This document shows positions 1-64,000 of a stretch of 64,000 nt of DNA, in pieces. The translations under genes were made by a program, and so were the position numbers. Source of the stretch: Candidatus Bealeia paramacronuclearis (GTDB taxonomy: Bacteria; Pseudomonadota; Alphaproteobacteria; UBA9655); assembly GCF_035607555.1 (NCBI RefSeq), contig NZ_JAVHWZ010000005.1, positions 1 through 64,000 on the forward strand, given 5' to 3'. The notes below the pieces were generated by a model, which was not told the DNA's origin, did not search any database, and worked only from the letters and a program-made list of their open reading frames with translations. How positions within the stretch are numbered: position 1 is the first letter of the stretch; every line of letters begins with the position of its first letter.

Positions 1-775
1 CTGGTTCACTTGGACAGTCGCTGCCATCGTTCCAGGCCTTGTGCATCTTTCACTCCTTCCTTATGTCATTTATAAAATTTATCCACCTCACATTAAAAAA
101 TCCCCAGATGCGGTAATTCACGCCCAAGACAAGCTCAAAGAAATGGGGGATCTCAAGTCTGAAGAGTGGATCATGTTGGTTACATTTTTAATGGCGCTTT
201 TATTCTGGATGTTTTCTGAAAGCTGGGGGATTGAGGCTACAACCACGGCTATTTTTGGAATTTCCATTCTTTTGTTTACAGGCGTTCTTGATTGGAAGGA
301 TGTCATCAAAGAGCACAGCGCTTGGGAAACCATGCTTTGGTTTGCTCCCCTTTTGATGATGGCCACATTTTTAACAAAATTTGGAATGATGAGTTGGTTT
401 TCTGATCAAATGCAGGCTTCTGTTTCAGGATTTCATTGGGGGCAAGCTTTTATCATATTATCCCTGGTTTACTTTTATTCTCACTACGGCTTTGCAAGTA
501 TTACCGCCCGCGTCACAGCTTTATACAGCGCTTTTTTAGTAACCATGATCGCACTCGGTACGCCCCCAATGCTCGCCGCCATGAGTCTTGCGATATTGTC
601 CAATTTGGCGGGAACTCTCACTCATTTTGGGACAGGTTCTGCTCCGATATTTTTTGGAGCAGGCTATGTGAGTGTGGGGGACTGGTGGCGTCTTAGTTTT
701 ATCTTAAGCCTTCTTGGGCTCACCGTTTGGGGCATTGTGGGTGGCATTTGGTGGAAAGTTTTGGGGTATTGGTAA
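1..775 (+). CDS. DASS-family anion:sodium symporter, C-terminal part (5' truncated by window)
   Basis: The reading frame is open from base 2 to a TAA at 773-775, so the gene begins before the window. The visible ~257 residues are rich in hydrophobic membrane segments. They carry the C-terminal pattern of divalent anion:Na+ symporters (2-oxoglutarate/malate translocator, CitT/YbhI type): an ETMLWFAPLLMMA stretch, a YFYSHYGFAS turn, a glycine/threonine re-entrant segment (NLAGTLTHFGTGSAPI), and a final GWWK-like tail. Family members exchange or import C4-C6 dicarboxylates or citrate across the inner membrane. The exact substrate cannot be told from this half. The GTG at 41 is internal to the frame and is not a real start. 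This is an ordinary host-type gene; the gene downstream is separated by 99 bases with its own promoter-like site. Confidence 0.85.
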   Translation, partial: WFTWTVAAIVPGLVHLSLLPYVIYKIYPPHIKKSPDAVIHAQDKLKEMGDLKSEEWIMLVTFLMALLFWMFSESWGIEATTTAIFGISILLFTGVLDWKDVIKEHSAWETMLWFAPLLMMATFLTKFGMMSWFSDQMQASVSGFHWGQAFIILSLVYFYSHYGFASITARVTALYSAFLVTMIALGTPPMLAAMSLAILSNLAGTLTHFGTGSAPIFFGAGYVSVGDWWRLSFILSLLGLTVWGIVGGIWWKVLGYW

Positions 776-809
776 GGGTTATTTCGTTAAAAAATTTTCA
801 AGGAAAAAC

Positions 810-838
810 TTGACGCATTGAATTGTAAATTCTATGTA
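810..838 (+). promoter_or_regulatory. candidate sigma-70 promoter of the amine oxidase gene
   Basis: TTGACG at 810-815 is followed after 17 bases by TATGTA at 833-838, about 37 bases upstream of the ATG at 875. The spacing is ideal and both boxes are near consensus. There is no experimental support. Confidence 0.45.
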
Positions 839-874
839 AATTTTATCTTAGAAAACTTATATTGATGTTTAATT

Positions 875-2308
875 ATGAAAAAATTTAATTATTTTATATT
901 TTCAACTCTTCTTCTTTCCTCGGCTGTTACATACGCAGCTCCTCCGGAAGGGGATTTGGATGTTGCGATTATTGGCGGTGGATTTTCCGGTTTATCCGCG
1001 GCAATCAAAATCAAAAAAGATACAAAAAATTTCGTTATTTTTGAAGGAAGGGACAGGCTGGGCGGTCGCGCTTGGACTCAAATAATCAATGAAAAACCTT
1101 TTGATTGTGGCGCTGAGTATGTTGATAAAAAAGAACAAAATGAAATGTGGCAATTGATTAAACGATATGGGGTCAAGACCACGGATGTACGTTTACAAGA
1201 CGAGATTAAATTTTTGGTGGGGGGTGAGGCAAAAGCATTATCTGAAATGAAGTCCGCAATTGACTCTCTTGAGGAAAAATTACATTCAAAATTAAAATCG
1301 ATTCGTAATGAAGATTATTCTGAACTTAAAAATGGAGAATATATCTCCACAAATCTTTTTCAAGCCCTTGATCTTAATGAAAATGAAAAAGGAATTTTAA
1401 ATGCTCTGATTCAGGATGAAAGTGGAATTAATGGTGACGAAGCTCCTTTAACATCTATTTCCGCATGGGCTGAAAAACTCAAAGAGTATAAGTCAATCAC
1501 AACTGCAAAAAAATGGTTTAATCCATTGCTGTCTTTATACCATGAACAATCTCGTATTGAGGGGGGCACGAAAACGCTTGTTCAGGAAATGGCAAAGGAG
1601 ATTGGTCAAGACGATCATATCGTAACAGGCAACCCTTTAAAGCAAATCGTTTGGCAGTCAGATGAGAAGCTTTTTAATATGACATTCCAAGACAATTCTA
1701 CACGACGTGCAAAATCTGTTCTCATGACAATTCCATTTTCAGTTCTTTCGGAAAATACAATTTTGGAAGATACATCTCTTGGAATCACCAACGAGATGAG
1801 AAAATACATTGATTCGATGGTCTATGGAACGAATAGCAAGGTTATCGTTCCTGTCTCAACACCCTTAAAATTAACATATGGGATCGATCTCAATGGACCC
1901 ACTGCTTGGGCCAATGCAAATCAAGACATGCATATTTTATTGGGTGGCACACCTGGAAAGAATGTCACACAAGAATCTGCCTCAATTCATATCGGTCGCT
2001 TTTTAACTGCTACCGGAAAAATAATGCCGCAAGGGCAACAGGCGACAGTGATCAACTGGTCTCAAGACCCATTTTCAAAAGGAAGTTATCGAGCTTGGAA
2101 ATCAGGCGTTACTTTTAGTGAGTTTGACCACCCAAGTCCATTGGATAAAAATCTGAATGCCTTTTCAACCTCACTTTTTGAGAAAAAAATTCCATTGATA
2201 TTTGCTGGTGAACATATGGTTTATAGAGGTGGTGGTACCATGAATAGTGCCGTAAAAACTGGATTTGCAACTGCGGATCTTATGAGCCAATTTTTAAAGA
2301 AAAAATAA
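875..2308 (+). CDS. exported FAD-dependent amine oxidase (flavin monoamine oxidase family)
   Basis: The protein has 477 residues. The N-terminus (MKKFNYFIFSTLLLSSAVTYA) is a signal peptide with likely cleavage near residue 21. A dinucleotide-binding GGGFSG motif follows at residues 34-39, with a downstream glutamate (FEGRDRLGGRAW) typical of the flavin-containing amine oxidase fold. The C-terminal FAD-binding motif is present (FAGEHMVYRGGGTMNSAV, about residues 444-461). Family enzymes oxidise amines to aldehydes with release of ammonia and peroxide. The signal peptide suggests a periplasmic enzyme. Its substrate is unknown, and a bacterial tryptophan 2-monooxygenase or putrescine-oxidase-like role is equally possible. 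Length and motifs look intact. It is followed by a terminator and is probably monocistronic. Confidence 0.85.
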   Translation: MKKFNYFIFSTLLLSSAVTYAAPPEGDLDVAIIGGGFSGLSAAIKIKKDTKNFVIFEGRDRLGGRAWTQIINEKPFDCGAEYVDKKEQNEMWQLIKRYGVKTTDVRLQDEIKFLVGGEAKALSEMKSAIDSLEEKLHSKLKSIRNEDYSELKNGEYISTNLFQALDLNENEKGILNALIQDESGINGDEAPLTSISAWAEKLKEYKSITTAKKWFNPLLSLYHEQSRIEGGTKTLVQEMAKEIGQDDHIVTGNPLKQIVWQSDEKLFNMTFQDNSTRRAKSVLMTIPFSVLSENTILEDTSLGITNEMRKYIDSMVYGTNSKVIVPVSTPLKLTYGIDLNGPTAWANANQDMHILLGGTPGKNVTQESASIHIGRFLTATGKIMPQGQQATVINWSQDPFSKGSYRAWKSGVTFSEFDHPSPLDKNLNAFSTSLFEKKIPLIFAGEHMVYRGGGTMNSAVKTGFATADLMSQFLKKK

Positions 2309-2330
2309 AATGTTCAGTTAAATTGCTGCT

Positions 2331-2362
2331 AAAAAAGCCCCGCTCTTGAGGAGGGTTTTTTT
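2331..2362 (+). terminator. rho-independent terminator of the amine oxidase gene
   Basis: A run of six A, an interrupted CCC/CT...AG/GGG stem and seven T follow 23 bases after the stop codon. The A-tract/hairpin/T-tract layout can work in both directions. Confidence 0.6.
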
Positions 2363-2522
2363 ATGTCCTCCTCACCAATTTTCCACTCTCGGTTTTATCA
2401 CGGTACAAGAGAGTGTATTATCTTTGATATTGCGCTGAATGTAAGCGTCATAGGACCCGCATCTTTTAGGTGTGAGGAAAATAGGACAAGGTTGACTCCG
2501 TAAAACAACTACGGAGATGAAA

Positions 2523-2939
2523 ATGATGAAGGAGAAAAGGACGGAGCAACGTCAAACGCGAGATGAAAGATCCGCAGGGAAGCTGAAATATTGGGAAGAG
2601 CAGATCGAGAGCTGGCGTAAGAGCGGATTGAGTCAGGAAAAATTTTGTACGGCTGGAGGACTGAGTTATTCGTCCTTTAAGTATTGGTTTCCCCGCGTGG
2701 GAAGAAGGCTATTTGAGGGGTCATCGGTCGGGCGCTTTGTGGCGACTGCTGTGGTGGGGCACGAGAGTCCAGAAACATTAGATTTATTTGAGAGTCCTGC
2801 CCTTCAAGCAGAGGCTCGCCAAGCTCCCGTGCCCCTTGAGATTCGCTTTATGTCCGGGGAGAGGATTGAGATTGTGCCGGGATTTGATGGGATTACGCTT
2901 CAGCGTGTAATTGCAATACTGCGGAGTTGCCATGTTTGA
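2523..2939 (+). CDS. tnpA: IS66 accessory protein TnpA
   Basis: About 138 residues with an N-terminal helix-turn-helix-like motif (WRKSGLSQEKFCTAGGLSYS...YW), the hallmark of the small IS66 accessory protein. The start at 2523 is preferred to the ATG at 2517 because GGAG lies six bases before it. The stop overlaps the start of the next gene by 8 bases, indicating translational coupling. In IS66 elements this protein is needed for transposition together with TnpB; its precise role is unclear. Confidence 0.85.
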   Translation: MMKEKRTEQRQTRDERSAGKLKYWEEQIESWRKSGLSQEKFCTAGGLSYSSFKYWFPRVGRRLFEGSSVGRFVATAVVGHESPETLDLFESPALQAEARQAPVPLEIRFMSGERIEIVPGFDGITLQRVIAILRSCHV

Positions 2940-3279
2940 GCAGACGCGAGGGGAGATTCTGTTTTATTCCGCCCCGATGGACATGAGAAAATCGATTGAT
3001 GGACTTGCGGCTTACGTGGCCTCTAGCTTAGGTCGTGTGCCGTGTGACGGAACGATGTATGTTTTTTGCAACCGGACCCTGACCAAGATGAAGATCTTGT
3101 ATTGGGAGACGAATGGATTTTGTCTTTGGTACAAACGCCTTGAAAAAGAGAGGTTTCAGGTGAGTTTGAGGGGAGATGTTTTGGAGTTGACCTCCCAGCA
3201 ATTGAGATGGCTGCAAGAGGGTCTCAATTATCAAAAGCTCAAAGGCCATAAGGCGGTCCATTTTCAAGAATTTTCCTGA
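2932..3279 (+). CDS. tnpB: IS66 accessory protein TnpB (Orf2-like)
   Basis: 115 residues from the ATG at 2932 (MFEQTRGE), the standard length for IS66 Orf2. It has the family signature PMDMRKSIDGLAAYV near the N-terminus, then YVFCNRTLTKMKILYWETNGFC-type residues, and ends near KAVHFQEF. It is unrelated to the RNA-guided TnpB nuclease of IS607 and IS605. It is coupled to tnpA by an 8-base overlap and lies 64 bases before tnpC. Confidence 0.9.
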   Translation: MFEQTRGEILFYSAPMDMRKSIDGLAAYVASSLGRVPCDGTMYVFCNRTLTKMKILYWETNGFCLWYKRLEKERFQVSLRGDVLELTSQQLRWLQEGLNYQKLKGHKAVHFQEFS

Positions 3280-3343
3280 GGTTTTTACCTGAAAAAACTC
3301 AGAAATACATTGACGTTTTAGGGGGTTTTGGGTAGAGTTCCTC

Positions 3344-4960
3344 ATGAAAAATGAGCCCCAAACTTCACTCAAAATCTCCTCTGTTTTCGACGCTGTGGCG
3401 CTCTATAAAAACTTGCAAAAATCAGAAAAAGACAAGGCTATTCTAGCCACACAAAATGAACATCTGGTGCAAGAGGTTGATCGACTGACTCATTTATTGC
3501 TTCAGATGAAACAAAGCAAGTTTGGGCGGAGCTCTGAGAAGATCAAGTTCGAGGAATTTCCCAAGCTCCCCGGGTTTGAAAACGTCTTTGATGAGGTTTA
3601 CGAAGAGCCGCCTTTAGAAGCAGAAAAGGCTGGGGCTGAAAGTGAAACAGAGAATGACTCTGGAAAGGACAAATCCTCCTCGACTCTTCTCAAAAAAGGA
3701 CGTCGTCCGTTGCCGGCTCATCTGCCGCGCGAACGTGTCATCCATGATATTGCTGGTGATAAAATCTGCACCTGTGGACATCCGTTGCATCAGATGGGCG
3801 AGGAGATCTCTGAGCAGCTGGATTACGTTCCCGCACAGTTAAAAGTCATTCAAAACGTGCGCTTGAAGTATGCCTGTAAATCTTGCACCGAAGGGGTGCG
3901 TGTGGCTGAAGTGCCCAATGCGCCTCTTCTCAAAAGCATGGCATCTGCGAATCTATTGGCCCACATCATCGTCTCCAAGTACCAAGATCATCTACCCCTT
4001 TATCGACAATCTCAGATGTGGGAGCGGTTTGAAGTTGACTTAGGTCGGGCCACGATGAGCCGTTGGATTCTTCAAATAGGTGATCTCTTGAGCCCTTTAA
4101 AAGAGCTTTTAAGATCTGAGATTCTCAAGGAGACTTATGTACGGGCAGATGAAACGCGGGCTCAAGTTTTAAAGGAATGTGACCGCAAGGCGCAAACGCA
4201 ATCCTATATGTGGGTGTATATGACCGGGTCGTCATCTCATCACGCCATTTCTTATGAATACACGCCCACACGCAAAGGTGAAAATGCCAAAGAATTCCTG
4301 AAGGGTTTTAAAGGTTACCTTCATACGGATGGGTATGGTGGTTACAAAGCCTTGGCGCAAAGTCAAGACATCACGGCTGTGGGATGTTGGGCCCATGCGC
4401 GGCGCAAGTTTGCGGACATTATTAAAAGTACAGGCAACACCACGGGCAAATCTGCCGAGGCGCTCACCATCATCAGAAGCCTTTATAAAATTGAAAAAGA
4501 CGCCAAAGAGGCTCAATACCCGCCCGATAAGATCCAAAAGCTCCGACAAGAAAAAGCCAAGCCCATCCTTGAGAAATTCAAGGTCTTGCTTAAGGAGCAC
4601 AAAAAAGTGATTGTTCCCAAAAGTCCCTTGGGGCAAGCGGTTGGCTATGTTTTAAGGCAATGGGGCCCCTTGACAGAATACCTCAATGATGGCCGCTTGG
4701 ATATTGACAACAACATGGCAGGACGCGCCATCCGTCCATTTGCTGTGGGCCGAAAAAACTGGCTTTTTATGGGCAATGTCAAAGGTGCCCACGCCTCAGC
4801 TGTCATCTATTCCCTCATTGAGACCTGCAAAGCCAATGGCGTCAATGCTTTTGACTATTTCCGCTACGTCCTCGCCAACATCAATTCCACACCTGAAAAT
4901 AATTATTCCCACCTCCTCCCCTGGAATCTTAAGTATTCCCTTTCTAATTTACACCAATAA
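3344..4960 (+). CDS. tnpC: IS66 transposase TnpC (DDE; third acidic residue apparently lost)
   Basis: 538 residues. An N-terminal coiled coil (about 25-65) precedes a zinc-binding part with C142, C144, C178 and C181. The DDE catalytic domain has D269 (VRADETRA) and D329 (HTDGYGGY). The C-terminal IS66 signature DNNMAGRAIRPFAVGRKNW spans about 455-473. In most IS66 transposases this signature contains a glutamate (DNN..E.A.RP) taken to be the third catalytic acid. Here residue 460 is glycine (codon GGA at about 4721-4723), so the enzyme may be inactive. Length is otherwise normal. Confidence 0.9.
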   Translation: MKNEPQTSLKISSVFDAVALYKNLQKSEKDKAILATQNEHLVQEVDRLTHLLLQMKQSKFGRSSEKIKFEEFPKLPGFENVFDEVYEEPPLEAEKAGAESETENDSGKDKSSSTLLKKGRRPLPAHLPRERVIHDIAGDKICTCGHPLHQMGEEISEQLDYVPAQLKVIQNVRLKYACKSCTEGVRVAEVPNAPLLKSMASANLLAHIIVSKYQDHLPLYRQSQMWERFEVDLGRATMSRWILQIGDLLSPLKELLRSEILKETYVRADETRAQVLKECDRKAQTQSYMWVYMTGSSSHHAISYEYTPTRKGENAKEFLKGFKGYLHTDGYGGYKALAQSQDITAVGCWAHARRKFADIIKSTGNTTGKSAEALTIIRSLYKIEKDAKEAQYPPDKIQKLRQEKAKPILEKFKVLLKEHKKVIVPKSPLGQAVGYVLRQWGPLTEYLNDGRLDIDNNMAGRAIRPFAVGRKNWLFMGNVKGAHASAVIYSLIETCKANGVNAFDYFRYVLANINSTPENNYSHLLPWNLKYSLSNLHQ

Positions 4961-4970
4961 GACGCTTACA

Positions 4971-5260
4971 GTTTATCCGGCGATTGCCAAGCGGGCGCGC
5001 CTTGAAAATGCCGAGATTCATTGGGGAGATGAGGCGGGTTTTCGTTCCGATCATCAGACGGGCACAACTTATAGCCCCAAGGGTCAGACGCCTGTGATTT
5101 CAGGAACGGGAAAACGATTTCGAATCAATATGATCTCGAGCGTCACGAATCAGGGCACGTTGCGGTTTATGCTTTTTGAGGAGAATTTTACGCGAGAGGT
5201 TTTTCTTAATTTTCTCAAAAGGTTAATCAAGTCTTCCAAGAAAAAAGTGTTTCTGGCTTT
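4971..5260 (+). pseudogene. IS630-family transposase fragment
   Basis: A plus-strand frame reads about 97 residues with the IS630 DDE-domain pattern: IHWGDEAGFRSDHQTGTTYSP, then PKGQTPV, SSVTNQGTLRFM and KRLIKSSKKKVFL. It starts abruptly at the right end of the IS66 element. Family similarity is lost about where the second aspartate (LDN) should occur. Both ends of the gene are missing, so it is a dead remnant. Confidence 0.75.
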
Positions 5261-5724
5261 GAATTTAGAAATCGTGATTATTTTTTTGTGGGAATATCAG
5301 TTATGAGGACATGACTCGGTAATTGTTAAGATTCCATCACAGTTCTGAACTTGAAGACTCAACGCTTTCCATAGGTCAGATACTGATCCTGCTGGAGTAT
5401 GGAAATTACTCAAATTAAGACTTGAGTCAGCATTTTGTTGATTTTTGTTTTACATTCACAGTTCAAAAAACTATCGGATCTAATATGACAATTTTACATG
5501 TAATTAAAAAACTCTTGTTATTGATAGGGACAGGATTAGGATTTGTAGCTTGCAAAGCAACTGCTCCAAAAACAAGAGATCCTAAGGTTAGAAACCTTGC
5601 AAAGTGTGCATAATTTATTTCTCCTTGTTGTCTTTTATGCCATTTTTATTGGAAAGTAAATTCAAAAGACATTTTGGCAAAAAACGTATCGGATCTTGGG
5701 AAAAAACTAGAACCGGGAATCTGG
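5261..5724. other. intergenic stretch without a clear gene
   Basis: 464 bases between the IS630 fragment and the ISAs1 element. The only possible gene is the 42-codon frame at 5485-5613, listed separately. Nothing else was recognised. Confidence 0.5.
5485..5613 (+). CDS. possible small lipoprotein (42 aa)
   Basis: ATG at 5485 opens 42 codons: two lysines, a hydrophobic stretch (LLLLIGTGLGFVA) and a cysteine in a lipobox-like context (GFVAC), then a short polar tail. This resembles small entericidin-like lipoproteins. It has only a weak GGAT ribosome-binding sequence and could be chance. Confidence 0.3.
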   Translation: MTILHVIKKLLLLIGTGLGFVACKATAPKTRDPKVRNLAKCA

Positions 5725-6945
5725 CAGGGCCACCTCATGAAAATTTTTGAGTGAGGATATTGGAAAGGATGTTGTCATCCCAACCGGCCATTTTTCTAAG
5801 CCTTTTAATAGACTGACGCTTCATTTTATCTTTGGTAAGCTGTAAAAGATTTAAAGCCATATGTCGAATAATAGCCATAACTTGAGGGGCGTTTTCTTTC
5901 CTGATGCGAGATTGATCTTCTCCAAAAGACATGTCTAAAACCCAATGAAGATTATTTTCTATCTCCCAATGACTTCGAATAGCCCCCAGGACCTTCTGAG
6001 GAGTTTCTTGGAGAGAAGAGATATAATATCGTGTTTCGTAAGTGGTTTTATCTTTGGTTTCTCGTTTAGAATCAATACGAATGATACTATGAATTGAGCT
6101 CCAATGAGGATGCCGCTCTCGCAGCCAGGCCACATCATGTGTGACCCAACATTGCCTTGTCTCAAGGCGGCCATGACCTTTATCGTAATCCTTAAAAGAG
6201 CTGATATTGTTAATTGTTTTCAATTCGCTATCACTCAAGCAGGTTGTTACATCTTCGCAAAGAGTTCCCTGATTTCCTTTTAAAGAAAAAATATAGTTTC
6301 CCTCTTTCTGAATGATTTGATCGGCAATGTCATATTGACATCCCATTGCATCAATGGTGACTGTTGTTCCTCTCAGGTCTAACCATTCCAAAAGCTTAGG
6401 AATCGCTGTGATTTCATTGCTTTTTTCTGAGACTTTTTCCTGCGCTAACACCAATCTGGCTTCTGACGCATAAGCGCTAACCATATGTAACATATCAGTT
6501 CCCTCATCAAAGCTATGCCGTGATGATTTTCCATCGATAGCAATAACTTTCTTTTGCATTTGAGATTTAAGACTTTCGACCCAACTTCGAAACAGCTCTT
6601 GAAATTCCTTGGGATCTATTGCTCTAAAAAATCGACGATAGGTATCATCGCTGGGAATTCCGTTCTTGTAAGGTAAGAATTGACGAAGGTAGTCAATCTT
6701 TGCCTTTCCAAAGTCTTCAACATCCTGCCATCCTTCTGCTCCAGATATTACAGCGCACAGAGTGACAAGGCGTATTTCTGACATTGTGTAGTCTCGATTA
6801 CGCTCAGACCTTGGATCTTCTATATCTTTAAAATGATCTAAAAAACTAATTTCAACTTCTATTCCCATTTCTACCTCCTGTTTTTTTGAGGTAGGCTCTC
6901 ATTTTTTCTATCTCTTAGCTATTTTTTTTTCATGAGGTGGCCCTG
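5725..6945 (-). mobile_element. ISAs1-family insertion sequence
   Basis: 1221 bp bounded by 19-bp perfect inverted repeats (CAGGGCCACCTCATGAAAA at 5725-5743 and its complement at 6927-6945). It holds one transposase gene on the minus strand. No clear target duplication is visible. It truncates an IS200-type tnpA fragment that resumes at 6948. Confidence 0.9.
5735..6868 (-). CDS. ISAs1 transposase (H-repeat-associated DDE protein)
   Basis: 377 residues. The N-terminus has the family's associated domain (DIEDPRSERNRDYTMSEI, LCAVISGAEGWQDVE). The DDE domain contains VIAIDGKSSR, a VTIDAMGCQ block, and SHWEIENNLHWVLDMSFGED near the C-terminus. The length is typical and the frame intact. AGGAGGT lies five bases before the ATG at 6868. 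The element may still be active. Confidence 0.92.
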   Translation of the reverse strand: MGIEVEISFLDHFKDIEDPRSERNRDYTMSEIRLVTLCAVISGAEGWQDVEDFGKAKIDYLRQFLPYKNGIPSDDTYRRFFRAIDPKEFQELFRSWVESLKSQMQKKVIAIDGKSSRHSFDEGTDMLHMVSAYASEARLVLAQEKVSEKSNEITAIPKLLEWLDLRGTTVTIDAMGCQYDIADQIIQKEGNYIFSLKGNQGTLCEDVTTCLSDSELKTINNISSFKDYDKGHGRLETRQCWVTHDVAWLRERHPHWSSIHSIIRIDSKRETKDKTTYETRYYISSLQETPQKVLGAIRSHWEIENNLHWVLDMSFGEDQSRIRKENAPQVMAIIRHMALNLLQLTKDKMKRQSIKRLRKMAGWDDNILSNILTQKFS

Positions 6946-6947
6946 AT

Positions 6948-7152
6948 TTCGGCCCCCCCAAGCGTGTCGCTTTCAAAAATCATCCCATATATTAAGGGAA
7001 AAAGTAGTAGAAAGCGGCTACAAGAATTTGAACACCTTAGGAAGAGATACTGGGGTCAATATTTGTGGGCAAGAGGATATTTTGCTGTAACTGTAGGGAA
7101 TGTGAATGCAGAGGATGTTCAAAAATATTTAGCAAATTACGTAGATATATGA
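6948..7152 (+). pseudogene. IS200/IS605-type TnpA (Y1 transposase), C-terminal fragment
   Basis: A plus-strand frame reads ISAPPSVSLSKI, YIKGKSSRK, and LRKRYWGQYLWARGYFAVTVGN, the distinctive end of IS200-like HUH transposases. The N-terminal HUH motif is missing because the ISAs1 element begins there. Confidence 0.85.
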
Positions 7153-7159
7153 GGAGCTG

Positions 7160-7935
7160 ATGTTTAGTCCCATGTGATGGTTTAGATTAATGGTAAACTT
7201 TTCAGGATTTTGTAAGATGAATAATGTCTGTAGGGTTAACCCTTTGATAGTTTTAGTCTTTTGCAAGTATAAGCATGATGAAGTTGTAAATGTTTTCAAT
7301 TGATCGGAGATTCATAGAGATATGTTTAACGTAGCATCTTTTAGAGTCCATTCATTCGTTCAACCTGGCCATTTGTCCATGGATGGTCACTTTAGTGAGA
7401 CGATGTTCTATTCCATGCTCATAGCAGACACGATAAATATATGCGCGAAAACATTCTACTTTACTCCTATTCGTAAATTGAATGCCATTATCAGTCAGAA
7501 TCGTATGTATTTTGTGGACGACTGAATCACATTTTTCAAGAATTCAGCAGCAATCATCTTTGTTTTTTGGCATGAAGCTCAGATAAGCAAATTTACATGT
7601 AGATCAATGGCAAACAGACTTCTTCTGTGGAAACCGAATATCAATGTGAAGTAACCAATGGGGTATTTTTTGAACTTTTCTTAGGTTATCTTATCTACCT
7701 CGCAAACGGCTAATGCAGCGCTGCAAGCAACATGTAAGGAAGAACGAGTTAAATGAGGAATACTGCTTTCAAAGCCTACAAGGGAATCGTCCAAAGGAAT
7801 AAGACATGTTTGGAAAAGCTACGATGATGGCTTATCTTGACTTAAAGAGGTGGAATAGGCCTGCCCCATACGAAATCTCACATAACTCGCTTCTTCCACT
7901 TAGCAATGGTTTTAGGGTTTAAGTCAAATTACAGT
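7160..7935 (-). pseudogene. IS481-family transposase relic, many frameshifts and stops
   Basis: The minus strand, read across several frames, recovers pieces of an IS481 transposase in order. From the right these are NPKTIAKWKKR (helix-turn-helix), FAIDLHVNLLI, an LTDNG(I)QFTNR-like catalytic block, DRVCYEHGIEHRLTKV with a HPWTNGQVER-like block, and FTINLNHHMGLN at the far left. Every piece is separated by small indels or stops, so the gene is long dead. Confidence 0.7.
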
Positions 7936-8123
7936 CGTGCTATGCTCTATTTTGTATTGTTCAAGACGCCCAGTCGTGCGGGCGCTCCTGTAATAGTCAT
8001 AGGGCCTCTTAGATGGTATTTTGAAATAATACCATCACACTATGGATAAACATCAATGCCTTACGTCGAAAAATGCTGCATCATCTCATACATCATATCA
8101 AATTATTGCCGCTATATGTTGAA

Positions 8124-8146
8124 AAGAGGCCCACTTCGCGCCTCTT
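8124..8146. terminator. possible bidirectional hairpin
   Basis: Perfect 7-bp stem AAGAGGC/GCCTCTT with a 9-base loop, flanked by A and T residues but without a long T run. It may be a terminator of a vanished gene. Confidence 0.3.
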
Positions 8147-8169
8147 TATTCAAATAGGCGACAATTTTA

Positions 8170-9800
8170 TCCAAATTTCTCCGGCATTTCCCAAAGCTGC
8201 TTATTCCCTTTGGCTGGATGAAGATGGTCCACGGAAAGCCTGAGAATGAGCAGTTGATAATGAGGTGTTATCCTCACCCATGTGGATGGATCGGAAGCGA
8301 GATATTTCAAGACGAATTTGATTTTCTTCAGTTGCAAGTTCGTTTTTGTGATATCCAGAGTTCCTGTTCAGCAGTGAGTTTATGTGGGAGCAATGTGCAA
8401 GGGATTCCTGTTTGGAAATGATGTAGCCATGGTAACGGCCCGTGAAGACAATGTGGGGATTAAACGATCCCAACAGCTTCTCAGAGTCAGTCAGAAGAAC
8501 GTGTTTTTTCGTTCTGTATCTCGTTCCTTGAAGTTCAGAGCATTCGAATTCAAAGACTTTGGCATTGGGATAATATTCCTTTGTTTTTCGCAGAGGTACG
8601 AAAGCCTTTCTTCAGGATCTTCAGGGCCACGTTCACAAACAAGCTCGCATCGAATGTTCTTTGAATGCCTTATAGAGGTTTCGTATATCTTCTCCAATCG
8701 ACAGAACCGGTTGAACAAACGATTTGGAAAGGTTGGACGGAACGCATACTGGGGTACAGATACCCAAGTCAGGCGCCAAGCTTGTGATCAAGTCCCAAAC
8801 AGACTTGACGAGTGCCCATCGCGGCACTTTCAAGAAGATGAGAGAGTCTTTAAGACTATGGTGAGTCCAGAATCGCTGCATTGTCTTCATGGTCTTGATC
8901 TTTGTTTGAAGGCCGTTGAGACATGACGAAATCTTTTCTACAGCTCGTCATGTAGTGGGACAAAGTGGTTTAGGAAGGGAGACCTCCACCACCTACGAGA
9001 GGATCAAGCAACTTGTCTTGAAAGCGACCCACACTTATCTGTCGTTGATGCGGTATTATCCTCAACAAAGTGCATCTCGAAGTCTACCCAGCATAACTCC
9101 TGAGAGCCTGTCCGATATTGCCGAGGAGGCCGATGAAAGAACTTTTCGTTTGTCCGTATTCCTTGCACTTCTTATAGCCTTTTTTTATCACCAGATCTCA
9201 CGCTTGCTCCAATCCTGCAGAGAAGTCTATCACCTGTAGACAAGGCCGATAGAGCATCAATCATTGGCGTATGTGATGAAACAATCCGGAATCTTGAGTA
9301 TCCTCAATTCTTTGGGAAGGAGCGTCGTTGAGGTTTAGAAGGCCTCGGCAGGAGTTTCTGCAAGAAGCATGTTTGTAGCCAAACGTCATCAGCTACCGCG
9401 TTAGAAGCTTAAGTATCATAATCGAACGTTTTATGCAGCGAGTTTGGTGGAAAGAACAAAACCCGTAGGCAGTTGGGTCTTCATACAGAAATAAGGATTG
9501 GGTAACAATGTGTGGGAATCTTGTCACCTCTTGCTGAGTTGGATCCATTCATCTTGTTTGAGGAATTTTGCAACTCTGAGTTTGTCCAAGGTAAGTATGA
9601 GTCGGATAAGGATAGGTGCAGATAAACGTAGGATTCTGAGACTCAGTCCGTTGTATTTCTATTCCAAAGAATGTGTGTGCAGTGAAGAAATGTTATCTTT
9701 GGGGTTTTGTATGTTCGAGAAGATCCAGAGTCGATCAATCGCAAAACTGAGTTTTTGGATTAATGCGTATTTGTGGACTTTACCGGAATTGGTCCCTTTG
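8170..9800. other. decayed coding DNA of unknown origin
   Basis: No intact gene is visible. Overlapping minus-strand frames (8201-8473, 8491-8718, 8633-8890, and others to about 9240) read as consecutive pieces of one decayed protein broken by small indels. Fragments include WTHHSLKDSLIF, RNLYKAFKEHSM, LGSFNPHIVFTGRYHGY and KKCKEYGQTKSSFIGLLGN. I do not recognise the family; an old transposase is possible. From 9240 to 9800 nothing readable was found. Confidence 0.35.
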
Positions 9801-9809
9801 TCTGAAAAC

Positions 9810-10127
9810 TCAGCTCTCCTCTTCCTCCCGAATCCCCAATGTTTGCAATGTTTTCAATGTTTGCAATGTTTGCAATGACCAGAAAATGGCTTGCTGGTAC
9901 GCCCGATCTTGTCGCGCTCTTTCTTGTAATGCGGAAAGTCCCGCCGCAAGACTTCCTGAAAACTTTTGAGACTCGAGCTTTTGCAAATAAGCGTCCAGTA
10001 AAAGACTCTGTTCTTTGAGGCTTTGCTCATAAGCGCAGGCAACATCTTGAAAAGTTTGCCACGCTTCAAGCTGTTTTTGTCTGGTCTCAGACGGCTTGGA
10101 TGATGATGAAGTGAGAGAGGTGGTCAC
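9810..10127 (-). CDS. hypothetical coiled-coil protein (105 aa) ending in a tandem-repeat tail
   Basis: GTG start at 10127 with AGGAGT seven bases upstream. The predicted protein is Ser/Thr-rich at the N-terminus, then almost wholly helical and charged (QKQLEAWQTFQDVACAYEQ). It ends in a Thr/Leu repeat (TLQTLKTLQTLG) encoded by a short tandem DNA repeat. The family is not recognised. It resembles the small phage-type proteins at 13262-13558 in style but not clearly in sequence. An IS607 remnant lies directly upstream and may have cut its promoter. Confidence 0.5.
   Translation of the reverse strand: MTTSLTSSSSKPSETRQKQLEAWQTFQDVACAYEQSLKEQSLLLDAYLQKLESQKFSGSLAAGLSALQERARQDRAYQQAIFWSLQTLQTLKTLQTLGIREEEES
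9838..9878. repeat. short tandem repeat, unit TTTGCAATG
   Basis: About four and a half near-identical 9-bp units with one C/T variant each. They encode the QTL/KTL repeats at the C-terminus of the overlapping minus-strand gene. Confidence 0.7.
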
Positions 10128-10153
10128 AATTGACTCCTAAAGTTGCTGAAGGT

Positions 10154-10334
10154 TGATAAAGGATAACGTCTTTGTCCTCCCGCTGTTCTTTCGGGAACAA
10201 GGCGACTCTCTTTTTCCCATCGCCTTAATATGCCATTTGACACTCCAAGAATACGACTGGCTTCTCTGATACTCAATAACTTATCCATAATTGGATAACT
10301 ATATACAAGTTTAGATAGGTTTTAAAGAGCAGTT
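10154..10334 (-). pseudogene. IS607 remnant: start of the serine recombinase gene and left end
   Basis: 181 bases nearly identical to the 5' end of the two complete IS607 copies in this window (compare 27780-27960). They cover the first ~45 codons of the MerR-like/serine recombinase TnpA and the AT-rich leader. The last bases of the element end (ATTAACCC) lie beyond the ISNCY insertion, at 11787-11794. The rest of the IS607 element is gone. Confidence 0.85.
10317..10334. repeat. left 18-bp direct repeat flanking the ISNCY element
   Basis: AGGTTTTAAAGAGCAGTT occurs here and again at 11769-11786, exactly at both edges of the element. It is part of the IS607 end sequence, so the duplication arose on insertion. 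Confidence 0.85.
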
Positions 10335-11768
10335 GTAGGAGCAATTTGAAAATGTCCGGTTAAGCAATTTAGAAATGTCCGGATTTGTCCTTAAGTTTTA
10401 TGCTGATGCAGTCAGCAAGCAGGAGGATGAATGGAGACATTGTATAGCGAGGCCGAGATGGAAAAACTAAAGATATTGGATGACATAAAACGAGGTCTGC
10501 TGCGCCAAGGTGAAGGTGCGGCAGAGTTAGGTTTGAGTGCTCGGCAAGTGAGGCGTTTGCAGGCGAGAATTTCTGTTGAGGGACCTTCCGGGATTAAACG
10601 GCGTGCTATATCGGGCAGTAATCGTGCGCATTCAGAGGGCTTCAAAGCCAGAGTTCTTGAGGCAGTTCGGAATCGTTATGCGGATTTTGGTCCGACGCTA
10701 GCCAGCGAGAAACTGTTGGAGAATGAGGGGCTTAAGATCAACAAAGAAACTCTGCGACAATGGATGATAGCCGATGCATTATGGAGCGGGAAAATTCGGA
10801 AAAGCTCGCCTCTGCATCAATCCCGTCAGCGCCGCTCGTGCTTTGGTGAGCTTGTACAGATTGATGGGTCGCACCATGATTGGTTTGAGGGACGGCGTGC
10901 AAAGTGTTGTTTGCTCGTCTTTGTAGACGATGCCACCAGCCGCATCGTATCTATGCGATTTGAAGAATCGGAGACCACTGCCGGCTATTTCCGAGCCATG
11001 GAATCACACCTCGAGCAGCATGGTCTGCCTCTGGCCTATTATAGTGACCGGCACAGCATTTTTAAAACAACGCGCACAACTGACGGATATTACCAAGCTA
11101 CTGAGCTGCATCGCGCCATGAAAGATTTAGGAATTGAGTTGATTTGCGCTTACTCACCCCAAGCCAAGGGCCGTGTCGAGCGGGCGAATCAAACGCTGCA
11201 AGATCGCTTAATCAAAGAGATGCGTTTGAGAGGTATCTGCGATATTGCGACTGCCAATGCCTATTTGCCGGCGTTTATCGAGAAGTATAACCAAAAGTTC
11301 GCCGTTGATGCGGCAAACCCGAAAGATCTGCACCGTGACGTACCTATCGACGCGCAAAGGTTGCGACGAATTTTATCTCATCACGTCACGCGCAAGCTTT
11401 CAAAAAACCTTGAATTCTCTTTGGAAGGGCAGGCCTATCAAGTTCAAGTGCCTGGAAAAGGCTATCGCTACCAGAATAAAAAAGTCACAATTTATCAACA
11501 TTATACGGGGGCAATAGAGGTGATGCTTGGAGAAGAAGTCTTAAGCGTGATGGCGCTGGATAGGGTGACAAGGGGGCCCATTCTAGCTGATCGTAAGGAC
11601 TTAGATCATGTTTTTGACCAGGAAATCTTCCCCAAAATAAACCCAGACTTCTTATTACCCACAGGGTCCACAGCCCCAAGTCTCTCTTGCGCTTGAGAGC
11701 GCGAGAGAGGGCTATGGACTTGTGGATAATAATTCAACTCAAAGCGGACATTTCTAAATTGCCTTGAC
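10335..11768 (+). mobile_element. ISNCY-type (IS1202-like) insertion sequence with 18-bp target duplication
   Basis: 1434 bp between 18-bp direct repeats. The ends are imperfect inverted repeats sharing GCAATTT.AAAATGTCCG-like sequence (left 10341-10360; right complement at about 11740-11763). One transposase gene is present. An unusually long target duplication is a property reported for IS1202-like groups. The host site is an IS607 left end. Confidence 0.85.
10431..11696 (+). CDS. ISNCY-family transposase
   Basis: 421 residues. The N-terminal helix-turn-helix (LGLSARQVRRLQARI) is followed by a retroviral-integrase-type catalytic core. The core has a first acid in QIDGSHHDWF, a VFVDDATSR strand, a second acid in YYSDRHSIF, and the glutamate in PQAKGRVERANQTLQ. 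A C-terminal beta domain follows (PGKGYRYQNKKVT). AGGAGG precedes the ATG at 10431. It appears intact and possibly active. Confidence 0.92.
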   Translation: METLYSEAEMEKLKILDDIKRGLLRQGEGAAELGLSARQVRRLQARISVEGPSGIKRRAISGSNRAHSEGFKARVLEAVRNRYADFGPTLASEKLLENEGLKINKETLRQWMIADALWSGKIRKSSPLHQSRQRRSCFGELVQIDGSHHDWFEGRRAKCCLLVFVDDATSRIVSMRFEESETTAGYFRAMESHLEQHGLPLAYYSDRHSIFKTTRTTDGYYQATELHRAMKDLGIELICAYSPQAKGRVERANQTLQDRLIKEMRLRGICDIATANAYLPAFIEKYNQKFAVDAANPKDLHRDVPIDAQRLRRILSHHVTRKLSKNLEFSLEGQAYQVQVPGKGYRYQNKKVTIYQHYTGAIEVMLGEEVLSVMALDRVTRGPILADRKDLDHVFDQEIFPKINPDFLLPTGSTAPSLSCA

Positions 11769-11794
11769 AGGTTTTAAAGAGCAGTTATTAACCC
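11769..11794. repeat. right 18-bp direct repeat plus the outermost IS607 end
   Basis: AGGTTTTAAAGAGCAGTT at 11769-11786 repeats the left flank. The next bases ATTAACCC match the extreme end of the complete IS607 copies at about 27966 and 35929. Confidence 0.85.
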
Positions 11795-11860
11795 CTAGAC
11801 ACGGCTCTCTTCTCGTTTCAAGCTTGAATTCACTCTCTGAACCCGTAAAGGATATCCGCT

Positions 11861-12796
11861 ATGCTGAGCAAGTTTCTCGATCCTAAAAACGACATTGCCT
11901 TTAAAAAAATATTTGGCACCCCTAAAAACAAAGATATTCTCATTCATTTTCTTAATGATATGATCGTCTTTAAAGGCGGCAAACCCATTGTCGAGGTCAC
12001 ATTCCTCAAAACTCTGCAAGATCCCGAGGCCATGGCTAAAAAAACAAGCCTTGTGGATGTTCTCTGTGAAGATCAAGATCATAACACTTACATCGTCGAG
12101 ATGCAGGTCGCCCAACATCAAGGTTTTGAAAAGCGGGCCCAATACTACGCAGCCAAAGCCTACACCAGTCAAATGGAACGCGGTGGCATTTATGAAAACC
12201 TGAAAGAGGTCATCTTTATCGCCATTGCCAACTTTACCATGTTTCCCGAGAAAGCCGCTTATAAATCCGATCATGTCATCTTTGATCGCGAGAATGGTCA
12301 GCATGATCTGAAGGACTTCTCATTCACGTTTCTTGAGCTGACAAAGTTTACCAAGACCAAAGATCAACTCCAAACCATGATCGACAAATGGGCGTACTAC
12401 TTTAAGCATGCCGAGGCCACGCCTGAGCAAGAGATTCACACGATCTTCGCACATGACGCCATTATCTTAAGAGCTTATGAGGAACTCGATCGGTTCCATT
12501 GGCCAGAAGATGATCTGCGCGCTTATGACGCTGTCATCAAACATGAAATGGATTATCAGGCCTCCCTCGATTTTAAGTTCGCAAAAGGGCTTGAAAAGGG
12601 CCGTGAAGAGGGTATCGAAAAGGGCCGTGAAGAGGGTATCGAAAAAAGGAATCTAGAAATCGCTAAAAAGATGCTGAAAAACGGTCTCGCGCTCTCGTTG
12701 ATTGGGGAGATGACAGGTTTGGACGAAAAAAGACTGTCAGATCTCAGAGCAGAATTGGACGCTGAGTCTCAGGCCCAGTCAAAGAGCCGAAGCTGA
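11861..12796 (+). CDS. Rpn-family PD-(D/E)XK nuclease (transposase_31-like)
   Basis: 311 residues. The N-terminus LDPKNDIAFKKIFG is the classic Rpn/PDDEXK_2 motif. The nuclease core has an aspartate in SLVDVLCED and an E-x-Q strand in YIVEMQVAQ. The C-terminus carries KGREEGIE repeats encoded by a 24-bp tandem duplication (about 12594-12645), then a conserved MLKNGLALSLIGEMTGLDEKRL helix pair. Rpn proteins cleave DNA and promote RecA-independent recombination in Escherichia coli. Their copies are numerous in endosymbiont genomes. The 3' end overlaps the convergent gene by 28 bases. A weak AAGGAT lies before the ATG. Confidence 0.88.
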   Translation: MLSKFLDPKNDIAFKKIFGTPKNKDILIHFLNDMIVFKGGKPIVEVTFLKTLQDPEAMAKKTSLVDVLCEDQDHNTYIVEMQVAQHQGFEKRAQYYAAKAYTSQMERGGIYENLKEVIFIAIANFTMFPEKAAYKSDHVIFDRENGQHDLKDFSFTFLELTKFTKTKDQLQTMIDKWAYYFKHAEATPEQEIHTIFAHDAIILRAYEELDRFHWPEDDLRAYDAVIKHEMDYQASLDFKFAKGLEKGREEGIEKGREEGIEKRNLEIAKKMLKNGLALSLIGEMTGLDEKRLSDLRAELDAESQAQSKSRS

Positions 12797-13257
12797 CCCG
12801 AAGGCGCTGGGAGCTTTTCCAGTCGGAGGACGAGATCTGACATCTCATTGAGTGTTTTCTGAAGCTTTCCTTCGACATCTTCTGTTTTTAAAAAGAGCGC
12901 AAGATCGTCTTCAAGAGAGGTTGGAAAGAGTTGTTTTTCAAGAGACTCTCTGACAAAGGAGTCCCATAAGATCCGTGTCAAAAAATCAAATGACTCCCAA
13001 GGTGCAGGACTCTCATTGCGGATCAAAACCGGATGGCTCTGCTTTTCCTGATGCTGGCAAAACGCTTCAAACAGGACTTCTTTTTCTGAAACGCTCAACG
13101 TCTTTTCACGCGCAAAGATCTGACGGCTTCTTGATCTTAAGAGTTCAGCTTTTTTATCCTCTTGAAGAGTCATGAGATGGTCCCTGCGATCGAGCAGCGT
13201 GCGGTAATGCAACTCCAGCTGAAGACGTTCGTGGGCCGCATTTGACAAGGGAATCAT
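12769..13257 (-). CDS. hypothetical phage-type helical protein, member of a three-copy family in this window
   Basis: 162 residues from the ATG at 13257, four bases after the stop of the upstream gene. It has a long charged helical N-terminus, then APWESFDFLTRILWDSFV followed by LFPTSLEDDL and another helix. The pattern PW-x(2-4)-L-x-R/G-L-L/M-W recurs in the gene split across 25981-26063 and 35150-35928 and in 37971-38738, with the same order of helices. The function is unknown. The copies sit beside replication or early phage genes. Confidence 0.6.
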   Translation of the reverse strand: MIPLSNAAHERLQLELHYRTLLDRRDHLMTLQEDKKAELLRSRSRQIFAREKTLSVSEKEVLFEAFCQHQEKQSHPVLIRNESPAPWESFDFLTRILWDSFVRESLEKQLFPTSLEDDLALFLKTEDVEGKLQKTLNEMSDLVLRLEKLPAPSGQLRLFDWA

Positions 13258-13261
13258 GATT

Positions 13262-13558
13262 TCAGATTCCCTCCAAAACACCTTCGCGCAAGAGCGCACA
13301 ATGTAGCTGAATCGTCAGATCTTCATATGTCCACCACTCATCCAGATGCGCGACTGCACAGTGAAACCGTCGAGCATATTCTTTCACTTGAGGATCTTTT
13401 TGACGAATGGCCTCTTGATACCGGTGCCATTCCGGCGTTTTCTCAGCCGCGGCATGATAAGCGGCCTCCGCACGATCACACCTCAGCTCCAGTTGCGTAA
13501 TACTCATGGACCTTGTGGGTTCTTTTTCTAAAAGCTTTTCCTGTCTTTTTGTGAGCAT
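13262..13558 (-). CDS. hypothetical protein (98 aa)
   Basis: A charged helical N-terminus (LTKRQEKLLEKEPTRSMS) is followed by a Trp-rich C-terminal part (HLDEWWTYEDLTIQLHCALL). GGAGGAG precedes the ATG. It is cotranscribed with the next gene, which starts four bases after its stop. The family is not recognised. Confidence 0.55.
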   Translation of the reverse strand: MLTKRQEKLLEKEPTRSMSITQLELRCDRAEAAYHAAAEKTPEWHRYQEAIRQKDPQVKEYARRFHCAVAHLDEWWTYEDLTIQLHCALLREGVLEGI

Positions 13559-13576
13559 CGTGGACTCCTCCCGGGT

Positions 13577-13640
13577 TCCTATTTAAACAGAATCAAGAGT
13601 CCCGCAAAGATCAGGAGCGCCGTTACCACATCACTGAATA
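13577..13640 (-). pseudogene. fragment encoding a membrane segment
   Basis: A minus-strand frame ends in VVTALLIFAGLLILFK-stop, a clean transmembrane helix, directly at the edge of the inverted copy that begins at 13635. It is probably the tail of a membrane protein cut by the rearrangement. Confidence 0.25.
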
Positions 13641-15250
13641 TCACGTGTCTTAAAGCTGCGTTTTACATCTCTCATTTCGCGCTTTTTTAAGATCAAAGAT
13701 TCCGTGCAGTCAACACCTTCCGTCTCACGAAACATATCATTCCTTTTTGCATGACACAGAATAAAGCTTACGCGTTTGTAACCGAAAACTCGATAAAGAT
13801 TCGATTACAATCAAACCTTTATTTTTTATGTGTTTATGACTATTTTTGTTTTGTAACCGATGTCTTATTTTTTACGGTTACAATTTTTGAGAAATATTTA
13901 TAAAAGGGCTTTGAAGGATGTTTTATGAATTGTAACCGTTGTAACCGTATATATTATAATATTATATGGAAAATTTTTATTTTTACACGGTCACTCATCA
14001 AGTTTTTTAATATTTTTTCTTTTCTATAACTCTTATCTCTCGTCACGGTTACAACGGTTACAGATGCAAAAGCAGCCCTCAACACAGCAGAAAAGCTGAA
14101 AAAAATGTAACCGAGACGATCCGATCCTGGCAGTTACAAAAACAAAAACAGTCATCTACATAAAAAATAAGATTTGGCTGTAATCGAATCTTTGTCAGGT
14201 TTTTCAGTTACAAAAATCTGTTAAAACCAAAAAAAGCATACAATCTCGTGTTGCAAGGGTTTTTGTTTTATAACCGTTCGTTTTGAAGTGCTTACAACTT
14301 TATATTAGGATTAATCTTGTAGCTTCGCGTGAAATTTAAACCAAACTTTTCATTCACTTGTGTCGTATAACGATCTTTAAAGGGAGAAATCAGGATTTCT
14401 TTCTTTATGAAACGAAAGTGCCATTTTGTCGGCTCCTTTCAGCACTTCATCGTCCATCACATCCGGTAAAAATACAGTAGTATGTTCTCTTTCCGTTTTT
14501 TTCTTTAATCGAATCGGCACGCTTTGAAATCGGACGTGAGGTAAAAGATGTGTCTTTAAATGCTTCTGCTTCAAAACGATCCGATTCTTGATAAATGGAG
14601 ATGTCACAGGTCTTTTCTCCACTTTTGGTAATTCATGGGGCAGGGTGCCTCCACGCGGTCTTCAATCCAGCTTTCAAGAGAGATCCCATCATCTCAAAGA
14701 GAGCACTTCCAGAGGCATTCCATGGCAAAATACCAGATCGATACAGTACTCGCCAATCGACATAAAAGTTCTCGCCCACACTGAATCTGCCCATCCGAGG
14801 TCTCGGTGACTTTCAAAGGGCTTCAAGATGCCTCTCTTTCCAAAAACGGATGTCTCATGAATCTTCATCTCAGTCTCTTCATGATCGGCTGTTGTCAGAT
14901 GATGCAAAGCGCTTCCAGACATACGCCATAATGACGGTGGACAGCCTTTAGATGCAACACAAACTGATCCGGCGTTCAAACTCATGCGTATTAAAAGCAC
15001 CTCACATCCAGCATCGCCTCTGCTCAATACACCTGACAGACTGTCCGGCGGTCTTTTCTTTTTTGACGTTCCTTAAATTGGTCTCAAACGGAATCTCACC
15101 TCCACTTAAAGACAGTTCTAAAACATGGCCATTATTTTCCGTTTTTAGCAGTTTGTTAGCTCTGTTTTGGTTTCTCCATTAGACAACATATAGGCCATGT
15201 TAACTGCGCATCCATACCAATAACTCATCAATCAAGAACGATTGCATCAA
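13635..15250 (-). pseudogene. eroded inverted copy of the primase-helicase 3' end and the origin region
   Basis: Read on the minus strand, this segment matches 22200-23884 almost throughout: the last ~334 codons of the 1404-residue gene, then the CGGTTAC-rich origin. It contains many 1-6 base indels and one stretch, around 14520-14560, with substituted sequence. The coding part is broken into short frames (14377-14622, 14689-15027). The CGGTTAC motifs and the outer arms of the origin (13770-13860, 14150-14220) are still recognisable but degraded. Confidence 0.85.
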
Positions 15251-15480
15251 TTCCAGCCGTATCGGAGGAACAAACATTTCAATCTTTAGCTGAGGGCTTT
15301 CTCATATTTTTTACAAAAAAAGGACTGCCGCCATTCAAGTACGTGAAATCTCAAAACGTCAGGGCGCCGTGAATACAATAGACGTGTTGCCAAAACAATT
15401 TTGTGAAAATCTACGAAGAATTCTGCTGCAAGCTTTCAGAGCATGAAAAATTACGCAAGTCCTAATGATAATGGAAATTT
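15251..15480. other. unassigned stretch between two decayed copies
   Basis: 230 bases that join the inverted origin copy to the terminase-region copy. No gene or clear match elsewhere in the window was found. Confidence 0.4.
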
Positions 15481-15630
15481 GCAGATCTGGGTCAATTCGA
15501 AGAACAAACGCCCAACCATTAGTGATTTGTCTCGGACATTGCATCGCTTAGAAAGCGCAAAGCTCCCCGTTGGTGAATGAGTTTCCCTCAATCCCAGATC
15601 CCAGCGTGACTCAGCCTATTTTCTGCTGGC
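15481..15630 (+). pseudogene. relic of the 74-aa gene (intact copy at 28978-29202)
   Basis: The sequence from GCAGATCTGG to the stop area matches the complement of 29110-28975, including the RRTNAQ, DLSRTLHRLE and LVNEFPQSQI coding blocks. Single-base deletions break the frame, and its 5' half is missing. Confidence 0.75.
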
Positions 15631-15643
15631 TTGGTATTTTTCA

Positions 15644-16457
15644 GGCTCTGTGAACAAATTTCAACATAACCATATAAGCGTTGCCACAAAATTTTAAAAA
15701 GACATAAACACGTCTGTTGTTTTATCAAAGCGAGAAAATATCAAATCTGAAGTAGCACTGTTTTCCAAAAGAAGCACTCAGATGTCGTTGTAAGCATGTT
15801 TATCATAATCTCTGGGGTTTCGGTTTGAACGGGCATGGAACTCTTAACTTTGCATCTCTTTCTTCAAGCCACTCACAAACTGATTACTGTCATATCCTTT
15901 ATCAGCGATGATTCCAGCATCTTCAGTGAGGGTGCAGCTTGCGTGATATCGTGTCTTTGCCCAGACGTGAGTGTAGAATTTCAGGGGTTTGCCAAGAGCG
16001 CCATTGCATGAATCTTGGTTGTAAATCACCTCTACTGCGACCCTAAAGCCTGATCCTCTCTACACTATCTTTACATATCCTGATGCACAAGCGTGACGCG
16101 AACGGATTGCATCAATCATGCAGATTCAAGTCTGGTTCTTTCTTACCCAATGCTCAAGGAAGCCACCCTGATCGCTCAAAGCTTAAAACGTCTATGAATT
16201 AATATAATATCCATACTGTTTGGGCAGTAAACGCCATTGACACCCTGTGCGACATATATACCAAATCCTTCAATAGATTTCCGTAGGCTGATTCATCTTT
16301 TGTGTGAGCCTTTTATACTGTTCAAAAAACAAAATAGTTTTCATGTCTGATCTTCAATGTAATAATTCATTCGGTAGATTTCTGTGTCGTTTAAACAGAG
16401 GAATGTTACCACCCCAGAAAAATATATATATTTATCAAAAATTTTGTTCACAGAGCC
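15644..16457 (-). mobile_element. IS5-family (IS427-like) element relic
   Basis: The ends are GGCTCTGTGAACAAA at 15644 and its near-perfect complement ending at 16457, the standard IS5-group terminus. Length is 814 bp. The only readable transposase piece is on the minus strand at 15844-16029 (IIADKGYDSNQFVSGLKKE). The rest is frameshifted. It interrupts the terminase-region copy between the 74-aa relic and the small-gene relic. Confidence 0.75.
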
Positions 16458-16476
16458 TAAAAACTCCTAACAAAGA

Positions 16477-16731
16477 TTGGAGAGAGACTTGCAAATGCGA
16501 TCTGTTTTCACAAAAGTCGCTCGTGAGTCTATTGTGCAGGAGAATGTTCATAACATTACGTTCTCAATAGATGAGCCCAAAGGCGCGTCTTGTACAATCG
16601 CCGGTGAACTCACTCTCTCAGTCCTGTCTCACACCAGAAGGTTATGGGGAGCTATGGAGTTTTCTATCATGACGACGCCAAATGACAACGACTCAGTAGT
16701 TCAAGTCTTTCGTCATTTGAGAAAACTCTGA
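16477..16731 (+). pseudogene. fused relic of the two small genes preceding terminase
   Basis: An 84-codon frame reads MRSVFTKVARESIVQENVH..., then TTPNDNDS..VQVFRHLRKL. These are the 52-aa and 34-aa genes of the other copy (28746-28904 and 28636-28740) run together by small indels. Confidence 0.65.
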
Positions 16732-16793
16732 TTTGCAGCCAACTCCATGACTCTTGTAAACTCCTGCATAGAGTTTTAGGCAACAGCAAGGAT

Positions 16794-18341
16794 TTGATGC
16801 CATCCTCCACACTCAACGATGAGCTGGCGCCCGTTGTTTCAAGCCGATCTGATCATTTCGCTCCCTCATCATGCAAAATATCAAAGGCAGTTTTGGGATA
16901 CAGACCATCTGTACAAAAGACATTCCATAGTGCGGGGAAGAAGACCGCCCGTGAGCGTTTGTTTTGGCCAGCAACCATTGTAGGTAAAACCATGCGTGCG
17001 CTGTTGAGACGTCTATGCATTTGACTGGACACTATCCGGAGTGGTGGGAAGGATACCGTTTTGCGGAACATATTCAAGCTTGGGTTGTGGGTCCTTCGTG
17101 GGAGATCACAGGACAGCTTACAAAAGCAGTATTATCTGGGCGACACTCTCCGCAAGATCACGAGGTCTCGTGATCACTCACTGATCATCAAAGAAGACGG
17201 TATTGATGGAAATTCCCGAGGCCATCGCGCTCTCGTGCGTCATCGGACAGGCGGCATCTCAATCGTCTTTAAATCTTGATCAGGCACTGGACAAGTTTTC
17301 AGGCACTTTCGTAAGCATTGATTCATCTCGATGAAGAACTGGAGATTACAATCCTCAGTGTGCGATGCGAATTATGAGCACGCGCCTCAATACGGAATGA
17401 TGATGATTTCGATGACGCCGCACAAAAGTCATCAAGAGACTTTGGATCGGTTCCAGGTGGACAATGGCAAATCCGGTATAGTTTCCAAAAACAAGCGCTT
17501 TTATCTTCAAGCGGGCTGGGAGGATGCACTGCATCTGAAGGCCCAAGAAAAAGAAGATTACATCAGTGGATCCAGTGATACTCAGATTGAAATCCGTACC
17601 CAAGGCACGCCGCGCACAGGCAGCGGACAAGTCTTTCGAGAATCGGAATCTCTCTATACACAAAGCGCACCTCGGTATGATGTGATGTCAACCTCATCCA
17701 GCATCTTCATTCCACCATCTTGTCAAATTCTTTATGGCGTACAGATGGCGGAATCCTCTTCAGGCACCTGGGGCATGGTTCTTGTCATCAAAGATCCTCA
17801 AGGCGTCATCATAGTGGTGAGCGACTATAAAGGATCCGATCAGCGCTTTGATGACCATGCGCAACGGCTCAAATCTCAACTGCCGTCCAGCTATGTCGGT
17901 GCCATTCCAGGTTTTGTATCTGTGCCAGATCATGAGGAAGAACGGTATCGTCTTTTAGAACAGTTGAGTCAGAACCATCATTTACGACTACAAGGCATGG
18001 AACCTCTCGCATCACGCGAATACGTGATTGATCAAATCCGCAAGATGATGAAAGAGGGCACTTTTAAGATTGTGTCCTTTGAAAAAGATGAAAAGCGTTA
18101 TGGATGTGTGAATCTCATGAACGAGATCCGCAAGTATTCTCGAGATTTGAAAGGACGCATCATCGCGAGAAATGACCAATGCATCGAAGCTCTTTTGAGT
18201 GTGATGAACATTCTTTTGCATCATCAAAATATGGTGCAGACGGGAAGTGAATTGTGTGACGAGATGCCCCAATGGGACTACCGAAGATTCCGACACTTAA
18301 GAGACCGCCCCGCGTTGTATTTGCCACCTTATAAAGAGTGA
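16794..18341 (+). pseudogene. terminase large subunit, frameshifted copy that retains the nuclease half
   Basis: The first ~540 bases match the terminase start at 28587-27967 but carry many 1-6 base deletions that break the frame. From 17331 to 18341 a single 336-codon frame holds the C-terminal half. It begins MMMISMTPHKSHQETLDRF and includes LYGVQMAESSSGTWGMV and VVSDYKG (nuclease-like strands), then IIARNDQCIEALL. This is the only copy of the terminase C-terminus in the window. Terminases cleave and translocate DNA into proheads; the broken N-terminal ATPase makes this copy inactive. Confidence 0.8.
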
Positions 18342-18553
18342 GAACCAAAGAGGACATGATCTCCAGTCGCTCGTGTTCGCAGCTGTCTTTCTATCATCGT
18401 TGATGAATTGCTATCACGAGTTCATCCTGAACCTCAGATTCGACAAACCTGCATCTCTTGAAAAACTCAGTCATTTTATCATGTTTTCTTGAGAAGCGCG
18501 CCTAATTTGATCTTTCAAATCCTATTTGCTAAATTTTAAGTCAGGACTCTCTC
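18342..18553. other. intergenic leader before the primase operon
   Basis: About 210 bases with no gene. It presumably contains the promoter of the downstream genes, but no convincing -35/-10 pair was identified. Confidence 0.35.
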
Positions 18554-19024
18554 GTGGTGAGAGAGGCACTTTTTAAGGGCAAGCTTATCATGGAAAAAAA
18601 TCATCATCAGAACATCGGCGCAAAACAGCATTTTCAAGAGAAAACTGCTGCGTTTTGTGCTGCGCATTTTTTAAGGAATTTCCAATGGACTGAGAAAACA
18701 CTTTGTGCAGAGCACAAAAGAAAGACTGAGAACAGCAATTTGCGTTTGAAGTTTGAGGATTGTGTGGAGGCTGCCTTCATTTCTGAAAACAGCCACACAG
18801 AATATTTGAAAATAATCAACACATCTACAGTCTCAAATGAGATGTGCGTCAAGGACAGCGACAGGAGGAGCGTTAAGCGCTTATATCCATATGCGCAAGA
18901 CAAAAGCAGCTTTGTGCAGTCCTTCTTGAGCGCAGTCCAAGACCTTGAAACAGATGTGTTGATCCAAAGGAACAAGGAGAACACATATGTCTCAAATTTC
19001 CAAAAGAATATCACAAGGCTATAG
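18554..19024 (+). CDS. hypothetical protein (156 aa or shorter)
   Basis: An open frame overlaps the start of the primase gene by 38 bases. A start at the ATG at 18590 (MEKNHHQNIGAK) is as likely as the upstream GTG at 18554. The product is polar, with several cysteines and no recognised motif. It shows no clear ribosome-binding site, so it could be a chance frame in the leader of the primase gene. Position suggests a small replication-module protein if real. Confidence 0.4.
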   Translation: MVREALFKGKLIMEKNHHQNIGAKQHFQEKTAAFCAAHFLRNFQWTEKTLCAEHKRKTENSNLRLKFEDCVEAAFISENSHTEYLKIINTSTVSNEMCVKDSDRRSVKRLYPYAQDKSSFVQSFLSAVQDLETDVLIQRNKENTYVSNFQKNITRL

Positions 19025-22000
19025 CTGTACGGAAGCAGAATTTTTAAAGATTATTTCCCACCTGAGAGGCACTCAACAAGGCGCGGGATCTCACGCGCAT
19101 GGCAACTGGAGCGTCCATTGTCCAGCACACGATGATCAAAAGCGCAGTGCGTCATTCAAATGGGAATCACCGGACAAACTCATTACCAAGTGCTTTGCGG
19201 GCTGTTCGCATCAGGCCATTATGGAAGCGCTTTTCGTGCAAGGTCTTGTCTCTGAAAGAATGTCCTCAAAAGACAAACCTTCCAAACCGGAGACCTCTTC
19301 ATTCCAGGTCACACCTGCGCGTCTCAAGGCGCTCTGGGAAGCATGTGAAGTGAACACGGCCAGATCACCGGTGGAAGAGTATCTCACGCGTCGCATTCCA
19401 AACCTTGCTTTTCTGCCATCATGTGAATCAGTTCGATATCATTCCGCACTCCTGCATCGAGAAAGCGGCAAGGAGTTACCTGCCATGGTGTCTCGCGTGC
19501 AGTTTCAAAAGAGCGATCGTATCGCTATTCATCGGACGTGGCTGGATCCTAACACACACCAAAAAGCAGACGTGTCCAATCCTAAAATGATGATGGGCAG
19601 TGTGAAGGGCGGGGCTGTTCACTTAAGCTCTCACTCCAATCCAGAGATTTTAGCGATCGGCGAAGGCATTGAGACTATGCTGAGCTTCCATCATATGACA
19701 GGCATTTCGAGCTGGGCAGCGCTTTCAGCGAGCAATCTGGGTGTATGTGAGCTGCCCGCTTTGCCGAATGCACGAGTTCTGGTTATTGCCATTGATAATG
19801 ACAAGAATGATGCCAGCCTCAAGAATGCAAGACGTCTTCAATCCAGAGCTTTGGCAGAAGGCAGGGTTGCTATTATCGTGAGACCGCCTCGTACTCTCAT
19901 AAGTGAGCATTCAAAAGAAGGCACCGAAGAAAGCATTCAGGAGACCGCCTTTCAATTCAAGGACTTCAATGACATCGTCGCTCAACAAGATTGGCAAAGC
20001 CGAACTCTTGCCCACTGGATTGAATCACAGGATGGAGACGACATTTCTTGGATAGTTGAAAAGACCAATGATGTTGAGCGCATTTGTGAAAAGTTCTTGG
20101 AGGAACACACATCTATTTCAACACACTCCTCAATTGAAAGTGCTCATCAATCGCTGAGCTTTGATGAAGCCTTTGATCACATTCAAAACACGCGGCACAA
20201 CATCTGTCTTCTGGGTGCAGGTGGTACTGGTAAAAGCACCTTGATCCAAAAACTGATGTCGGAAGGAGCTCTTTCCGGTCACACTGTACTCTTGGCACCG
20301 ACAGGTCTTGCGGCACTCAATATTGGGGGTGAGACCATCCATAAGTTTTTCCATTTCTCTCCCGATATTACGCCGCATACGGTACGTGTTTCGAAAGACA
20401 AAATCTACCGAGAGATTGACACCATCATCATTGATGAGGTTTCGATGCTCAGAGCCGATCTCCTCGATGTGATTGATATCTTTCTCAAGAAGAATGGCAA
20501 GAGCAACACCAAACCATTTGGTGGTGTTCGCATGATCTTGTGTGGGGATTTCTTCCAGCTTCCGCCTGTGCTCAAGGATATTGATGTGAAAGAGTTTCAG
20601 GAGGGCGGATACAAAACGACGTATGCCTTTGGCGCGCGTTCTTTTGAAGGTATCGAATGTATTGAGATGAATCATGTCTTTCGTCAGAAGGATGAAGCGT
20701 TTTTGAATCTTCTGAAAAAGATCCGATGTGCGGATATTGAGCCTTGTGATCTGGCGCCTTTAAATGCGCGCGTTCAGGATCCCGAGATCTTCCTGCAAGA
20801 AGGGCTTGCGCCGTTGCTCACAACCACCAACAAAAAAGCGGACTCTTTCAATCAGGAAAAACTGGAGAGCATTGACGCATCAGCCTTTGTTTATGAAGCC
20901 AAACTCAAAAACTGGGACGGTCATGCAGAGCCTGCGCCACAAAACCTCATCTTGAAGACAGGTGCGCTGGTGATGTTTCTCAACAACGATCCCGCAGGCA
21001 GATGGGTGAATGGGACGTTTGGTGTGGTGAGCGATCTTTCAAAGTCTTCTATCACCGTGAAGATTGGAGAAACTGAAGTTGATGTCGAAAGACATACGTG
21101 GGAACGCAAATCAACGCGACTTCATAAAAAAGAGATCCAGCGCAAGACAGAAGGTGAGTTTACTCAATATCCACTCCAGTTGGCATGGAGTATCACCATT
21201 CACAAAAGTCAGGGACAGACGTTTGATCGTGTAGTGATTGACTGGGACAAGGGAACCTTTGCCGATGGACAAGCCTATGTGGCTCTGAGCCGGTGTCGGA
21301 CGCTTGAAGGGATTTGTTTTCAGAGCTCGACATGGCCGGAGCATCTTTCTGTTTCAGAGGATGTGATCACATTTATGTCAGAAGCCAGAGAGACAGAGAC
21401 GATTCAAAGCCATTCCCTGTCCTTTGAAGGCACTATTCACGATCAGGATGAAACGCTCTACTCTCATCAGGAAGACGAGAGTGACGTTGTAGATGAGGAC
21501 AAACGCTTCAAAGTCAATGAGTACGGGATTTTTACTCGTGAATCAGGGAGTGCGCACTGGGTACAAATCCACGGGCATCCCTTACGGTTGCAATCGCGAT
21601 TCCAGATGGAGGATGGGAGCGGATGCGGAAAGATCTTTGAGTTTGAAAATAAACCGTTTGGAAAGAAGAACTTTGTGCTTTTTGATCGTATGATTAACAC
21701 AAGAGATTCCATTGAGATCCAAGAGGGACTCAGAGATCTGGGATACAAAACACCGCAAGATCCGGCGCAGATGAAGCTTTTGGTGCAGTTTTTAGATGCA
21801 TGGGACACGCCTCACGTACTGACGCTCTCTGAAAAGACAGGTTGGGTGGGCCAGAAAAGCTTTATTTTAAATGGAAGATCTTATGGTGAGGAGACGGAGA
21901 GCTATATTTTCAAACCACGATCTTTTGCGATACCGCAGTATGAGATGAAAGGCACTCTTGAGGGATGGAAACAAGAGGTGGGGGTCTATTGTGAAGGCAA

Positions 22001-23201
22001 CAGTCGTCTCATGCTCTATGTGATTGCCGCCCTCAGTGCCCCGTTTTTGAAGATCACCCATCGTCAAGGGTTTGGTGTGCACTTGTATGGCACATCGTCC
22101 GTTGGCAAGACAACAACATTGGAAGTGGCAAGCAGTGTGTTTGGCAGCAAGATCCACACATGGCGCACGACGGATAATGCGGCAGAAACGTTAGTCCTGC
22201 AATCGAATGATGCACCGTTCTTGATTGATGAGTTGGGACAGGCGGATGCGGGCAGTGCGTATAACATGGCCTATATGTTGTCTAATGGAGAAACCAAAAA
22301 CAGAGCTAACAAACTGGGCAAAAACGGAAATACGGCTGTGAGTTTTAGAACTGTCTTTTTAAGTGGAGGTGAGATTCCGTTTGAGACCAAATTTAAGGAA
22401 CGTCAAAAAGAAAAGACCGCCGGACAGTCTGTCAGGTGTATTGAGTTGAGAGCAGATGCTGGATGTGATAAAGGTGCTTTTAATACGGTGCATGAGTTTG
22501 GAACGCCGGATCAGTTTGTGTTGCATCTTAAAGAAGCCGTCCACCGTCATTATGGCGTGGCGTCTGAAGCGCTTTTGCATCATCTGACAACAGCCGATCA
22601 TGAAGAGATCGAGATGAAGATTCGCGAGGACATCCGTTTTTGGAAAGAGAGGCATCTTGAAGCCCTTTTGAAAGTCACCGAGACCTCGGATGGGCAGATC
22701 TTGCGTGTGGGCGAGAACTTTGCGTTTCTGGCGTCGATTGGCGAGTACTGTATCGATCTGGGTATTTTGCCATGGAATGCCGGAAGTGCCTTTGAGATGA
22801 TGGGATCTCTCTTTGAAAGCTGGATTGAAGACCGCGGAGGCACCCTGCCCCATGAATTACTGCAAGTGGAGAAAAGACTCAGACTTCTCATTTATCAAGA
22901 ATCGGATCGTTTTGAAGCAGAAGATGAAGACATGACCTTTACCTCACGTCCGATTTCAAAGCGTGCCGGGATTCGATTGAAGAAAAAATCTGAAGAGAAA
23001 ACATACTACTGTATTTTTACGGATGTGATGGACGATGAAGTGCTGAAAGGAGCCGACAAAAAAATGGCACTTTCGTTTCTCATAAAGAAAGAAATCCTGA
23101 TTTCTCCTTTAAAAGATCGTTATACGACACAAGTGAGAATGAAAAGCTTTGGTTTAAATTCTCACGCGGGAAGCTACAAGATTAATCCTAATATGTTGTA
23201 A
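18987..23201 (+). CDS. giant replication protein: Toprim primase + PIF1-like helicase + DUF927 ATPase fusion
   Basis: 1404 residues; AAGGAG eight bases before the ATG fixes the start. A zinc-finger primase head has C45, H48, C69 and C73. A Toprim domain follows with E226 (IGEGIETM) and D270/D272 (IAIDNDKND). Residues ~405-790 are a superfamily-1B helicase of PIF1/RecD2 type: Walker A GAGGTGKST (410-418), IIIDEVSM (480-487), GDFFQLPPV (520-528), the C-terminal TIHKSQGQTFDRVV and YVALSRCR. Residues ~840-1160 match the DUF927 type, with a second Walker A GTSSVGKTTT (1035-1044) and FLIDELGQA. The role would be priming and unwinding at the origin just downstream. Two separate motor domains and a primase in one chain is unusual. 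The 3' quarter is duplicated, eroded and inverted at 13635-15250. Confidence 0.9.
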   Translation: MSQISKRISQGYSCTEAEFLKIISHLRGTQQGAGSHAHGNWSVHCPAHDDQKRSASFKWESPDKLITKCFAGCSHQAIMEALFVQGLVSERMSSKDKPSKPETSSFQVTPARLKALWEACEVNTARSPVEEYLTRRIPNLAFLPSCESVRYHSALLHRESGKELPAMVSRVQFQKSDRIAIHRTWLDPNTHQKADVSNPKMMMGSVKGGAVHLSSHSNPEILAIGEGIETMLSFHHMTGISSWAALSASNLGVCELPALPNARVLVIAIDNDKNDASLKNARRLQSRALAEGRVAIIVRPPRTLISEHSKEGTEESIQETAFQFKDFNDIVAQQDWQSRTLAHWIESQDGDDISWIVEKTNDVERICEKFLEEHTSISTHSSIESAHQSLSFDEAFDHIQNTRHNICLLGAGGTGKSTLIQKLMSEGALSGHTVLLAPTGLAALNIGGETIHKFFHFSPDITPHTVRVSKDKIYREIDTIIIDEVSMLRADLLDVIDIFLKKNGKSNTKPFGGVRMILCGDFFQLPPVLKDIDVKEFQEGGYKTTYAFGARSFEGIECIEMNHVFRQKDEAFLNLLKKIRCADIEPCDLAPLNARVQDPEIFLQEGLAPLLTTTNKKADSFNQEKLESIDASAFVYEAKLKNWDGHAEPAPQNLILKTGALVMFLNNDPAGRWVNGTFGVVSDLSKSSITVKIGETEVDVERHTWERKSTRLHKKEIQRKTEGEFTQYPLQLAWSITIHKSQGQTFDRVVIDWDKGTFADGQAYVALSRCRTLEGICFQSSTWPEHLSVSEDVITFMSEARETETIQSHSLSFEGTIHDQDETLYSHQEDESDVVDEDKRFKVNEYGIFTRESGSAHWVQIHGHPLRLQSRFQMEDGSGCGKIFEFENKPFGKKNFVLFDRMINTRDSIEIQEGLRDLGYKTPQDPAQMKLLVQFLDAWDTPHVLTLSEKTGWVGQKSFILNGRSYGEETESYIFKPRSFAIPQYEMKGTLEGWKQEVGVYCEGNSRLMLYVIAALSAPFLKITHRQGFGVHLYGTSSVGKTTTLEVASSVFGSKIHTWRTTDNAAETLVLQSNDAPFLIDELGQADAGSAYNMAYMLSNGETKNRANKLGKNGNTAVSFRTVFLSGGEIPFETKFKERQKEKTAGQSVRCIELRADAGCDKGAFNTVHEFGTPDQFVLHLKEAVHRHYGVASEALLHHLTTADHEEIEMKIREDIRFWKERHLEALLKVTETSDGQILRVGENFAFLASIGEYCIDLGILPWNAGSAFEMMGSLFESWIEDRGGTLPHELLQVEKRLRLLIYQESDRFEAEDEDMTFTSRPISKRAGIRLKKKSEEKTYYCIFTDVMDDEVLKGADKKMALSFLIKKEILISPLKDRYTTQVRMKSFGLNSHAGSYKINPNML

Positions 23202-23284
23202 GCACTTCAAAACGAACGGTTACAAAAACAAAACCCTTGCAACACGAGAGTTTGTAAGGGTTTTTTTATGGTTTTAACAGATTT

Positions 23285-23371
23285 TTGTAACCGAAAACTC
23301 GATAAAGATTCGATTACAGTCAAATCTTTATTTTTTATGTGTTTATGACTGTTTTTTGTTTTTTGTAACCG
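23285..23371 (+). repeat. left 87-bp arm of the origin inverted repeat
   Basis: Starts and ends with TTGTAACCG. It pairs with 23647-23733 at 85 of 87 positions by eye. Confidence 0.85.
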
Positions 23372-23646
23372 CTTGTAATCGGACGTCTCGGTTACATTTT
23401 TTTTCAGCTTTTCTGCTGTGTTGAGGGCTGTTTTTGCATCTGTAACCGTTGTAACCGTGATTTGAGAGATAAGAGTTATAGAAAAGAAAAAAATATTAAA
23501 AACTTGATGAGTGACCGTGTAAAAAATAAAAAAATTTTCCATATAATATTATAAATATATACGGTTACAACGGTTACAATTCATAAAACATCCTTCAAAG
23601 CCTTATAAATACTCAAAAAAATTGTAACCGTAAAAAAATAAGACAT

Positions 23647-23733
23647 CGGTTACAAAAAACAAAAAATAGTCATAAACACATAAAAAATAAAGGTTTGACT
23701 GTAATCGAATCTTTATCGAGTTTTCGGTTACAA
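23647..23733 (-). repeat. right 87-bp arm of the origin inverted repeat
   Basis: Reverse complement of the left arm except for two substitutions. Both arm ends are the CGGTTACAA motif. Confidence 0.85.
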
Positions 23734-23933
23734 AACGCGTAAGCTTTATTCTGTGTCATGCAAAAAGGAATGATATGTTTCGTGAGACGGAAGGTGTTTT
23801 CGACTGCACGGAATCTTTTGATCTTAAAAAAAAAGCAAGGAAATGAGAGGGATGTAAACGTGTTTTTAAGACACGTGATATTCAAAGGGATCTGATGGAG
23901 GGCGTCTTGGGAAAGTCAGAGTATATTTTCCAA

Positions 23934-24196
23934 TTGACAGGCTCTCCTCTTTAAGAGGAAAGTTCTACAGTGGGATTGACTCATGGAGACATCAATCCGC
24001 ACTGTAGAGATGAGAAGATTTATCTAAAATGTCGATGTGGTGACTTCGACACCTTGAAAACAGACCGGCAAGAGTTGTTTTCAAGCCAATATTTCTTCTC
24101 GATGTTCGGAAAGGCTCTGAACATAAGAGGACTTTACAGGACTCTGATGAGAAGATCAAATCACGGGGGACGCCAGAAAAGGCCTTCCCCTTTTTT
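23934..24196 (+). ncRNA. candidate structured RNA ending in a terminator
   Basis: No convincing gene is present; a 118-codon frame from 23970 is low-complexity and runs through the terminator. The segment begins after a TTGACA at 23934-23939, though no good -10 box follows it. It then holds a perfect palindrome TCCTCTTTAAGAGGA (23945-23959). Next come a 15-bp hairpin with one bulge and a 12-base loop (23965-24007), a TGTCGA/TCGACA hairpin (24030-24051), and a canonical terminator (24165-24196). Position between the origin and the resolvase operon suggests copy-number or leader control. It could also be a protein-binding site. Confidence 0.4.
24165..24196 (+). terminator. rho-independent terminator upstream of the resolvase operon
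   Basis: GGGGA-C-GCC-loop-GGC-CT-TCCCC followed by six T. It is 126 bases before the candidate promoter at 24323. Confidence 0.65.
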
Positions 24197-24322
24197 GTTG
24201 TGGCAACTCCAAAAGGCTAGGAATCTCTTGGAGTTGGAAGAGTCTCTGTTTCTTTTTAAAGCCTTCATTTTGGGTAGAATCCTTGTGCGTCTCTTGAGGT
24301 CTCTTGTGTGGATAATTTTCGA

Positions 24323-24350
24323 TTGACAGGCGAAAGAGGATCTATACACT
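24323..24350 (+). promoter_or_regulatory. candidate promoter of the 231-aa/resolvase operon
   Basis: TTGACA at 24323-24328 and TACACT at 24345-24350 with a 16-base spacer, about 46 bases before the start at 24397. Confidence 0.5.
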
Positions 24351-24396
24351 AAAACAAGAACGAAACATACGCGATATAAGATGTCAGGAGGTCCTG

Positions 24397-25092
24397 ATGG
24401 CACCTACAAAAAAAGAGCCGACAAAGACAGTTCGCAAAACTCAAAAGGCGAAGACGACAACGCCTGCGCTCAAGACCAAGGGCGCGAAGATGCTCACACT
24501 GTCTCTTGAGAATCTCGCCTTTCTCAAAACCATCCAAGGACAATCTCTTTTTGTAGATACGCTTTTAGATCGCTGTCGCACACAAGAAACTTTATCAGGA
24601 TCTCAGCGCACAGCTGAACTTGTGGATCGGTATTACGCTCTGACAGGTGTTCTCCCTGAAAAGGCCTATCAGAAATTTCTGCAAAAACGCATTGCTCTTT
24701 TAGAGAAGAATCGGACGCAAATGAAATCCCCGTCTTTGGCCGGTAGTCATCTCTCGGGCTCCGCTTTTCTAAAGCTTGATCAGGCCTTAGAACACCTTCA
24801 AGCAGAGAACGCCACAAAAGACCTCAAACAGGCTGTCACCTATGGTGTGATGTTTCGGATGACGGGCTGCAATCAACAAACGATCCGCAATTGGTTCCAG
24901 GCGAGAAAACAAGATATTGCAGCTTATCACAAGAGTCTCGGCGTGGAGGATCCTGGGATTCATAATCGTCAGGTGGCCGTTGTGGAACGCGTGCGGCGTG
25001 CCCAAGCTTTACGCGAGAGCCGCACCTCCCAAGAAGATAACTCACAAGGCGAGACCGTATCATGTCAGAAACTTCCTTTGTCTCCCCTTTAA
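24397..25092 (+). CDS. hypothetical protein coupled to the telomere-resolvase-like gene
   Basis: 231 residues with an ideal AGGAGGT five bases before the ATG. The first 30 residues are Lys/Thr-rich and disordered (KKEPTKTVRKTQKAKTTT). The rest is helical. A segment near 150-175 (VTYGVMFRMTGCNQQTIRNWFQARKQ) resembles a helix-turn-helix, so DNA binding is plausible. Its last 31 bases overlap the next gene, showing translational coupling. It may be a partner or regulator of the recombinase. The family is not recognised. Confidence 0.65.
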   Translation: MAPTKKEPTKTVRKTQKAKTTTPALKTKGAKMLTLSLENLAFLKTIQGQSLFVDTLLDRCRTQETLSGSQRTAELVDRYYALTGVLPEKAYQKFLQKRIALLEKNRTQMKSPSLAGSHLSGSAFLKLDQALEHLQAENATKDLKQAVTYGVMFRMTGCNQQTIRNWFQARKQDIAAYHKSLGVEDPGIHNRQVAVVERVRRAQALRESRTSQEDNSQGETVSCQKLPLSPL

Positions 25093-25919
25093 GCTATTTA
25101 CCGCCCAATCAGTTTCAAGTGTTTGAGAGAGATCTTAGAGCTATCTCAACCTCTGAAGAGCAGATCTTGGCCCTGGTGCACAAGACCCAAGAGCGATTGC
25201 GCCGTGAATATCCTAATCTCAAGAGTCTCAGGCGTATTTTGACGCATTACCGCAACATTTGTCGCAAAGTGCTCTCAGGGGATCTCCTGAGAGGAGCACT
25301 GGGAGTTCTGAATCTCAAAGATCAGGAGATTGTGTTTTTAAACACGAATTATATAGAGACGGTGGCGCAAGAACACCGCAACTTGCGTCCTCTTCAGAAT
25401 TATCTGGAGATGATCAAACATGCCGAAGATCTGCTCATTACCCGTCGTCCTTTGGATTGGGTCTTGGGATTGTGTTTTTTAACAGGACGCAGAGCCGCTG
25501 AGATTGGATCGACCGCGTGTTTTGGCGTTGTGGACGCCGATCACGTTCGGTTTTCAGGTCAGCTGAAGACCAAGACGCGAGAATCTCGTCCTTATGTCAT
25601 TCCGGTTTTGACGCATTCAAAACGTATCACGGAGACCTTGGCGACTTTACGCAAAGAAAAGCCACGCTGGTTAGATGATCCTCGTTACTTTAAAGACAAC
25701 ACGTCCTCACCTTTATCTCAAAAGGTGAAAAAGCAGTTTGGGGAGTTCATTTTAAATCCCCGTGTGAAAGATCTTCGGGCAGCCTATGCGGAGGTGGCTT
25801 ATCACCGGTTTGGATCTGAGGAGATTGCAAAATCTCGTTTCTTTTCAGATATTTTGGGTCATGGAGAAAACGATATTGTCACAGGCCAATCTTATCTGGA
25901 CTTTTATCTGGCGTCTTGA
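25062..25919 (+). CDS. tyrosine-recombinase-fold protein resembling telomere resolvase (protelomerase)
   Basis: 285 residues. The catalytic order fits protelomerases better than XerC/XerD integrases. LTGRRAAEIGSTACFG supplies R143/R144. RFSGQLKTKTRESRPYVIPVL supplies the lysine in the SGQ.KTK block usual in TelN/TelK-type enzymes. KDLRAAYAEVAYHRF supplies R239 in place of the integrase HxLR box. ILGHGENDIVTGQSYLDFYL supplies H267 and the presumed nucleophile Y278. Protelomerases cut a palindromic site and rejoin the strands as covalently closed hairpins, maintaining linear plasmid prophages such as N15. The known TelN is about twice as long, so this would be a short form. An ordinary phage integrase is the alternative. 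Confidence 0.65.
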   Translation: MSETSFVSPLSYLPPNQFQVFERDLRAISTSEEQILALVHKTQERLRREYPNLKSLRRILTHYRNICRKVLSGDLLRGALGVLNLKDQEIVFLNTNYIETVAQEHRNLRPLQNYLEMIKHAEDLLITRRPLDWVLGLCFLTGRRAAEIGSTACFGVVDADHVRFSGQLKTKTRESRPYVIPVLTHSKRITETLATLRKEKPRWLDDPRYFKDNTSSPLSQKVKKQFGEFILNPRVKDLRAAYAEVAYHRFGSEEIAKSRFFSDILGHGENDIVTGQSYLDFYLAS

Positions 25920-25980
25920 TTTTACAGATATCTCCGCAAGTTCTAAACTGTCGCACAAGACAAAGTAAGGTTGCAATCTG

Positions 25981-26063
25981 ATGAGGTTCAAAAAACGACG
26001 CAAACGCATCACCCAGGCTCCGTCATTGATATTGACGCCTTGGGCTTTTGAGGAGAAGAGTCG
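25981..26063 (+). pseudogene. N-terminal end of a helical protein gene split by IS607 and inversion
   Basis: The ATG at 25981, 61 bases after the resolvase stop, opens MRFKKRRKRITQAP...LTPWAFEEKS and runs into IS607. Joining base 26064 to the complement of 35928 continues the frame as ...EEKSRHRVIPKTEAEL..., the beginning of the truncated gene at 35150-35928. The full gene would follow the resolvase in the same operon direction. Confidence 0.7.
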
Positions 26064-26108
26064 ACCGCTCTTACAAACTTATCCAAACCTAACCATATTT
26101 TACTAAAG

Positions 26109-27305
26109 TTACGCATGGTGTTGTATTCCTGATTCAACGCAGGTAGTTTCACTTATTTGACGAGCAAATGAGCCAGAGCTTCCCACTCCACAGGCATAAG
26201 TTTCGGGCGAGCTGCCCGTACATAAACGTTGTAAATTAAGGGCTGCATTCACATCTCTGTCATGAGATTGGTTGCAATGTGGACACGTCCAATGTCTCTC
26301 CGACAACTTTAAATCCGCATAAACACATCCGCAGCTATGGCAGAGCTTGCTTGACGGAAAGAACCGATCAGCAACAAAAATTTGAGCATTATAGAGACCT
26401 GCCTTATATTCCAATTGACGCCTGAATTCATAAAAAGACTGATCTAAAATATGTCGAGCTAATTTTCTGTTCGCTGACATACCTTTGACATTTAGGTTTT
26501 CAATGCCAATTTCATGATGATTCAGGACAATATCGGTTGTTGCCTTATGGAGATAATCACGTCTGATATTAGCGATTCGGGCGTGAAGACGTGCCAGTTT
26601 TTGAGTATGCTTTTTAAAATTCATACTCTTTTTATCTTTACGAGATAGCTGTCGAGAAGATCGTTTTAACTTCTTCAGCAAAGCGGTATGTGCCTTTGCT
26701 CCCTCAACAACCATGCCATTGGATAAAGTTGCCAGTTTTGTAATACCCAAATCCACACCCACAATACCTTGGTTCTTGCGTACATGAGGCAGTTTGTCTA
26801 TTTCAACACTGATGGATGCAAACCATCGGTCTGCAACTCTTGAGATCGTCAAGGATTTTATTTGTCCTTGAAATCTCAAATTCTCTGTTATTTTGACCCA
26901 TCCCAAACAAGGAATTTGAATCTTTTTACCTGTCACACGAATGGCAGACTCTCCTTTTTGGGGCGGACCATTGTCCGCTCTAAAGCTATCCCTGATTCCT
27001 TTCTTTTTAAACTTGGGATATCCTCCCTGTTTGCGGAAAAAGCGGTTAAAAGCTGATCCTAAATTTTTGATGGCTTGTTGAGGGGCATTTTTAGTGACCT
27101 CTTGCATCCAAGGATATTCTTCCGCCTTACAAGCATTGAGAAGTTTACGCAGGCTTATTTCTGTAGGCTTCTCACCATTCTGGTATTGTTTCTTCCATTG
27201 ATCTAAAGCCCAATTATAAGCAAAGCGTGCAACACCGCAGGCTTTTCTAAAATAAGTCGCCTGCTTATTATTTGGCTTCAATTCTACTTTATGAACTAAC
27301 AGCAT
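26109..27305 (-). CDS. tnpB: TnpB, RNA-guided nuclease of IS607 (copy 1)
   Basis: 398 residues. The N-terminal RNA/DNA-binding part has ACGVARFAYNWALDQW and GYPKFKKKG. The split RuvC nuclease has aspartate in VGVDLGITKL, glutamate in IGIENLNVKGM, a four-cysteine zinc ribbon (CHSCG and CPHC) and aspartate in HDRDVNAALNL. TnpB proteins cut DNA under guidance of an RNA made from the element's right end. Here the right end is at 26064 and the guide would read into 26063 and lower coordinates. All catalytic residues are present. It overlaps tnpA by 17 bases. Confidence 0.93.
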   Translation of the reverse strand: MLLVHKVELKPNNKQATYFRKACGVARFAYNWALDQWKKQYQNGEKPTEISLRKLLNACKAEEYPWMQEVTKNAPQQAIKNLGSAFNRFFRKQGGYPKFKKKGIRDSFRADNGPPQKGESAIRVTGKKIQIPCLGWVKITENLRFQGQIKSLTISRVADRWFASISVEIDKLPHVRKNQGIVGVDLGITKLATLSNGMVVEGAKAHTALLKKLKRSSRQLSRKDKKSMNFKKHTQKLARLHARIANIRRDYLHKATTDIVLNHHEIGIENLNVKGMSANRKLARHILDQSFYEFRRQLEYKAGLYNAQIFVADRFFPSSKLCHSCGCVYADLKLSERHWTCPHCNQSHDRDVNAALNLQRLCTGSSPETYACGVGSSGSFARQISETTCVESGIQHHA

Positions 27306-27912
27306 CGTAGGCTTCTTTCAGACCTTCCAATAATTTCTTGTTCTTTTTACTTCTCGCACCATACAATCTGGCCGAAAAAACAGTGATAATTTCCAACACA
27401 TCTTTGGCGAGTTCCTCTTCAAAAGAGGGTTCTTTCCCTTGATTGATAATCACAACTTCTACCTGATTCATCTCACAAATGGAAAAGATTAATTCTGCTC
27501 CAAATCTTAACAGCCTGTCTTTATGGGTTAAAACCAATCGACCTGCTTCTCTGTCTAAAATGGCACTAATCAGGATCTTCAGACCCTTTTTGTTGTAATT
27601 CATACCACTGCCAAGATCCGCAATGGTCTCAAACTTCCAACCTTGAGCTGCACAATACATCTCAAGGACTTGTTTTTGTCTTTCCAAATCCTGCCGTTGA
27701 TCGTGACTGGAAACACGAGCATAGCAAAGCGTTTTTCTATCTATCTTTTCAGTGCGAACAAGATGAGGGCGCAAGGCAGATAAAGGATAACGTCTTTGTC
27801 CTCCCGCTGTTCTTTCGGGAACAAGGCGACTCTCTTTTTCCCATCGCCTTAATGTGCCATTTGACACTCCAAGAATACGACTGGCTTCTCTGATACTCAA
27901 TAACTTATCCAT
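27289..27912 (-). CDS. tnpA: IS607 serine recombinase TnpA (copy 1)
   Basis: 207 residues. A MerR-like helix-turn-helix (LSIREASRILGVSNGTLRRWEK) precedes a small serine-recombinase catalytic domain with the nucleophile in YARVSSHDQRQDLERQ and the arginine-rich helix in THKDRLLRFGAELI. It catalyses excision and insertion of the IS607 element at poorly specific sites. It is intact. Confidence 0.93.
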   Translation of the reverse strand: MDKLLSIREASRILGVSNGTLRRWEKESRLVPERTAGGQRRYPLSALRPHLVRTEKIDRKTLCYARVSSHDQRQDLERQKQVLEMYCAAQGWKFETIADLGSGMNYNKKGLKILISAILDREAGRLVLTHKDRLLRFGAELIFSICEMNQVEVVIINQGKEPSFEEELAKDVLEIITVFSARLYGARSKKNKKLLEGLKEAYDAVSS

Positions 27913-27966
27913 AATTGGATAACTATATACAAGTTTAGATAGGTTTTAAAGAGCAGTTATTAACCC

Positions 27967-28587
27967 GTATTGAGAGGCGCGTGTGCTCATAATTCGCATC
28001 GCACACTCCTCGAGGATTCTGTAATCTCCAGGTTCTTCATCGAGATGAATCACGTTTACGAAAGTGCCTGAAAACTTGTCCAGTGCCTGATCGTAAGATT
28101 TAAAGACGAGATTAGAGATGCCGCCTGAACGATGACGCACGAGAGCGGTGCTGATGGCCTCGGGAATTCCACTCAATACCGTCTTCTTGATGATCAGTGA
28201 GTGATCAATGAGACCCGTGATCTTGCGGAGAGTGTCGCCCAGATAATACTGCTTTTGTAAGCTGTCTCGTGTGATCTCCCGCGAAGGACCCACAACCCAA
28301 GCTTGAATAGGTTCCGCAAAACGGTATCCTTCCCACCATTCGGGATAGTGTCCAGTCAAATGCATAGACGTCTCAACAGCGCACGCATAGGTTTTACCTA
28401 CACGGTTGCCGGCCAAAAACAAACGCTCACGGGCGGTCTTCCCCGCACTATGGAATGTCTTTTGTACAGGATGTGGTCTGTATCCCAAAAACTGCCTTTG
28501 ATATTCTTGCGCGATGAGGGCGCGAAAATGATCAGGATCGGCTTGAAACAATCGCGCCAGCTCATCGTTGAGGTGTGGAGGATGCAT
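27967..28587 (-). pseudogene. terminase large subunit, N-terminal ATPase part cut by IS607
   Basis: About 207 codons in frame from the ATG at 28587, with AAGGAT upstream. Walker A GNRVGKTY is at residues 60-67, then PSREITRDSL, and a Walker B-like VIHLDEEPGD near 186. The frame then runs a few codons into IS607 (stop at 27946). The remainder of the gene does not follow the other side of either IS607 copy. The C-terminal half survives only in the eroded copy at 17331-18341. This copy has the intact N-terminal half that the other lacks. Confidence 0.85.
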
Positions 28588-28635
28588 ATCAAATCCTTGC
28601 TGTTGCCTAAAACTCTATGCAGGAGTTTACAAGAG

Positions 28636-28740
28636 TCATGGAGTTGGCTGCAAATCAGAGGCTTTCCTTAAATGTGACGAAAAGACTTGAACTATTTTTG
28701 AGTCGTTGTCATTTGGCGTCGTCATGGATAGAAAACTCAT
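28636..28740 (-). CDS. small protein (34 aa) upstream of terminase
   Basis: The ATG at 28740 follows the stop of the 52-aa gene by five bases, with GAGAG upstream. The product (MSFLSMTTPNDNDSK...) is also recognisable in the eroded second copy. That hints at a real gene but proves little, because the whole region is duplicated. No family is known. Confidence 0.4.
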   Translation of the reverse strand: MSFLSMTTPNDNDSKIVQVFSSHLRKASDLQPTP

Positions 28741-28745
28741 AGCTC

Positions 28746-28904
28746 TCATAACTTTCTGGTGTGAGACAGACTGGAGAGAGTGAGTTCACCGGTTGATTGT
28801 ACAAGACGCGCTCGCGGCTCATCTATTGAGAACGTAATGTTATGAACATTCTCTTGCACAATAGACTCACGAGTGATGCACTTTTGTGAAAAAACAGATC
28901 GCAT
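28746..28904 (-). CDS. small protein (52 aa) upstream of terminase
   Basis: The ATG at 28904 is preceded by GGAGAG nine bases away. The sequence begins MRSVFSQKCITRESIVQENVH, then polar strands, ending LSHTRKL. A corrupted copy lies at 16497-16660. Family unknown. Confidence 0.45.
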   Translation of the reverse strand: MRSVFSQKCITRESIVQENVHNITFSIDEPRARLVQSTGELTLSSLSHTRKL

Positions 28905-28977
28905 TTGCAAGTCTCTCCAATCTTTGCTTTGTGAGTGTTTTTAGAAAATGCATCGCTCGTGCAGAAAATAGGCCGAG

Positions 28978-29202
28978 TCACGCGATCTGGGATTGAGGAA
29001 ACTCATTCACCAAACGGGGAGCTTTGAGTGCCTCTAAGCGATGCAATGTCCGAGACAAATCACTCAACAGTTGGGCGTTTGTTCTTCGAATTGACTCCAG
29101 ATCTGCAATGACATCATTGAGCTGACGTGTTGTGGTTTGAGAATTGGAAGCGATGTTACGGTTGAAATGGTTGCCGTTCTGGCGTAAAGACAGGTTAGTC
29201 AT
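28978..29202 (-). CDS. small helical protein (74 aa), first gene of the terminase module
   Basis: The ATG at 29202 has GGAG eight bases upstream. An N-terminal Asn/Gln-rich stretch is followed by a long amphipathic helix (QLNDVIADLESIRRTNAQLL and LSRTLHRLEAL). Position directly before terminase would suit a small terminase subunit or a spanin-like protein, but there is no motif to support either. A relic copy is at 15481-15630. Confidence 0.5.
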   Translation of the reverse strand: MTNLSLRQNGNHFNRNIASNSQTTTRQLNDVIADLESIRRTNAQLLSDLSRTLHRLEALKAPRLVNEFPQSQIA

Positions 29203-29566
29203 TTGCAGCTCTCCTTCAAGAGTTGTGAGTGATGAGTGGCGTTGGGAAATTACTAGTTTCCTAATGCCACGCTGAGGTTACGATCTGATCCGCGCGACAG
29301 TCAACACAAAAAATCACGACACTCGAAAAAAGTGAGAGAAACAGAGCCTTTGCGAGGCTTTAAGTGACCGAAATCCTCAAAAATGATAGGTCAAAAAGTG
29401 CTATCTGCTCAAAACCTTGTCAAGTTTTTATCCGCCTTTGAGACGTTAAGTCGGCCATACTATCGAGATGGAAAAATTCGGATGACTTTTTTGCGCACCT
29501 TCGCTAGAGTGAAGTCTCATATTTTTATATTTCTTTGTTAAGCCTTATATGTAAATGAAACTTCAG
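29203..29566. other. intergenic region
   Basis: 364 bases containing no gene. It lies between divergently read small genes and presumably holds the promoters for the terminase module (leftward). Confidence 0.4.
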
Positions 29567-29594
29567 CCCTCTTGAAAAAGAGGGTTATTTTTTT
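29567..29594 (+). terminator. rho-independent terminator
   Basis: CCCTCTT-GAAA-AAGAGGG followed by TTATTTTTTTT. No gene ends just upstream, so it may terminate a small RNA or an attenuated leader of the gene at 29680. Confidence 0.6.
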
Positions 29595-29679
29595 GCGTCG
29601 ATCGCAATTCAGCAGATATCTTGTGATGAGCCTCAAATTGAGGTAAACAGAAACAGTATAACTTTTAATGGAGACACTC

Positions 29680-30048
29680 ATGACCAAAATTCAATTCGCA
29701 TTCGTAACTTTACTTTCTGCTGTTGCAGCTCAAAATCTGTCTGCTGTTGATCTTAAGGTGATTAACGATACCGGTTCACCCGTTAATGTGTTTGTCAGAG
29801 GGCGAGATGCATCAACATTTTATCTGGAAACAGTTCCTCAAAACACAACTCATCACGTTGCGGTTTCTTCAGAAAAACTGGAAAATAAGCCAATATTTGA
29901 AGTGATTTCCGCTAAGAATGATACCAATATTCCAGACTGGAAACTCTTGAGTGGAACGTGTTTCAATCTTGATTCTACTAAAGATCATACAATTCTGATT
30001 GAAAACAGCACATTAGGAATTGCAACCAGCTGCAAGATTGTTGAATAA
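29680..30048 (+). CDS. small exported protein (122 aa)
   Basis: Start at ATG 29680, because GGAGA lies seven bases before it (the ATG at 29668 is too close). The signal peptide is MTKIQFAFVTLLSAVAAQNLSA, then a beta-rich Asn/Thr-rich mature part (KVINDTGSPVNVFVRGRD) with two cysteines near the C-terminus (GTCFNL and TSCKIVE) that could pair. It resembles small periplasmic beta-sandwich proteins. Function unknown. It has its own terminator and is isolated between phage modules as a cargo-like gene. Confidence 0.6.
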   Translation: MTKIQFAFVTLLSAVAAQNLSAVDLKVINDTGSPVNVFVRGRDASTFYLETVPQNTTHHVAVSSEKLENKPIFEVISAKNDTNIPDWKLLSGTCFNLDSTKDHTILIENSTLGIATSCKIVE

Positions 30049-30074
30049 CCGATTTGTTAAAGCGAGGTATTTTT

Positions 30075-30110
30075 CTCCCAACTTTAGCTTCTAGAAATGG
30101 GAGCTTTTTT
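30075..30110. terminator. terminator between convergent genes
   Basis: CTCCCA...TGGGAG stem with a 17-base loop followed by CTTTTTTG. It lies between the convergent gene ends at 30048 and 30160. Confidence 0.65.
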
Positions 30111-30159
30111 GTTGTCGACATTTTTAAAATGAGAGTTTTAAGTTAGCAGCTAGTTAGCG

Positions 30160-30504
30160 TCACTTTTTTAGCTGACTACTATATTTTTCTTCGTAGAGGC
30201 TTAACGCTTTTTCTAAGATCTCAACAAGAAGAACGCCTTCATGAAGTGCCAACTGACGAATTCTCTCATCCCAATCAGGTGTCACGCGCGTTGCAAACTG
30301 CACCGTTCGTTTTGTGCGACGTGCACTTCGTCCATCAATACGTCCATCACGTTTTCTTTTTAATTGAGAATCTGAAATAGCCAACACTGGCAAAGGAGCG
30401 ATCTCTGGAGCTGTTAAATTGTGACTCGCTTCTTGCAATGGAGGTGGTTCCCCCAATATTGAGTGACGTTGAGTTATCTTTTTGAGTTTCGAGACATCAG
30501 CCAT
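30160..30504 (-). CDS. ParB-like partner of ParA, probable ribbon-helix-helix protein
   Basis: 114 residues with a basic disordered N-terminus and a C-terminal VQFATRVTPDWDERIRQLALHEG...LVEILEKALSLYE that has the strand-helix-helix layout of small partition proteins. It is coupled to parA by an 8-base overlap. It would bind a centromere and stimulate ParA ATPase. The identification rests on position and fold pattern only. Confidence 0.6.
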   Translation of the reverse strand: MADVSKLKKITQRHSILGEPPPLQEASHNLTAPEIAPLPVLAISDSQLKRKRDGRIDGRSARRTKRTVQFATRVTPDWDERIRQLALHEGVLLVEILEKALSLYEEKYSSQLKK

Positions 30505-31132
30505 ATGTAGGAATCCTATCTATTAATGATTGAATCAAAGCATTAGATTGTTTGTTGAGTTTAGAATAATAGGTTTCAGTAATCGCCTTTCCTCCATTTT
30601 GTGCCTGACGATAAGCAGGTCTATCTCGTAGAAAGCCCTCTAGCACGTGATATCCAGCTTTCTCTAGATATCTACGAGCAGAGCTTTCCTCAGCTGCAGT
30701 ACCAACTCGATTGAGAGAAAACACCAAACGTTCATGAGGTATGCTTTCATTGATCAAGGCATGAAACTCGCGCACAGCAGGAACAAGATCATCTCGGGAT
30801 GTCCCGGACGGTTGCACAATCAAATTAGCTGCGCTTGCTATTTCAAGCGTGGCCTGACTCGTGCGAGCAGGTCCATCAATGATCAAAAGATCAAAACCTT
30901 CACTCGCCGCCAAAGCGTGAGATGAACTTGAAAACGCTTCCACAGAAATCGTTGGCTCAATCCCTCGAGAAAGTCGCAAACGATGCCAATCGACAGAAGT
31001 TCCTTGTTGAGTATCCAAATCCGCTATCTTGACATTGACCCCGCCAAACGTGGCCTCACGTGCTAATGCGCGCGCCAGAGTTGACTTTCCAACTCCTCCC
31101 TTCTGCGAAACAAATGCGACGATTACCGTCAT
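30497..31132 (-). CDS. parA: ParA-family partition ATPase, first system
   Basis: 211 residues. The deviant Walker A KGGVGKSTLARALA is at residues ~11-24, the switch motif ADLDTQQGTS follows, and Walker B is in DLLIIDGPAR. It is the short plasmid type (ParF/ParA class Ib) without an N-terminal DNA-binding domain. It segregates low-copy replicons, which agrees with a plasmid-like prophage. CTAGCGGCTAG at 31205-31215 upstream is a possible operator or centromere element. Confidence 0.88.
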   Translation of the reverse strand: MTVIVAFVSQKGGVGKSTLARALAREATFGGVNVKIADLDTQQGTSVDWHRLRLSRGIEPTISVEAFSSSSHALAASEGFDLLIIDGPARTSQATLEIASAANLIVQPSGTSRDDLVPAVREFHALINESIPHERLVFSLNRVGTAAEESSARRYLEKAGYHVLEGFLRDRPAYRQAQNGGKAITETYYSKLNKQSNALIQSLIDRIPTYG

Positions 31133-31204
31133 GCGACAGACTCCCAGTTGATAAAAACTAAAATCTATTTATAAGATATCCGCTATATAAATCAACTATA
31201 ACAT

Positions 31205-31215
31205 CTAGCGGCTAG
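31205..31215. promoter_or_regulatory. palindrome upstream of parA
   Basis: CTAGCGGCTAG is a perfect 5-1-5 palindrome 73 bases before the parA start. It sits in an AT-rich stretch with GATATCC and TATATAAA sequences. It may bind the ribbon-helix-helix partner. Confidence 0.3.
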
Positions 31216-31263
31216 GTTTTGAACCTCAGCTCTTCATAAACCGCTGAGAATTGAAACTCAGAG

Positions 31264-33195
31264 TCAATCTGCCCAGAAGCTGCGAAGTATTCTAGCGCGT
31301 TTCGGGTGTCTTAGCTTTCGTAATGCCTTCGCTTCGATCTGACGTATACGTTCCCGTGTCACACCAAAGATAGCACCCACCTCTTCAAGAGTATAACTGG
31401 TGTCCATCCCAATCCCAAACCGCATCCGCATGATTCTTTCCTCTCGCGGGTTGAGAACTTCAAATATCCGTGTTGTGGCCTCTTTTAAGTTTGTCGCAAT
31501 CACGCCTTCCAAAGGATCTTTGGCATTGGTGTCTTCAATGATATCTCGCAAATATCCTTCTTCTCCTGATCCAATGGGCGTATCGAGACTGACAGGCCCT
31601 TTTTCAATTGCCAAAATTTCCTGAATATGTGAGAGAGATCCTTCAATTTTTTGAGCCAGCTCCTCAGGCGTTGGATTGCGACCCAGCTCTTGAAACAGGG
31701 AATGTGAGACTTTCCTGATCTGAGAAATCTTGCTTTCCACATGAACAGGAATCCGGATCGTTCGCACTTTGTCCTGAATCGCACGAGTTATGTGCTGTCG
31801 AATCCACCATGTTCCATAAGTCGAGAACTTATGCCCCCGGCGATAGTCAAACTTATCGACAGCCTTCATCAAACCAAGGTTTCCCTCTTGGATCAGATCT
31901 AAAAAGGACATCCCGCGATTCATATATTTTTTGACAATCGAGATCACCAACCGCAGGTTGCCTTCGATCATTGCTTTTTTCGCGCGCATCATGTCGCGTT
32001 CGCCTTTTTGCACTCTTCTCACGATGTGAGTGAATTGGGCAAGAGGTATCCTCAACTCGATTTCAAGAGATTCCAGCGCTTGGCGGAGAGAGACCACTTT
32101 TTCTCTCCGATCCTCAAGTGGCTTGTTCTCTGCGCTGGATGGTCCGTCAACAGGCTCAATGTGCAGGGAGTCACGCGGGTCCTCCTCCGCAGAGACAACA
32201 GGAGAAGCAGATATGGCGTCTCTACCTTCTGTCAGCGTGAGCAGCTGACCTTCAAGGTCCATCCGTCTGCGATTGAAGACATCTAGTTGATCTTTCAACT
32301 GCGCAATCCGATCTGACCTTAAATGAAGACTCTCACAGAGTCTGATCAGTTCGGCTTTGTGCGGTGTCTCCGGTATAGAAGACGGTGAATTGTTTTGAAA
32401 AGATCCTGGTTGATATGGATCGTGAAAGGCATTGTGATACGTTTCTTCAATCTTGCTCAAGATCTCCAGTGTCACAAATCCTAAAGACTGATGAAGGGTG
32501 CGATAGGGAAGTGTCGTCTCTTCAGTCTCCGTGTCCGTATCTGATGCCTCATCCTCATCACCAGCATCGGGAGCGGGTTCGGTGTCCTCAGGATTGAACT
32601 CATCCTCCTCCTCATCTTCAGATAACGGTTTAGGCCGCGCCGCCTCTACATCAATGAAGCTTTGAAGAAAGATTTTCTGATTTTTCAGTTCCTCACCCCA
32701 AGCGATAATTTGACGAATCGTCAAAGGCCACTCATAGAGCGCGTGTTCCATCATCTCCCGTCCTTGGATAATCTCTTGACTGAGTTCTATTTCTTGAGAT
32801 TGTGAGAGCAGACCCAAGCGACCCATCTCATTCAAGTAAAGACGCACGGGATCCTCCGCAGCAACCGCTCTTTTGCGATGAGATGTGTCCTCATCATCGG
32901 CTCTGTCAAAACCACTGCCATCTTCTCTGGGCTCTCTTTCCTCAACCTCAACGCCCATGTCAGAGAGTGCCACCAACACCTCCTCTAAGGGAACAGAAGG
33001 GGCGCGCCGGGAGACAATCTTGGCCACATCTCTCTCCTGAATGACACCACCCGTATCCGCGCGTCTGATTAATTTTTCCATCTCTGAAGACGACAACACT
33101 TGTGTCACAAGATCTATCGTCTCTTCGGCTTCTGAGCTCAGATCCGTCTCAGTTTGCGTGATTGTTTCGTCTTGAACATCGTGCCTGTTTGTCAT
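31264..33195 (-). CDS. full-length RpoD-like primary-type sigma factor on the mobile element
   Basis: 643 residues from the ATG at 33195, whose first base overlaps the TAA of the gene upstream. It has a sigma 1.1-like N-terminus, region 1.2 ([19 protein letters not shown]), a long acidic non-conserved insert, and region 2 at 409-486 ([50 protein letters not shown]). Region 3 and region 4 (580-643; [23 protein letters not shown]) follow. Promoter-contact residues of 2.4 (Q, T, R) and 4.2 (R, E, Q) match the housekeeping type, so ordinary -10/-35 promoters should be read. It differs from typical RpoD in several conserved places (GMSF, YGTWW, QDKVRT). Its place in a phage operon suggests host RNA polymerase takeover, or a capture of host rpoD. 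Confidence 0.93.
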
Positions 33196-33782
33196 TACTG
33201 CACACCTCCGCTGACCTGTACCTCTTCCAGCAATGGAATGAGGTTTTTGTATCCCCACCTCAGGTAATCAACTATCTCATCTGAGGAGATCATAAACCAG
33301 TCCACACGTCTGGAGCGGTTAATAGCATTTTCGATCTCTTGAAACGAAACCGCCTCCAAAACACGCTGCGGTTTCCAACCGTAAGCAAAACGGAGTAACG
33401 GCGTTTCGGTTTTGGCTTGAATCTCATAGAGCTGCTTGAAATACGAATGATTGTCTTTTGTCATCAGCTCCACCGTATCTTTAAAAACGCACTGATGAAT
33501 CTCGTGCTTTTGTCTCTCTGTCAATCCAAAAAGCTTTCGGTCATTTTCAAAAAAGACTTTGGCAAGCGGTGTGTCTTGATGCGCAAAGGCTTCAAGATCG
33601 ACCTCTCGATTGTCTGCACTGACGCACGCGCAAATCAAGTCCCAGTTGAGTTGATTGATGTCTTCCAAGACTTCCTCAATCTTTTGTGTTGCAATCACAT
33701 TCGCGCTATAGATCACTGTCATATCCTGGAGCCACTGAACTCCTTTTCTATCCTCGTAATCAGGAAAATAGTCTTGATAATC
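33195..33782 (-). pseudogene. C-terminal part of a gene split by an IS701-like insertion
   Basis: About 195 codons continuing the frame of 34866-35026. It includes YFPDYEDRKGVQWLQDM, a region of mixed helices, and ends [15 protein letters not shown], with TAA overlapping the sigma-factor ATG. Removing the element and one TAATC copy restores ...QYDYQDYFPDYED... in frame, giving ~248 residues in total. Function unknown. Its overlap with the sigma gene suggests an anti-sigma or co-regulator, but no motif supports that. Confidence 0.75.
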
Positions 33783-34865
33783 CACGAGTTACGCAGTTTG
33801 CAGGAGAAGAGAGAAGAGATAAGGTGAGAGGGAATATTTATTAAATGAGAAGAAATGATGTCTCGACACAAATGCACAAAATCACTTTATCGTTCATTTT
33901 TACAAGCCAGCAGTGTGCGCTATTCAGGGTTGGCACTTTCGGAGGTGTCACCGATTCCATTGTCGCATGACAGCGTCAATCGATGGTTGAGTTCTAGTGC
34001 ATTGCGTCCGAGCGGAGTGTGGAATCTTACTCAATCTCTTATTAACAAGAAAGAACCTTGTTTTTTAGTATGTGACGATACAATTTTGGATAAAAATCGG
34101 AGCGAGAAGATAGAGCTTGTGCATTATCAGTATTCTGGGAATGCCCATGATGTTATTGCGGGGATAGGTCTTGTCAATTTGGTATGGCATGGCCTGAGGA
34201 GTCATGACTCTATTCCTGTTGATTATCGTATTTATGATAAAGCCAGCGATGGCAAAAGCAAGAATGACCATTTCAGGGAAATGTTAAAGCTGGCTCAAGA
34301 CAGAGGGATAAATCCGGATGACGTGGTTGCAGACGCTTGGTACTCGAGCTTGAATAATCTGAAGGCCATTGAATCCATAGGCTGGACATGGGTGATGGGG
34401 TTGAAGAAAAACAGGAAAGTGAATCGTGGAGAAACTCTTGAAAAGCTGGACATTCCAGATGAAGGACTGAAAGTTCACTTACGCGGATATGGATGGATTA
34501 CTGTTTTCCGGTTTGTTGCCAAAAACGGTCGCACGGATTATATCGGAACCAATAGGGATAATCCCTCTCGTGATCATATTGAACTGGTCATGAAATCGCG
34601 TTGGAAAATCGAAGTTTATCATCGGGAATTAAAGCAAACATGCGGTCTTGAACGCTGTCAGTCTCGCACGGGACGAGCCCAAAGAAATCATATATTTCTT
34701 GCCATTTCGGCTTGGATTCAAAGATTTAAAAGACGACTTGCTGGAGGCTTCTCTTTTTATCAGCAGCAGTGGGATGTTATTAAGCATGATATCTCTAGAG
34801 AAATAACAAAACTCATGTCTTTCGCTTAGATTCCCACCCTTTTGCTGCAAACTGCGTAACTCGTG
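33783..34865 (+). mobile_element. IS701-like insertion sequence with 5-bp target duplication
   Basis: 1083 bp with 21-bp perfect inverted repeats beginning CACGAGTTACGCAGTTTGCAG and flanked by TAATC on both sides (33778-33782, 34866-34870). It carries one transposase gene. It splits the gene upstream of the sigma factor. Confidence 0.88.
33855..34829 (+). CDS. DDE transposase, IS701/IS4-like
   Basis: 324 residues with the first acid in FLVCDDTILDKN, the second in VVADAWYSSLNNL, and the glutamate in WKIEVYHRELKQTCGLERCQ. The C-terminus RRLAGGFSFYQQQW is helical. It is intact. Family assignment between IS701 and a related IS4-type group is tentative. Confidence 0.8.
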   Translation: MMSRHKCTKSLYRSFLQASSVRYSGLALSEVSPIPLSHDSVNRWLSSSALRPSGVWNLTQSLINKKEPCFLVCDDTILDKNRSEKIELVHYQYSGNAHDVIAGIGLVNLVWHGLRSHDSIPVDYRIYDKASDGKSKNDHFREMLKLAQDRGINPDDVVADAWYSSLNNLKAIESIGWTWVMGLKKNRKVNRGETLEKLDIPDEGLKVHLRGYGWITVFRFVAKNGRTDYIGTNRDNPSRDHIELVMKSRWKIEVYHRELKQTCGLERCQSRTGRAQRNHIFLAISAWIQRFKRRLAGGFSFYQQQWDVIKHDISREITKLMSFA

Positions 34866-35026
34866 TAATCATATTGTGCTTTCAATTCTTCAAGAATTGC
34901 CTCATTTCGCTGGATTTCTGTCCTGAGCTCTGAGATTTCTGCCCAGATCTCAAGATCTTTAGCGGCCATGCCAGAGGCTGCTGGACTTGAGCGTGTACTC
35001 GATTCTGGTTTAATCATGTTTTTCAC
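34866..35026 (-). pseudogene. N-terminal part of the gene split by the IS701-like element
   Basis: GTG at 35026 overlaps the TGA of the preceding small gene (GTGA), which favours this start over the ATG at 35017. The sequence begins with a Ser/Ala-rich stretch and a coiled coil (WAEISELRTEIQRNEAILEELKAQYDY). It then meets the inserted element and ends on a shadow tail (TSYAVCSKRVGI). It continues at 33782. Confidence 0.75.
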
Positions 35027-35148
35027 CTGGCGAGACTCCTTTCGGCTTTATTTGCGCTCTGAGCGATGAAATGGCGTTTCTTGGTGGGGGAGGAGGTGAC
35101 TTCACCAAAAACCGCTCTTAAATCGCAAAATATCGAGAGAGTGATCAT
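35023..35148 (-). CDS. small protein (41 aa) in the early operon
   Basis: The ATG at 35148 lies one base after the TAA of the upstream gene, with GAGG seven bases before. The stop overlaps the next start as GTGA. The tight couplings on both sides argue that it is translated. It begins MITLSIFCDLRAVFGE and has a basic tail. Family unknown. Confidence 0.5.
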   Translation of the reverse strand: MITLSIFCDLRAVFGEVTSSPTKKRHFIAQSANKAERSLAR

Positions 35149-35149
35149 G

Positions 35150-35928
35150 TTATGCCTCATACCCTGCGCCGGTGTTGTCTTGAGAACACGTTGCTTCCTC
35201 CTCATAGTCGCTCAAAGCGTCTCGCGTGCCATACTCTTGGGCAATCCACTCCTCATCAAAGAGCGCTTGTCGGGTCTCAAAATGGTCGTCTTCACAGGGA
35301 TCTCTGAACTCTTCCCATCTCTCGTCTTCAAATGTGACGTCGTCTTCTGGTCGAAGGTCTTCGGAATCAACCTGATCTTCCAGTGGGATTTCAGTTTCTT
35401 GAGAGGATACTGTCTCAGCGGAGGCGTTCTCTTGGCATGAGTGGAGAGAAGAGGATGCAGCATCTGCCTTTGCGCAATCCATCCGGCCTAACGCCTCTTG
35501 CTGGACATTGAGAACCTCAAGGGCATTTGTGATCTCAGCCAATCGCGCCTCCACACGTTCTTCGAGAAGCTTTCGTTGGACAGCCTCATCGATATCCTCT
35601 GGAAACAAGCGTGGTCTTGCAAAGTCCGCCAAGGTCGACTCCCACATCAAACGATCCAAAAGACTCAAGCCTTGCCAGGGCGTCTGACAATCCGAAGTTT
35701 CAATCTTTTGACCTTGTGCTTCTTGGGCCTTCACAAACTCAGGAAACAGTTTCGTTTTGTCCTCTTCACTGGTCTCGGCAACGGCTTTTCTGAGCGCCGC
35801 TTCGCGAGATTCCTGAATCTCGGCAGGGAGCTCCTCTTTGCGGCTCAAAAGGGCTTGTCGTTGGTCGATCAGTTCCTTGTGACGGGTCTCTATTTGGAGC
35901 TCTGCTTCTGTTTTAGGAATGACACGAT
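35150..35928 (-). pseudogene. C-terminal part of the helical PW..LW family gene split by IS607
   Basis: The frame is open up to the IS607 end at 35929 with no start of its own beyond internal ATGs. It reads HRVIPKTEAELQIETRHKEL, then helices, CQTPWQGLSLLDRLMWEST, LFPEDIDEAVQRKLLEERVE, and a long acidic tail rich in Glu/Asp. The missing start is at 25981-26063. The family also includes 12769-13257 and 37971-38738. Confidence 0.75.
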
Positions 35929-35982
35929 GGGTTAATAACTTCTCTTTAAAACCTATCTAAACTTGTATATAGTTATCCAATT

Positions 35983-36606
35983 ATGGATAAGTTATTGAGT
36001 ATCAGAGAAGCCAGTCGTATTCTTGGAGTGTCAAATGGCACATTAAGGCGATGGGAAAAAGAGAGTCGCCTTGTTCCCGAAAGAACAGCGGGAGGACAAA
36101 GACGTTATCCTTTATCTGCCTTGCGCCCTCATCTTGTTCGCACTGAAAAGATAGATAGAAAAACGCTTTGCTATGCTCGTGTTTCCAGTCACGATCAACG
36201 GCAGGATTTGGAAAGACAAAAACAAGTCCTTGAGATGTATTGTGCAGCTCAAGGTTGGAAGTTTGAGACCATTGCGGATCTTGGCAGTGGTATGAATTAC
36301 AACAAAAAGGGTCTGAAGATCCTGATTAGTGCCATTTTAGACAGAGAAGCAGGTCGATTGGTTTTAACCCATAAAGACAGGCTGTTAAGATTTGGAGCAG
36401 AATTAATCTTTTCCATTTGTGAGATGAATCAGGTAGAAGTTGTGATTATCAATCAAGGGAAAGAACCCTCTTTTGAAGAGGAACTCGCCAAAGATGTGTT
36501 GGAAATTATCACTGTTTTTTCGGCCAGATTGTATGGTGCGAGAAGTAAAAAGAACAAGAAATTATTGGAAGGTCTGAAAGAAGCCTACGATGCTGTTAGT
36601 TCATAA
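35983..36606 (+). CDS. tnpA: IS607 serine recombinase TnpA (copy 2)
   Basis: 207 residues identical to the copy-1 protein, with the MerR-type helix-turn-helix and the catalytic serine in ARVSSHDQ. Intact. Confidence 0.93.
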   Translation: MDKLLSIREASRILGVSNGTLRRWEKESRLVPERTAGGQRRYPLSALRPHLVRTEKIDRKTLCYARVSSHDQRQDLERQKQVLEMYCAAQGWKFETIADLGSGMNYNKKGLKILISAILDREAGRLVLTHKDRLLRFGAELIFSICEMNQVEVVIINQGKEPSFEEELAKDVLEIITVFSARLYGARSKKNKKLLEGLKEAYDAVSS

Positions 36607-37786
36607 AGTAGAATTGAAGCCAAATAATAAGCAGGCGACTTATTTTAGAAAAGCCTGCGGTGTTGCACGCTTTGCTTATAATTGGGCTTTAGATCAATGG
36701 AAGAAACAATACCAGAATGGTGAGAAGCCTACAGAAATAAGCCTGCGTAAACTTCTCAATGCTTGTAAGGCGGAAGAATATCCTTGGATGCAAGAGGTCA
36801 CTAAAAATGCCCCTCAACAAGCCATCAAAAATTTAGGATCAGCTTTTAACCGCTTTTTCCGCAAACAGGGAGGATATCCCAAGTTTAAAAAGAAAGGAAT
36901 CAGGGATAGCTTTAGAGCGGACAATGGTCCGCCCCAAAAAGGAGAGTCTGCCATTCGTGTGACAGGTAAAAAGATTCAAATTCCTTGTTTGGGATGGGTC
37001 AAAATAACAGAGAATTTGAGATTTCAAGGACAAATAAAATCCTTGACGATCTCAAGAGTTGCAGACCGATGGTTTGCATCCATCAGTGTTGAAATAGACA
37101 AACTGCCTCATGTACGCAAGAACCAAGGTATTGTGGGTGTGGATTTGGGTATTACAAAACTGGCAACTTTATCCAATGGCATGGTTGTTGAGGGAGCAAA
37201 GGCACATACCGCTTTGCTGAAGAAGTTAAAACGATCTTCTCGACAGCTATCTCGTAAAGATAAAAAGAGTATGAATTTTAAAAAGCATACTCAAAAACTG
37301 GCACGTCTTCACGCCCGAATCGCTAATATCAGACGTGATTATCTCCATAAGGCAACAACCGATATTGTCCTGAATCATCATGAAATTGGCATTGAAAACC
37401 TAAATGTCAAAGGTATGTCAGCGAACAGAAAATTAGCTCGACATATTTTAGATCAGTCTTTTTATGAATTCAGGCGTCAATTGGAATATAAGGCAGGTCT
37501 CTATAATGCTCAAATTTTTGTTGCTGATCGGTTCTTTCCGTCAAGCAAGCTCTGCCATAGCTGCGGATGTGTTTATGCGGATTTAAAGTTGTCGGAGAGA
37601 CATTGGACGTGTCCACATTGCAACCAATCTCATGACAGAGATGTGAATGCAGCCCTTAATTTACAACGTTTATGTACGGGCAGCTCGCCCGAAACTTATG
37701 CCTGTGGAGTGGGAAGCTCTGGCTCATTTGCTCGTCAAATAAGTGAAACTACCTGCGTTGAATCAGGAATACAACACCATGCGTAA
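36590..37786 (+). CDS. tnpB: TnpB, RNA-guided nuclease of IS607 (copy 2)
   Basis: 398 residues identical to the copy-1 protein, with all RuvC acids and the zinc ribbon. The right end and expected guide differ from copy 1 because the flank from 37832 onward (GTCGATGATACTGAAG) is different. It overlaps tnpA by 17 bases. Confidence 0.93.
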   Translation: MLLVHKVELKPNNKQATYFRKACGVARFAYNWALDQWKKQYQNGEKPTEISLRKLLNACKAEEYPWMQEVTKNAPQQAIKNLGSAFNRFFRKQGGYPKFKKKGIRDSFRADNGPPQKGESAIRVTGKKIQIPCLGWVKITENLRFQGQIKSLTISRVADRWFASISVEIDKLPHVRKNQGIVGVDLGITKLATLSNGMVVEGAKAHTALLKKLKRSSRQLSRKDKKSMNFKKHTQKLARLHARIANIRRDYLHKATTDIVLNHHEIGIENLNVKGMSANRKLARHILDQSFYEFRRQLEYKAGLYNAQIFVADRFFPSSKLCHSCGCVYADLKLSERHWTCPHCNQSHDRDVNAALNLQRLCTGSSPETYACGVGSSGSFARQISETTCVESGIQHHA

Positions 37787-37970
37787 CTTTAGTAAAATAT
37801 GGTTAGGTTTGGATAAGTTTGTAAGAGCGGTGTCGATGATACTGAAGCTGATGTCGGAAATCCGTAAGATTGCTCTTGTGTGTTTTGATCTGACACGGTC
37901 TGTCTCCTCGTGTTGTTTTCAACGGTTTCAAAAGTTTTGATTGTCTTCATCGCGATATCAAGTCACTTTT

Positions 37971-38738
37971 TTAACAAAGCGCATATTTTTTGTCTTGAGT
38001 GGTGTCACTCTCACATCTCTTTTGATCAATCAGAGACAGAAAACTCATTGGAGTACACACTTCAAAAACTGACACCTCATATGCTGAGGGGATGTACGTC
38101 AGTCCCAAGATTTCATGTAAAGCTTTGCGAAACTCAATGTTTTCCCAAGAATTAACGCTAATTGCGTCTTGAGTTGCATGAAAATTGATTGTCATTTTTT
38201 GAGTCAGCATCTCAGGAGTTCCTTTCTCAGAGGTTGCAATAGCTTTCGGAGTGTCTTCAGGTGCAGTCGCAGAAGTGTCTTGTGCAACGTCGCCCAGTGC
38301 CATGCCACGATACTGCAGAGCAAGTTCTGCGAGTTCTTGCTCAACCTCCCGCAATCGATCTGCCGTTTTTTCTTCAAGAAGCTGCCGTTCAACCTCTTCC
38401 GTCACGTCGCCTTGAAACAGCGATTTTGAGATCCATTGAGACAAAAATGAAGTCCACAACAAACCATCCAGATAACTCAGCTGATCCCAAGGCGTCGGGT
38501 TGGTTTCCGTTTGCAGCGAATTTCCCTTTTGGTTTTCGTCTTCAACAAACATCAAAAACACATCCGCTTTTTGGGCGTCAGTGAACTCACAAACGGCTTG
38601 TCTCAAAAGCGCTTCTCTCGCGTAGAGGATTTCTGACGTCAATGTGTCCTTGCGGTTGATCAAAGTCGCGTGTTGTTCTCTCAGTTGGTGTTGTCTGAAC
38701 TCAATGCGTTGCTGTTTTTGGTATGTCCCTATCATCAT
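37971..38738 (-). CDS. hypothetical helical protein, PW..LW family (third member)
   Basis: 255 residues. The N-terminal helical hairpin (QQRIEFRQHQLREQHATLINRKD) is followed by NPTPWDQLSYLDGLLWTSFL, then LFQGDVTEEVERQLLEEKTADRLREVEQEL. A distinct C-terminal third (TQDAISVNSWENIEFRKAL) follows. Order and spacing of motifs match the split gene at 35150-35928 and the gene at 12769-13257. The start overlaps the Rep-like gene by 38 bases, so the two are probably cotranscribed. Function unknown. Confidence 0.6.
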   Translation of the reverse strand: MMIGTYQKQQRIEFRQHQLREQHATLINRKDTLTSEILYAREALLRQAVCEFTDAQKADVFLMFVEDENQKGNSLQTETNPTPWDQLSYLDGLLWTSFLSQWISKSLFQGDVTEEVERQLLEEKTADRLREVEQELAELALQYRGMALGDVAQDTSATAPEDTPKAIATSEKGTPEMLTQKMTINFHATQDAISVNSWENIEFRKALHEILGLTYIPSAYEVSVFEVCTPMSFLSLIDQKRCESDTTQDKKYALC

Positions 38739-39918
38739 AAACGAAACCTTTTTTGTTCAGGATGTTTTCGAGGTTTTCAGACTTCAAAACCCATGACAGA
38801 TAAGCCCCATTCCATTTGGAGCCGCCTTCTCCCATGAGATATTTTGAGCGTGCAATGCGAATGCAAATTGCGCCCCACTTTTCAAGGTCTCCGCTACAAT
38901 AAGTGTTGAGTGTCGCTTCCATACGTTGCGCGAGATCTTTTGTGATGGTTTGACTATCTCCTTCTCCTATCGGTTTTCCGACCCAGGTCTTCCAAATGGA
39001 AAGCATGCTTTTGCCGATTTCTGAGAGTGTGTAGATTTGTTCTTCTGGTTTTTTGTCTTTCCGCGCTGAGTTGGCATGACGTGCGGTGACGGTTTCCGTG
39101 TCGTTTCTCCTTCTTGCGAGCTCTTCAGACTTGACGTTTGGTTTGTCGGTTGAAAGTGTAACGGATGTTTGTGCCGCGTTGCTGCCCTGTGTTTCGTCAG
39201 ACCCAGTGGGGCTATCCTCTCTTAAGATAAGATTGTTATTAAAGACTGTATATAAAGGACTGGCCAATTCGGACTCTGCGTAATGGCCATTTTGGCCGTT
39301 ACAGGGATTTTCCTGGTTTTGCGAGGCGTCGGAAGGATACTTGAGCTTCCGAGAAAAGGGCGAGACTTTTGTCTCTTCAATGGGCAATTGTCGCGTTCTT
39401 GGAAACACCACATCGGCCACAGGATCGTTCCGAAAATAATGTGTCAGATTTGTATCGCGATCATAATAACTGAGATAGAGTTTGCCTCGAAAAAGATTCC
39501 CTCTTTTAAGAGCCTCAAAATAAGCAGATTTGCTGGTGTATTTCACACCGACTTTGGCAAACTCACGATTAAATTTCTTGCGGCGCATATGCACCTCTTC
39601 GCACATCGAGTCACCTTCTCGATATAATGGATGATGTGGTGCTGGTTCCGAGAATTTGTGAAACGTATTGCGTCTCAAGAACCGTTGCTCAAGATAAGTA
39701 CACAGCAGAGCAGTATCATTTCTCAATATTTTGGCCATATCAAAGTTGAAGTTCCCCGATTTGGGAGAAATTTGTGTTGGATTAATGTCTTCATGAGTGC
39801 TCCACAGGCGCGGAGTTTGACGTTTTGGCTTTTCATTGAGAGACAGGATCTCTCGGCAACGCTCCGCAACAGCGGCTTTAAAATTAGAAACGGTCGGAAG
39901 TGACTGTGTTTCGAGCAT
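38701..39918 (-). CDS. putative replication initiation protein (phage/plasmid Rep-like)
   Basis: 405 residues; AGGAG precedes the ATG at 39918. A central block (MRRKKFNREFAKVGVKYTSK, then GKLYLSYYDRDTNLTHYFRND) resembles winged-helix proteins of rickettsial-type plasmids. The C-terminal GAICIRIARSKYLMGE and WNGAYLSWVLKSENLENIL resemble the end of phage replication O-like proteins. The middle is Ser/Thr/Glu-rich and disordered. It is divergent from a parA pair across a 452-bp intergenic region, as in many plasmid basic replicons. Assignment is from pattern memory and is tentative. Confidence 0.5.
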   Translation of the reverse strand: MLETQSLPTVSNFKAAVAERCREILSLNEKPKRQTPRLWSTHEDINPTQISPKSGNFNFDMAKILRNDTALLCTYLEQRFLRRNTFHKFSEPAPHHPLYREGDSMCEEVHMRRKKFNREFAKVGVKYTSKSAYFEALKRGNLFRGKLYLSYYDRDTNLTHYFRNDPVADVVFPRTRQLPIEETKVSPFSRKLKYPSDASQNQENPCNGQNGHYAESELASPLYTVFNNNLILREDSPTGSDETQGSNAAQTSVTLSTDKPNVKSEELARRRNDTETVTARHANSARKDKKPEEQIYTLSEIGKSMLSIWKTWVGKPIGEGDSQTITKDLAQRMEATLNTYCSGDLEKWGAICIRIARSKYLMGEGGSKWNGAYLSWVLKSENLENILNKKGFVYDDRDIPKTATH

Positions 39919-40370
39919 TCTTATTCTCCTCTAAGTTGAGGTTCAGAATGCTGTGGGTCTTTGAAAAGTGAGAGAAAGCCTCGGATGCAACACACATAAC
40001 ATCTCCAGCGACTTTTTGCTGAAAAATATTATTGTATTTGTTTTGCATTCGAGATATCCTTCTCTCACTAATTCAAAAGCTGGATCGCATTCTGAACTAG
40101 GATTTAATGGTTAAAGAGGCGAAAGCCTCTTTTTCCATGTTTGGGTTAAAGTTAAGATGAATCTTAACAAAAAATTTAACATTGAGTATTCGCCAAACAT
40201 TTACATTTTACAAGTTATATTTCGAGTTCCATGGGATTGAATAGAGGAAGTCCTTTTTGTGTTTGATTCAATTGCGAACTCTCTAAAAATAAGATTGCAT
40301 TTTTCTGATATGAGTTTTATACATTTTTAGTGTGTATTCAGTATTTTATTAAAACTGAAAAGATATCAAA
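39919..40370. other. 452-bp divergent intergenic region, possible second origin or control region
   Basis: Contains the inverted-repeat structure and terminator listed next. It then has an AT-rich stretch with AAGTTAAGATGAATCTTAAC, a dyad at 40150-40169. No gene. Promoters for the Rep-like gene (left) and parA (right) must lie here. Confidence 0.45.
39941..40135 (+). ncRNA. candidate regulatory RNA with long stem and terminator
   Basis: GTTCAGAATGC at 39941-39951 pairs perfectly with GCATTCTGAAC at 40087-40097. Just inside, TTGAAAAGTGAGAGAA (39961-39976) pairs with the complement of TTCTCTCACTAATTCAA (40060-40076). The stem is followed by a strong terminator, AAAGAGGC-GAAA-GCCTCTTT-TT, at 40113-40134. 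The arrangement fits a structured transcript controlling replication, or an origin dyad. Confidence 0.4.
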
Positions 40371-41021
40371 ATGATTATTGTTGTCGGTGGCATTAAAGGT
40401 GGTTCTGGTAAAACAACTATTGCCACAAATCTTGCTATCATCAAGGCTTTGAATGGATCGGATCTGTTGTTAATAGATGCTGATGACCAAGAAACGGCCA
40501 CAGACTTTTCAATTTTGCGTAATGATGTGGCTGCTGCAAGGCCACGCTATACCAATATTAAACTCACAGGGGCGGCCGTCCGTACAGAAACGCAGCAACT
40601 CTGCCAAAAATACAAAGATATCATTATTGATACCGGCGGTCGTGATACCTCGAGTCAAAGAGCAGCATTGTCTGTAGCAGATATCGTTTTGATTCCGTTT
40701 GTTCCTCGATCTTTTGATATTTGGACATTGGGACAGATTGAAACGATTATTACAGAAATGAAATTAAGTAATCCCTCATTGCGTGCTTATAGTTTTCTCA
40801 ATCGAGCAGATCCAAGAAGCCAAGACAATGCAGGAGCCGCTCAATTGCTTCAAGAGAATACCTCTTTGCACTTTATTGATACACCCTTGATAGCCAGAAA
40901 AGCATTTGGGAACGCCTCTGCTCAAGGGCTGTCTGTTGTTGAGATTGTTCCTTCAGATAGTAAGGCTCTTGATGAGATAATGAATCTATATAGATATATA
41001 TATGATATCAAATCAAAATAA
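40371..41021 (+). CDS. parA: ParA-family partition ATPase, second system
   Basis: 216 residues with Walker A KGGSGKTTIATNLA at ~10-23, LLLIDADDQETATDF, and Walker B DIIIDTGGRDTSS. It is of short type without an N-terminal helix-turn-helix. It differs clearly from the ParA at 30497-31132 (different P-loop and switch sequences). No Shine-Dalgarno is evident, only AAAGATATC before the ATG. It is followed by a ribbon-helix-helix gene. Confidence 0.88.
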   Translation: MIIVVGGIKGGSGKTTIATNLAIIKALNGSDLLLIDADDQETATDFSILRNDVAAARPRYTNIKLTGAAVRTETQQLCQKYKDIIIDTGGRDTSSQRAALSVADIVLIPFVPRSFDIWTLGQIETIITEMKLSNPSLRAYSFLNRADPRSQDNAGAAQLLQENTSLHFIDTPLIARKAFGNASAQGLSVVEIVPSDSKALDEIMNLYRYIYDIKSK

Positions 41022-41051
41022 AAAAAGCATTAAATTCATGGAGATTTAATC

Positions 41052-41333
41052 ATGGCAATTGTAGGTAAACCAGAAAAAAAATCAGCATCGGAAAAAGATA
41101 TTTTTGATCTTATTAACAGAGGAGGCAGTGTTTCTACGCAAGCAAAATCAAGCGCAGATTTAGAGTTAAAAGAAAAACAACTCTCTTTAAGAGTGCCGCT
41201 TCCCCTCATAGACAAGATCGCCACAAGTATTAAAAAACGGACAATTCGAATTCCAAGACACACTTGGATTCTTGAGGCAATTATAGAAAAGCTTTCTAAA
41301 GAAGAAGAGGCAAAGAATAATATGAAACCCTAG
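41052..41333 (+). CDS. ribbon-helix-helix partner of the second ParA
   Basis: 93 residues with GGAG seven bases before the ATG. The N-terminus is polar and the C-terminal half (KQLSLRVPLPLIDKIATSIKKR...PRHTWILEAIIEKLSKEEE) has the strand-helix-helix pattern of CopG-like DNA-binding proteins. Expected to bind the partition site and its own promoter. Confidence 0.65.
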   Translation: MAIVGKPEKKSASEKDIFDLINRGGSVSTQAKSSADLELKEKQLSLRVPLPLIDKIATSIKKRTIRIPRHTWILEAIIEKLSKEEEAKNNMKP

Positions 41334-41391
41334 CTCAAATCGCAAAATATCGCGATTAAAGGCTATTTGGCGTCGTTAGTTTTCGTCTGGT

Positions 41392-41688
41392 TTACACCTC
41401 AGCATTTAGTTCATCCACAAAGCTCTTGCTGGGCTTAACCCGGAGACGCTTCTTAGCGGGGATATCCAATAGCTCGCCAGTCCTTGGATTTCTGGCCTTT
41501 CGGGACTTGGAGGTCACCATCTCCAACTTGAGGAACTCTTTGATCATCACAGTCTCGCCGGCTTGAATGTGCTCTTTGGTCTTTTTCAAAAACTGCTCGA
41601 TCACAATGTGCACAAGAGATTTGCTGACTTTACCGCTCGAGAAAAATCCTGCGACTTCCTCAATTAGGTCGGGTAGATGAATCGTCAT
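41392..41688 (-). CDS. HU/IHF-family DNA-binding protein
   Basis: 98 residues from the ATG at 41688, selected because AAGGAG lies just upstream. The fold pattern is clear: MTIHLPDLIEEVAGFFSSGKVSKS, LVHIVIEQFLKKTKEHIQAGETVMIKEF, then SRKARNPRTGELLDIPAKKRL with the DNA-binding arm proline. It bends and wraps DNA. In a phage it would serve DNA condensation, replication or packaging. It is the last gene in the leftward virion module. Confidence 0.88.
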   Translation of the reverse strand: MTIHLPDLIEEVAGFFSSGKVSKSLVHIVIEQFLKKTKEHIQAGETVMIKEFLKLEMVTSKSRKARNPRTGELLDIPAKKRLRVKPSKSFVDELNAEV

Positions 41689-41853
41689 GGGGATCTCCTT
41701 CTCGTCAAATGCAATTGTTGCTTGATGTTTCTCACAAAAGCGCCTGAACAATCAACTGATTTTTTTCTGATTTTTACGCTCCAATGGTCACGCTTTTACT
41801 TCTGGGCATCGGCCTTCAGGCAGTCAGCCATGGTCTTCTGGTCGGATGCCTTT

Positions 41854-44027
41854 TTAGCGTTTGTCCTCTGAGTTGTGATCCGCTCTCGTGCGGGCACTGA
41901 CAACACTTGTGTCTTTGAGCGTTTTGGCAAGTCGATTCAGACGATGATGAATGATGCCTTCTTTGGCAACGGGCGTCATGAGGATGGTTGCAAAGTCTGG
42001 ATTCTGCAATGCTTTCTGGAGGACTTCCTCACGAATATTCCTCTTGTTCTCGCCCAGATGTGCGGTCATGAGATCAACGACTTTTCCGCCTAAGGGCAGC
42101 TTGCGAAAGGCCTTTTTAAAAAGAGCTACAGGCAGCATCTGATAGGCTTCAAAGGTGGGGAGAGTTCTGGCTTTTGTGGTGATCTCGTCGGTCAGTCGTT
42201 TGGCATTCTCGAGCGTGTCGATCTTGTTGCGCAACTGAGGGTAGAGCGTGAAAATGCCTGGGTGATCCTTGCGGTATTTGAGAAGACGTCGTGTGCTGAC
42301 CTCACCGGTTTCACTATCGAGAATGGTCTCCAACAGATCTCCGTGGATGTAGCGTTCCAGCTGTCGTCGGATCTTGGCCTTGGGATTGTGTTTGAAGATC
42401 TCCATGAGATCCTGTGCCGTTTGTTCGGATTTGAGGGATGACGTAATCACCTTTTCTGGCAATTCTGCATCAGCGAGTTTGTAGCGACCTGTCCGCGGAT
42501 CCTTGGCAACCAGTGCTCCAAAAATAGGATGATTCCGAATGGCGTTGAGCGGTTGTGATAATTTGGCGTAAGTCTCACGGTAATGGCGTCCAACAGGCAC
42601 CGATTCGAGATCCTGTGTGAGAGCGCGCTTGACGTCTTGGAGCTCTCTGGCTTTGGCAAGAGATCCTGAGCTTGCGGCGGTCTCGATCTCATCGCCGAGC
42701 CATTGCAGTGTTTTGTCGATTTCAAGAGGAGAAGGATTGCGATTGCGGTGAGGGAGTGAGTGTTGCGCTGCAATCTCGGGATTCCCGCCGGAGCTCAGAA
42801 ACGCATCCCAGAACTCTCTTTCCTGTCTGTTTTGAGGGGGCAGGCCATTGGTATTGGAGACCAGTTCTTTTTTGACTTTTGCCAGTGAAGCGCGGGTCGA
42901 TCCCTTGGCGGAGGCGAGTTTGTGATCAAGGACTGATTGGGCGTTTTCAGGTGCAATACGTGTTGTTGAGGTTTCAAGATCGCGATAGAGAGGGGCGGTG
43001 GCTTTCGTGCGACGCTGCTTGTGCTGATCGATGGTGCCTGTCAGATACTGCCTGTCAGATACTGCCTCAGCGCAGAACCTGTCTCGCTGGCATTGGAGGT
43101 TGCGTCTTGCAAGGGTTGGAGTGCGCGCGGCACAGAAATCTCTTGTGCACGGGAACGCATGACATCTGGAGATGAGATCTCTCCGCCCAAAAGCTCTTGT
43201 CTTAAAAGCGATCCGATGTCCTGTTCTGCACTCTTTTTGTCAACAACCTCTCGAAATGCAGGTGAGACTGCCCATTGTGCGCCTTTCCCGACGTTTCTTG
43301 CAGAGCCTGTGAGTGCTCTTTTGGCCAGTGGCGCTCCGTAGGCCGCTGTCAGATCAGCCACAAGTGGTGAGACGTCCTGCGTTTGAAGCCCTCCAGAAAC
43401 TGTCCCAAGACCCGCATCGCGCAAGGCTTCCTTTCCAGCCGTCTTCAGCACTTGAGGCAGGATCTTGGTTGCGGCTTTTGTGGCTGTGGCAGCTGGACCC
43501 ATCATGGGAAGCGGTGTCGCAAGGCCAGACCCCACCCAGTTACCGGCAGTTCTTGCGGTATAGGCCAGTGGGGAGAGCGATGCTCTGGCATGTTCCCGCT
43601 CTTCCATCAGTTGCTGCTGGGCGGCATCCAGCACGCTCTGATGAGACGCAAAATCATCTCGGCCTGTCATGCGATCGGAAGAATGCAAGATCATGCTCGC
43701 ATCAGGATCCGACTTCGCAAAAGCAAGTCCCATCTCCTTGATTCCTTCACCAACACCGCTGCCAAAGGCTTTGACGGTATCCCAAAGATCCGTTTGAGGC
43801 TTTTGACGACTTGCGATTCTGGCCTCAAGCTCTGCTTTCCGCCGGAGCAACGCTTGCTTGTCTGAGGATGCGACTGGCGTGGATGTTGACGTTTGAGATG
43901 ATGTCCCAGAAATTGGCGCAGCAGAAGACGGAGAGGATGTTGATCTTGTCCGAATCCGCGCCTCGAGTGCGGCCTTGCGTTTGAGCAACGCCTCTTTTGA
44001 GGCTTTCATTGGTTGAGGTGTGGTCAT
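41854..44027 (-). pseudogene. large virion (ejection-type) protein gene, frameshifted by a 14-bp tandem duplication
   Basis: The ATG at 44027, with GGAG upstream, opens 328 codons ending in QYLTGSI-stop at 43041. Removing one 14-bp unit of the duplication at 43035-43062 lets the frame continue as QYLTGTIDQHKQRRTK... to a TAA at 41854, giving ~719 residues. The N-terminus is helical with two KALL.RKAALEARI-type repeats. A Gly/Ala/Thr-rich middle (GAPLAKRALTGSARNVGKG) follows, and the C-terminal half is helical and charged. Position after the tail genes suggests an internal virion or DNA-ejection protein. No named family recognised. Confidence 0.75.
43035..43067. repeat. 14-bp tandem duplication
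   Basis: TGCCTGTCAGATAC occurs twice head to tail (43035-43048, 43049-43062), followed by a partial third unit TGCCT. 14 is not a multiple of 3, so the overlapping gene changes frame and stops. Confidence 0.9.
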
Positions 44028-44033
44028 GAGGTG

Positions 44034-45236
44034 TTACTCCATTTGTGCCAATTGCGCATTGATGGCATCAAGTTCGGCCTGATCAGGATCGATGTCAAAA
44101 CCAGCGTCTTCTGACTCTTGGTTGGATCTATGAGACGTGTCCGGGCCTGCCATCTCCTCGAGATCCCAGGGCGACAAGGCACGTCCCGTCTGAAGAGCCA
44201 GCGTTGCCGCCCGTTCGTATTTTAAAACCTCACGCTCAATATCCCTGAGCTTGAGATCAAACGAATCTGCACGCTGATTGAGGTCTGGAAGAATTTCTTT
44301 GTCATCAAAATGTTTGCGCAGACCGTCTGAAAGAACGCCTCCTTTAAGTTTTCTTTCCATCTCCACTTTGAATCTGCCAATTTTACCTTGAAGAGCCTCG
44401 CGTTTGGCGGTTTGTTTTTTCAATTGTGGATTCCCTGTTATCGTTCCCATCAAATCGCCGGCCTTGTTCGCCACTTCTCCAAGCCAGTAAGGAGCCTGAG
44501 GATCAATGAAATCATCTTTTGAGAGTTCTCTGAAGTCATTCCAGCTGGATCTTATCGATTTGAGTTCACTCAAGACATGTCCGAAGTTCTTGCGATCCCG
44601 CACATATTGGGAATGTTCCTGTTTGGTTGCAATCGCCGGCAGTGTGTCAAGGCCGGGCATCTGAGCCAGAAGTTCTGGACTGACTGAACCACTGCCATAG
44701 GACATTCCCTTGGCCATTCGTCTCCAGTTGGCCTCTTGCGCCAGATTGTGCCTGTGTTTTTCCTCTTGCTCGTCTCTCCACTTGTTTTGCTGCGCTTCCA
44801 TCTCAAGGATTTTGCGGTTATATTCCCGGAGTGCCGCGTGGTCTTCCATGAACGCCTTGAGATCCTCCATGTTTTGATTGCGCTTTTTGTCGAGGTGTCC
44901 TGTATAGGAAGACATGGCCTCAGGAATATTTTGAGAAAGCGCGCCCAGCGTGCCCCGGATTCCGGAGCCATAACCTGTCTTCGACATTCCTGAAAAAAGA
45001 CGCATCAGTCCCATGCCCATGCTCTGTCGCTGATCGTCTTCTGATATGCTTGTGAGGTCTCTGACGGAGCGCATGCCTTCCCTTGCACCATCATAAAGAC
45101 TGCCCACGCCGCCAAACCCTTGAACATCTCTTGCAGGCTGTGAGGGAATATTCCCGAGCGCGCCCACGCCTTGAAGGTGGTCACCACCCTGAAGTCCACC
45201 ACCTTGCAGCAGCATCAGCATCTGGGGCGTCATCAT
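44034..45236 (-). CDS. virion-associated protein (400 aa), probable ejection or internal protein
   Basis: The ATG overlaps the stop of the upstream gene (ATGA) with GGGAGG before it. The N-terminus is Gly/Gln-rich (LLQGGGLQGGDHLQGVGALG). The middle is a long charged coiled coil (HLDKKRNQNMEDLKAFMEDH). The C-terminus is helical and acidic. Similar low-complexity plus coiled-coil proteins follow the tail genes in many podoviruses. No specific family is assigned. Confidence 0.6.
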   Translation of the reverse strand: MMTPQMLMLLQGGGLQGGDHLQGVGALGNIPSQPARDVQGFGGVGSLYDGAREGMRSVRDLTSISEDDQRQSMGMGLMRLFSGMSKTGYGSGIRGTLGALSQNIPEAMSSYTGHLDKKRNQNMEDLKAFMEDHAALREYNRKILEMEAQQNKWRDEQEEKHRHNLAQEANWRRMAKGMSYGSGSVSPELLAQMPGLDTLPAIATKQEHSQYVRDRKNFGHVLSELKSIRSSWNDFRELSKDDFIDPQAPYWLGEVANKAGDLMGTITGNPQLKKQTAKREALQGKIGRFKVEMERKLKGGVLSDGLRKHFDDKEILPDLNQRADSFDLKLRDIEREVLKYERAATLALQTGRALSPWDLEEMAGPDTSHRSNQESEDAGFDIDPDQAELDAINAQLAQME

Positions 45237-46159
45237 GAGAGCCTCCCGAGTGCACTGACGCCTCTCATGTGTCGGGATCCCTGACGCTTCTTTTTGCGCT
45301 TGATGAGACCGCCGCTTTTAAAGCCACCAGCCAGCTTGGCGCCATAGAGCGTTCCGGCTAAAGATCCCAGTTGTCCGAGAGTGTTGAGCTGTGGTGGTTG
45401 CGGAGATTGAGTGTAAGACGCTGTGTTTTGAGGTGCTGGGAATCCATGGACTAACGCGCCGTGCTGATTGAGCTGTTCACGCGGATAATTGAGTTTGCGC
45501 AGGTAATCGTTATAAGCCATGTCTTTTCCTTGTTGATTTAAGGCTTGCTGCTGGAGTCCCTGTTGTCCCAGAGTGGCCACATCGGTCAGATGTCCCGCAT
45601 GGTGCATGCGTCCCAGTTGTGAGAAACCGGATCCTGTATGCAGCATTCGTTCCTGATCACGGGCAAAGTTCTGACCGGCTTGATCATAGCCGCGATAGAG
45701 GATCTCGTTTTGCTGGTGGGCCATTTGTTTTTGAAGATCAAGACCCATTTGATTGGCCAAGGCGTGATGGCGCCCAGAGCCCATCTGACCTTTTGAGACG
45801 AACTGCGACTCAATTGCGGGCAGCATGTTGTCTTTAAAATGTTTGAGTCCCGACTCTGTCGCTTGATCGGCTACAAGACGCGTATAGGGATTCATGTAAC
45901 TGGCCGCCTGCGTTGGAAACCGCTGTTGCGAGGTGTCATACGCAGATTGAGAGCGTGTCAGCCATGGCTTGTAAGTTCCCGTTTCTCGACCCATTTGAAA
46001 GGCACTTTGAGAATCAGGATGCCAGTCCTCAAGTCGTGATCCCGAATAGGGTGTATAAGCGGCGAGAGCTTCTTGTTCTGAGAGTTCTCCGAGCTTTTTG
46101 TAAAGCGACTCCAGCCAAGGAGGGAGTGTTTGGTTTTGTAATTGAATTCCAATGGGCAT
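45233..46159 (-). CDS. virion protein (308 aa) of the podovirus tail/ejection group
   Basis: Gln-rich helical protein: LPPWLESLYKKLGELSEQEALAAYTPYSG, then NPYTRLVADQATESGLKHFKDNMLPAIES and GSGRHHALANQMGLDLQKQM. The basic C-terminal tail is GGLIKRKKKRQG. The pattern of a short N-terminal amphipathic part with a central helix containing ...IES.F...GQMGSGRH is common in phage proteins next to tail genes. It is coupled at both ends (ATG at 46159 touches the preceding stop; its stop overlaps the next ATG). Confidence 0.6.
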   Translation of the reverse strand: MPIGIQLQNQTLPPWLESLYKKLGELSEQEALAAYTPYSGSRLEDWHPDSQSAFQMGRETGTYKPWLTRSQSAYDTSQQRFPTQAASYMNPYTRLVADQATESGLKHFKDNMLPAIESQFVSKGQMGSGRHHALANQMGLDLQKQMAHQQNEILYRGYDQAGQNFARDQERMLHTGSGFSQLGRMHHAGHLTDVATLGQQGLQQQALNQQGKDMAYNDYLRKLNYPREQLNQHGALVHGFPAPQNTASYTQSPQPPQLNTLGQLGSLAGTLYGAKLAGGFKSGGLIKRKKKRQGSRHMRGVSALGRLS

Positions 46160-47583
46160 TAGATTCTCCTTTGAAAGTAGTGACCGAGTGAGAGCGCTTG
46201 CGGCGGATGCGACTTCCGGTTTTTGTGCGCACGCACGTTTTCGATAAAGGCGTTGAAGTGACGCGCGCCTGCCATCGAGTTACCATCTCCAATGTCGCTG
46301 ACAACATCAGCAGGAATGACATACTCGCCTTCGGAAAGAAGAGCGGGGACATCGTCTTCTTGACCGTCGCTGTCGCCCATCAGATATCCGCCATCGGCAT
46401 AACGCGAGATGTAACCACCGTGTGCCAATTGCCAAGGACTGTCGTCTTCAAAGGCTTCTTCTTCTGGGTCAAACCCAGGTCGATAAGTGGGAGAGAATGG
46501 CTTATATTTACGCTTGAGCGGCGTGAGATTGGCCGTTGGGAACTGATCAGGTCGCCATTGGGGCGCAGAAGAAGCTGCAACGGCTTCCGCAAGACTTTGA
46601 GGGCCTTGAGGCTTTTCACGACGGCCCAATGTGCCAACAACAGCCGTGCCCAAGAGTGCTGTGCCGAGGGGATCGCGACCCAGCATGGTTTTGACGCCGC
46701 CGAGAAGACTCCCAACACCGCCCATAAGAGAAGAACTTCCACCAGTTGGCGACAGACCCATCTTCTTGAGATAAATGGCATTTTGGATCTGATCCTGCGG
46801 GGAACTGCTGCCTTGAGTGAGTGTTTCCAGATCAGGATTCCACGCCGGAGATGCCGTTGCGGATGGCGCTGTGCCACGATTGGCCACTTGTGCACCTGTA
46901 GCTCCACCGAGCAAAGCGGAGACACCTTGCTTGAGCACATTAACGCTTTGCCCAAATCCCTGTCCCATGCCAGAGACCACACCGCCCAGTCCTTGGCCAG
47001 CGACGAGAGCTTTTCCGCCTTCAACAAGCGCCGGTCCTCCAAAAAATCCACCGATGCCGCCCACAACAGGACCCACCTTGCGGTTTTGAGGTCCCAGTGA
47101 TCCACCGAGGGAGCCACCTATGGCGCCGCCTACGGGGCCGCCGATCAGAGTTCCTCCAATTGAACCGACAACGGGCCCTATGACTTTTTTGACGGGTGCT
47201 GGCACCCATTTAAAGGCTTTCTTGAGACGTTTTTTCCACCCATATTCTGGAAGACCGGTCATGGGATTGCGCGAGCCCCGACCGCCTAAAGCCTTCAGGA
47301 GTGCGGCCTCTTGCGGATTGATATGCGCGAGAATCGTGTCGCCATCTCGACCTGCCGATCGCAAGAGACTGCCGACACCTTCAAGGACGTATCGCGGGAC
47401 GTAGCCACCTTTGGCGTACGTTTGGGGACTCCAGGCGTTTTCGTCATCTTCCCGCATGGGGATGGAGTCTTGAGAGCCATCGTCCCAGCTCATGTCGTCG
47501 CCTTCAATGGACGGGAGATAGGTTGGCGCTATTGGATTCAGCGGATGCGGCGTGTCATAAAAATAAGGATTCCATTGTGTCAT
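46159..47583 (-). CDS. glycine-rich virion protein (474 aa), likely membrane-active ejection protein
   Basis: A polar N-terminus is followed by two KGGY.PRYV/GGYISRYADGGY motifs. The central ~150 residues are very Gly/Val/Ile-rich (GPVVGSIGGTLIGGPVGGAIGG), typical of membrane-inserting segments. The conserved C-terminal block is DDVPALLSEGEYVIPADVVSDIGDGN. That last block recurs in podophage proteins encoded near internal virion proteins. Likely helps form the DNA channel across the envelope. The role is inferred. Confidence 0.65.
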   Translation of the reverse strand: MTQWNPYFYDTPHPLNPIAPTYLPSIEGDDMSWDDGSQDSIPMREDDENAWSPQTYAKGGYVPRYVLEGVGSLLRSAGRDGDTILAHINPQEAALLKALGGRGSRNPMTGLPEYGWKKRLKKAFKWVPAPVKKVIGPVVGSIGGTLIGGPVGGAIGGSLGGSLGPQNRKVGPVVGGIGGFFGGPALVEGGKALVAGQGLGGVVSGMGQGFGQSVNVLKQGVSALLGGATGAQVANRGTAPSATASPAWNPDLETLTQGSSSPQDQIQNAIYLKKMGLSPTGGSSSLMGGVGSLLGGVKTMLGRDPLGTALLGTAVVGTLGRREKPQGPQSLAEAVAASSAPQWRPDQFPTANLTPLKRKYKPFSPTYRPGFDPEEEAFEDDSPWQLAHGGYISRYADGGYLMGDSDGQEDDVPALLSEGEYVIPADVVSDIGDGNSMAGARHFNAFIENVRAHKNRKSHPPQALSLGHYFQRRI

Positions 47584-47595
47584 TACGTTATTCCT

Positions 47596-47853
47596 TTACA
47601 AGTTCGAGTTATTGGCAAGGCTCATTTCACAAGCATTGACCCAAAGATCGCGCGTTTCAAATCCGAGAGGCGACGGACATCCGGCTTTCTCGAAAGACAG
47701 TTCCTGCACCAGCTGTGCGCCCCAAGACCTCCAGTCCTCTTCCGACAACAGCTGCGGGATATCGTCATGGGGAAAGGCCGTGACCATAAGAGCGGCCCAG
47801 CGCTCCAGCGTCATGCCATTGGAAAGGAGATTTTGAGAGGCTGCGAGTGTCAT
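47596..47853 (-). CDS. small hypothetical phage protein (85 aa)
   Basis: The ATG at 47853 overlaps the stop of the tail gene upstream (ATGA). The sequence is helical (TLERWAALMVTAFPHDDIPQLL; WRSWGAQLVQELS). Conserved position suggests a small tail or chaperone protein. Not recognised. Confidence 0.55.
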   Translation of the reverse strand: MTLAASQNLLSNGMTLERWAALMVTAFPHDDIPQLLSEEDWRSWGAQLVQELSFEKAGCPSPLGFETRDLWVNACEMSLANNSNL

Positions 47854-49394
47854 CAGGCGCGTCCTTCTCCAAAGTCGAGTGTGAGCAAGATCTTTCCCAT
47901 CTCGTAAGTGTCATCCACATCTTCACAAGAGAACCTGAGACGCATCTCGCGACCTTGCGCGCGCAGATCCAGTTTGTCTGTTTGAGGTGCAATCACGGAG
48001 TGTTTGGACGTTTGTGTGAGGCCTTGTGCATAATCGCGCGATAAGATTTCGAGTTTTAAGGTGCCGGTCATCTTAAAATCTGGTTCAAGACGCGAGAGGA
48101 GAACCTGACGATCGAGACCCATCCATTGGCCATTGGGACCCACACCACACCAGCTGAGATCGCCGGTTGTAAAATGAGAGGGAATACCTTTTTGGTCGCC
48201 ATTATTCCAGAGCTGGCACCAACCATATTCGTGTTGCCAGAGCGGATACCCGCCACCTTCATTCACAGAAGACGCCCAGACAGGATGGGCAAACACCTGC
48301 TCAAAATACCCGCAACATCTGGGAATAACACAAGAATACCACGTCTTCTCTCTCAGGTTAAAAATGACGGCCTCCGTCACGTGGGTTTCGGATCCTCGCG
48401 GAAAGAACCACCAGATCTCACCATATTGCGGGACTTTGGTCGCCCAGACCTGCTGCCGGTGCGCCATGTTGACACCTTGCTCGTGAGTTGAGACATAAAA
48501 CCAGTCGAGATTTAAAGGATTGGGGATTTCTTGCACGACACCGTTGTACATCAAGAACCGATCGACACCTGTCCAGAAAAACAGACCGTCATACTCAATG
48601 ACGCTTTGACTGGAGAGAATGGAGCTTTCGCTCGTGACCGTATCAAACCGGAAGTTGGGTTTGCCGTCAGCATCGGGATGGAAAGTCACGCGCAAGAGAC
48701 TATCCAGACTCCAGAGGAGACCGGCCGGACTTGCGGTGCCACCTCGAGCGGGAAGACCTTTGACAATTTTCCGGTTCGTGACAACGGCAAAGTTTGCATC
48801 CGGAAACACCCGCGGATCCGTGGCGTCTGACCACTGCACAAGACCGCCATTGCCAAATACCATGAGATAAGGACCTAGAGTTACAATACCGCCTGCGGTG
48901 ACAATAGGTTTTCCGGAGACGGTGGTTAATGGCACCAGCGGCTCTTGTGAAAAGAGCTTGCCGATATAGACTGGCGTTTCTTGAGAGCTCGCAATGGACG
49001 AGAGGTTAGGAGGTCCTGAGGCGATCAGCCATTCGGTCCCATCGCTTTGTGTGAGAAGCGTTGCAAACTGCCAGAGTGTGTCTGCGCTTCTCACAAACTC
49101 ACGCGGTGTTCGGTCTTTCAGATCTGAGGTTTTGAGACCCGATCCGTTCATCGTAAAAGTCTGAATGCCGTGACTGTCACCCAAAACCACAAGAAAAGAC
49201 TCTTCTTGAGGAACGATCAGCAGTCCTGACGGCGGACGGGTGAGAGATACAATCTCTTGATATCCGCCCATCTTGCGGGGAAGCCCGCGCTGAAACCGGC
49301 ACCATTGACCGTCGGTATAATGGGAAGAGGCAAAGGTTGTGCCATCTTTCTTAATACCTGGAAGGCTGGTGAGAGGATAGATGCGACTGGCCAT
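47853..49394 (-). CDS. tail hub/nozzle protein, P22 gp10-like packaged-DNA stabilisation protein
   Basis: 513 residues, mostly beta-strand with repeated Trp/Gly blades. It begins YPLTSLPGIKKDGTTFASSHYTDGQWCRFQRGLPRKMGGY, a pattern well known in phage gp10-like proteins. Later blocks include GGIVTLGPYLMVFGNGGLVQWSD, NLREKTWYSC and FGEGRA at the end. gp10-type proteins plug the portal-adaptor channel after DNA packaging and carry the tail spike. Length is close to P22 gp10 (~470). Confidence 0.75.
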   Translation of the reverse strand: MASRIYPLTSLPGIKKDGTTFASSHYTDGQWCRFQRGLPRKMGGYQEIVSLTRPPSGLLIVPQEESFLVVLGDSHGIQTFTMNGSGLKTSDLKDRTPREFVRSADTLWQFATLLTQSDGTEWLIASGPPNLSSIASSQETPVYIGKLFSQEPLVPLTTVSGKPIVTAGGIVTLGPYLMVFGNGGLVQWSDATDPRVFPDANFAVVTNRKIVKGLPARGGTASPAGLLWSLDSLLRVTFHPDADGKPNFRFDTVTSESSILSSQSVIEYDGLFFWTGVDRFLMYNGVVQEIPNPLNLDWFYVSTHEQGVNMAHRQQVWATKVPQYGEIWWFFPRGSETHVTEAVIFNLREKTWYSCVIPRCCGYFEQVFAHPVWASSVNEGGGYPLWQHEYGWCQLWNNGDQKGIPSHFTTGDLSWCGVGPNGQWMGLDRQVLLSRLEPDFKMTGTLKLEILSRDYAQGLTQTSKHSVIAPQTDKLDLRAQGREMRLRFSCEDVDDTYEMGKILLTLDFGEGRA

Positions 49395-49397
49395 GAT

Positions 49398-50045
49398 TTA
49401 GTCCGCCTGATTGTCGGCCGCTCTGTCGACTTGTCGTGCGGCATCTTCTTGATTGAGACTGGCGATGCCACGCGCGTACGCACTTTCCCAAACGGGAATC
49501 CGCTGATCCGTCATGACAAAGGGAGTGGCTTCGAGGAGAATCGCATAGAGCAAAACGTCGGGCGCAAAGTCAGTGAGCCAGTTGGTTTGTTGAGTGTCTG
49601 AAAGCGGAACCGGGAGCTCCATATAGGCATATTCAAACTTGTAAGGCTGATCGGGCGCGGGACTTAAGAGCAAGCTGGCGTAGTTATAATCTCCATAAAA
49701 CTGAGGTTGTGCGGGACCGCGGATGGCCGACGACCACATGCGCAAGAGTTCATAATTGCGAAACTCAAGCTGACGGTACCGATCCTGCTCGTCCCAGATG
49801 CCAAAGGAAAGACTGCGTCTCCACCGTGCAGGCTTGTTGAAGACGGCCTGATTTGGCTCAAGTGTTCCACTAATGTAAGTCTCAAGACCAATGGTATGCG
49901 CTTCTCGACAGATGCGTTGCTCGGCCTGATTGATGAAGTTGGGCAATTGATCAAAGACTTGCTCATTCTGGGTGCTGAGATAGGTCATGATCTGGCCAGG
50001 TGCCTCCCGTGTACCGACCAGTGTGTGCCAGGTCATCGTGCTCAT
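49398..50045 (-). CDS. head-tail adaptor protein (215 aa)
   Basis: Helical N-terminus (YLSTQNEQVFDQLPNFINQAEQRICREAHTIG) followed by a beta part with RRSLSFGIWDEQDRYRQLEFRNYELLRMW and LLSPAPDQPYKFEYAYMELPVPLSD. This matches the adaptor pattern of phages such as SU10: FI..AE.RI...., then PP.Y.....D......L.PAPD..Y...Y. It connects the portal to the tail nozzle. It is in line with the gp10-like gene, four bases apart. Confidence 0.7.
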   Translation of the reverse strand: MSTMTWHTLVGTREAPGQIMTYLSTQNEQVFDQLPNFINQAEQRICREAHTIGLETYISGTLEPNQAVFNKPARWRRSLSFGIWDEQDRYRQLEFRNYELLRMWSSAIRGPAQPQFYGDYNYASLLLSPAPDQPYKFEYAYMELPVPLSDTQQTNWLTDFAPDVLLYAILLEATPFVMTDQRIPVWESAYARGIASLNQEDAARQVDRAADNQAD

Positions 50046-50353
50046 GCTTTGACCTCAGCCGAGGTGACGGCAAACCATTTACCGGAGGCGTAGACTTCAA
50101 GTGTGTTTGTATCTGTATTGAGACCGACCGATCCTGGAAGAGGATTTTGCGGTCTGGTTTTTGTTGTCCACTGCGGCAGCGTCGTTTGGGCATTGAGTGA
50201 CACCACGGTTTGCGAGAGAGCCAGCGGTGAAGAATGTCCTTTGCCGTCCTCAACACCGCTCGGATCCGTCTCAGGCAGACCTTGTCCCTTGTTAGTGACG
50301 GTCAGAAGATCGCCGTAAGTGTCAGCTGGCGTTTTGCCGGTTAAGTTTGTCAT
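50042..50353 (-). CDS. small structural phage protein (103 aa)
   Basis: Start at ATG 50353, preceded by GGAG. It begins MTNLTGKTPADTYGDLLTV and ends NTLEVYASGKWFAVTSAEV. Similar GNGKPLPGSVGL....LEVY..GKW phrases occur in phage decoration or fibre-associated proteins, and a related phrase is seen in the 208-aa gene at 52830 (VVFSQGRWKAV). Function unknown. It overlaps the next gene by four bases. Confidence 0.5.
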   Translation of the reverse strand: MTNLTGKTPADTYGDLLTVTNKGQGLPETDPSGVEDGKGHSSPLALSQTVVSLNAQTTLPQWTTKTRPQNPLPGSVGLNTDTNTLEVYASGKWFAVTSAEVKA

Positions 50354-50369
50354 GTCTGAGTCTCCAACG

Positions 50370-50825
50370 TTAAGCGCCAAAGTAAGTGTTGCGTAAGGCT
50401 ATCTCACGCGTGCTGTTGGGCAGAGCCTCTACGGCCTCTTGGGCACGACCCCAGCCTGTGACTGTGGCGTGAATTTCGGGTGAAGGTTTGGGATGTCCGA
50501 GAGGATCTTCTTCCCAAGGAAATCCCTGAAACTCCCAATTCCCTAGCCATTGTCGCTCCCAAGGAATGGGTGCCACCACGGGAGGTCTTGGAAAGGCGAC
50601 TGGAATCGGATCAGGACCCAGCTCTGGGGATTGGCCTTGGGGATTGGGGATATCGAGAAACGGTTTTCCGACCCAAAGACCTGTCCACACGAGAGAATTG
50701 CCCGCCCAGCGCATTTGTTTTTTGAGATCCTTGCGATTAAAGAGAAAGCCTGAGCGATCACAAATGCCCATGGCTTCCGGCTTGAGAGGATTGACACGGG
50801 CATAACGCCCCGTGGGCTTTACCAT
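50370..50825 (-). CDS. hypothetical phage protein (151 aa), Pro/Trp-rich
   Basis: RYARVNPLKPEAMGICDRSGFLFNRKDLKKQMRWAG, then NSLVWTGLWVGKPFLDIPNPQ, followed by many prolines. The C-terminus ...NSTREIALRNTYFGA is conserved in podophage proteins placed beside the adaptor. Known only as a structural-module protein. It overlaps the upstream gene by seven bases. Confidence 0.6.
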   Translation of the reverse strand: MVKPTGRYARVNPLKPEAMGICDRSGFLFNRKDLKKQMRWAGNSLVWTGLWVGKPFLDIPNPQGQSPELGPDPIPVAFPRPPVVAPIPWERQWLGNWEFQGFPWEEDPLGHPKPSPEIHATVTGWGRAQEAVEALPNSTREIALRNTYFGA

Positions 50826-51487
50826 GTCATGCCCTCCTGCCAGGTGACGCCCAGTCGCAAGGGAACGTCTTCTGTATCTTCTTCAAGCGCTTTTTGCAGT
50901 GTTTTCTCGTAAATGGCTTCCAGCTCACCGATGCGATAGGGCGCGACTTTTGAGGCGAGATAAAAAGCGAGTCCTGCCATGGCTGGCTCCCAGAAACGAG
51001 AGGGCAGCGGAATGCTCTCGTCCAGTCTCTCCACCCTGTCCATCATTATCGATGTGCTGAGAATCAGCTTGTGCTCCGCGATGGGTGCCGGCCAGACATA
51101 GACTTTGGGTTTGATGAGTCTGTCCAAGTAATAACAGGTGGGCAGTCCCCGCTGCCGTTTGTTGGGCAGGCTCATCCATTCCTGTCGTGACAAAGGACTC
51201 ATGACGGTGTCTTCCTCGATCCCGATCGTCAGCTCTCGCCGTAATAACGCTTCCAAGACATTGCACGTATTGGGATCGAGAGAATATTCGACTTGAAGAG
51301 GAAAGAGCGGTAACTCTTGCTCGCGCACCGTCCAGAGATTGAGTCCTCGGTTCATCCAAGACGTCAACATGACGTTCAAGCTCCGAATGGCGGATTTGAC
51401 TTGTTGGGCTGTGATAAGCTCTGGCAAAATCCCGAGGCGCTCATACGCTTCTTCGATAATAGCCATAACGGGAATGGTTTGTTCCAT
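50819..51487 (-). CDS. head-tail connector, P22 gp4-like
   Basis: 222 residues: MAIIEEAYERLGILPELITAQQVKSAIRSLNVMLTSWMNRGLNLWTVRE, then a beta part with SLPNKRQRGLPTCYYLDR and PKVYVWPAP, and helices at the end. The order (helices, RGLNLW, P.Q.YS.., Y..D.......YVWP.P) is that of phage tail-accessory factors like gp4 of P22, which bind below the portal after packaging. Confidence 0.75.
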   Translation of the reverse strand: MEQTIPVMAIIEEAYERLGILPELITAQQVKSAIRSLNVMLTSWMNRGLNLWTVREQELPLFPLQVEYSLDPNTCNVLEALLRRELTIGIEEDTVMSPLSRQEWMSLPNKRQRGLPTCYYLDRLIKPKVYVWPAPIAEHKLILSTSIMMDRVERLDESIPLPSRFWEPAMAGLAFYLASKVAPYRIGELEAIYEKTLQKALEEDTEDVPLRLGVTWQEGMTW

Positions 51488-51544
51488 GGGACGCTCTCCT
51501 TGACTGATCTCACTTCAACTTTAACTCTATTCTTCCATCCAGCT

Positions 51545-52195
51545 TCAATTAATGCCTTGCTGCACGAAGGTGGCACTCACGGTATCGTCTGGAGAGGCAT
51601 TTTCAATCTGAAGGCCCACATAGCGCAAAGGTCCCGCAATCCCTGTCCAGAGAGAAGAGTCCGCCTGCTTGGTTTGTTGGACAGGTGTGCCAAACGTAAA
51701 CAGTTTGGGATTTGAAACCTGATTGAGATCCTCGAGTGTTCCCACCATCTGCCAGGTGATTTTGGAGTCTACTTTTTTCTTGAAATCTGTTGAGAGGCTC
51801 ATGGCCGGATAAGGACTTTGGAAGTTAAACAAAAACCAGCCGAGAATGCCTTTTGCGCCAAGAGAGACTGAAAGGTCTTTAGCAGTTTTATTGAGAACTT
51901 GAATACTGGTGAGACTGGAAAAAAGTTGTTTTGTCTCAACAGTTTGATCCTTGGCGGGACCTTTGAGAGCTTCTTCAACAATTTGTCCATTCAAAAGACC
52001 CTGTACAAGAATTTCTAAACCGGCGCCGTCTTTGGAAGAAGAGAACGCAAGCGTTCTTGAAAATCCTGGGAAACAGCCGCTCATCTGCTGAAAGTCGGGC
52101 GTCAATTGCAGATAAGCATTTTGTTGAACTGTTTGCCGCTCCGCAATGGTGGCGAAGGTCGCCGCAGGCCAGATGTAAGTTTGAGGAAGTGCCAT
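51545..52195 (-). CDS. structural protein, paralogue A (216 aa)
   Basis: Begins MALPQTYIWPAATFATIAERQ. Shared with its upstream neighbour (52207-52827) are TWQMVGTLEDLNQV, SLWTGIAGPLRYVGLQIENASPDDTVSATFVQQ, a V(S)LG.KG.LGWF turn and similar total length. So the two arose by tandem duplication. The content is beta-rich. Probably a virion or adhesin component. No known family assigned. Confidence 0.6.
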   Translation of the reverse strand: MALPQTYIWPAATFATIAERQTVQQNAYLQLTPDFQQMSGCFPGFSRTLAFSSSKDGAGLEILVQGLLNGQIVEEALKGPAKDQTVETKQLFSSLTSIQVLNKTAKDLSVSLGAKGILGWFLFNFQSPYPAMSLSTDFKKKVDSKITWQMVGTLEDLNQVSNPKLFTFGTPVQQTKQADSSLWTGIAGPLRYVGLQIENASPDDTVSATFVQQGIN

Positions 52196-52206
52196 AGTAT
52201 TCTCTC

Positions 52207-52827
52207 TTAAAGTTGTAGAAAGGTTGTTTTAATATGATCGTTGGGTTCAGCTTCAAAAATATTGAGACACACAAATCGAAAAGGGCCGCGAATGCCCGTC
52301 CAGAGATGAGAATGATGCTGAAGATCATGAGAGCGACCAATGGGACTGAGGATACTCTCCACATCCTTGACGTTTGCAGGATCTTCCAAAGTCCCCATCA
52401 GTTGCCATGCACATTGACTGCCATCTTGTTTGCTCATGAGTGTTTGCATCGAAAAATTGCTCAAAGGCTGAAACCATCCAAGCCTTCCGCGAGACCCGAG
52501 ACCTATAGAAATATCTTTTGCGGGTGCGCCTGACAGCGTGATGGAATTAAGACAAGAAAAAGCTGAAATCGTCTCAACAGTATTGGCGTGAGGACCGGTG
52601 ACTTCGATTTTGAGAGGTTTGCCATTCACAATCCCTTGAATGGCAATCTTGGAGAGCGTGCAGTTATGAGGAGATGAGATCAAAAGCGTACGCACGAAAT
52701 GTGGAAAAGGGATTTTGGGTTTGTAAAGGGTGCCAAACTGAAAGGCCTGCCCAGGCATCACGTTTTGTTTAGGGCACACAGAATCCGCGCCCGATTGTGG
52801 CCACAAGAAGCTTTGAAGTTGTGCCAT
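52207..52827 (-). CDS. structural protein, paralogue B (206 aa)
   Basis: Begins MAQLQSFLWPQSGADSVCPKQ. It contains WQLMGTLEDPANVKDV and HLWTGIRGPFRFVCLNIFEAEPNDHIKTTFLQL, aligned with paralogue A. It lies 11 bases upstream of A and two bases after the preceding gene. Beta-rich. Function unknown. Confidence 0.6.
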   Translation of the reverse strand: MAQLQSFLWPQSGADSVCPKQNVMPGQAFQFGTLYKPKIPFPHFVRTLLISSPHNCTLSKIAIQGIVNGKPLKIEVTGPHANTVETISAFSCLNSITLSGAPAKDISIGLGSRGRLGWFQPLSNFSMQTLMSKQDGSQCAWQLMGTLEDPANVKDVESILSPIGRSHDLQHHSHLWTGIRGPFRFVCLNIFEAEPNDHIKTTFLQL

Positions 52828-52829
52828 GA

Positions 52830-53456
52830 TTACTTTCCTGTTGTTTGAATGGTTGAGAGTTCCAGTTGAATCGAGGTCAATTCAGATTCAAGTAGCGCTT
52901 TTTGTGCATTGAGATTTGCGAGCTCCTGCGCCTTGGTCATCTCTTGATTTTGTGCGGTTGCGTCTGTGACGGAAGGTGTCGCAGGTTGTGCAATCGGATA
53001 AAGAGAACTTGCTGTTGACATCTCATGGTGAGTTGAAATCGGAATAGAAATCACTGGCTCTACGCTTGGATAAACAGTCTCAAGATCTGATCCGATCTCA
53101 CTCGCAGCAATAGCATAAGATTCTGGCAACTCTCCATTCATCTGAGCGGGCACTAGTGTCAAGGGAGGTGGGAGATCCAAATCCTGTGTGAGGACGGCTT
53201 TCCAGCGACCTTGAGAAAATACAACTAACTGATCGCCTTCTGGGTTATAAGCCAGCATGCCATTGACACCGAATGAAACGTCATGCGATGTGGCATATTG
53301 AATCTGACTGAGCATAATCCGGGTGAGACGCGGCAAAAGCAGCGTCCCATCATCAGCTTGGATCTCGACAATGACCGCCCGACTGCCGCAAGGACGCGGT
53401 GTGATATCATCAGATACTAAAAGCGCATTCAATGTTGTGGGATTGCGAGTGTTCAT
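52830..53456 (-). CDS. hypothetical structural protein (208 aa)
   Basis: An N-terminal beta part (LNALLVSDDITPRPCGSRAVIVEIQADDG) and GMLAYNPEGDQLVVFSQGRWKAV resemble small phage baseplate or fibre-cap modules. The C-terminal ~45 residues form a coiled coil (KAQELANLNAQKALLESELTSIQ). Lies directly after the major capsid gene. Function unknown. Confidence 0.55.
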   Translation of the reverse strand: MNTRNPTTLNALLVSDDITPRPCGSRAVIVEIQADDGTLLLPRLTRIMLSQIQYATSHDVSFGVNGMLAYNPEGDQLVVFSQGRWKAVLTQDLDLPPPLTLVPAQMNGELPESYAIAASEIGSDLETVYPSVEPVISIPISTHHEMSTASSLYPIAQPATPSVTDATAQNQEMTKAQELANLNAQKALLESELTSIQLELSTIQTTGK

Positions 53457-53483
53457 GGAAGCATTCCTTTCTGTCTCAATGAT

Positions 53484-54383
53484 TTAAATGCCCTTTGAGC
53501 CGTAAATGGCACGGAAGTTGGAGCATCCAAAGGAATAACGCTCTGTGGCTTTAGCCATGACATTATCGGTGAGGAAGTCCGTAAACATATCCGTCTCATA
53601 AGGCTGACGCTCAAAATGCTTCATGCCATTATCGGCGTCTGTTAGCACAAACCAAGCCTTAGCATTGGTCAGGAATTGGTTGACGGTATATCCCTCAGGC
53701 AACACCGACATGCTCACAATCGGGTTGATGGCGTTGTTACTCGTTGCGGGTGAATATTGAGACTTGAGCAGCACTTCTGCAACGAACTGCAACTGAGGAG
53801 GAACCACAAGTTTGCGAGGCTTTGTCATCTGAATGAGACCGGCTTGATCCTTAAACTGTTGGATCGCAATAATCGCACTTTCAAGAGAGGCCTCATTGAG
53901 ATCAGCAGGAACTGAGGGACAGTTGGCCACAACACCGGTATCAATAGGATGCTGGGTGCTCAAAAGCGGTTGACCGTCGCCTAATGGAAAGTTCGTTTCA
54001 AATCCATTATTCAAAACGCTTGCGGCCAGAATTTCTTTGGTTTGTTCCATGGATCGCTTTAATGACCGCGCTTGTTGAGGAAACTGTGCCTTATAGAGGT
54101 TATCGGCAATAGCATTCTTGGTGATCTGAAATCCAATCGAGATCGTTTTGTGGTAATAGTTGGTTTGAAAGCGTTGACCCATGCTATCAAGCTCTGTGGG
54201 CGCACCTTCGCCGCGAACAGTTGCAAGACCCAGCATTTTCATTTCGATGTCAGTTTCGAAATCTTTCTGAGAATTGTGGGTTTTAAAGATCTGCGAATAC
54301 TGAGGCGGATAAGCGGGGGACTCTCCGAAGACGGAACGCAGCCCGGGACGCAAAAGATTGGCAATGGCGCCTGTGTTAATCAT
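53484..54383 (-). CDS. major capsid protein, Mu gpT/HK97-fold type
   Basis: 299 residues. The helical N-terminus has LRPGLRSVFGESPAYPPQYSQIFKTHNSQKDFETD. Then come TNYYHKTISIGFQITKNAIADNLYK, AASVLNNGFETN, GDGQPLLSTQHP, TKPRKLVVPPQLQFVAEVLLKSQ and a C-terminal FERQPYETDMFTDFLTDN. This matches Mu-like head subunits and many podophage capsids. The gene order scaffold, fibre, head protein, capsid supports it. Confidence 0.8.
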   Translation of the reverse strand: MINTGAIANLLRPGLRSVFGESPAYPPQYSQIFKTHNSQKDFETDIEMKMLGLATVRGEGAPTELDSMGQRFQTNYYHKTISIGFQITKNAIADNLYKAQFPQQARSLKRSMEQTKEILAASVLNNGFETNFPLGDGQPLLSTQHPIDTGVVANCPSVPADLNEASLESAIIAIQQFKDQAGLIQMTKPRKLVVPPQLQFVAEVLLKSQYSPATSNNAINPIVSMSVLPEGYTVNQFLTNAKAWFVLTDADNGMKHFERQPYETDMFTDFLTDNVMAKATERYSFGCSNFRAIYGSKGI

Positions 54384-54398
54384 GATTTTGTTTCTCCT

Positions 54399-55097
54399 TT
54401 AATTAGTTTTAGGTTGGAAGTTTGGATTCCAGCCGACGATGACGTTGTTGAAGGGCAGACCTGGCGCATTACCAGGCATTGGCACGAAGTCGAGGATGAT
54501 AATGGGACAGTTGACAAAACCAGCATCTGTTGAGGATTTAATCGTTGCGGCATCGAGATAAACGCCGGACTGACCGGTCTCAATCGAGCCTGTTGTCGGA
54601 TTGGCGGAGATATCTTGCCCATTGACTTGGTTAAAAGCCTTTCCATCAATCGCCCATTGGGCACCCGATCCGATCTGCTCCTGCTTGACAGTGGCGTTTT
54701 TATAGTCTCCCCCTGCTGATGAAGACACCTGGATATTCCAAGTGGCATTGGGATCGTTAATGACCCAGGCATTCGCTGGACTTGCCACTTTCGTTTGCGT
54801 GTTCGCAGGCCAATAGGGAGATTTAGAAGGGCCCATGACGTTGGGATCGGTACTCCACCATTCACATCCCTGAAAGACACCAATGGGAAGACCGGTAATA
54901 TTCGATTGACCGTTGGCTTTCATGGAACTTGTCGCCGGCACGAGATATCCGGCGTCCAGAAATACGGGATCGCCTGTAAAGATGGATGCAGTCATGCCAC
55001 TTTTAATCGGATACTGGATGATTTGTCCTGTGAAGCTTGCGGCGGTTTTAGAACCTGAGGACTTAAAGCCCTGCGGTTTGTTTTGTCCATATGACAT
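54399..55097 (-). CDS. capsid-associated (decoration/head) protein (232 aa)
   Basis: Beta-rich: YPIKSGMTASIFTGDPVFLDAGYLVPA, then NITGLPIGVFQGCEWWSTD, PNATWNIQVSSSAGGD, IILDFVPMPGNAPGLPFNNVIVGWNP. Phage genes immediately before the capsid gene with this ...I.TGDPV....G....A....A...GVF.G..Y pattern usually encode head decoration or capsid-lattice proteins. No catalytic motif. Confidence 0.65.
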   Translation of the reverse strand: MSYGQNKPQGFKSSGSKTAASFTGQIIQYPIKSGMTASIFTGDPVFLDAGYLVPATSSMKANGQSNITGLPIGVFQGCEWWSTDPNVMGPSKSPYWPANTQTKVASPANAWVINDPNATWNIQVSSSAGGDYKNATVKQEQIGSGAQWAIDGKAFNQVNGQDISANPTTGSIETGQSGVYLDAATIKSSTDAGFVNCPIIILDFVPMPGNAPGLPFNNVIVGWNPNFQPKTN

Positions 55098-55166
55098 CGT
55101 GTGTTCTCCTGATGTATAGAGGTTAATGGTTTGTCGTGAATTGTTTTAAAATTGGTTGTGCGCGCT

Positions 55167-56558
55167 TTACCCTCCCAAATACACAATGACTGAGAAGGAA
55201 AACATATAAACTTGATCCGCGCTCATCCCCTTGTCTTTGCGTGTCCAAATGTTGCAGCGTAATGTTTTGGGAGTCTTCTCATAAATAATAGGATAGAGCA
55301 CGGCGTTCTCTATTAGGTTGGGTGCGATTTCAAGCGTGACAGACGTGATGAAATGTGCGTGTGGAGCCGCCTCTATAAACACCAAGACGTATTGAGAGTC
55401 AGTGCCGCTGACTTTGGTGGCATTTTGAAAGTTAAAGCCATTTAAAAGCGTGCCAGAATAGTCAAAAACACCCATGGCAAAGGGAACCATGCGGCCTGAG
55501 TTCTCGAGTTGAGCGACACCGACAGACTTGTCTGCAAGCTGGAGGCTTGTAATGGTTTTATTGGCAATTTGAGCATGGGTTATGGTTTGGTTTTGTAATT
55601 GAAGTCCAGAGATGGTGGTATTTAGTAGTTTAGAACCACTCAGGCTGGTATTCTCCTGGGCGTTCCAGACATTGGTGAAGGGCCGAAAGCCCGTGCCGAG
55701 TTCACTGCTGCCTGAAAGGACAGAGAGTTTGTTGCCAGAATTGCCCACGGGCGCCAGTTCAATGCCACCTTTGCCGTTATCAATCACCGCTCCTGCTATT
55801 GTGGTGCCTTTGAGCGTATCGAGAGGAAGAGATCCTTTGGGGATGGCATCACCTGTGATGGGTTGCTTGACTGTCAGTGCCTGAATGGTGGCATTGCCGG
55901 CCATGAGTGTGTTCACGGCCAAAGGATCTCTAAGAGCAATCGTGGGATTGCCGTTGTATCCTTGAGGATCTGTGACTGAGATCTGATTGCCGCCTTGAAG
56001 CGTGCGCGTGAGCCAGTTGCCGTCTTTGAGGATTGCAAGCCCATTGCCAGCGATTTTTACAAGACTTTTGAGAAGACCGCCTAGCTGGAACTTCAAAGTG
56101 CCAGATGCGGTAATGGGACTGCCGTCAATCTTTAACGCTGTGGCATCATCAGAGGTGGCCGCAACTGCCGAAACCACAGCTTGCCCAACACCAAACGGGA
56201 TCTGTGACCAGAGGCCAGCTTCGGTTTCGTTGTTAATGAGATAGATGTAAGTCGCTTGTTGCGGTGTCAAATCCAAGAGCTTTGCGCCATCATAGGTCTC
56301 AACGCGAATGGTGTGCGCTCCCACATTAAACATCATGATGTTTTGACCCAAAGACGCGCTTTTGGCCGAGGGCAATCTCAGAGAAAGCTCTGTCTTTTCC
56401 GCCTTGAGGTTCATCAGAGCTGTGGCCACATGGGGATTGTTGGTAAAACTTGAGGCCCACACCAACGCCAAGTTCTCTTTCAAGGTGTAGGACTGATAAG
56501 AGATATTGGAGGGCTGCACAAAACCGCCACTATTGGAGTAGGTGTAACTGGGAGGCAT
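55167..56558 (-). CDS. probable tail fibre / host-recognition protein (463 aa)
   Basis: The N-terminal domain (LKENLALVWASSF, LRLPSAKSASLGQNIMMFNVGAHTI) is followed by a long beta-stranded, Gly/Asn/Thr-rich shaft. That shaft includes repeated short strands (TISGLQLQNQTITHAQIANK, TITSLQLADKSVGVAQLEN). A C-terminal domain has SGTDSQYVLVFIEAAPHAHF and ends FSVIVYLGG. Such shafts are typical of trimeric fibres. Its place inside the head genes is unusual for a fibre, so a capsid spike or decoration is also possible. The ATG at 56558 overlaps the preceding stop. Confidence 0.6.
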   Translation of the reverse strand: MPPSYTYSNSGGFVQPSNISYQSYTLKENLALVWASSFTNNPHVATALMNLKAEKTELSLRLPSAKSASLGQNIMMFNVGAHTIRVETYDGAKLLDLTPQQATYIYLINNETEAGLWSQIPFGVGQAVVSAVAATSDDATALKIDGSPITASGTLKFQLGGLLKSLVKIAGNGLAILKDGNWLTRTLQGGNQISVTDPQGYNGNPTIALRDPLAVNTLMAGNATIQALTVKQPITGDAIPKGSLPLDTLKGTTIAGAVIDNGKGGIELAPVGNSGNKLSVLSGSSELGTGFRPFTNVWNAQENTSLSGSKLLNTTISGLQLQNQTITHAQIANKTITSLQLADKSVGVAQLENSGRMVPFAMGVFDYSGTLLNGFNFQNATKVSGTDSQYVLVFIEAAPHAHFITSVTLEIAPNLIENAVLYPIIYEKTPKTLRCNIWTRKDKGMSADQVYMFSFSVIVYLGG

Positions 56559-57205
56559 TAATCACTCCCAAAGACAGGTGCTGCTGTCGCTGTCTTAGCT
56601 TTTGATTTTGACGGATGGCGCAATGACGCTTCTGACAAAGTCAACTTTGACGATTTTTCAGAATTGATGACTTTGGATTTGGGCCTTGAGCGCGATGGTT
56701 TTTTAACAGGAGTGCGTACGACTTCCTCATCTAAAACCCGCTTTCTTTGTGGATACTTCGTCTCGTTGAGAAACACGCGGCTATCTCGCTCATGATCCTG
56801 AGAAATTGTCCAGTTGACAGCTTGAAGCGCATGGGCATTTTGTTGACGCATGGCCTCGCGTTCGATCTCGCCATACTCAATAGGACGTTCACACAAGATC
56901 AGACCATCAATGCGGATGACGGTGGGATCTTCTGACTTGAACCAGCTGGTGTCCGCCAGAAAATGAGGGTGCCGGCTGAAAGGCACTGGCGTCCATCCTT
57001 GCTTGCACATGAGAGTGACGTTGGACGTGTCCTTTTGTCCGCGGATTTCCTCACGCACCCAGCGGTATTCCACACCGCGCGGGACATCTTCAACGGGAAA
57101 ATAAAGACGATCCGGATACACATTTCTGAGGAACTCTTTAGTCTTTTTGTCTCTCTCACCCGCCTCACGGCTATAGTGAGACTCGTAAGTTTTGTGGCTG
57201 GTCAT
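56558..57205 (-). CDS. hypothetical phage protein (215 aa)
   Basis: The ATG overlaps the scaffold stop (ATGA). The N-terminal part has YPDRLYFPVEDVPRGVEYRWVREEIRGQKDTSNV and GWTPVPFSRHPHF, a compact domain. It is followed by RIDGLILCERPIEYGEIEREAMRQQN and a Lys/Ser/Arg-rich disordered tail. Similar WTPV....HP and L.L.ERP blocks occur in phage proteins adjacent to capsid genes, with no known role. Confidence 0.6.
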   Translation of the reverse strand: MTSHKTYESHYSREAGERDKKTKEFLRNVYPDRLYFPVEDVPRGVEYRWVREEIRGQKDTSNVTLMCKQGWTPVPFSRHPHFLADTSWFKSEDPTVIRIDGLILCERPIEYGEIEREAMRQQNAHALQAVNWTISQDHERDSRVFLNETKYPQRKRVLDEEVVRTPVKKPSRSRPKSKVINSEKSSKLTLSEASLRHPSKSKAKTATAAPVFGSD

Positions 57206-58221
57206 TGAATGTCTCCATAAATTTGATTGCCCTGTTTAAAGGCTTGTTGTCTGCGGTCGTACTCTCTGTTTTTGAGGTAGCTCTTTTGAGAGATTCCCAA
57301 CGATGCACAAACCTCTTTTTCGGCTTCTGTCAGGCTTTGAGACACACTGTCTTTTTTCCCTGATGTGGGCTTGAGAACAGAAGAAGGTGGGCGTGTTTTG
57401 GGAGTAAACTCTGTGGTCTTGGCCTGAGAAAATTCACGGATGTAACTCTCAAGCCGTTTAAAATAAGACGGAGAGTTGATTTCAAACTCACGTCCTGCAC
57501 GGATGAGAGATTTCTCAAGTTGTCCAGCGTACTTGACAACGGCTTGTGCCTTCTCAAGATCAAAGCGGGGATCAATCTCATCCATCCAGGGATTCTTCTC
57601 AACCCAAGCCTGAACGGCCGGATGAAGATCCATTTCAGGTTCCACCATGTGAGCTGAATCAACTTGATTCCAATTGATTCTTTTGGGTTCACCTTGAGAA
57701 GAAGATCCTCTTGTTTTTGGGGAGACCACCGGTTGGTTGCCAATCCAGTGCAGGGTGGCGGTCGCCTTCATCAGCTCTTCATCGGCCGCGACTTGCGCAT
57801 CCAGATCCCCGGATTCATAAGCGGCCTTTTTAGCCATCTTGGCGGCCTTAAGTTCAGCTTCAGCACCTTGCTTCATACGCATGAGCGCATCCGTGCCCAT
57901 TTCGTGCGCGGTTCGAGATGAGGTCTGCGCCATCTCTTGCCAATATTGGCTTTCTTGGGCCATCTGCACCATCTCGGCTTGCATTTGCGCAAGACGGTTT
58001 TCGTAAAAGGCTTTTTCCTCCAGAGAGAAACCGGCATCGTTTGCGGGCGCTTCTGTTGCGGAGGTCACTTCTGAATGATCAGATTCAGAACCGAATGATT
58101 CGTCTGGACTTCCACTCTCAGGCTCTTGTGAGCTCATATCACTTTCCAGACTCTGCTCTTGCGCATGCGCGCGGGCGAGGAGTTCGTCCAGTGTTTCGTT
58201 TTCGTTGATTTCTTGTGTCAT
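57202..58221 (-). CDS. capsid scaffolding protein
   Basis: 339 residues from the ATG at 58221, with AAGGAG just upstream. Acidic disordered N-terminus (Ser/Glu/Pro-rich), then long coiled coil (EKAFYENRLAQMQAEMVQMAQE and MGTDALMRMKQGAEAELKAAK). Then VEKNPWMDEIDPRFDLEKAQA and a C-terminal basic end (SYLKNREYDRRQQAFKQGNQ). This composition and its location between portal and capsid genes are typical of scaffolds of P22-like and N4-like phages. It guides prohead assembly and leaves before packaging. Confidence 0.7.
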   Translation of the reverse strand: MTQEINENETLDELLARAHAQEQSLESDMSSQEPESGSPDESFGSESDHSEVTSATEAPANDAGFSLEEKAFYENRLAQMQAEMVQMAQESQYWQEMAQTSSRTAHEMGTDALMRMKQGAEAELKAAKMAKKAAYESGDLDAQVAADEELMKATATLHWIGNQPVVSPKTRGSSSQGEPKRINWNQVDSAHMVEPEMDLHPAVQAWVEKNPWMDEIDPRFDLEKAQAVVKYAGQLEKSLIRAGREFEINSPSYFKRLESYIREFSQAKTTEFTPKTRPPSSVLKPTSGKKDSVSQSLTEAEKEVCASLGISQKSYLKNREYDRRQQAFKQGNQIYGDIQ

Positions 58222-58235
58222 GCGTTTTCTCCTTG

Positions 58236-58607
58236 TTAACCGTGATGAACTGCATCTGGATTTTTGAGGATGCAGTAAATACAATCGTCGTAGACAAACC
58301 GGAACGGCACTCCGTGATAAGAAAACCGTGTTCCGGAATTGGGTTTAAAGAGTACCCAGTCCCCGAGCTCTGGCGACTTCCAATTCTTGAGATGCTCGTC
58401 TTTGTAAACTTCAGCACCCTTGCTCATGACAAGACCAACCATGCTTTTGTAGATGTCCTCTTCGCGGATCTTTTCAGGAATGGTGATACCTCCTTCGGTT
58501 TCGGCATCGCGCACAAAGAGTTTCAGGAGCAACTGAGATCCTAACGGTTCAGGAATGTCGCCATTGAGGTGTTCTTTTAAATCGTCATAGTTATTTGAGA
58601 GAAACAT
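58236..58607 (-). CDS. GroES-like co-chaperonin, second of two
   Basis: 123 residues. PEPLGSQLLLKLFVRDAETEGGITIPEKIREEDIYKSMVGLVMSKG follows the Cpn10 layout: first strands, a mobile loop with GGITIP, and a GxVxxxG turn. Then LGDWVLFKPNSGTRFSYHGVPFRFVYDDCIYCIL matches the GD.VLF....G......G..Y.....DI...L end. GroES caps GroEL folding chambers; phage T4 gp31 replaces host GroES for capsid folding. Placement between portal and scaffold supports a capsid-folding role. Confidence 0.75.
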   Translation of the reverse strand: MFLSNNYDDLKEHLNGDIPEPLGSQLLLKLFVRDAETEGGITIPEKIREEDIYKSMVGLVMSKGAEVYKDEHLKNWKSPELGDWVLFKPNSGTRFSYHGVPFRFVYDDCIYCILKNPDAVHHG

Positions 58608-58619
58608 GTGTTTTCCTTT

Positions 58620-59075
58620 CTAGGCGACGTGAGTGTTTTGAGAATACAGTTGCGCAGTGAGGGACAGAGAACGCGGCAAATTTTCTTCAGCGACAATCCG
58701 CGGATCAGAGATGACGGCTAAAAGATCACGTTCGTCGATAAAAAGCAGTGTCACATCACGAATCATGACTTCCGTGCCATATCCTTTTTTGAGCATCACA
58801 AAGTCACCCACTGCATAATCATTGGAAGTGGTAAGCGGGCCTTGAGAGACGACGAGTCCCAAGGCATAAGGATGCTTGTTATTCGCCGCAATCCTTGGTG
58901 GCAAATAGACGAGTTGCGTTTTGCCGCGATGGTTCTTGATTGAGTGCACTTCCGATTCTCGTCCCCAAATCTTGATACAAACAAATCGTCCCTGTGGCAC
59001 GGGCGGCTCAAACCCGAGAGCTTGTTCGACGTAGCGTTTGGCAGCGTGCCGTTCATGTGACTCAATCCGACTCAT
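58620..59075 (-). CDS. GroES-like co-chaperonin, first of two
   Basis: 151 residues. An N-terminal extension is followed by PVPQGRFVCIKIWGRESEV, a loop, YLPPRIAANNKHPYALGLVVSQGP, then YAVGDFVMLKKGYGTEVMIRDVTLLFIDERDLLAVIS, again the Cpn10 arrangement with an ...VGD.V....YGTEV...... D...L..I core. It is more diverged than the 123-aa neighbour 12 bases downstream. The pair may act as a hetero-oligomer or serve different substrates. The C-terminal ~25 residues are an extra tail. Confidence 0.65.
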   Translation of the reverse strand: MSRIESHERHAAKRYVEQALGFEPPVPQGRFVCIKIWGRESEVHSIKNHRGKTQLVYLPPRIAANNKHPYALGLVVSQGPLTTSNDYAVGDFVMLKKGYGTEVMIRDVTLLFIDERDLLAVISDPRIVAEENLPRSLSLTAQLYSQNTHVA

Positions 59076-59290
59076 GAGGTCCTCGTGTGTGTTGGGGAGA
59101 GTTGTCCGATCTCGATTGCTTCAGATTCTTTTGCAATCAGATCTCCAGCCACTTGCAATCCTTCTAAAAGACCTGTGTGAAACCGATAGTCGTCATAAGA
59201 GTCGCATCCGCCGGAGGTGACATAGAGTGCGAGACGGTCTCTCTGCACTTGCAGATTTTTAAGAAGATTTCCCAAAACATCCTGAATCAT
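59072..59290 (-). CDS. small hypothetical phage protein (72 aa)
   Basis: Helical: MIQDVLGNLLKNLQVQRDRLALYVTSGGCDSYDDYRFHTGLLEGLQVAG. The phrase with a helix, a short polar loop and second helix recurs in small podophage proteins next to the portal gene. It overlaps both neighbours by four bases (ATGA couplings). Confidence 0.6.
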   Translation of the reverse strand: MIQDVLGNLLKNLQVQRDRLALYVTSGGCDSYDDYRFHTGLLEGLQVAGDLIAKESEAIEIGQLSPTHTRTS

Positions 59291-59664
59291 TTTTGTGGCC
59301 TCTTGCTCAGTGGTTTAGGTCTTCCAGACGCAGTCGATTCGCCAAGACGAATTTTCGCAACACCGCCCATGGCAAGCTTTCGAGGACGGACGGGTTTGCG
59401 AGACGACAACGCCTCTGTCTCCAGCACGTCTTTAATGACCGCATTGGGCGTTAAGGTGCGGGTTGTGCGCGCTGACTGAGAACGAGAGACACGTGTCTTT
59501 GGTGCACTGCGAGGCATGACTTCCGCCTCAAGGACATCTTTCATGACCTTGTTCACAGCCGCTTTGCGGTTTGCGAGCGCACTACCACCGCCCCCTGTTT
59601 TCCGGCGTTCAAAGCGTTGTGGTGCGCTTGTCTTTGTTTTGGGCGTTGAGGGCTTTGATTTCAT
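59287..59664 (-). CDS. small basic phage protein (125 aa) with internal repeat
   Basis: Very Lys/Arg/Ser/Thr-rich. Two copies of a helix (NKVMKDVLEAEVMP and NAVIKDVLETEALS) are embedded in basic linkers, ending in RPRKLAMGGVAKIRL and a basic tail. Likely binds nucleic acid or the portal. It overlaps the portal stop by four bases. The MGGV.K.R.. C-terminal phrase is common in phage proteins following portals. Confidence 0.55.
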   Translation of the reverse strand: MKSKPSTPKTKTSAPQRFERRKTGGGGSALANRKAAVNKVMKDVLEAEVMPRSAPKTRVSRSQSARTTRTLTPNAVIKDVLETEALSSRKPVRPRKLAMGGVAKIRLGESTASGRPKPLSKRPQK

Positions 59665-62021
59665 AAGACTTCTCCGTCTGGATTCATGTGGTGTTCGATC
59701 GCAACATCATCTTGCTTCAGCTGCGCAATAATGAGGTCCGTCTGGTTCTTCTCATGGGCGATCGCAGCCTTGTTCTCTTCTTTGATAACCTCTGTCTGGA
59801 ATTTCATTTGTGCCTTCAACTTTTCCATCATGGCCTTGATTTCGGCTTCTTCCAGCTTGCGTCGACTGGCTTCGGCCCGCTCTTGGATATCAATTTCTAT
59901 GAGCTGTTGCGGATCGATAGGCTGAGGCGCTTGTGGTTGTGTGTCAGCAGTTTCAGTTAGGGAGTTTGCCACCATGAGTGCGACCTGATTCTGCACAGCT
60001 GGTGGAAGATCCTGATTCAATGGCAACTCAACACCTGTCATCATCTGCATTTGGAGCGCGTAGAGCTGCGCTTGATGCTCGGCAATGTGAGCCATGAGTA
60101 CTGGAGAGAGCTGTGGGTTTTGTGCCAAAAACGCTTCGTGCACTTGAATGTGGGCGACATGGTTTTGCCACGGGGCCACACCCAGAGATGCACCGGAAAG
60201 GGCGCGCATATTCTCAGAAACGGGATCGAGTGGTGTTCCAGAATCTGGCGTGATCAAAACTTCATCGATATTCTCGATTCCGAGAGTCCGACAGATGCGT
60301 TCATAAACGGCGTGCTGGTTAAACAGCTGTGGTGCGGATTGTGCCAATTTTAAAAGCTCCTGGGCTCTTGCAATGCGTTGGGTCTGTGTGGAAAGACCAG
60401 AATCCGCTGTCGGTGAGATGACGTGATTGAGTTGGAAGTCTTGCGCGCTGACATAAGACATCTCTCCCTCACGGGAGAAGAACATTGGATCTTCTGTTAA
60501 TGTTCCACCCCAGAGCTGGTAAAGCAGAGTCAGCTCTTGAGATAAAGACTCCCTCAGTCCACGCAGCATCGCCATCTGAAGGCGACCGGAGACATCCAGA
60601 TGCGCCAACGTAGTGCCCACAGGTGTATTCGCGCTTTGGTCAGCAATCTGATGATCGATACAAGATGCGAGTTCCAGCGTCTTGCGAGATAAAGTATCGT
60701 AAAGATCCTTGAGAACCATAGAGGGTTCGCCATAGGGCAACGGAATAATTGAGCTTCGCAGGTCTTTTCCATAGACTGGGATCGAGTGAAATTCTCCAGG
60801 TCCGATCATCTTGTCATTGTTGGCAATATCGATGTTGCCGGCAATCAGTCCTCCTGGGAAATTCGAGAGGATGCCTTTGTCAATGAGTTGACGCAACAGA
60901 CTGGTCAGAGCGGTGGAGTTGCCGCCTAAAAGCTGGGCATATCCAAGCCCATAATTCCCAAGCCCAGGTAACAAAGTGTACTGGACAAAATAATTGATTC
61001 TCGCAAAGGTGGTGTCTTCTGGTCGCCAATTGCGGCGAATCGACAAGATCTGTCGACTTTCGGGAAGTAAGGTCACGATGTAAGGTTTTGCGATGGATTG
61101 CGCGTCATCACTCTGATCTTCGTCAATCGTCAAAAGACTATAGCTTTCCCAGACCGTTAAATAGTCAGTCGGACGTTCTGAAGTGGATGCGACTCCATCT
61201 AGATTCCGAATGGCATCATCAATGGGGGAATCCAGCAAATCATCAGATTCTATATCCAGGTCAACCTCGCGATAGAATCCGTATTGCTGCCTGAGCTGTA
61301 GATCCTGTCGAGACAAGTTCAAAATATGCGTAATGCGATCGGATGCGGTCAGGGACGATGTCTCATTATCAATCAGGAGATGCTGCGGCCGGATAAATCT
61401 CGCCGTTGGGCGTTGTGTTAAAGGATCTGTATAGACTTTCTTAAAGGCGGATCCCAAAAGAATAAGATAGAAAAGCATACGCCGCGAATCAACGTAGTAG
61501 TCCGAGTCAACAGAGGTGAGCTGCCAGTTTAAGAACTGCTCAACGCGTTCTGCGCAATCCTCAAAAAATGCATCTGATCGTTTGAATGTCTTGATCTTGG
61601 CAGGTCCTTCAGCAGGGAAAAGCTCGGCTTGTGCCAACGCGTAAAACTGCAAACAGGCTTGCATCAAAGTGGTATCAAATGCACCTGTTGCCTGCGCAAA
61701 GGGCAGCTTGTCAACGGTCTCCCACGACAGCCCCAGATTCTGGATGGCCGATTGGATCTGTTGCTCCCATCCCTCACGAGACGCCTTGTCTTCGGAAATG
61801 CCACGAATTAAATCGGTGACAACTTTGTCTTGAGAGGCTTCTGAAAGTTCATCGGTAATGTCATCCCAAAATCCATCGGTGTCCTCTTCCTGTTCTTCTT
61901 CAAAAGGAACATCGACGTCATCAAGTGGGAGTGATGTGTCATCAAAGTCATCTCCATTGGGAAATGCAATGACGTTTGTCACGTCTTGATCATCACTGTC
62001 AAATAGATCACGTTTGTGCAT
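59661..62021 (-). CDS. portal protein
   Basis: 786 residues from the ATG at 62021 with AGGGGA upstream; the TTG at 62039 is unlikely. Typical long podophage portal features are visible: GWEQQIQSAIQNLGLSWETVDKLPFAQATGAFDTTLMQA near the N-terminus, EDCAERVEQFLNWQLT, RPTARFIRPQHLLIDNETSSL, YVVTLLPES-like strands, PLPYGEPSMVLKDLYDTLSRKTLELA, and the C-terminal helices ending in a long coiled coil (ERAEASRRKLEEAEIKAMMEKLKAQMK). The portal forms the dodecameric ring for DNA entry and exit. It is first in the virion operon. The size is nearest P22 gp1 and N4-type portals. Confidence 0.88.
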   Translation of the reverse strand: MHKRDLFDSDDQDVTNVIAFPNGDDFDDTSLPLDDVDVPFEEEQEEDTDGFWDDITDELSEASQDKVVTDLIRGISEDKASREGWEQQIQSAIQNLGLSWETVDKLPFAQATGAFDTTLMQACLQFYALAQAELFPAEGPAKIKTFKRSDAFFEDCAERVEQFLNWQLTSVDSDYYVDSRRMLFYLILLGSAFKKVYTDPLTQRPTARFIRPQHLLIDNETSSLTASDRITHILNLSRQDLQLRQQYGFYREVDLDIESDDLLDSPIDDAIRNLDGVASTSERPTDYLTVWESYSLLTIDEDQSDDAQSIAKPYIVTLLPESRQILSIRRNWRPEDTTFARINYFVQYTLLPGLGNYGLGYAQLLGGNSTALTSLLRQLIDKGILSNFPGGLIAGNIDIANNDKMIGPGEFHSIPVYGKDLRSSIIPLPYGEPSMVLKDLYDTLSRKTLELASCIDHQIADQSANTPVGTTLAHLDVSGRLQMAMLRGLRESLSQELTLLYQLWGGTLTEDPMFFSREGEMSYVSAQDFQLNHVISPTADSGLSTQTQRIARAQELLKLAQSAPQLFNQHAVYERICRTLGIENIDEVLITPDSGTPLDPVSENMRALSGASLGVAPWQNHVAHIQVHEAFLAQNPQLSPVLMAHIAEHQAQLYALQMQMMTGVELPLNQDLPPAVQNQVALMVANSLTETADTQPQAPQPIDPQQLIEIDIQERAEASRRKLEEAEIKAMMEKLKAQMKFQTEVIKEENKAAIAHEKNQTDLIIAQLKQDDVAIEHHMNPDGEVL

Positions 62022-62039
62022 ACGACATCCCCTCGCCAA

Positions 62040-62162
62040 AATACGAGATTCAAGAAATTAAATAGTATGGGATGTCTTAGCGGTGATTAAATCACAGATC
62101 TCAACGGTATGCAAATTTGTGATGAGAAGAGAAAAAGTCGAGTTTTTCTGGGAATCACAAGA
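62040..62162. other. leader of the virion operon
   Basis: About 120 bases with no gene, expected to contain the promoter or ribosome-binding region of the portal gene. Confidence 0.35.
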
Positions 62163-62465
62163 TCAGTTGTGACGACCTTTTGTGTGATCTTCGACCTCTA
62201 AAACGTCGCGAGATGTGACCACAGATTTTTCACCGGCAATGGCATTTGTCGGTGTCTCCAGAATGACTGTTTTTGATTCAACAGGTTGTATGTATTCTTT
62301 GTGACAAGGACAGATGACTTTTGTGACTTTATGATGCTCTGTTCCTTTGAGTGTTTGATGCTCTTCGTGAGAGATAATTTGTACACATTCTGGCTGATGC
62401 GCACATCCGGCAAGTGCAGCCGCAACCAAGCCAAGAGCAGCAATATGTTTAGGTGAGAGTTTCAT
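62163..62465 (-). CDS. small lipoprotein
   Basis: 100 residues with lipoprotein signal peptide MKLSPKHIAALGLVAAALAGC (lipobox LAGC, cysteine 21). The mature part is His/Glu-rich with a CPCH pair. GGAGCC precedes the ATG. It could be an o-spanin-like (Rz1) lipoprotein given its place in a phage, or a superinfection-exclusion lipoprotein. Neither is proven. Confidence 0.6.
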   Translation of the reverse strand: MKLSPKHIAALGLVAAALAGCAHQPECVQIISHEEHQTLKGTEHHKVTKVICPCHKEYIQPVESKTVILETPTNAIAGEKSVVTSRDVLEVEDHTKGRHN

Positions 62466-62537
62466 GTGAAAGGCTCCTTGATATGATGTTTCTCGTGATC
62501 CAAGTGTAACGAAGAACCGGACACGCGGTCAAATCAC

Positions 62538-63473
62538 TCAAGGCGTCTTTTGGGTGTCCTTGAGAACAGTGAGCCTCTTCTCATCAAGTCCCGTCATCTG
62601 CGCGACAAATGCGATTGTTTGTCCGCTTTGCAGAAGTCGTTTGGCCATGTCGAGTCTTTCTTTTTCACGACCCTCTTCACGACCCTCTTCACGACCTTTC
62701 TCAAGACCTTTCTCGAAGCCTTCTTTTTTGCCTTTTTCAGATGCAGCCAAGAGAACGTCTTGCGAGTGAACAGCCTCTTTGAGATAGGCAAAGTACGTAT
62801 TGCGCTCTTCATTGGACATGTGGATGACCGCCAAGCGTTCTGCAACCTTCTTCATCACAGGTGATTGGAAAGAAGGGAGGACTTCGGAGTGCTTCATCAT
62901 GTAAAGCCATTCATCGAGTTCATGTTGCACCTGATCGTTAAAACGCGGCAGCGAGATAATGAAGTACTCCGGAAACACGTTAGGTGTCTCAAACATGATG
63001 AGACCCTGATTGGCGATCTTCACGTTGACAGGATGCGTGGTGTCAATTTCATGAAAGATCGTCTGCCCATGATAGAGAGGGGATTTCATGGTCTGCGTTG
63101 CAAAATAAAGCAGACTGATATGGAAGACTTTTTTGATGCTGGTGTAGTCCTGATTCCCAGAAATACTATCCACGATGAGACGTGAAGAATTAAAACACGC
63201 TTTGTGCAAAAAGTTGGGTGTAAAAGAGCGTTCGATCTCAACAATGTATTTATTGTCGTCTTTGTCTTGCACGACAAGATCCGCGATACTGCGTTTGAGA
63301 TCAAAAGATTCCTTGTTGGACTCGCTGTCGAGAAGAGCATTGATAGTCACAGGAGGATATCCCTGTGTTTGTAGAAGTGTCGAGATAAACCTTTCGATAA
63401 TCTCGTAATCGCCCTTGTTCTTGAGGATGTACTTAATCGCGTAATCGAAACTGATGAGAGGTTTATCTGACAT
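62538..63473 (-). CDS. Rpn-family PD-(D/E)XK nuclease, second copy
   Basis: 311 residues: LISFDYAIKYILKNKGDYEIIERFIS (Rpn N-terminus), nuclease strands SIADLVVQDKDDNKYIVEIERS, and the C-terminal KGKKEGFEKGLEKGREEG repeat followed by AKRLLQSGQTIAFVAQMTGLDEKRL. It has the same architecture and C-terminus as 11861-12796 but a different N-terminal core, so it is a distant paralogue. Likely mobile or cargo. Confidence 0.88.
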   Translation of the reverse strand: MSDKPLISFDYAIKYILKNKGDYEIIERFISTLLQTQGYPPVTINALLDSESNKESFDLKRSIADLVVQDKDDNKYIVEIERSFTPNFLHKACFNSSRLIVDSISGNQDYTSIKKVFHISLLYFATQTMKSPLYHGQTIFHEIDTTHPVNVKIANQGLIMFETPNVFPEYFIISLPRFNDQVQHELDEWLYMMKHSEVLPSFQSPVMKKVAERLAVIHMSNEERNTYFAYLKEAVHSQDVLLAASEKGKKEGFEKGLEKGREEGREEGREKERLDMAKRLLQSGQTIAFVAQMTGLDEKRLTVLKDTQKTP

Positions 63474-63632
63474 CGTCTGTCTTGCCTTTTTGTCGTTTAT
63501 CTATGGACTGACTGTACGGAGGTTACGATCTCTTGTCGAGGTGAAACGCGCGCATTGCATGGATAGTCTAATAATTCCTTCGATGTTAATAAAGCTTCAT
63601 TCCCTACACCATCATACATCGGGACTGTACAA
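63474..63632. other. intergenic region
   Basis: About 160 bases without a gene, presumably the promoter region of the Rpn gene. Confidence 0.35.
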
Positions 63633-64000
63633 CTACATAGTATATAACGAGGCTGTAATGTTAGCCATATTATAATTATGTCCTGGTCCTGACATATAAT
63701 TATTTATTCCAATAATTTTCCTTCTAAAAACTCTTCGATTGGCAGTGGGATCATCACATAGATAAATTGCACCGGTTTGTGGTTGAATTGCTGGTAAAGT
63801 ACTGTCTGCGAATACAAGTCCTTTTGATAGAAAGTTTAAAAGTTCCTTTTGATCCTGTGAAAGTGCTACGGGAGCATTAACATCCACAGTTATCGTAAGT
63901 GGGAAATCCATACCTTGTGGGGTTAACACTAGATTGTTAGGATTTTCCATAAAAAGATGTTCAAAAAATTGAGCTGGAACTTTCGAATCGCTTTGCAATA
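63633..64000 (-). CDS. unknown protein, 5' end beyond the window
   Basis: At least 121 codons are open to the window edge, with no convincing start inside, so the gene continues to the right. Visible residues include NPNNLVLTPQGMDFPLTITVDVNAPV, QDQKELLNFLSKG and the C-terminal YMSGPGHNYNMANITASL. Function is not recognised. Confidence 0.45.
   Translation of the reverse strand, partial: LQSDSKVPAQFFEHLFMENPNNLVLTPQGMDFPLTITVDVNAPVALSQDQKELLNFLSKGLVFADSTLPAIQPQTGAIYLCDDPTANRRVFRRKIIGINNYMSGPGHNYNMANITASLYTM

Follow-up and report, generated by a model that had tools for sequence, protein, structure and literature searches.

The resolvase locus

Candidatus Bealeia paramacronuclearis (Holosporales) is an endosymbiont of Paramecium. 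The window, a 64,000-nucleotide stretch of its genome, lies on contig C5 (73,871 bp in full) and encodes a predicted telomere resolvase within a set of replication, partition and phage genes. The features are listed below; L066 and L076 are viral contigs carrying relatives of the resolvase.

13635-15253, minus strand: inverted copy of 22205-23884 (primase 3' end and palindrome), rich in indels, 88% identity with 72 substitutions and 126 gap bases
16457-17395, plus strand: the terminase N-terminus in a second, indel-rich copy that runs into the terminase C-terminal part without IS607
17331-18341, plus strand: C-terminal part of a T4-type large terminase (23% to L066 terminase 188-459, E = 6e-13; phrog_5653, E = 0.002)
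18987-23201, plus strand: replication protein, 1404 aa, with Toprim primase, PIF1/Dda-like helicase and DUF927 domains (Pfam, PHROGs)
23283-23735, no strand: imperfect palindrome of 453 bp in which TGTAACCG copies are mirror-symmetric, with 98% complementarity between the outer 89-nt arms
24397-25092, plus strand: p231, conserved resolvase neighbour, homologous to resolvase neighbours on three linear cyanobacterial plasmids (E = 3e-8 to 1.5e-6; phrog_34828)
25062-25919, plus strand: predicted compact telomere resolvase (P0001), 285 aa (PF16684, TelA sequence and fold matches, residue mapping)
26064-27966, minus strand: IS607 element, directly downstream of the resolvase (IS607 annotation in pBealeia3)
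27946-28587, minus strand: N-terminal part of a large terminase of T4 type, truncated at 27966 by IS607 (Terminase_6N; 48% to the L066 and L076 terminases)
30160-30504, minus strand: small gene overlapping ParA (position only)
30497-31132, minus strand: ParA-type ATPase (phrog_164; 30% to ParA of linear Chondrocystis plasmid5)
35929-37831: second IS607 copy, inverted, 99.95% identical to the copy at 26064-27966
37829-64000, minus strand: pBealeia1-type phage module with portal, head and tail genes (NZ_CP133271 match; portal, major head and structural PHROGs)
40371-41021: second ParA, inside the pBealeia1-type phage module

The safest part of the contig is 17.4-26.06 kb, where the long frames are intact and the order is terminase C-terminus, small ORF, primase-helicase, palindrome, p231, resolvase. 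The reading frames of the resolvase, p231 and the 1404-aa primase are all uninterrupted, and the 3' end of p231 overlaps the start of the resolvase gene by 31 bp. As a guess, p231 may be an accessory DNA-binding protein; its structure model (pLDDT 41) is too poor to interpret. The ParA at 30497-31132 possibly belongs to the same replicon as the resolvase. The small gene overlapping it matches no family in Pfam or PHROGs, and its product is a possible ParA partner. Rfam and tRNA scans were empty.

A compact member of the telomere resolvase family

The original prediction for this locus was a protelomerase-like recombinase, and it is borne out. The open reading frame at 25062-25919 (plus strand) encodes 285 aa, including all four motif blocks on which that prediction was based, and an HMM search against the telomere resolvase catalytic family scores well over the cut-off: PF16684 (ResT-TelK_cat) is the sole Pfam family matched, at 105.1 bits (E = 4.1e-30) versus a family cut-off of 27 bits. 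The short length is genuine rather than the product of a wrong start, because the stop-to-stop frame spans 292 aa. A phmmer search of all PDB sequences finds TelA (E = 1.6e-19), ResT (1.8e-6) and TelK (0.13), and no integrase. An AlphaFold2 model of the protein, built from seven sequences (pLDDT 85.1, pTM 0.68), gives the same first match by fold (TelA, E = 1.4e-14, TM 0.69), followed by TelK (8.8e-9) and ResT (5.8e-7), all of them before the best integrase, lambda Int (E = 7e-4). Compared with viral models, it is most like ORF1 of Vibrio phage VHML and the resolvase-domain protein of Emiliania huxleyi virus 86.

The predicted R-K-R-H-Y catalytic residues are all present. When the TelA active-site residues (PMC3558466) are transferred by alignment, R255, K286, R366, H394 and Y405 correspond to R144, K169, R239, H267 and Y278, and Y363 corresponds to K236, which completes the set R144-K169-K236-R239-H267-Y278. 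TelA of Agrobacterium is the closest solved structure, with the same fold, the same catalytic residues and likewise no stirrup or muzzle domain, but it is longer (442 aa) and has Tyr363 at the place of Lys236. Against the TelA equivalog model (NCBIfam NF052462) the protein scores 77.3 bits, below the cut-off of 800, and it is therefore a family member but not TelA itself. By family, sequence and predicted fold, the product of 25062-25919 is a telomere resolvase.

This is the only PF16684 match in its genome (2.03 Mb, 17 contigs). The other 16 genomes of the same order have no resolvase, and among 385 genomes drawn from the class just two encode one, the Bealeia genome included. As far as is known, few groups of bacteria have telomere resolvases. 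The Bealeia protein represents a known enzyme family in compact form and in a type of host new for it, and it is among the smallest known relatives of the hairpin-closing enzymes. The linear plasmids described in a 2025 paper are presented there as the first in Alphaproteobacteria (PMC13293297).

Relatives on linear and palindromic elements

A single-protein scan of viral contigs and a first scan of genome contigs came back empty. Later scans of IMG/VR and genome contigs yielded closer relatives, 34-44% identical to the Bealeia protein: L040, L066, L067 and L076 from IMG/VR, and L063 (NZ_FQTP01000097), a contig of the Bathymodiolus heckerae thiotrophic symbiont. The original suggestion of a compact branch agrees with the tree, in which the Bealeia resolvase groups with relatives of 273-300 aa (full-length examples are the 273-aa L066 and 300-aa L076 proteins) and with cyanobacterial ones at a clade support of 86/83, the order within the group being unresolved and the branches long.

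All four IMG/VR loci have a p231-type protein and a large terminase as neighbours of the resolvase. Their partner proteins are weakly similar to Bealeia p231 directly and are linked to it via each other and the cyanobacterial family. The terminases are of two types: those of L066 (two genes downstream of its resolvase) and L076 match the Bealeia gene at 27946-28587, while those of L040 and L067 resemble the type found on pBealeia1 (NZ_CP133271) and the Megaera phage-plasmids. L067 and L063 differ from Bealeia in having a large polymerase-like protein in place of the primase-helicase; in L063 this protein adjoins the same-clade resolvase.

A similar set occurs on three cyanobacterial plasmids of 12-18 kb recorded as linear: pSTA7437.04, Cy782206 and Chondrocystis NIES-4102 plasmid5 (L059, L060 and L061, the linear plasmids of Gloeothece, Stanieria and Chondrocystis). 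Like the Bealeia locus, these plasmids encode a resolvase (29-32% identity), a p231 homologue and a large terminase, with a ParA also on Chondrocystis plasmid5. Unlike it, they have resolvases of 335-340 aa, a 1.05-kaa polymerase-like protein (phrog_36870) and inverted repeats of up to 1.1 kb. Those of Chondrocystis plasmid5 lie at both ends (1,104 bp, 99.9%), and those of the other two lie at or near both ends. The three terminases are of differing types, and tests of all but a few small proteins on these plasmids gave no capsid, portal or tail family.

Within the clade, hairpins are best supported by L076 (IMGVR_UViG_3300032249_001474). This contig of 13,726 bp has the same sequence on both strands, a perfect palindrome such as Bealeia does not have, and reading through a closed hairpin gives exactly such a sequence. 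Its centre (6863/6864) falls in non-coding DNA that contains short repeats, and precedes the first gene by about 770 bp and the resolvase by about 1.6 kb. Degenerate repeats such as GAGTAGTGTTTAATAATATCGA surround the central sequence CCATCTCT/AGAGATGG, which is a candidate hairpin telomere. It is possible instead that the L076 palindrome is an assembler artefact or a replication intermediate.

A palindrome upstream of the resolvase

N15-type phages (TelN/TelK) and VHML/MAR-type Vibrio phages resemble Bealeia in having a resolvase near replication and ParA genes. They differ in the far greater size of the enzyme (550-631 aa in the set compared) and in having a clear telomere palindrome upstream of the gene. 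A palindrome scan that picks up both the N15 telomere site (24775-24830) and, in phage MAR, the palindrome upstream of the protelomerase gene (26187-26266) finds no perfect palindrome of this type at 17.4-38 kb of C5. The telomere palindrome could be in DNA that the assembly lacks.

The imperfect palindrome at 23283-23735 is set apart by its repeats. The window contains 19 copies of TGTAACCG where 0.6 would be expected, and every one falls in 23217-23732 or its copy at 13.8-14.1 kb; ten within the palindrome are arranged in mirror symmetry about 23509. Its centre is about 100 bp of AT-rich, non-palindromic sequence. The inverted copy at 13635-15253 lies several kb from the original. It might be a terminal repeat of a linear plasmid, although it is indel-rich and does not include the resolvase.

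A mosaic contig

C5 is a mosaic, joined by IS607 and with poor stretches. Positions 1-11769 repeat, with an inversion, 448582-460262 of C1, another, chromosome-sized contig; 13.6-17.4 kb duplicates pieces of 22.2-28.9 kb in inverted, indel-rich form; and IS607 copies sit at the joins (26064-27966, 35929-37831 and 67941-68308). Topology therefore cannot be read from the contig. Contigs C7-C10 are fold-backs of quality similar to, or worse than, the poor stretches of C5. As signs of hairpin ends, C7 and C9 are doubtful: the arms of C7 are out of register by 1.9 and 0.5 kb, and part of the sequence from which C9 folds back is also present in C1, so that both, with their indel-rich differences, look like artefacts. 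C10, considered in the same way, contains a palindrome with zero spacer. The published 7.6-kb plasmid pBealeia3 (NZ_CP133273, L057), in which 128-2274 repeats 6614-4716 inverted with 270 gap bases, also looks like an assembly artefact.

The original prediction placed the surrounding phage genes and both ParA genes together with the resolvase on one linear plasmid prophage. The evidence does not bear this out: 37829-67946 matches pBealeia1, which is recorded as circular, the first 11,769 positions copy the chromosome-sized contig, and IS607 bounds the pieces. A single linear prophage over 18-68 kb is likewise unsupported, given the same match to pBealeia1. Identity to this plasmid is 97.2-99.5% over most of the length and 88% in one stretch, and a portal protein of pBealeia1 shares 98.9% identity with the one encoded here. 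Judged by these matches, the virion genes and the second ParA (37.8-68 kb) are part of a replicon other than that of the resolvase. Contig C6 is largely pBealeia1 itself, and 37829-64000 is a second copy of its phage module, about 1% diverged. The Megaera phage-plasmids share this structural module as well; Megaera CP113869 is likewise recorded as circular, and on neither it nor pBealeia1 is a resolvase annotated or found. A portal-protein scan gave no matches. pBealeia1 also carries six RebB-type R-body genes.

Function of the resolvase and nature of its replicon

Taken together, it is probable that P0001 is a compact TelA-type resolvase which, with its partner p231, belongs to the replication module of a Bealeia plasmid or phage-plasmid and makes hairpins in the fashion of TelA. 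By analogy with TelA, a P0001 dimer would bind the palindromic replicated telomere, Tyr278 would cut 6 bp apart, and each strand would be refolded, P0001 sealing two hairpin ends. The catalytic role is well supported by family, fold, an intact active site, a conserved gene module and linear or hairpin-like relatives. From sequence and model we infer a hairpin-forming activity, an element that is linear now or was recently, and a palindrome at 23283-23735 that could be its origin or a telomere-derived junction. Several points stand against this: the missing N15/MAR-type palindrome, the non-palindromic centre of the one large palindrome, the mosaic contig with its indel-rich stretches, the recording of pBealeia1 as circular with no resolvase annotated, and the absence of resolvases from the order's 16 other genomes. 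The predicted linear element keeps the support of relatives on linear or hairpin-like elements and is not matched by a telomere palindrome near the Bealeia gene.

The next reading, which we regard as distinctly less probable though worth serious thought, is a genuine resolvase left stranded after its telomeres fused or IS607 broke the element, now on a circular plasmid or a chromosomal fragment. The palindrome would then be a decayed telomere-telomere junction, as its imperfect arms and non-palindromic centre of about 100 bp suggest; IS607 adjoining the gene, the split terminase and the joining of C5 to chromosome-like sequence also point this way. Against it, the frames of the resolvase, p231 and the 1404-aa primase are intact, and the joins in C5 may be assembly errors. 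It seems improbable that the resolvase works in trans, on a different replicon in the cell, despite a precedent in Agrobacterium biovar 1 strains, where TelA encoded on the circular chromosome serves the linear chromid (PMC13293297). The lack of a telomere site beside the Bealeia gene would suit action in trans, but in N15, MAR and L076 a telomere or palindrome adjoins the gene. We know of no linear Bealeia replicon. An ordinary tyrosine integrase inserting a prophage at an att site would have the tyrosine-recombinase fold in common, with lambda Int in the fold ranking, but it is ruled out, to all practical purposes, by the far better fold matches to TelA, TelK and ResT, a PDB sequence search that returns no integrase, and PF16684 as the lone Pfam family.

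Returning to the probable hairpin-making resolvase, its relatives raise a broader and more speculative idea, to which we give limited credence. The Bealeia protein might come from a class of small hairpin-ended plasmids, not yet described, that combine a compact resolvase, p231 and a large terminase of exchangeable type, and have no capsid genes. These would be linear satellites of phages, relying on helpers such as the pBealeia1 type for packaging and spread from cyanobacteria to intracellular alphaproteobacteria. The basis for such a terminase-bearing, capsid-less class is a handful of loci, and it is put forward as a possibility; if true, the recurring combination of resolvase, partner and terminase would represent a new kind of linear packaging parasite. 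A 285-aa resolvase in an intracellular symbiont, with relatives of 273 and 300 aa, also suggests a minimal enzyme useful for studies of hairpin formation.

Two further observations concern the plasmid-like parts of the contig. C5 encodes a second RpoD-like sigma factor (664 aa, 31264-33258), the other being on contig C1. Three homologous proteins, perhaps replication-associated, occur one per plasmid-like segment, at 12769-13299, 35150-35848 and 37971-38738.
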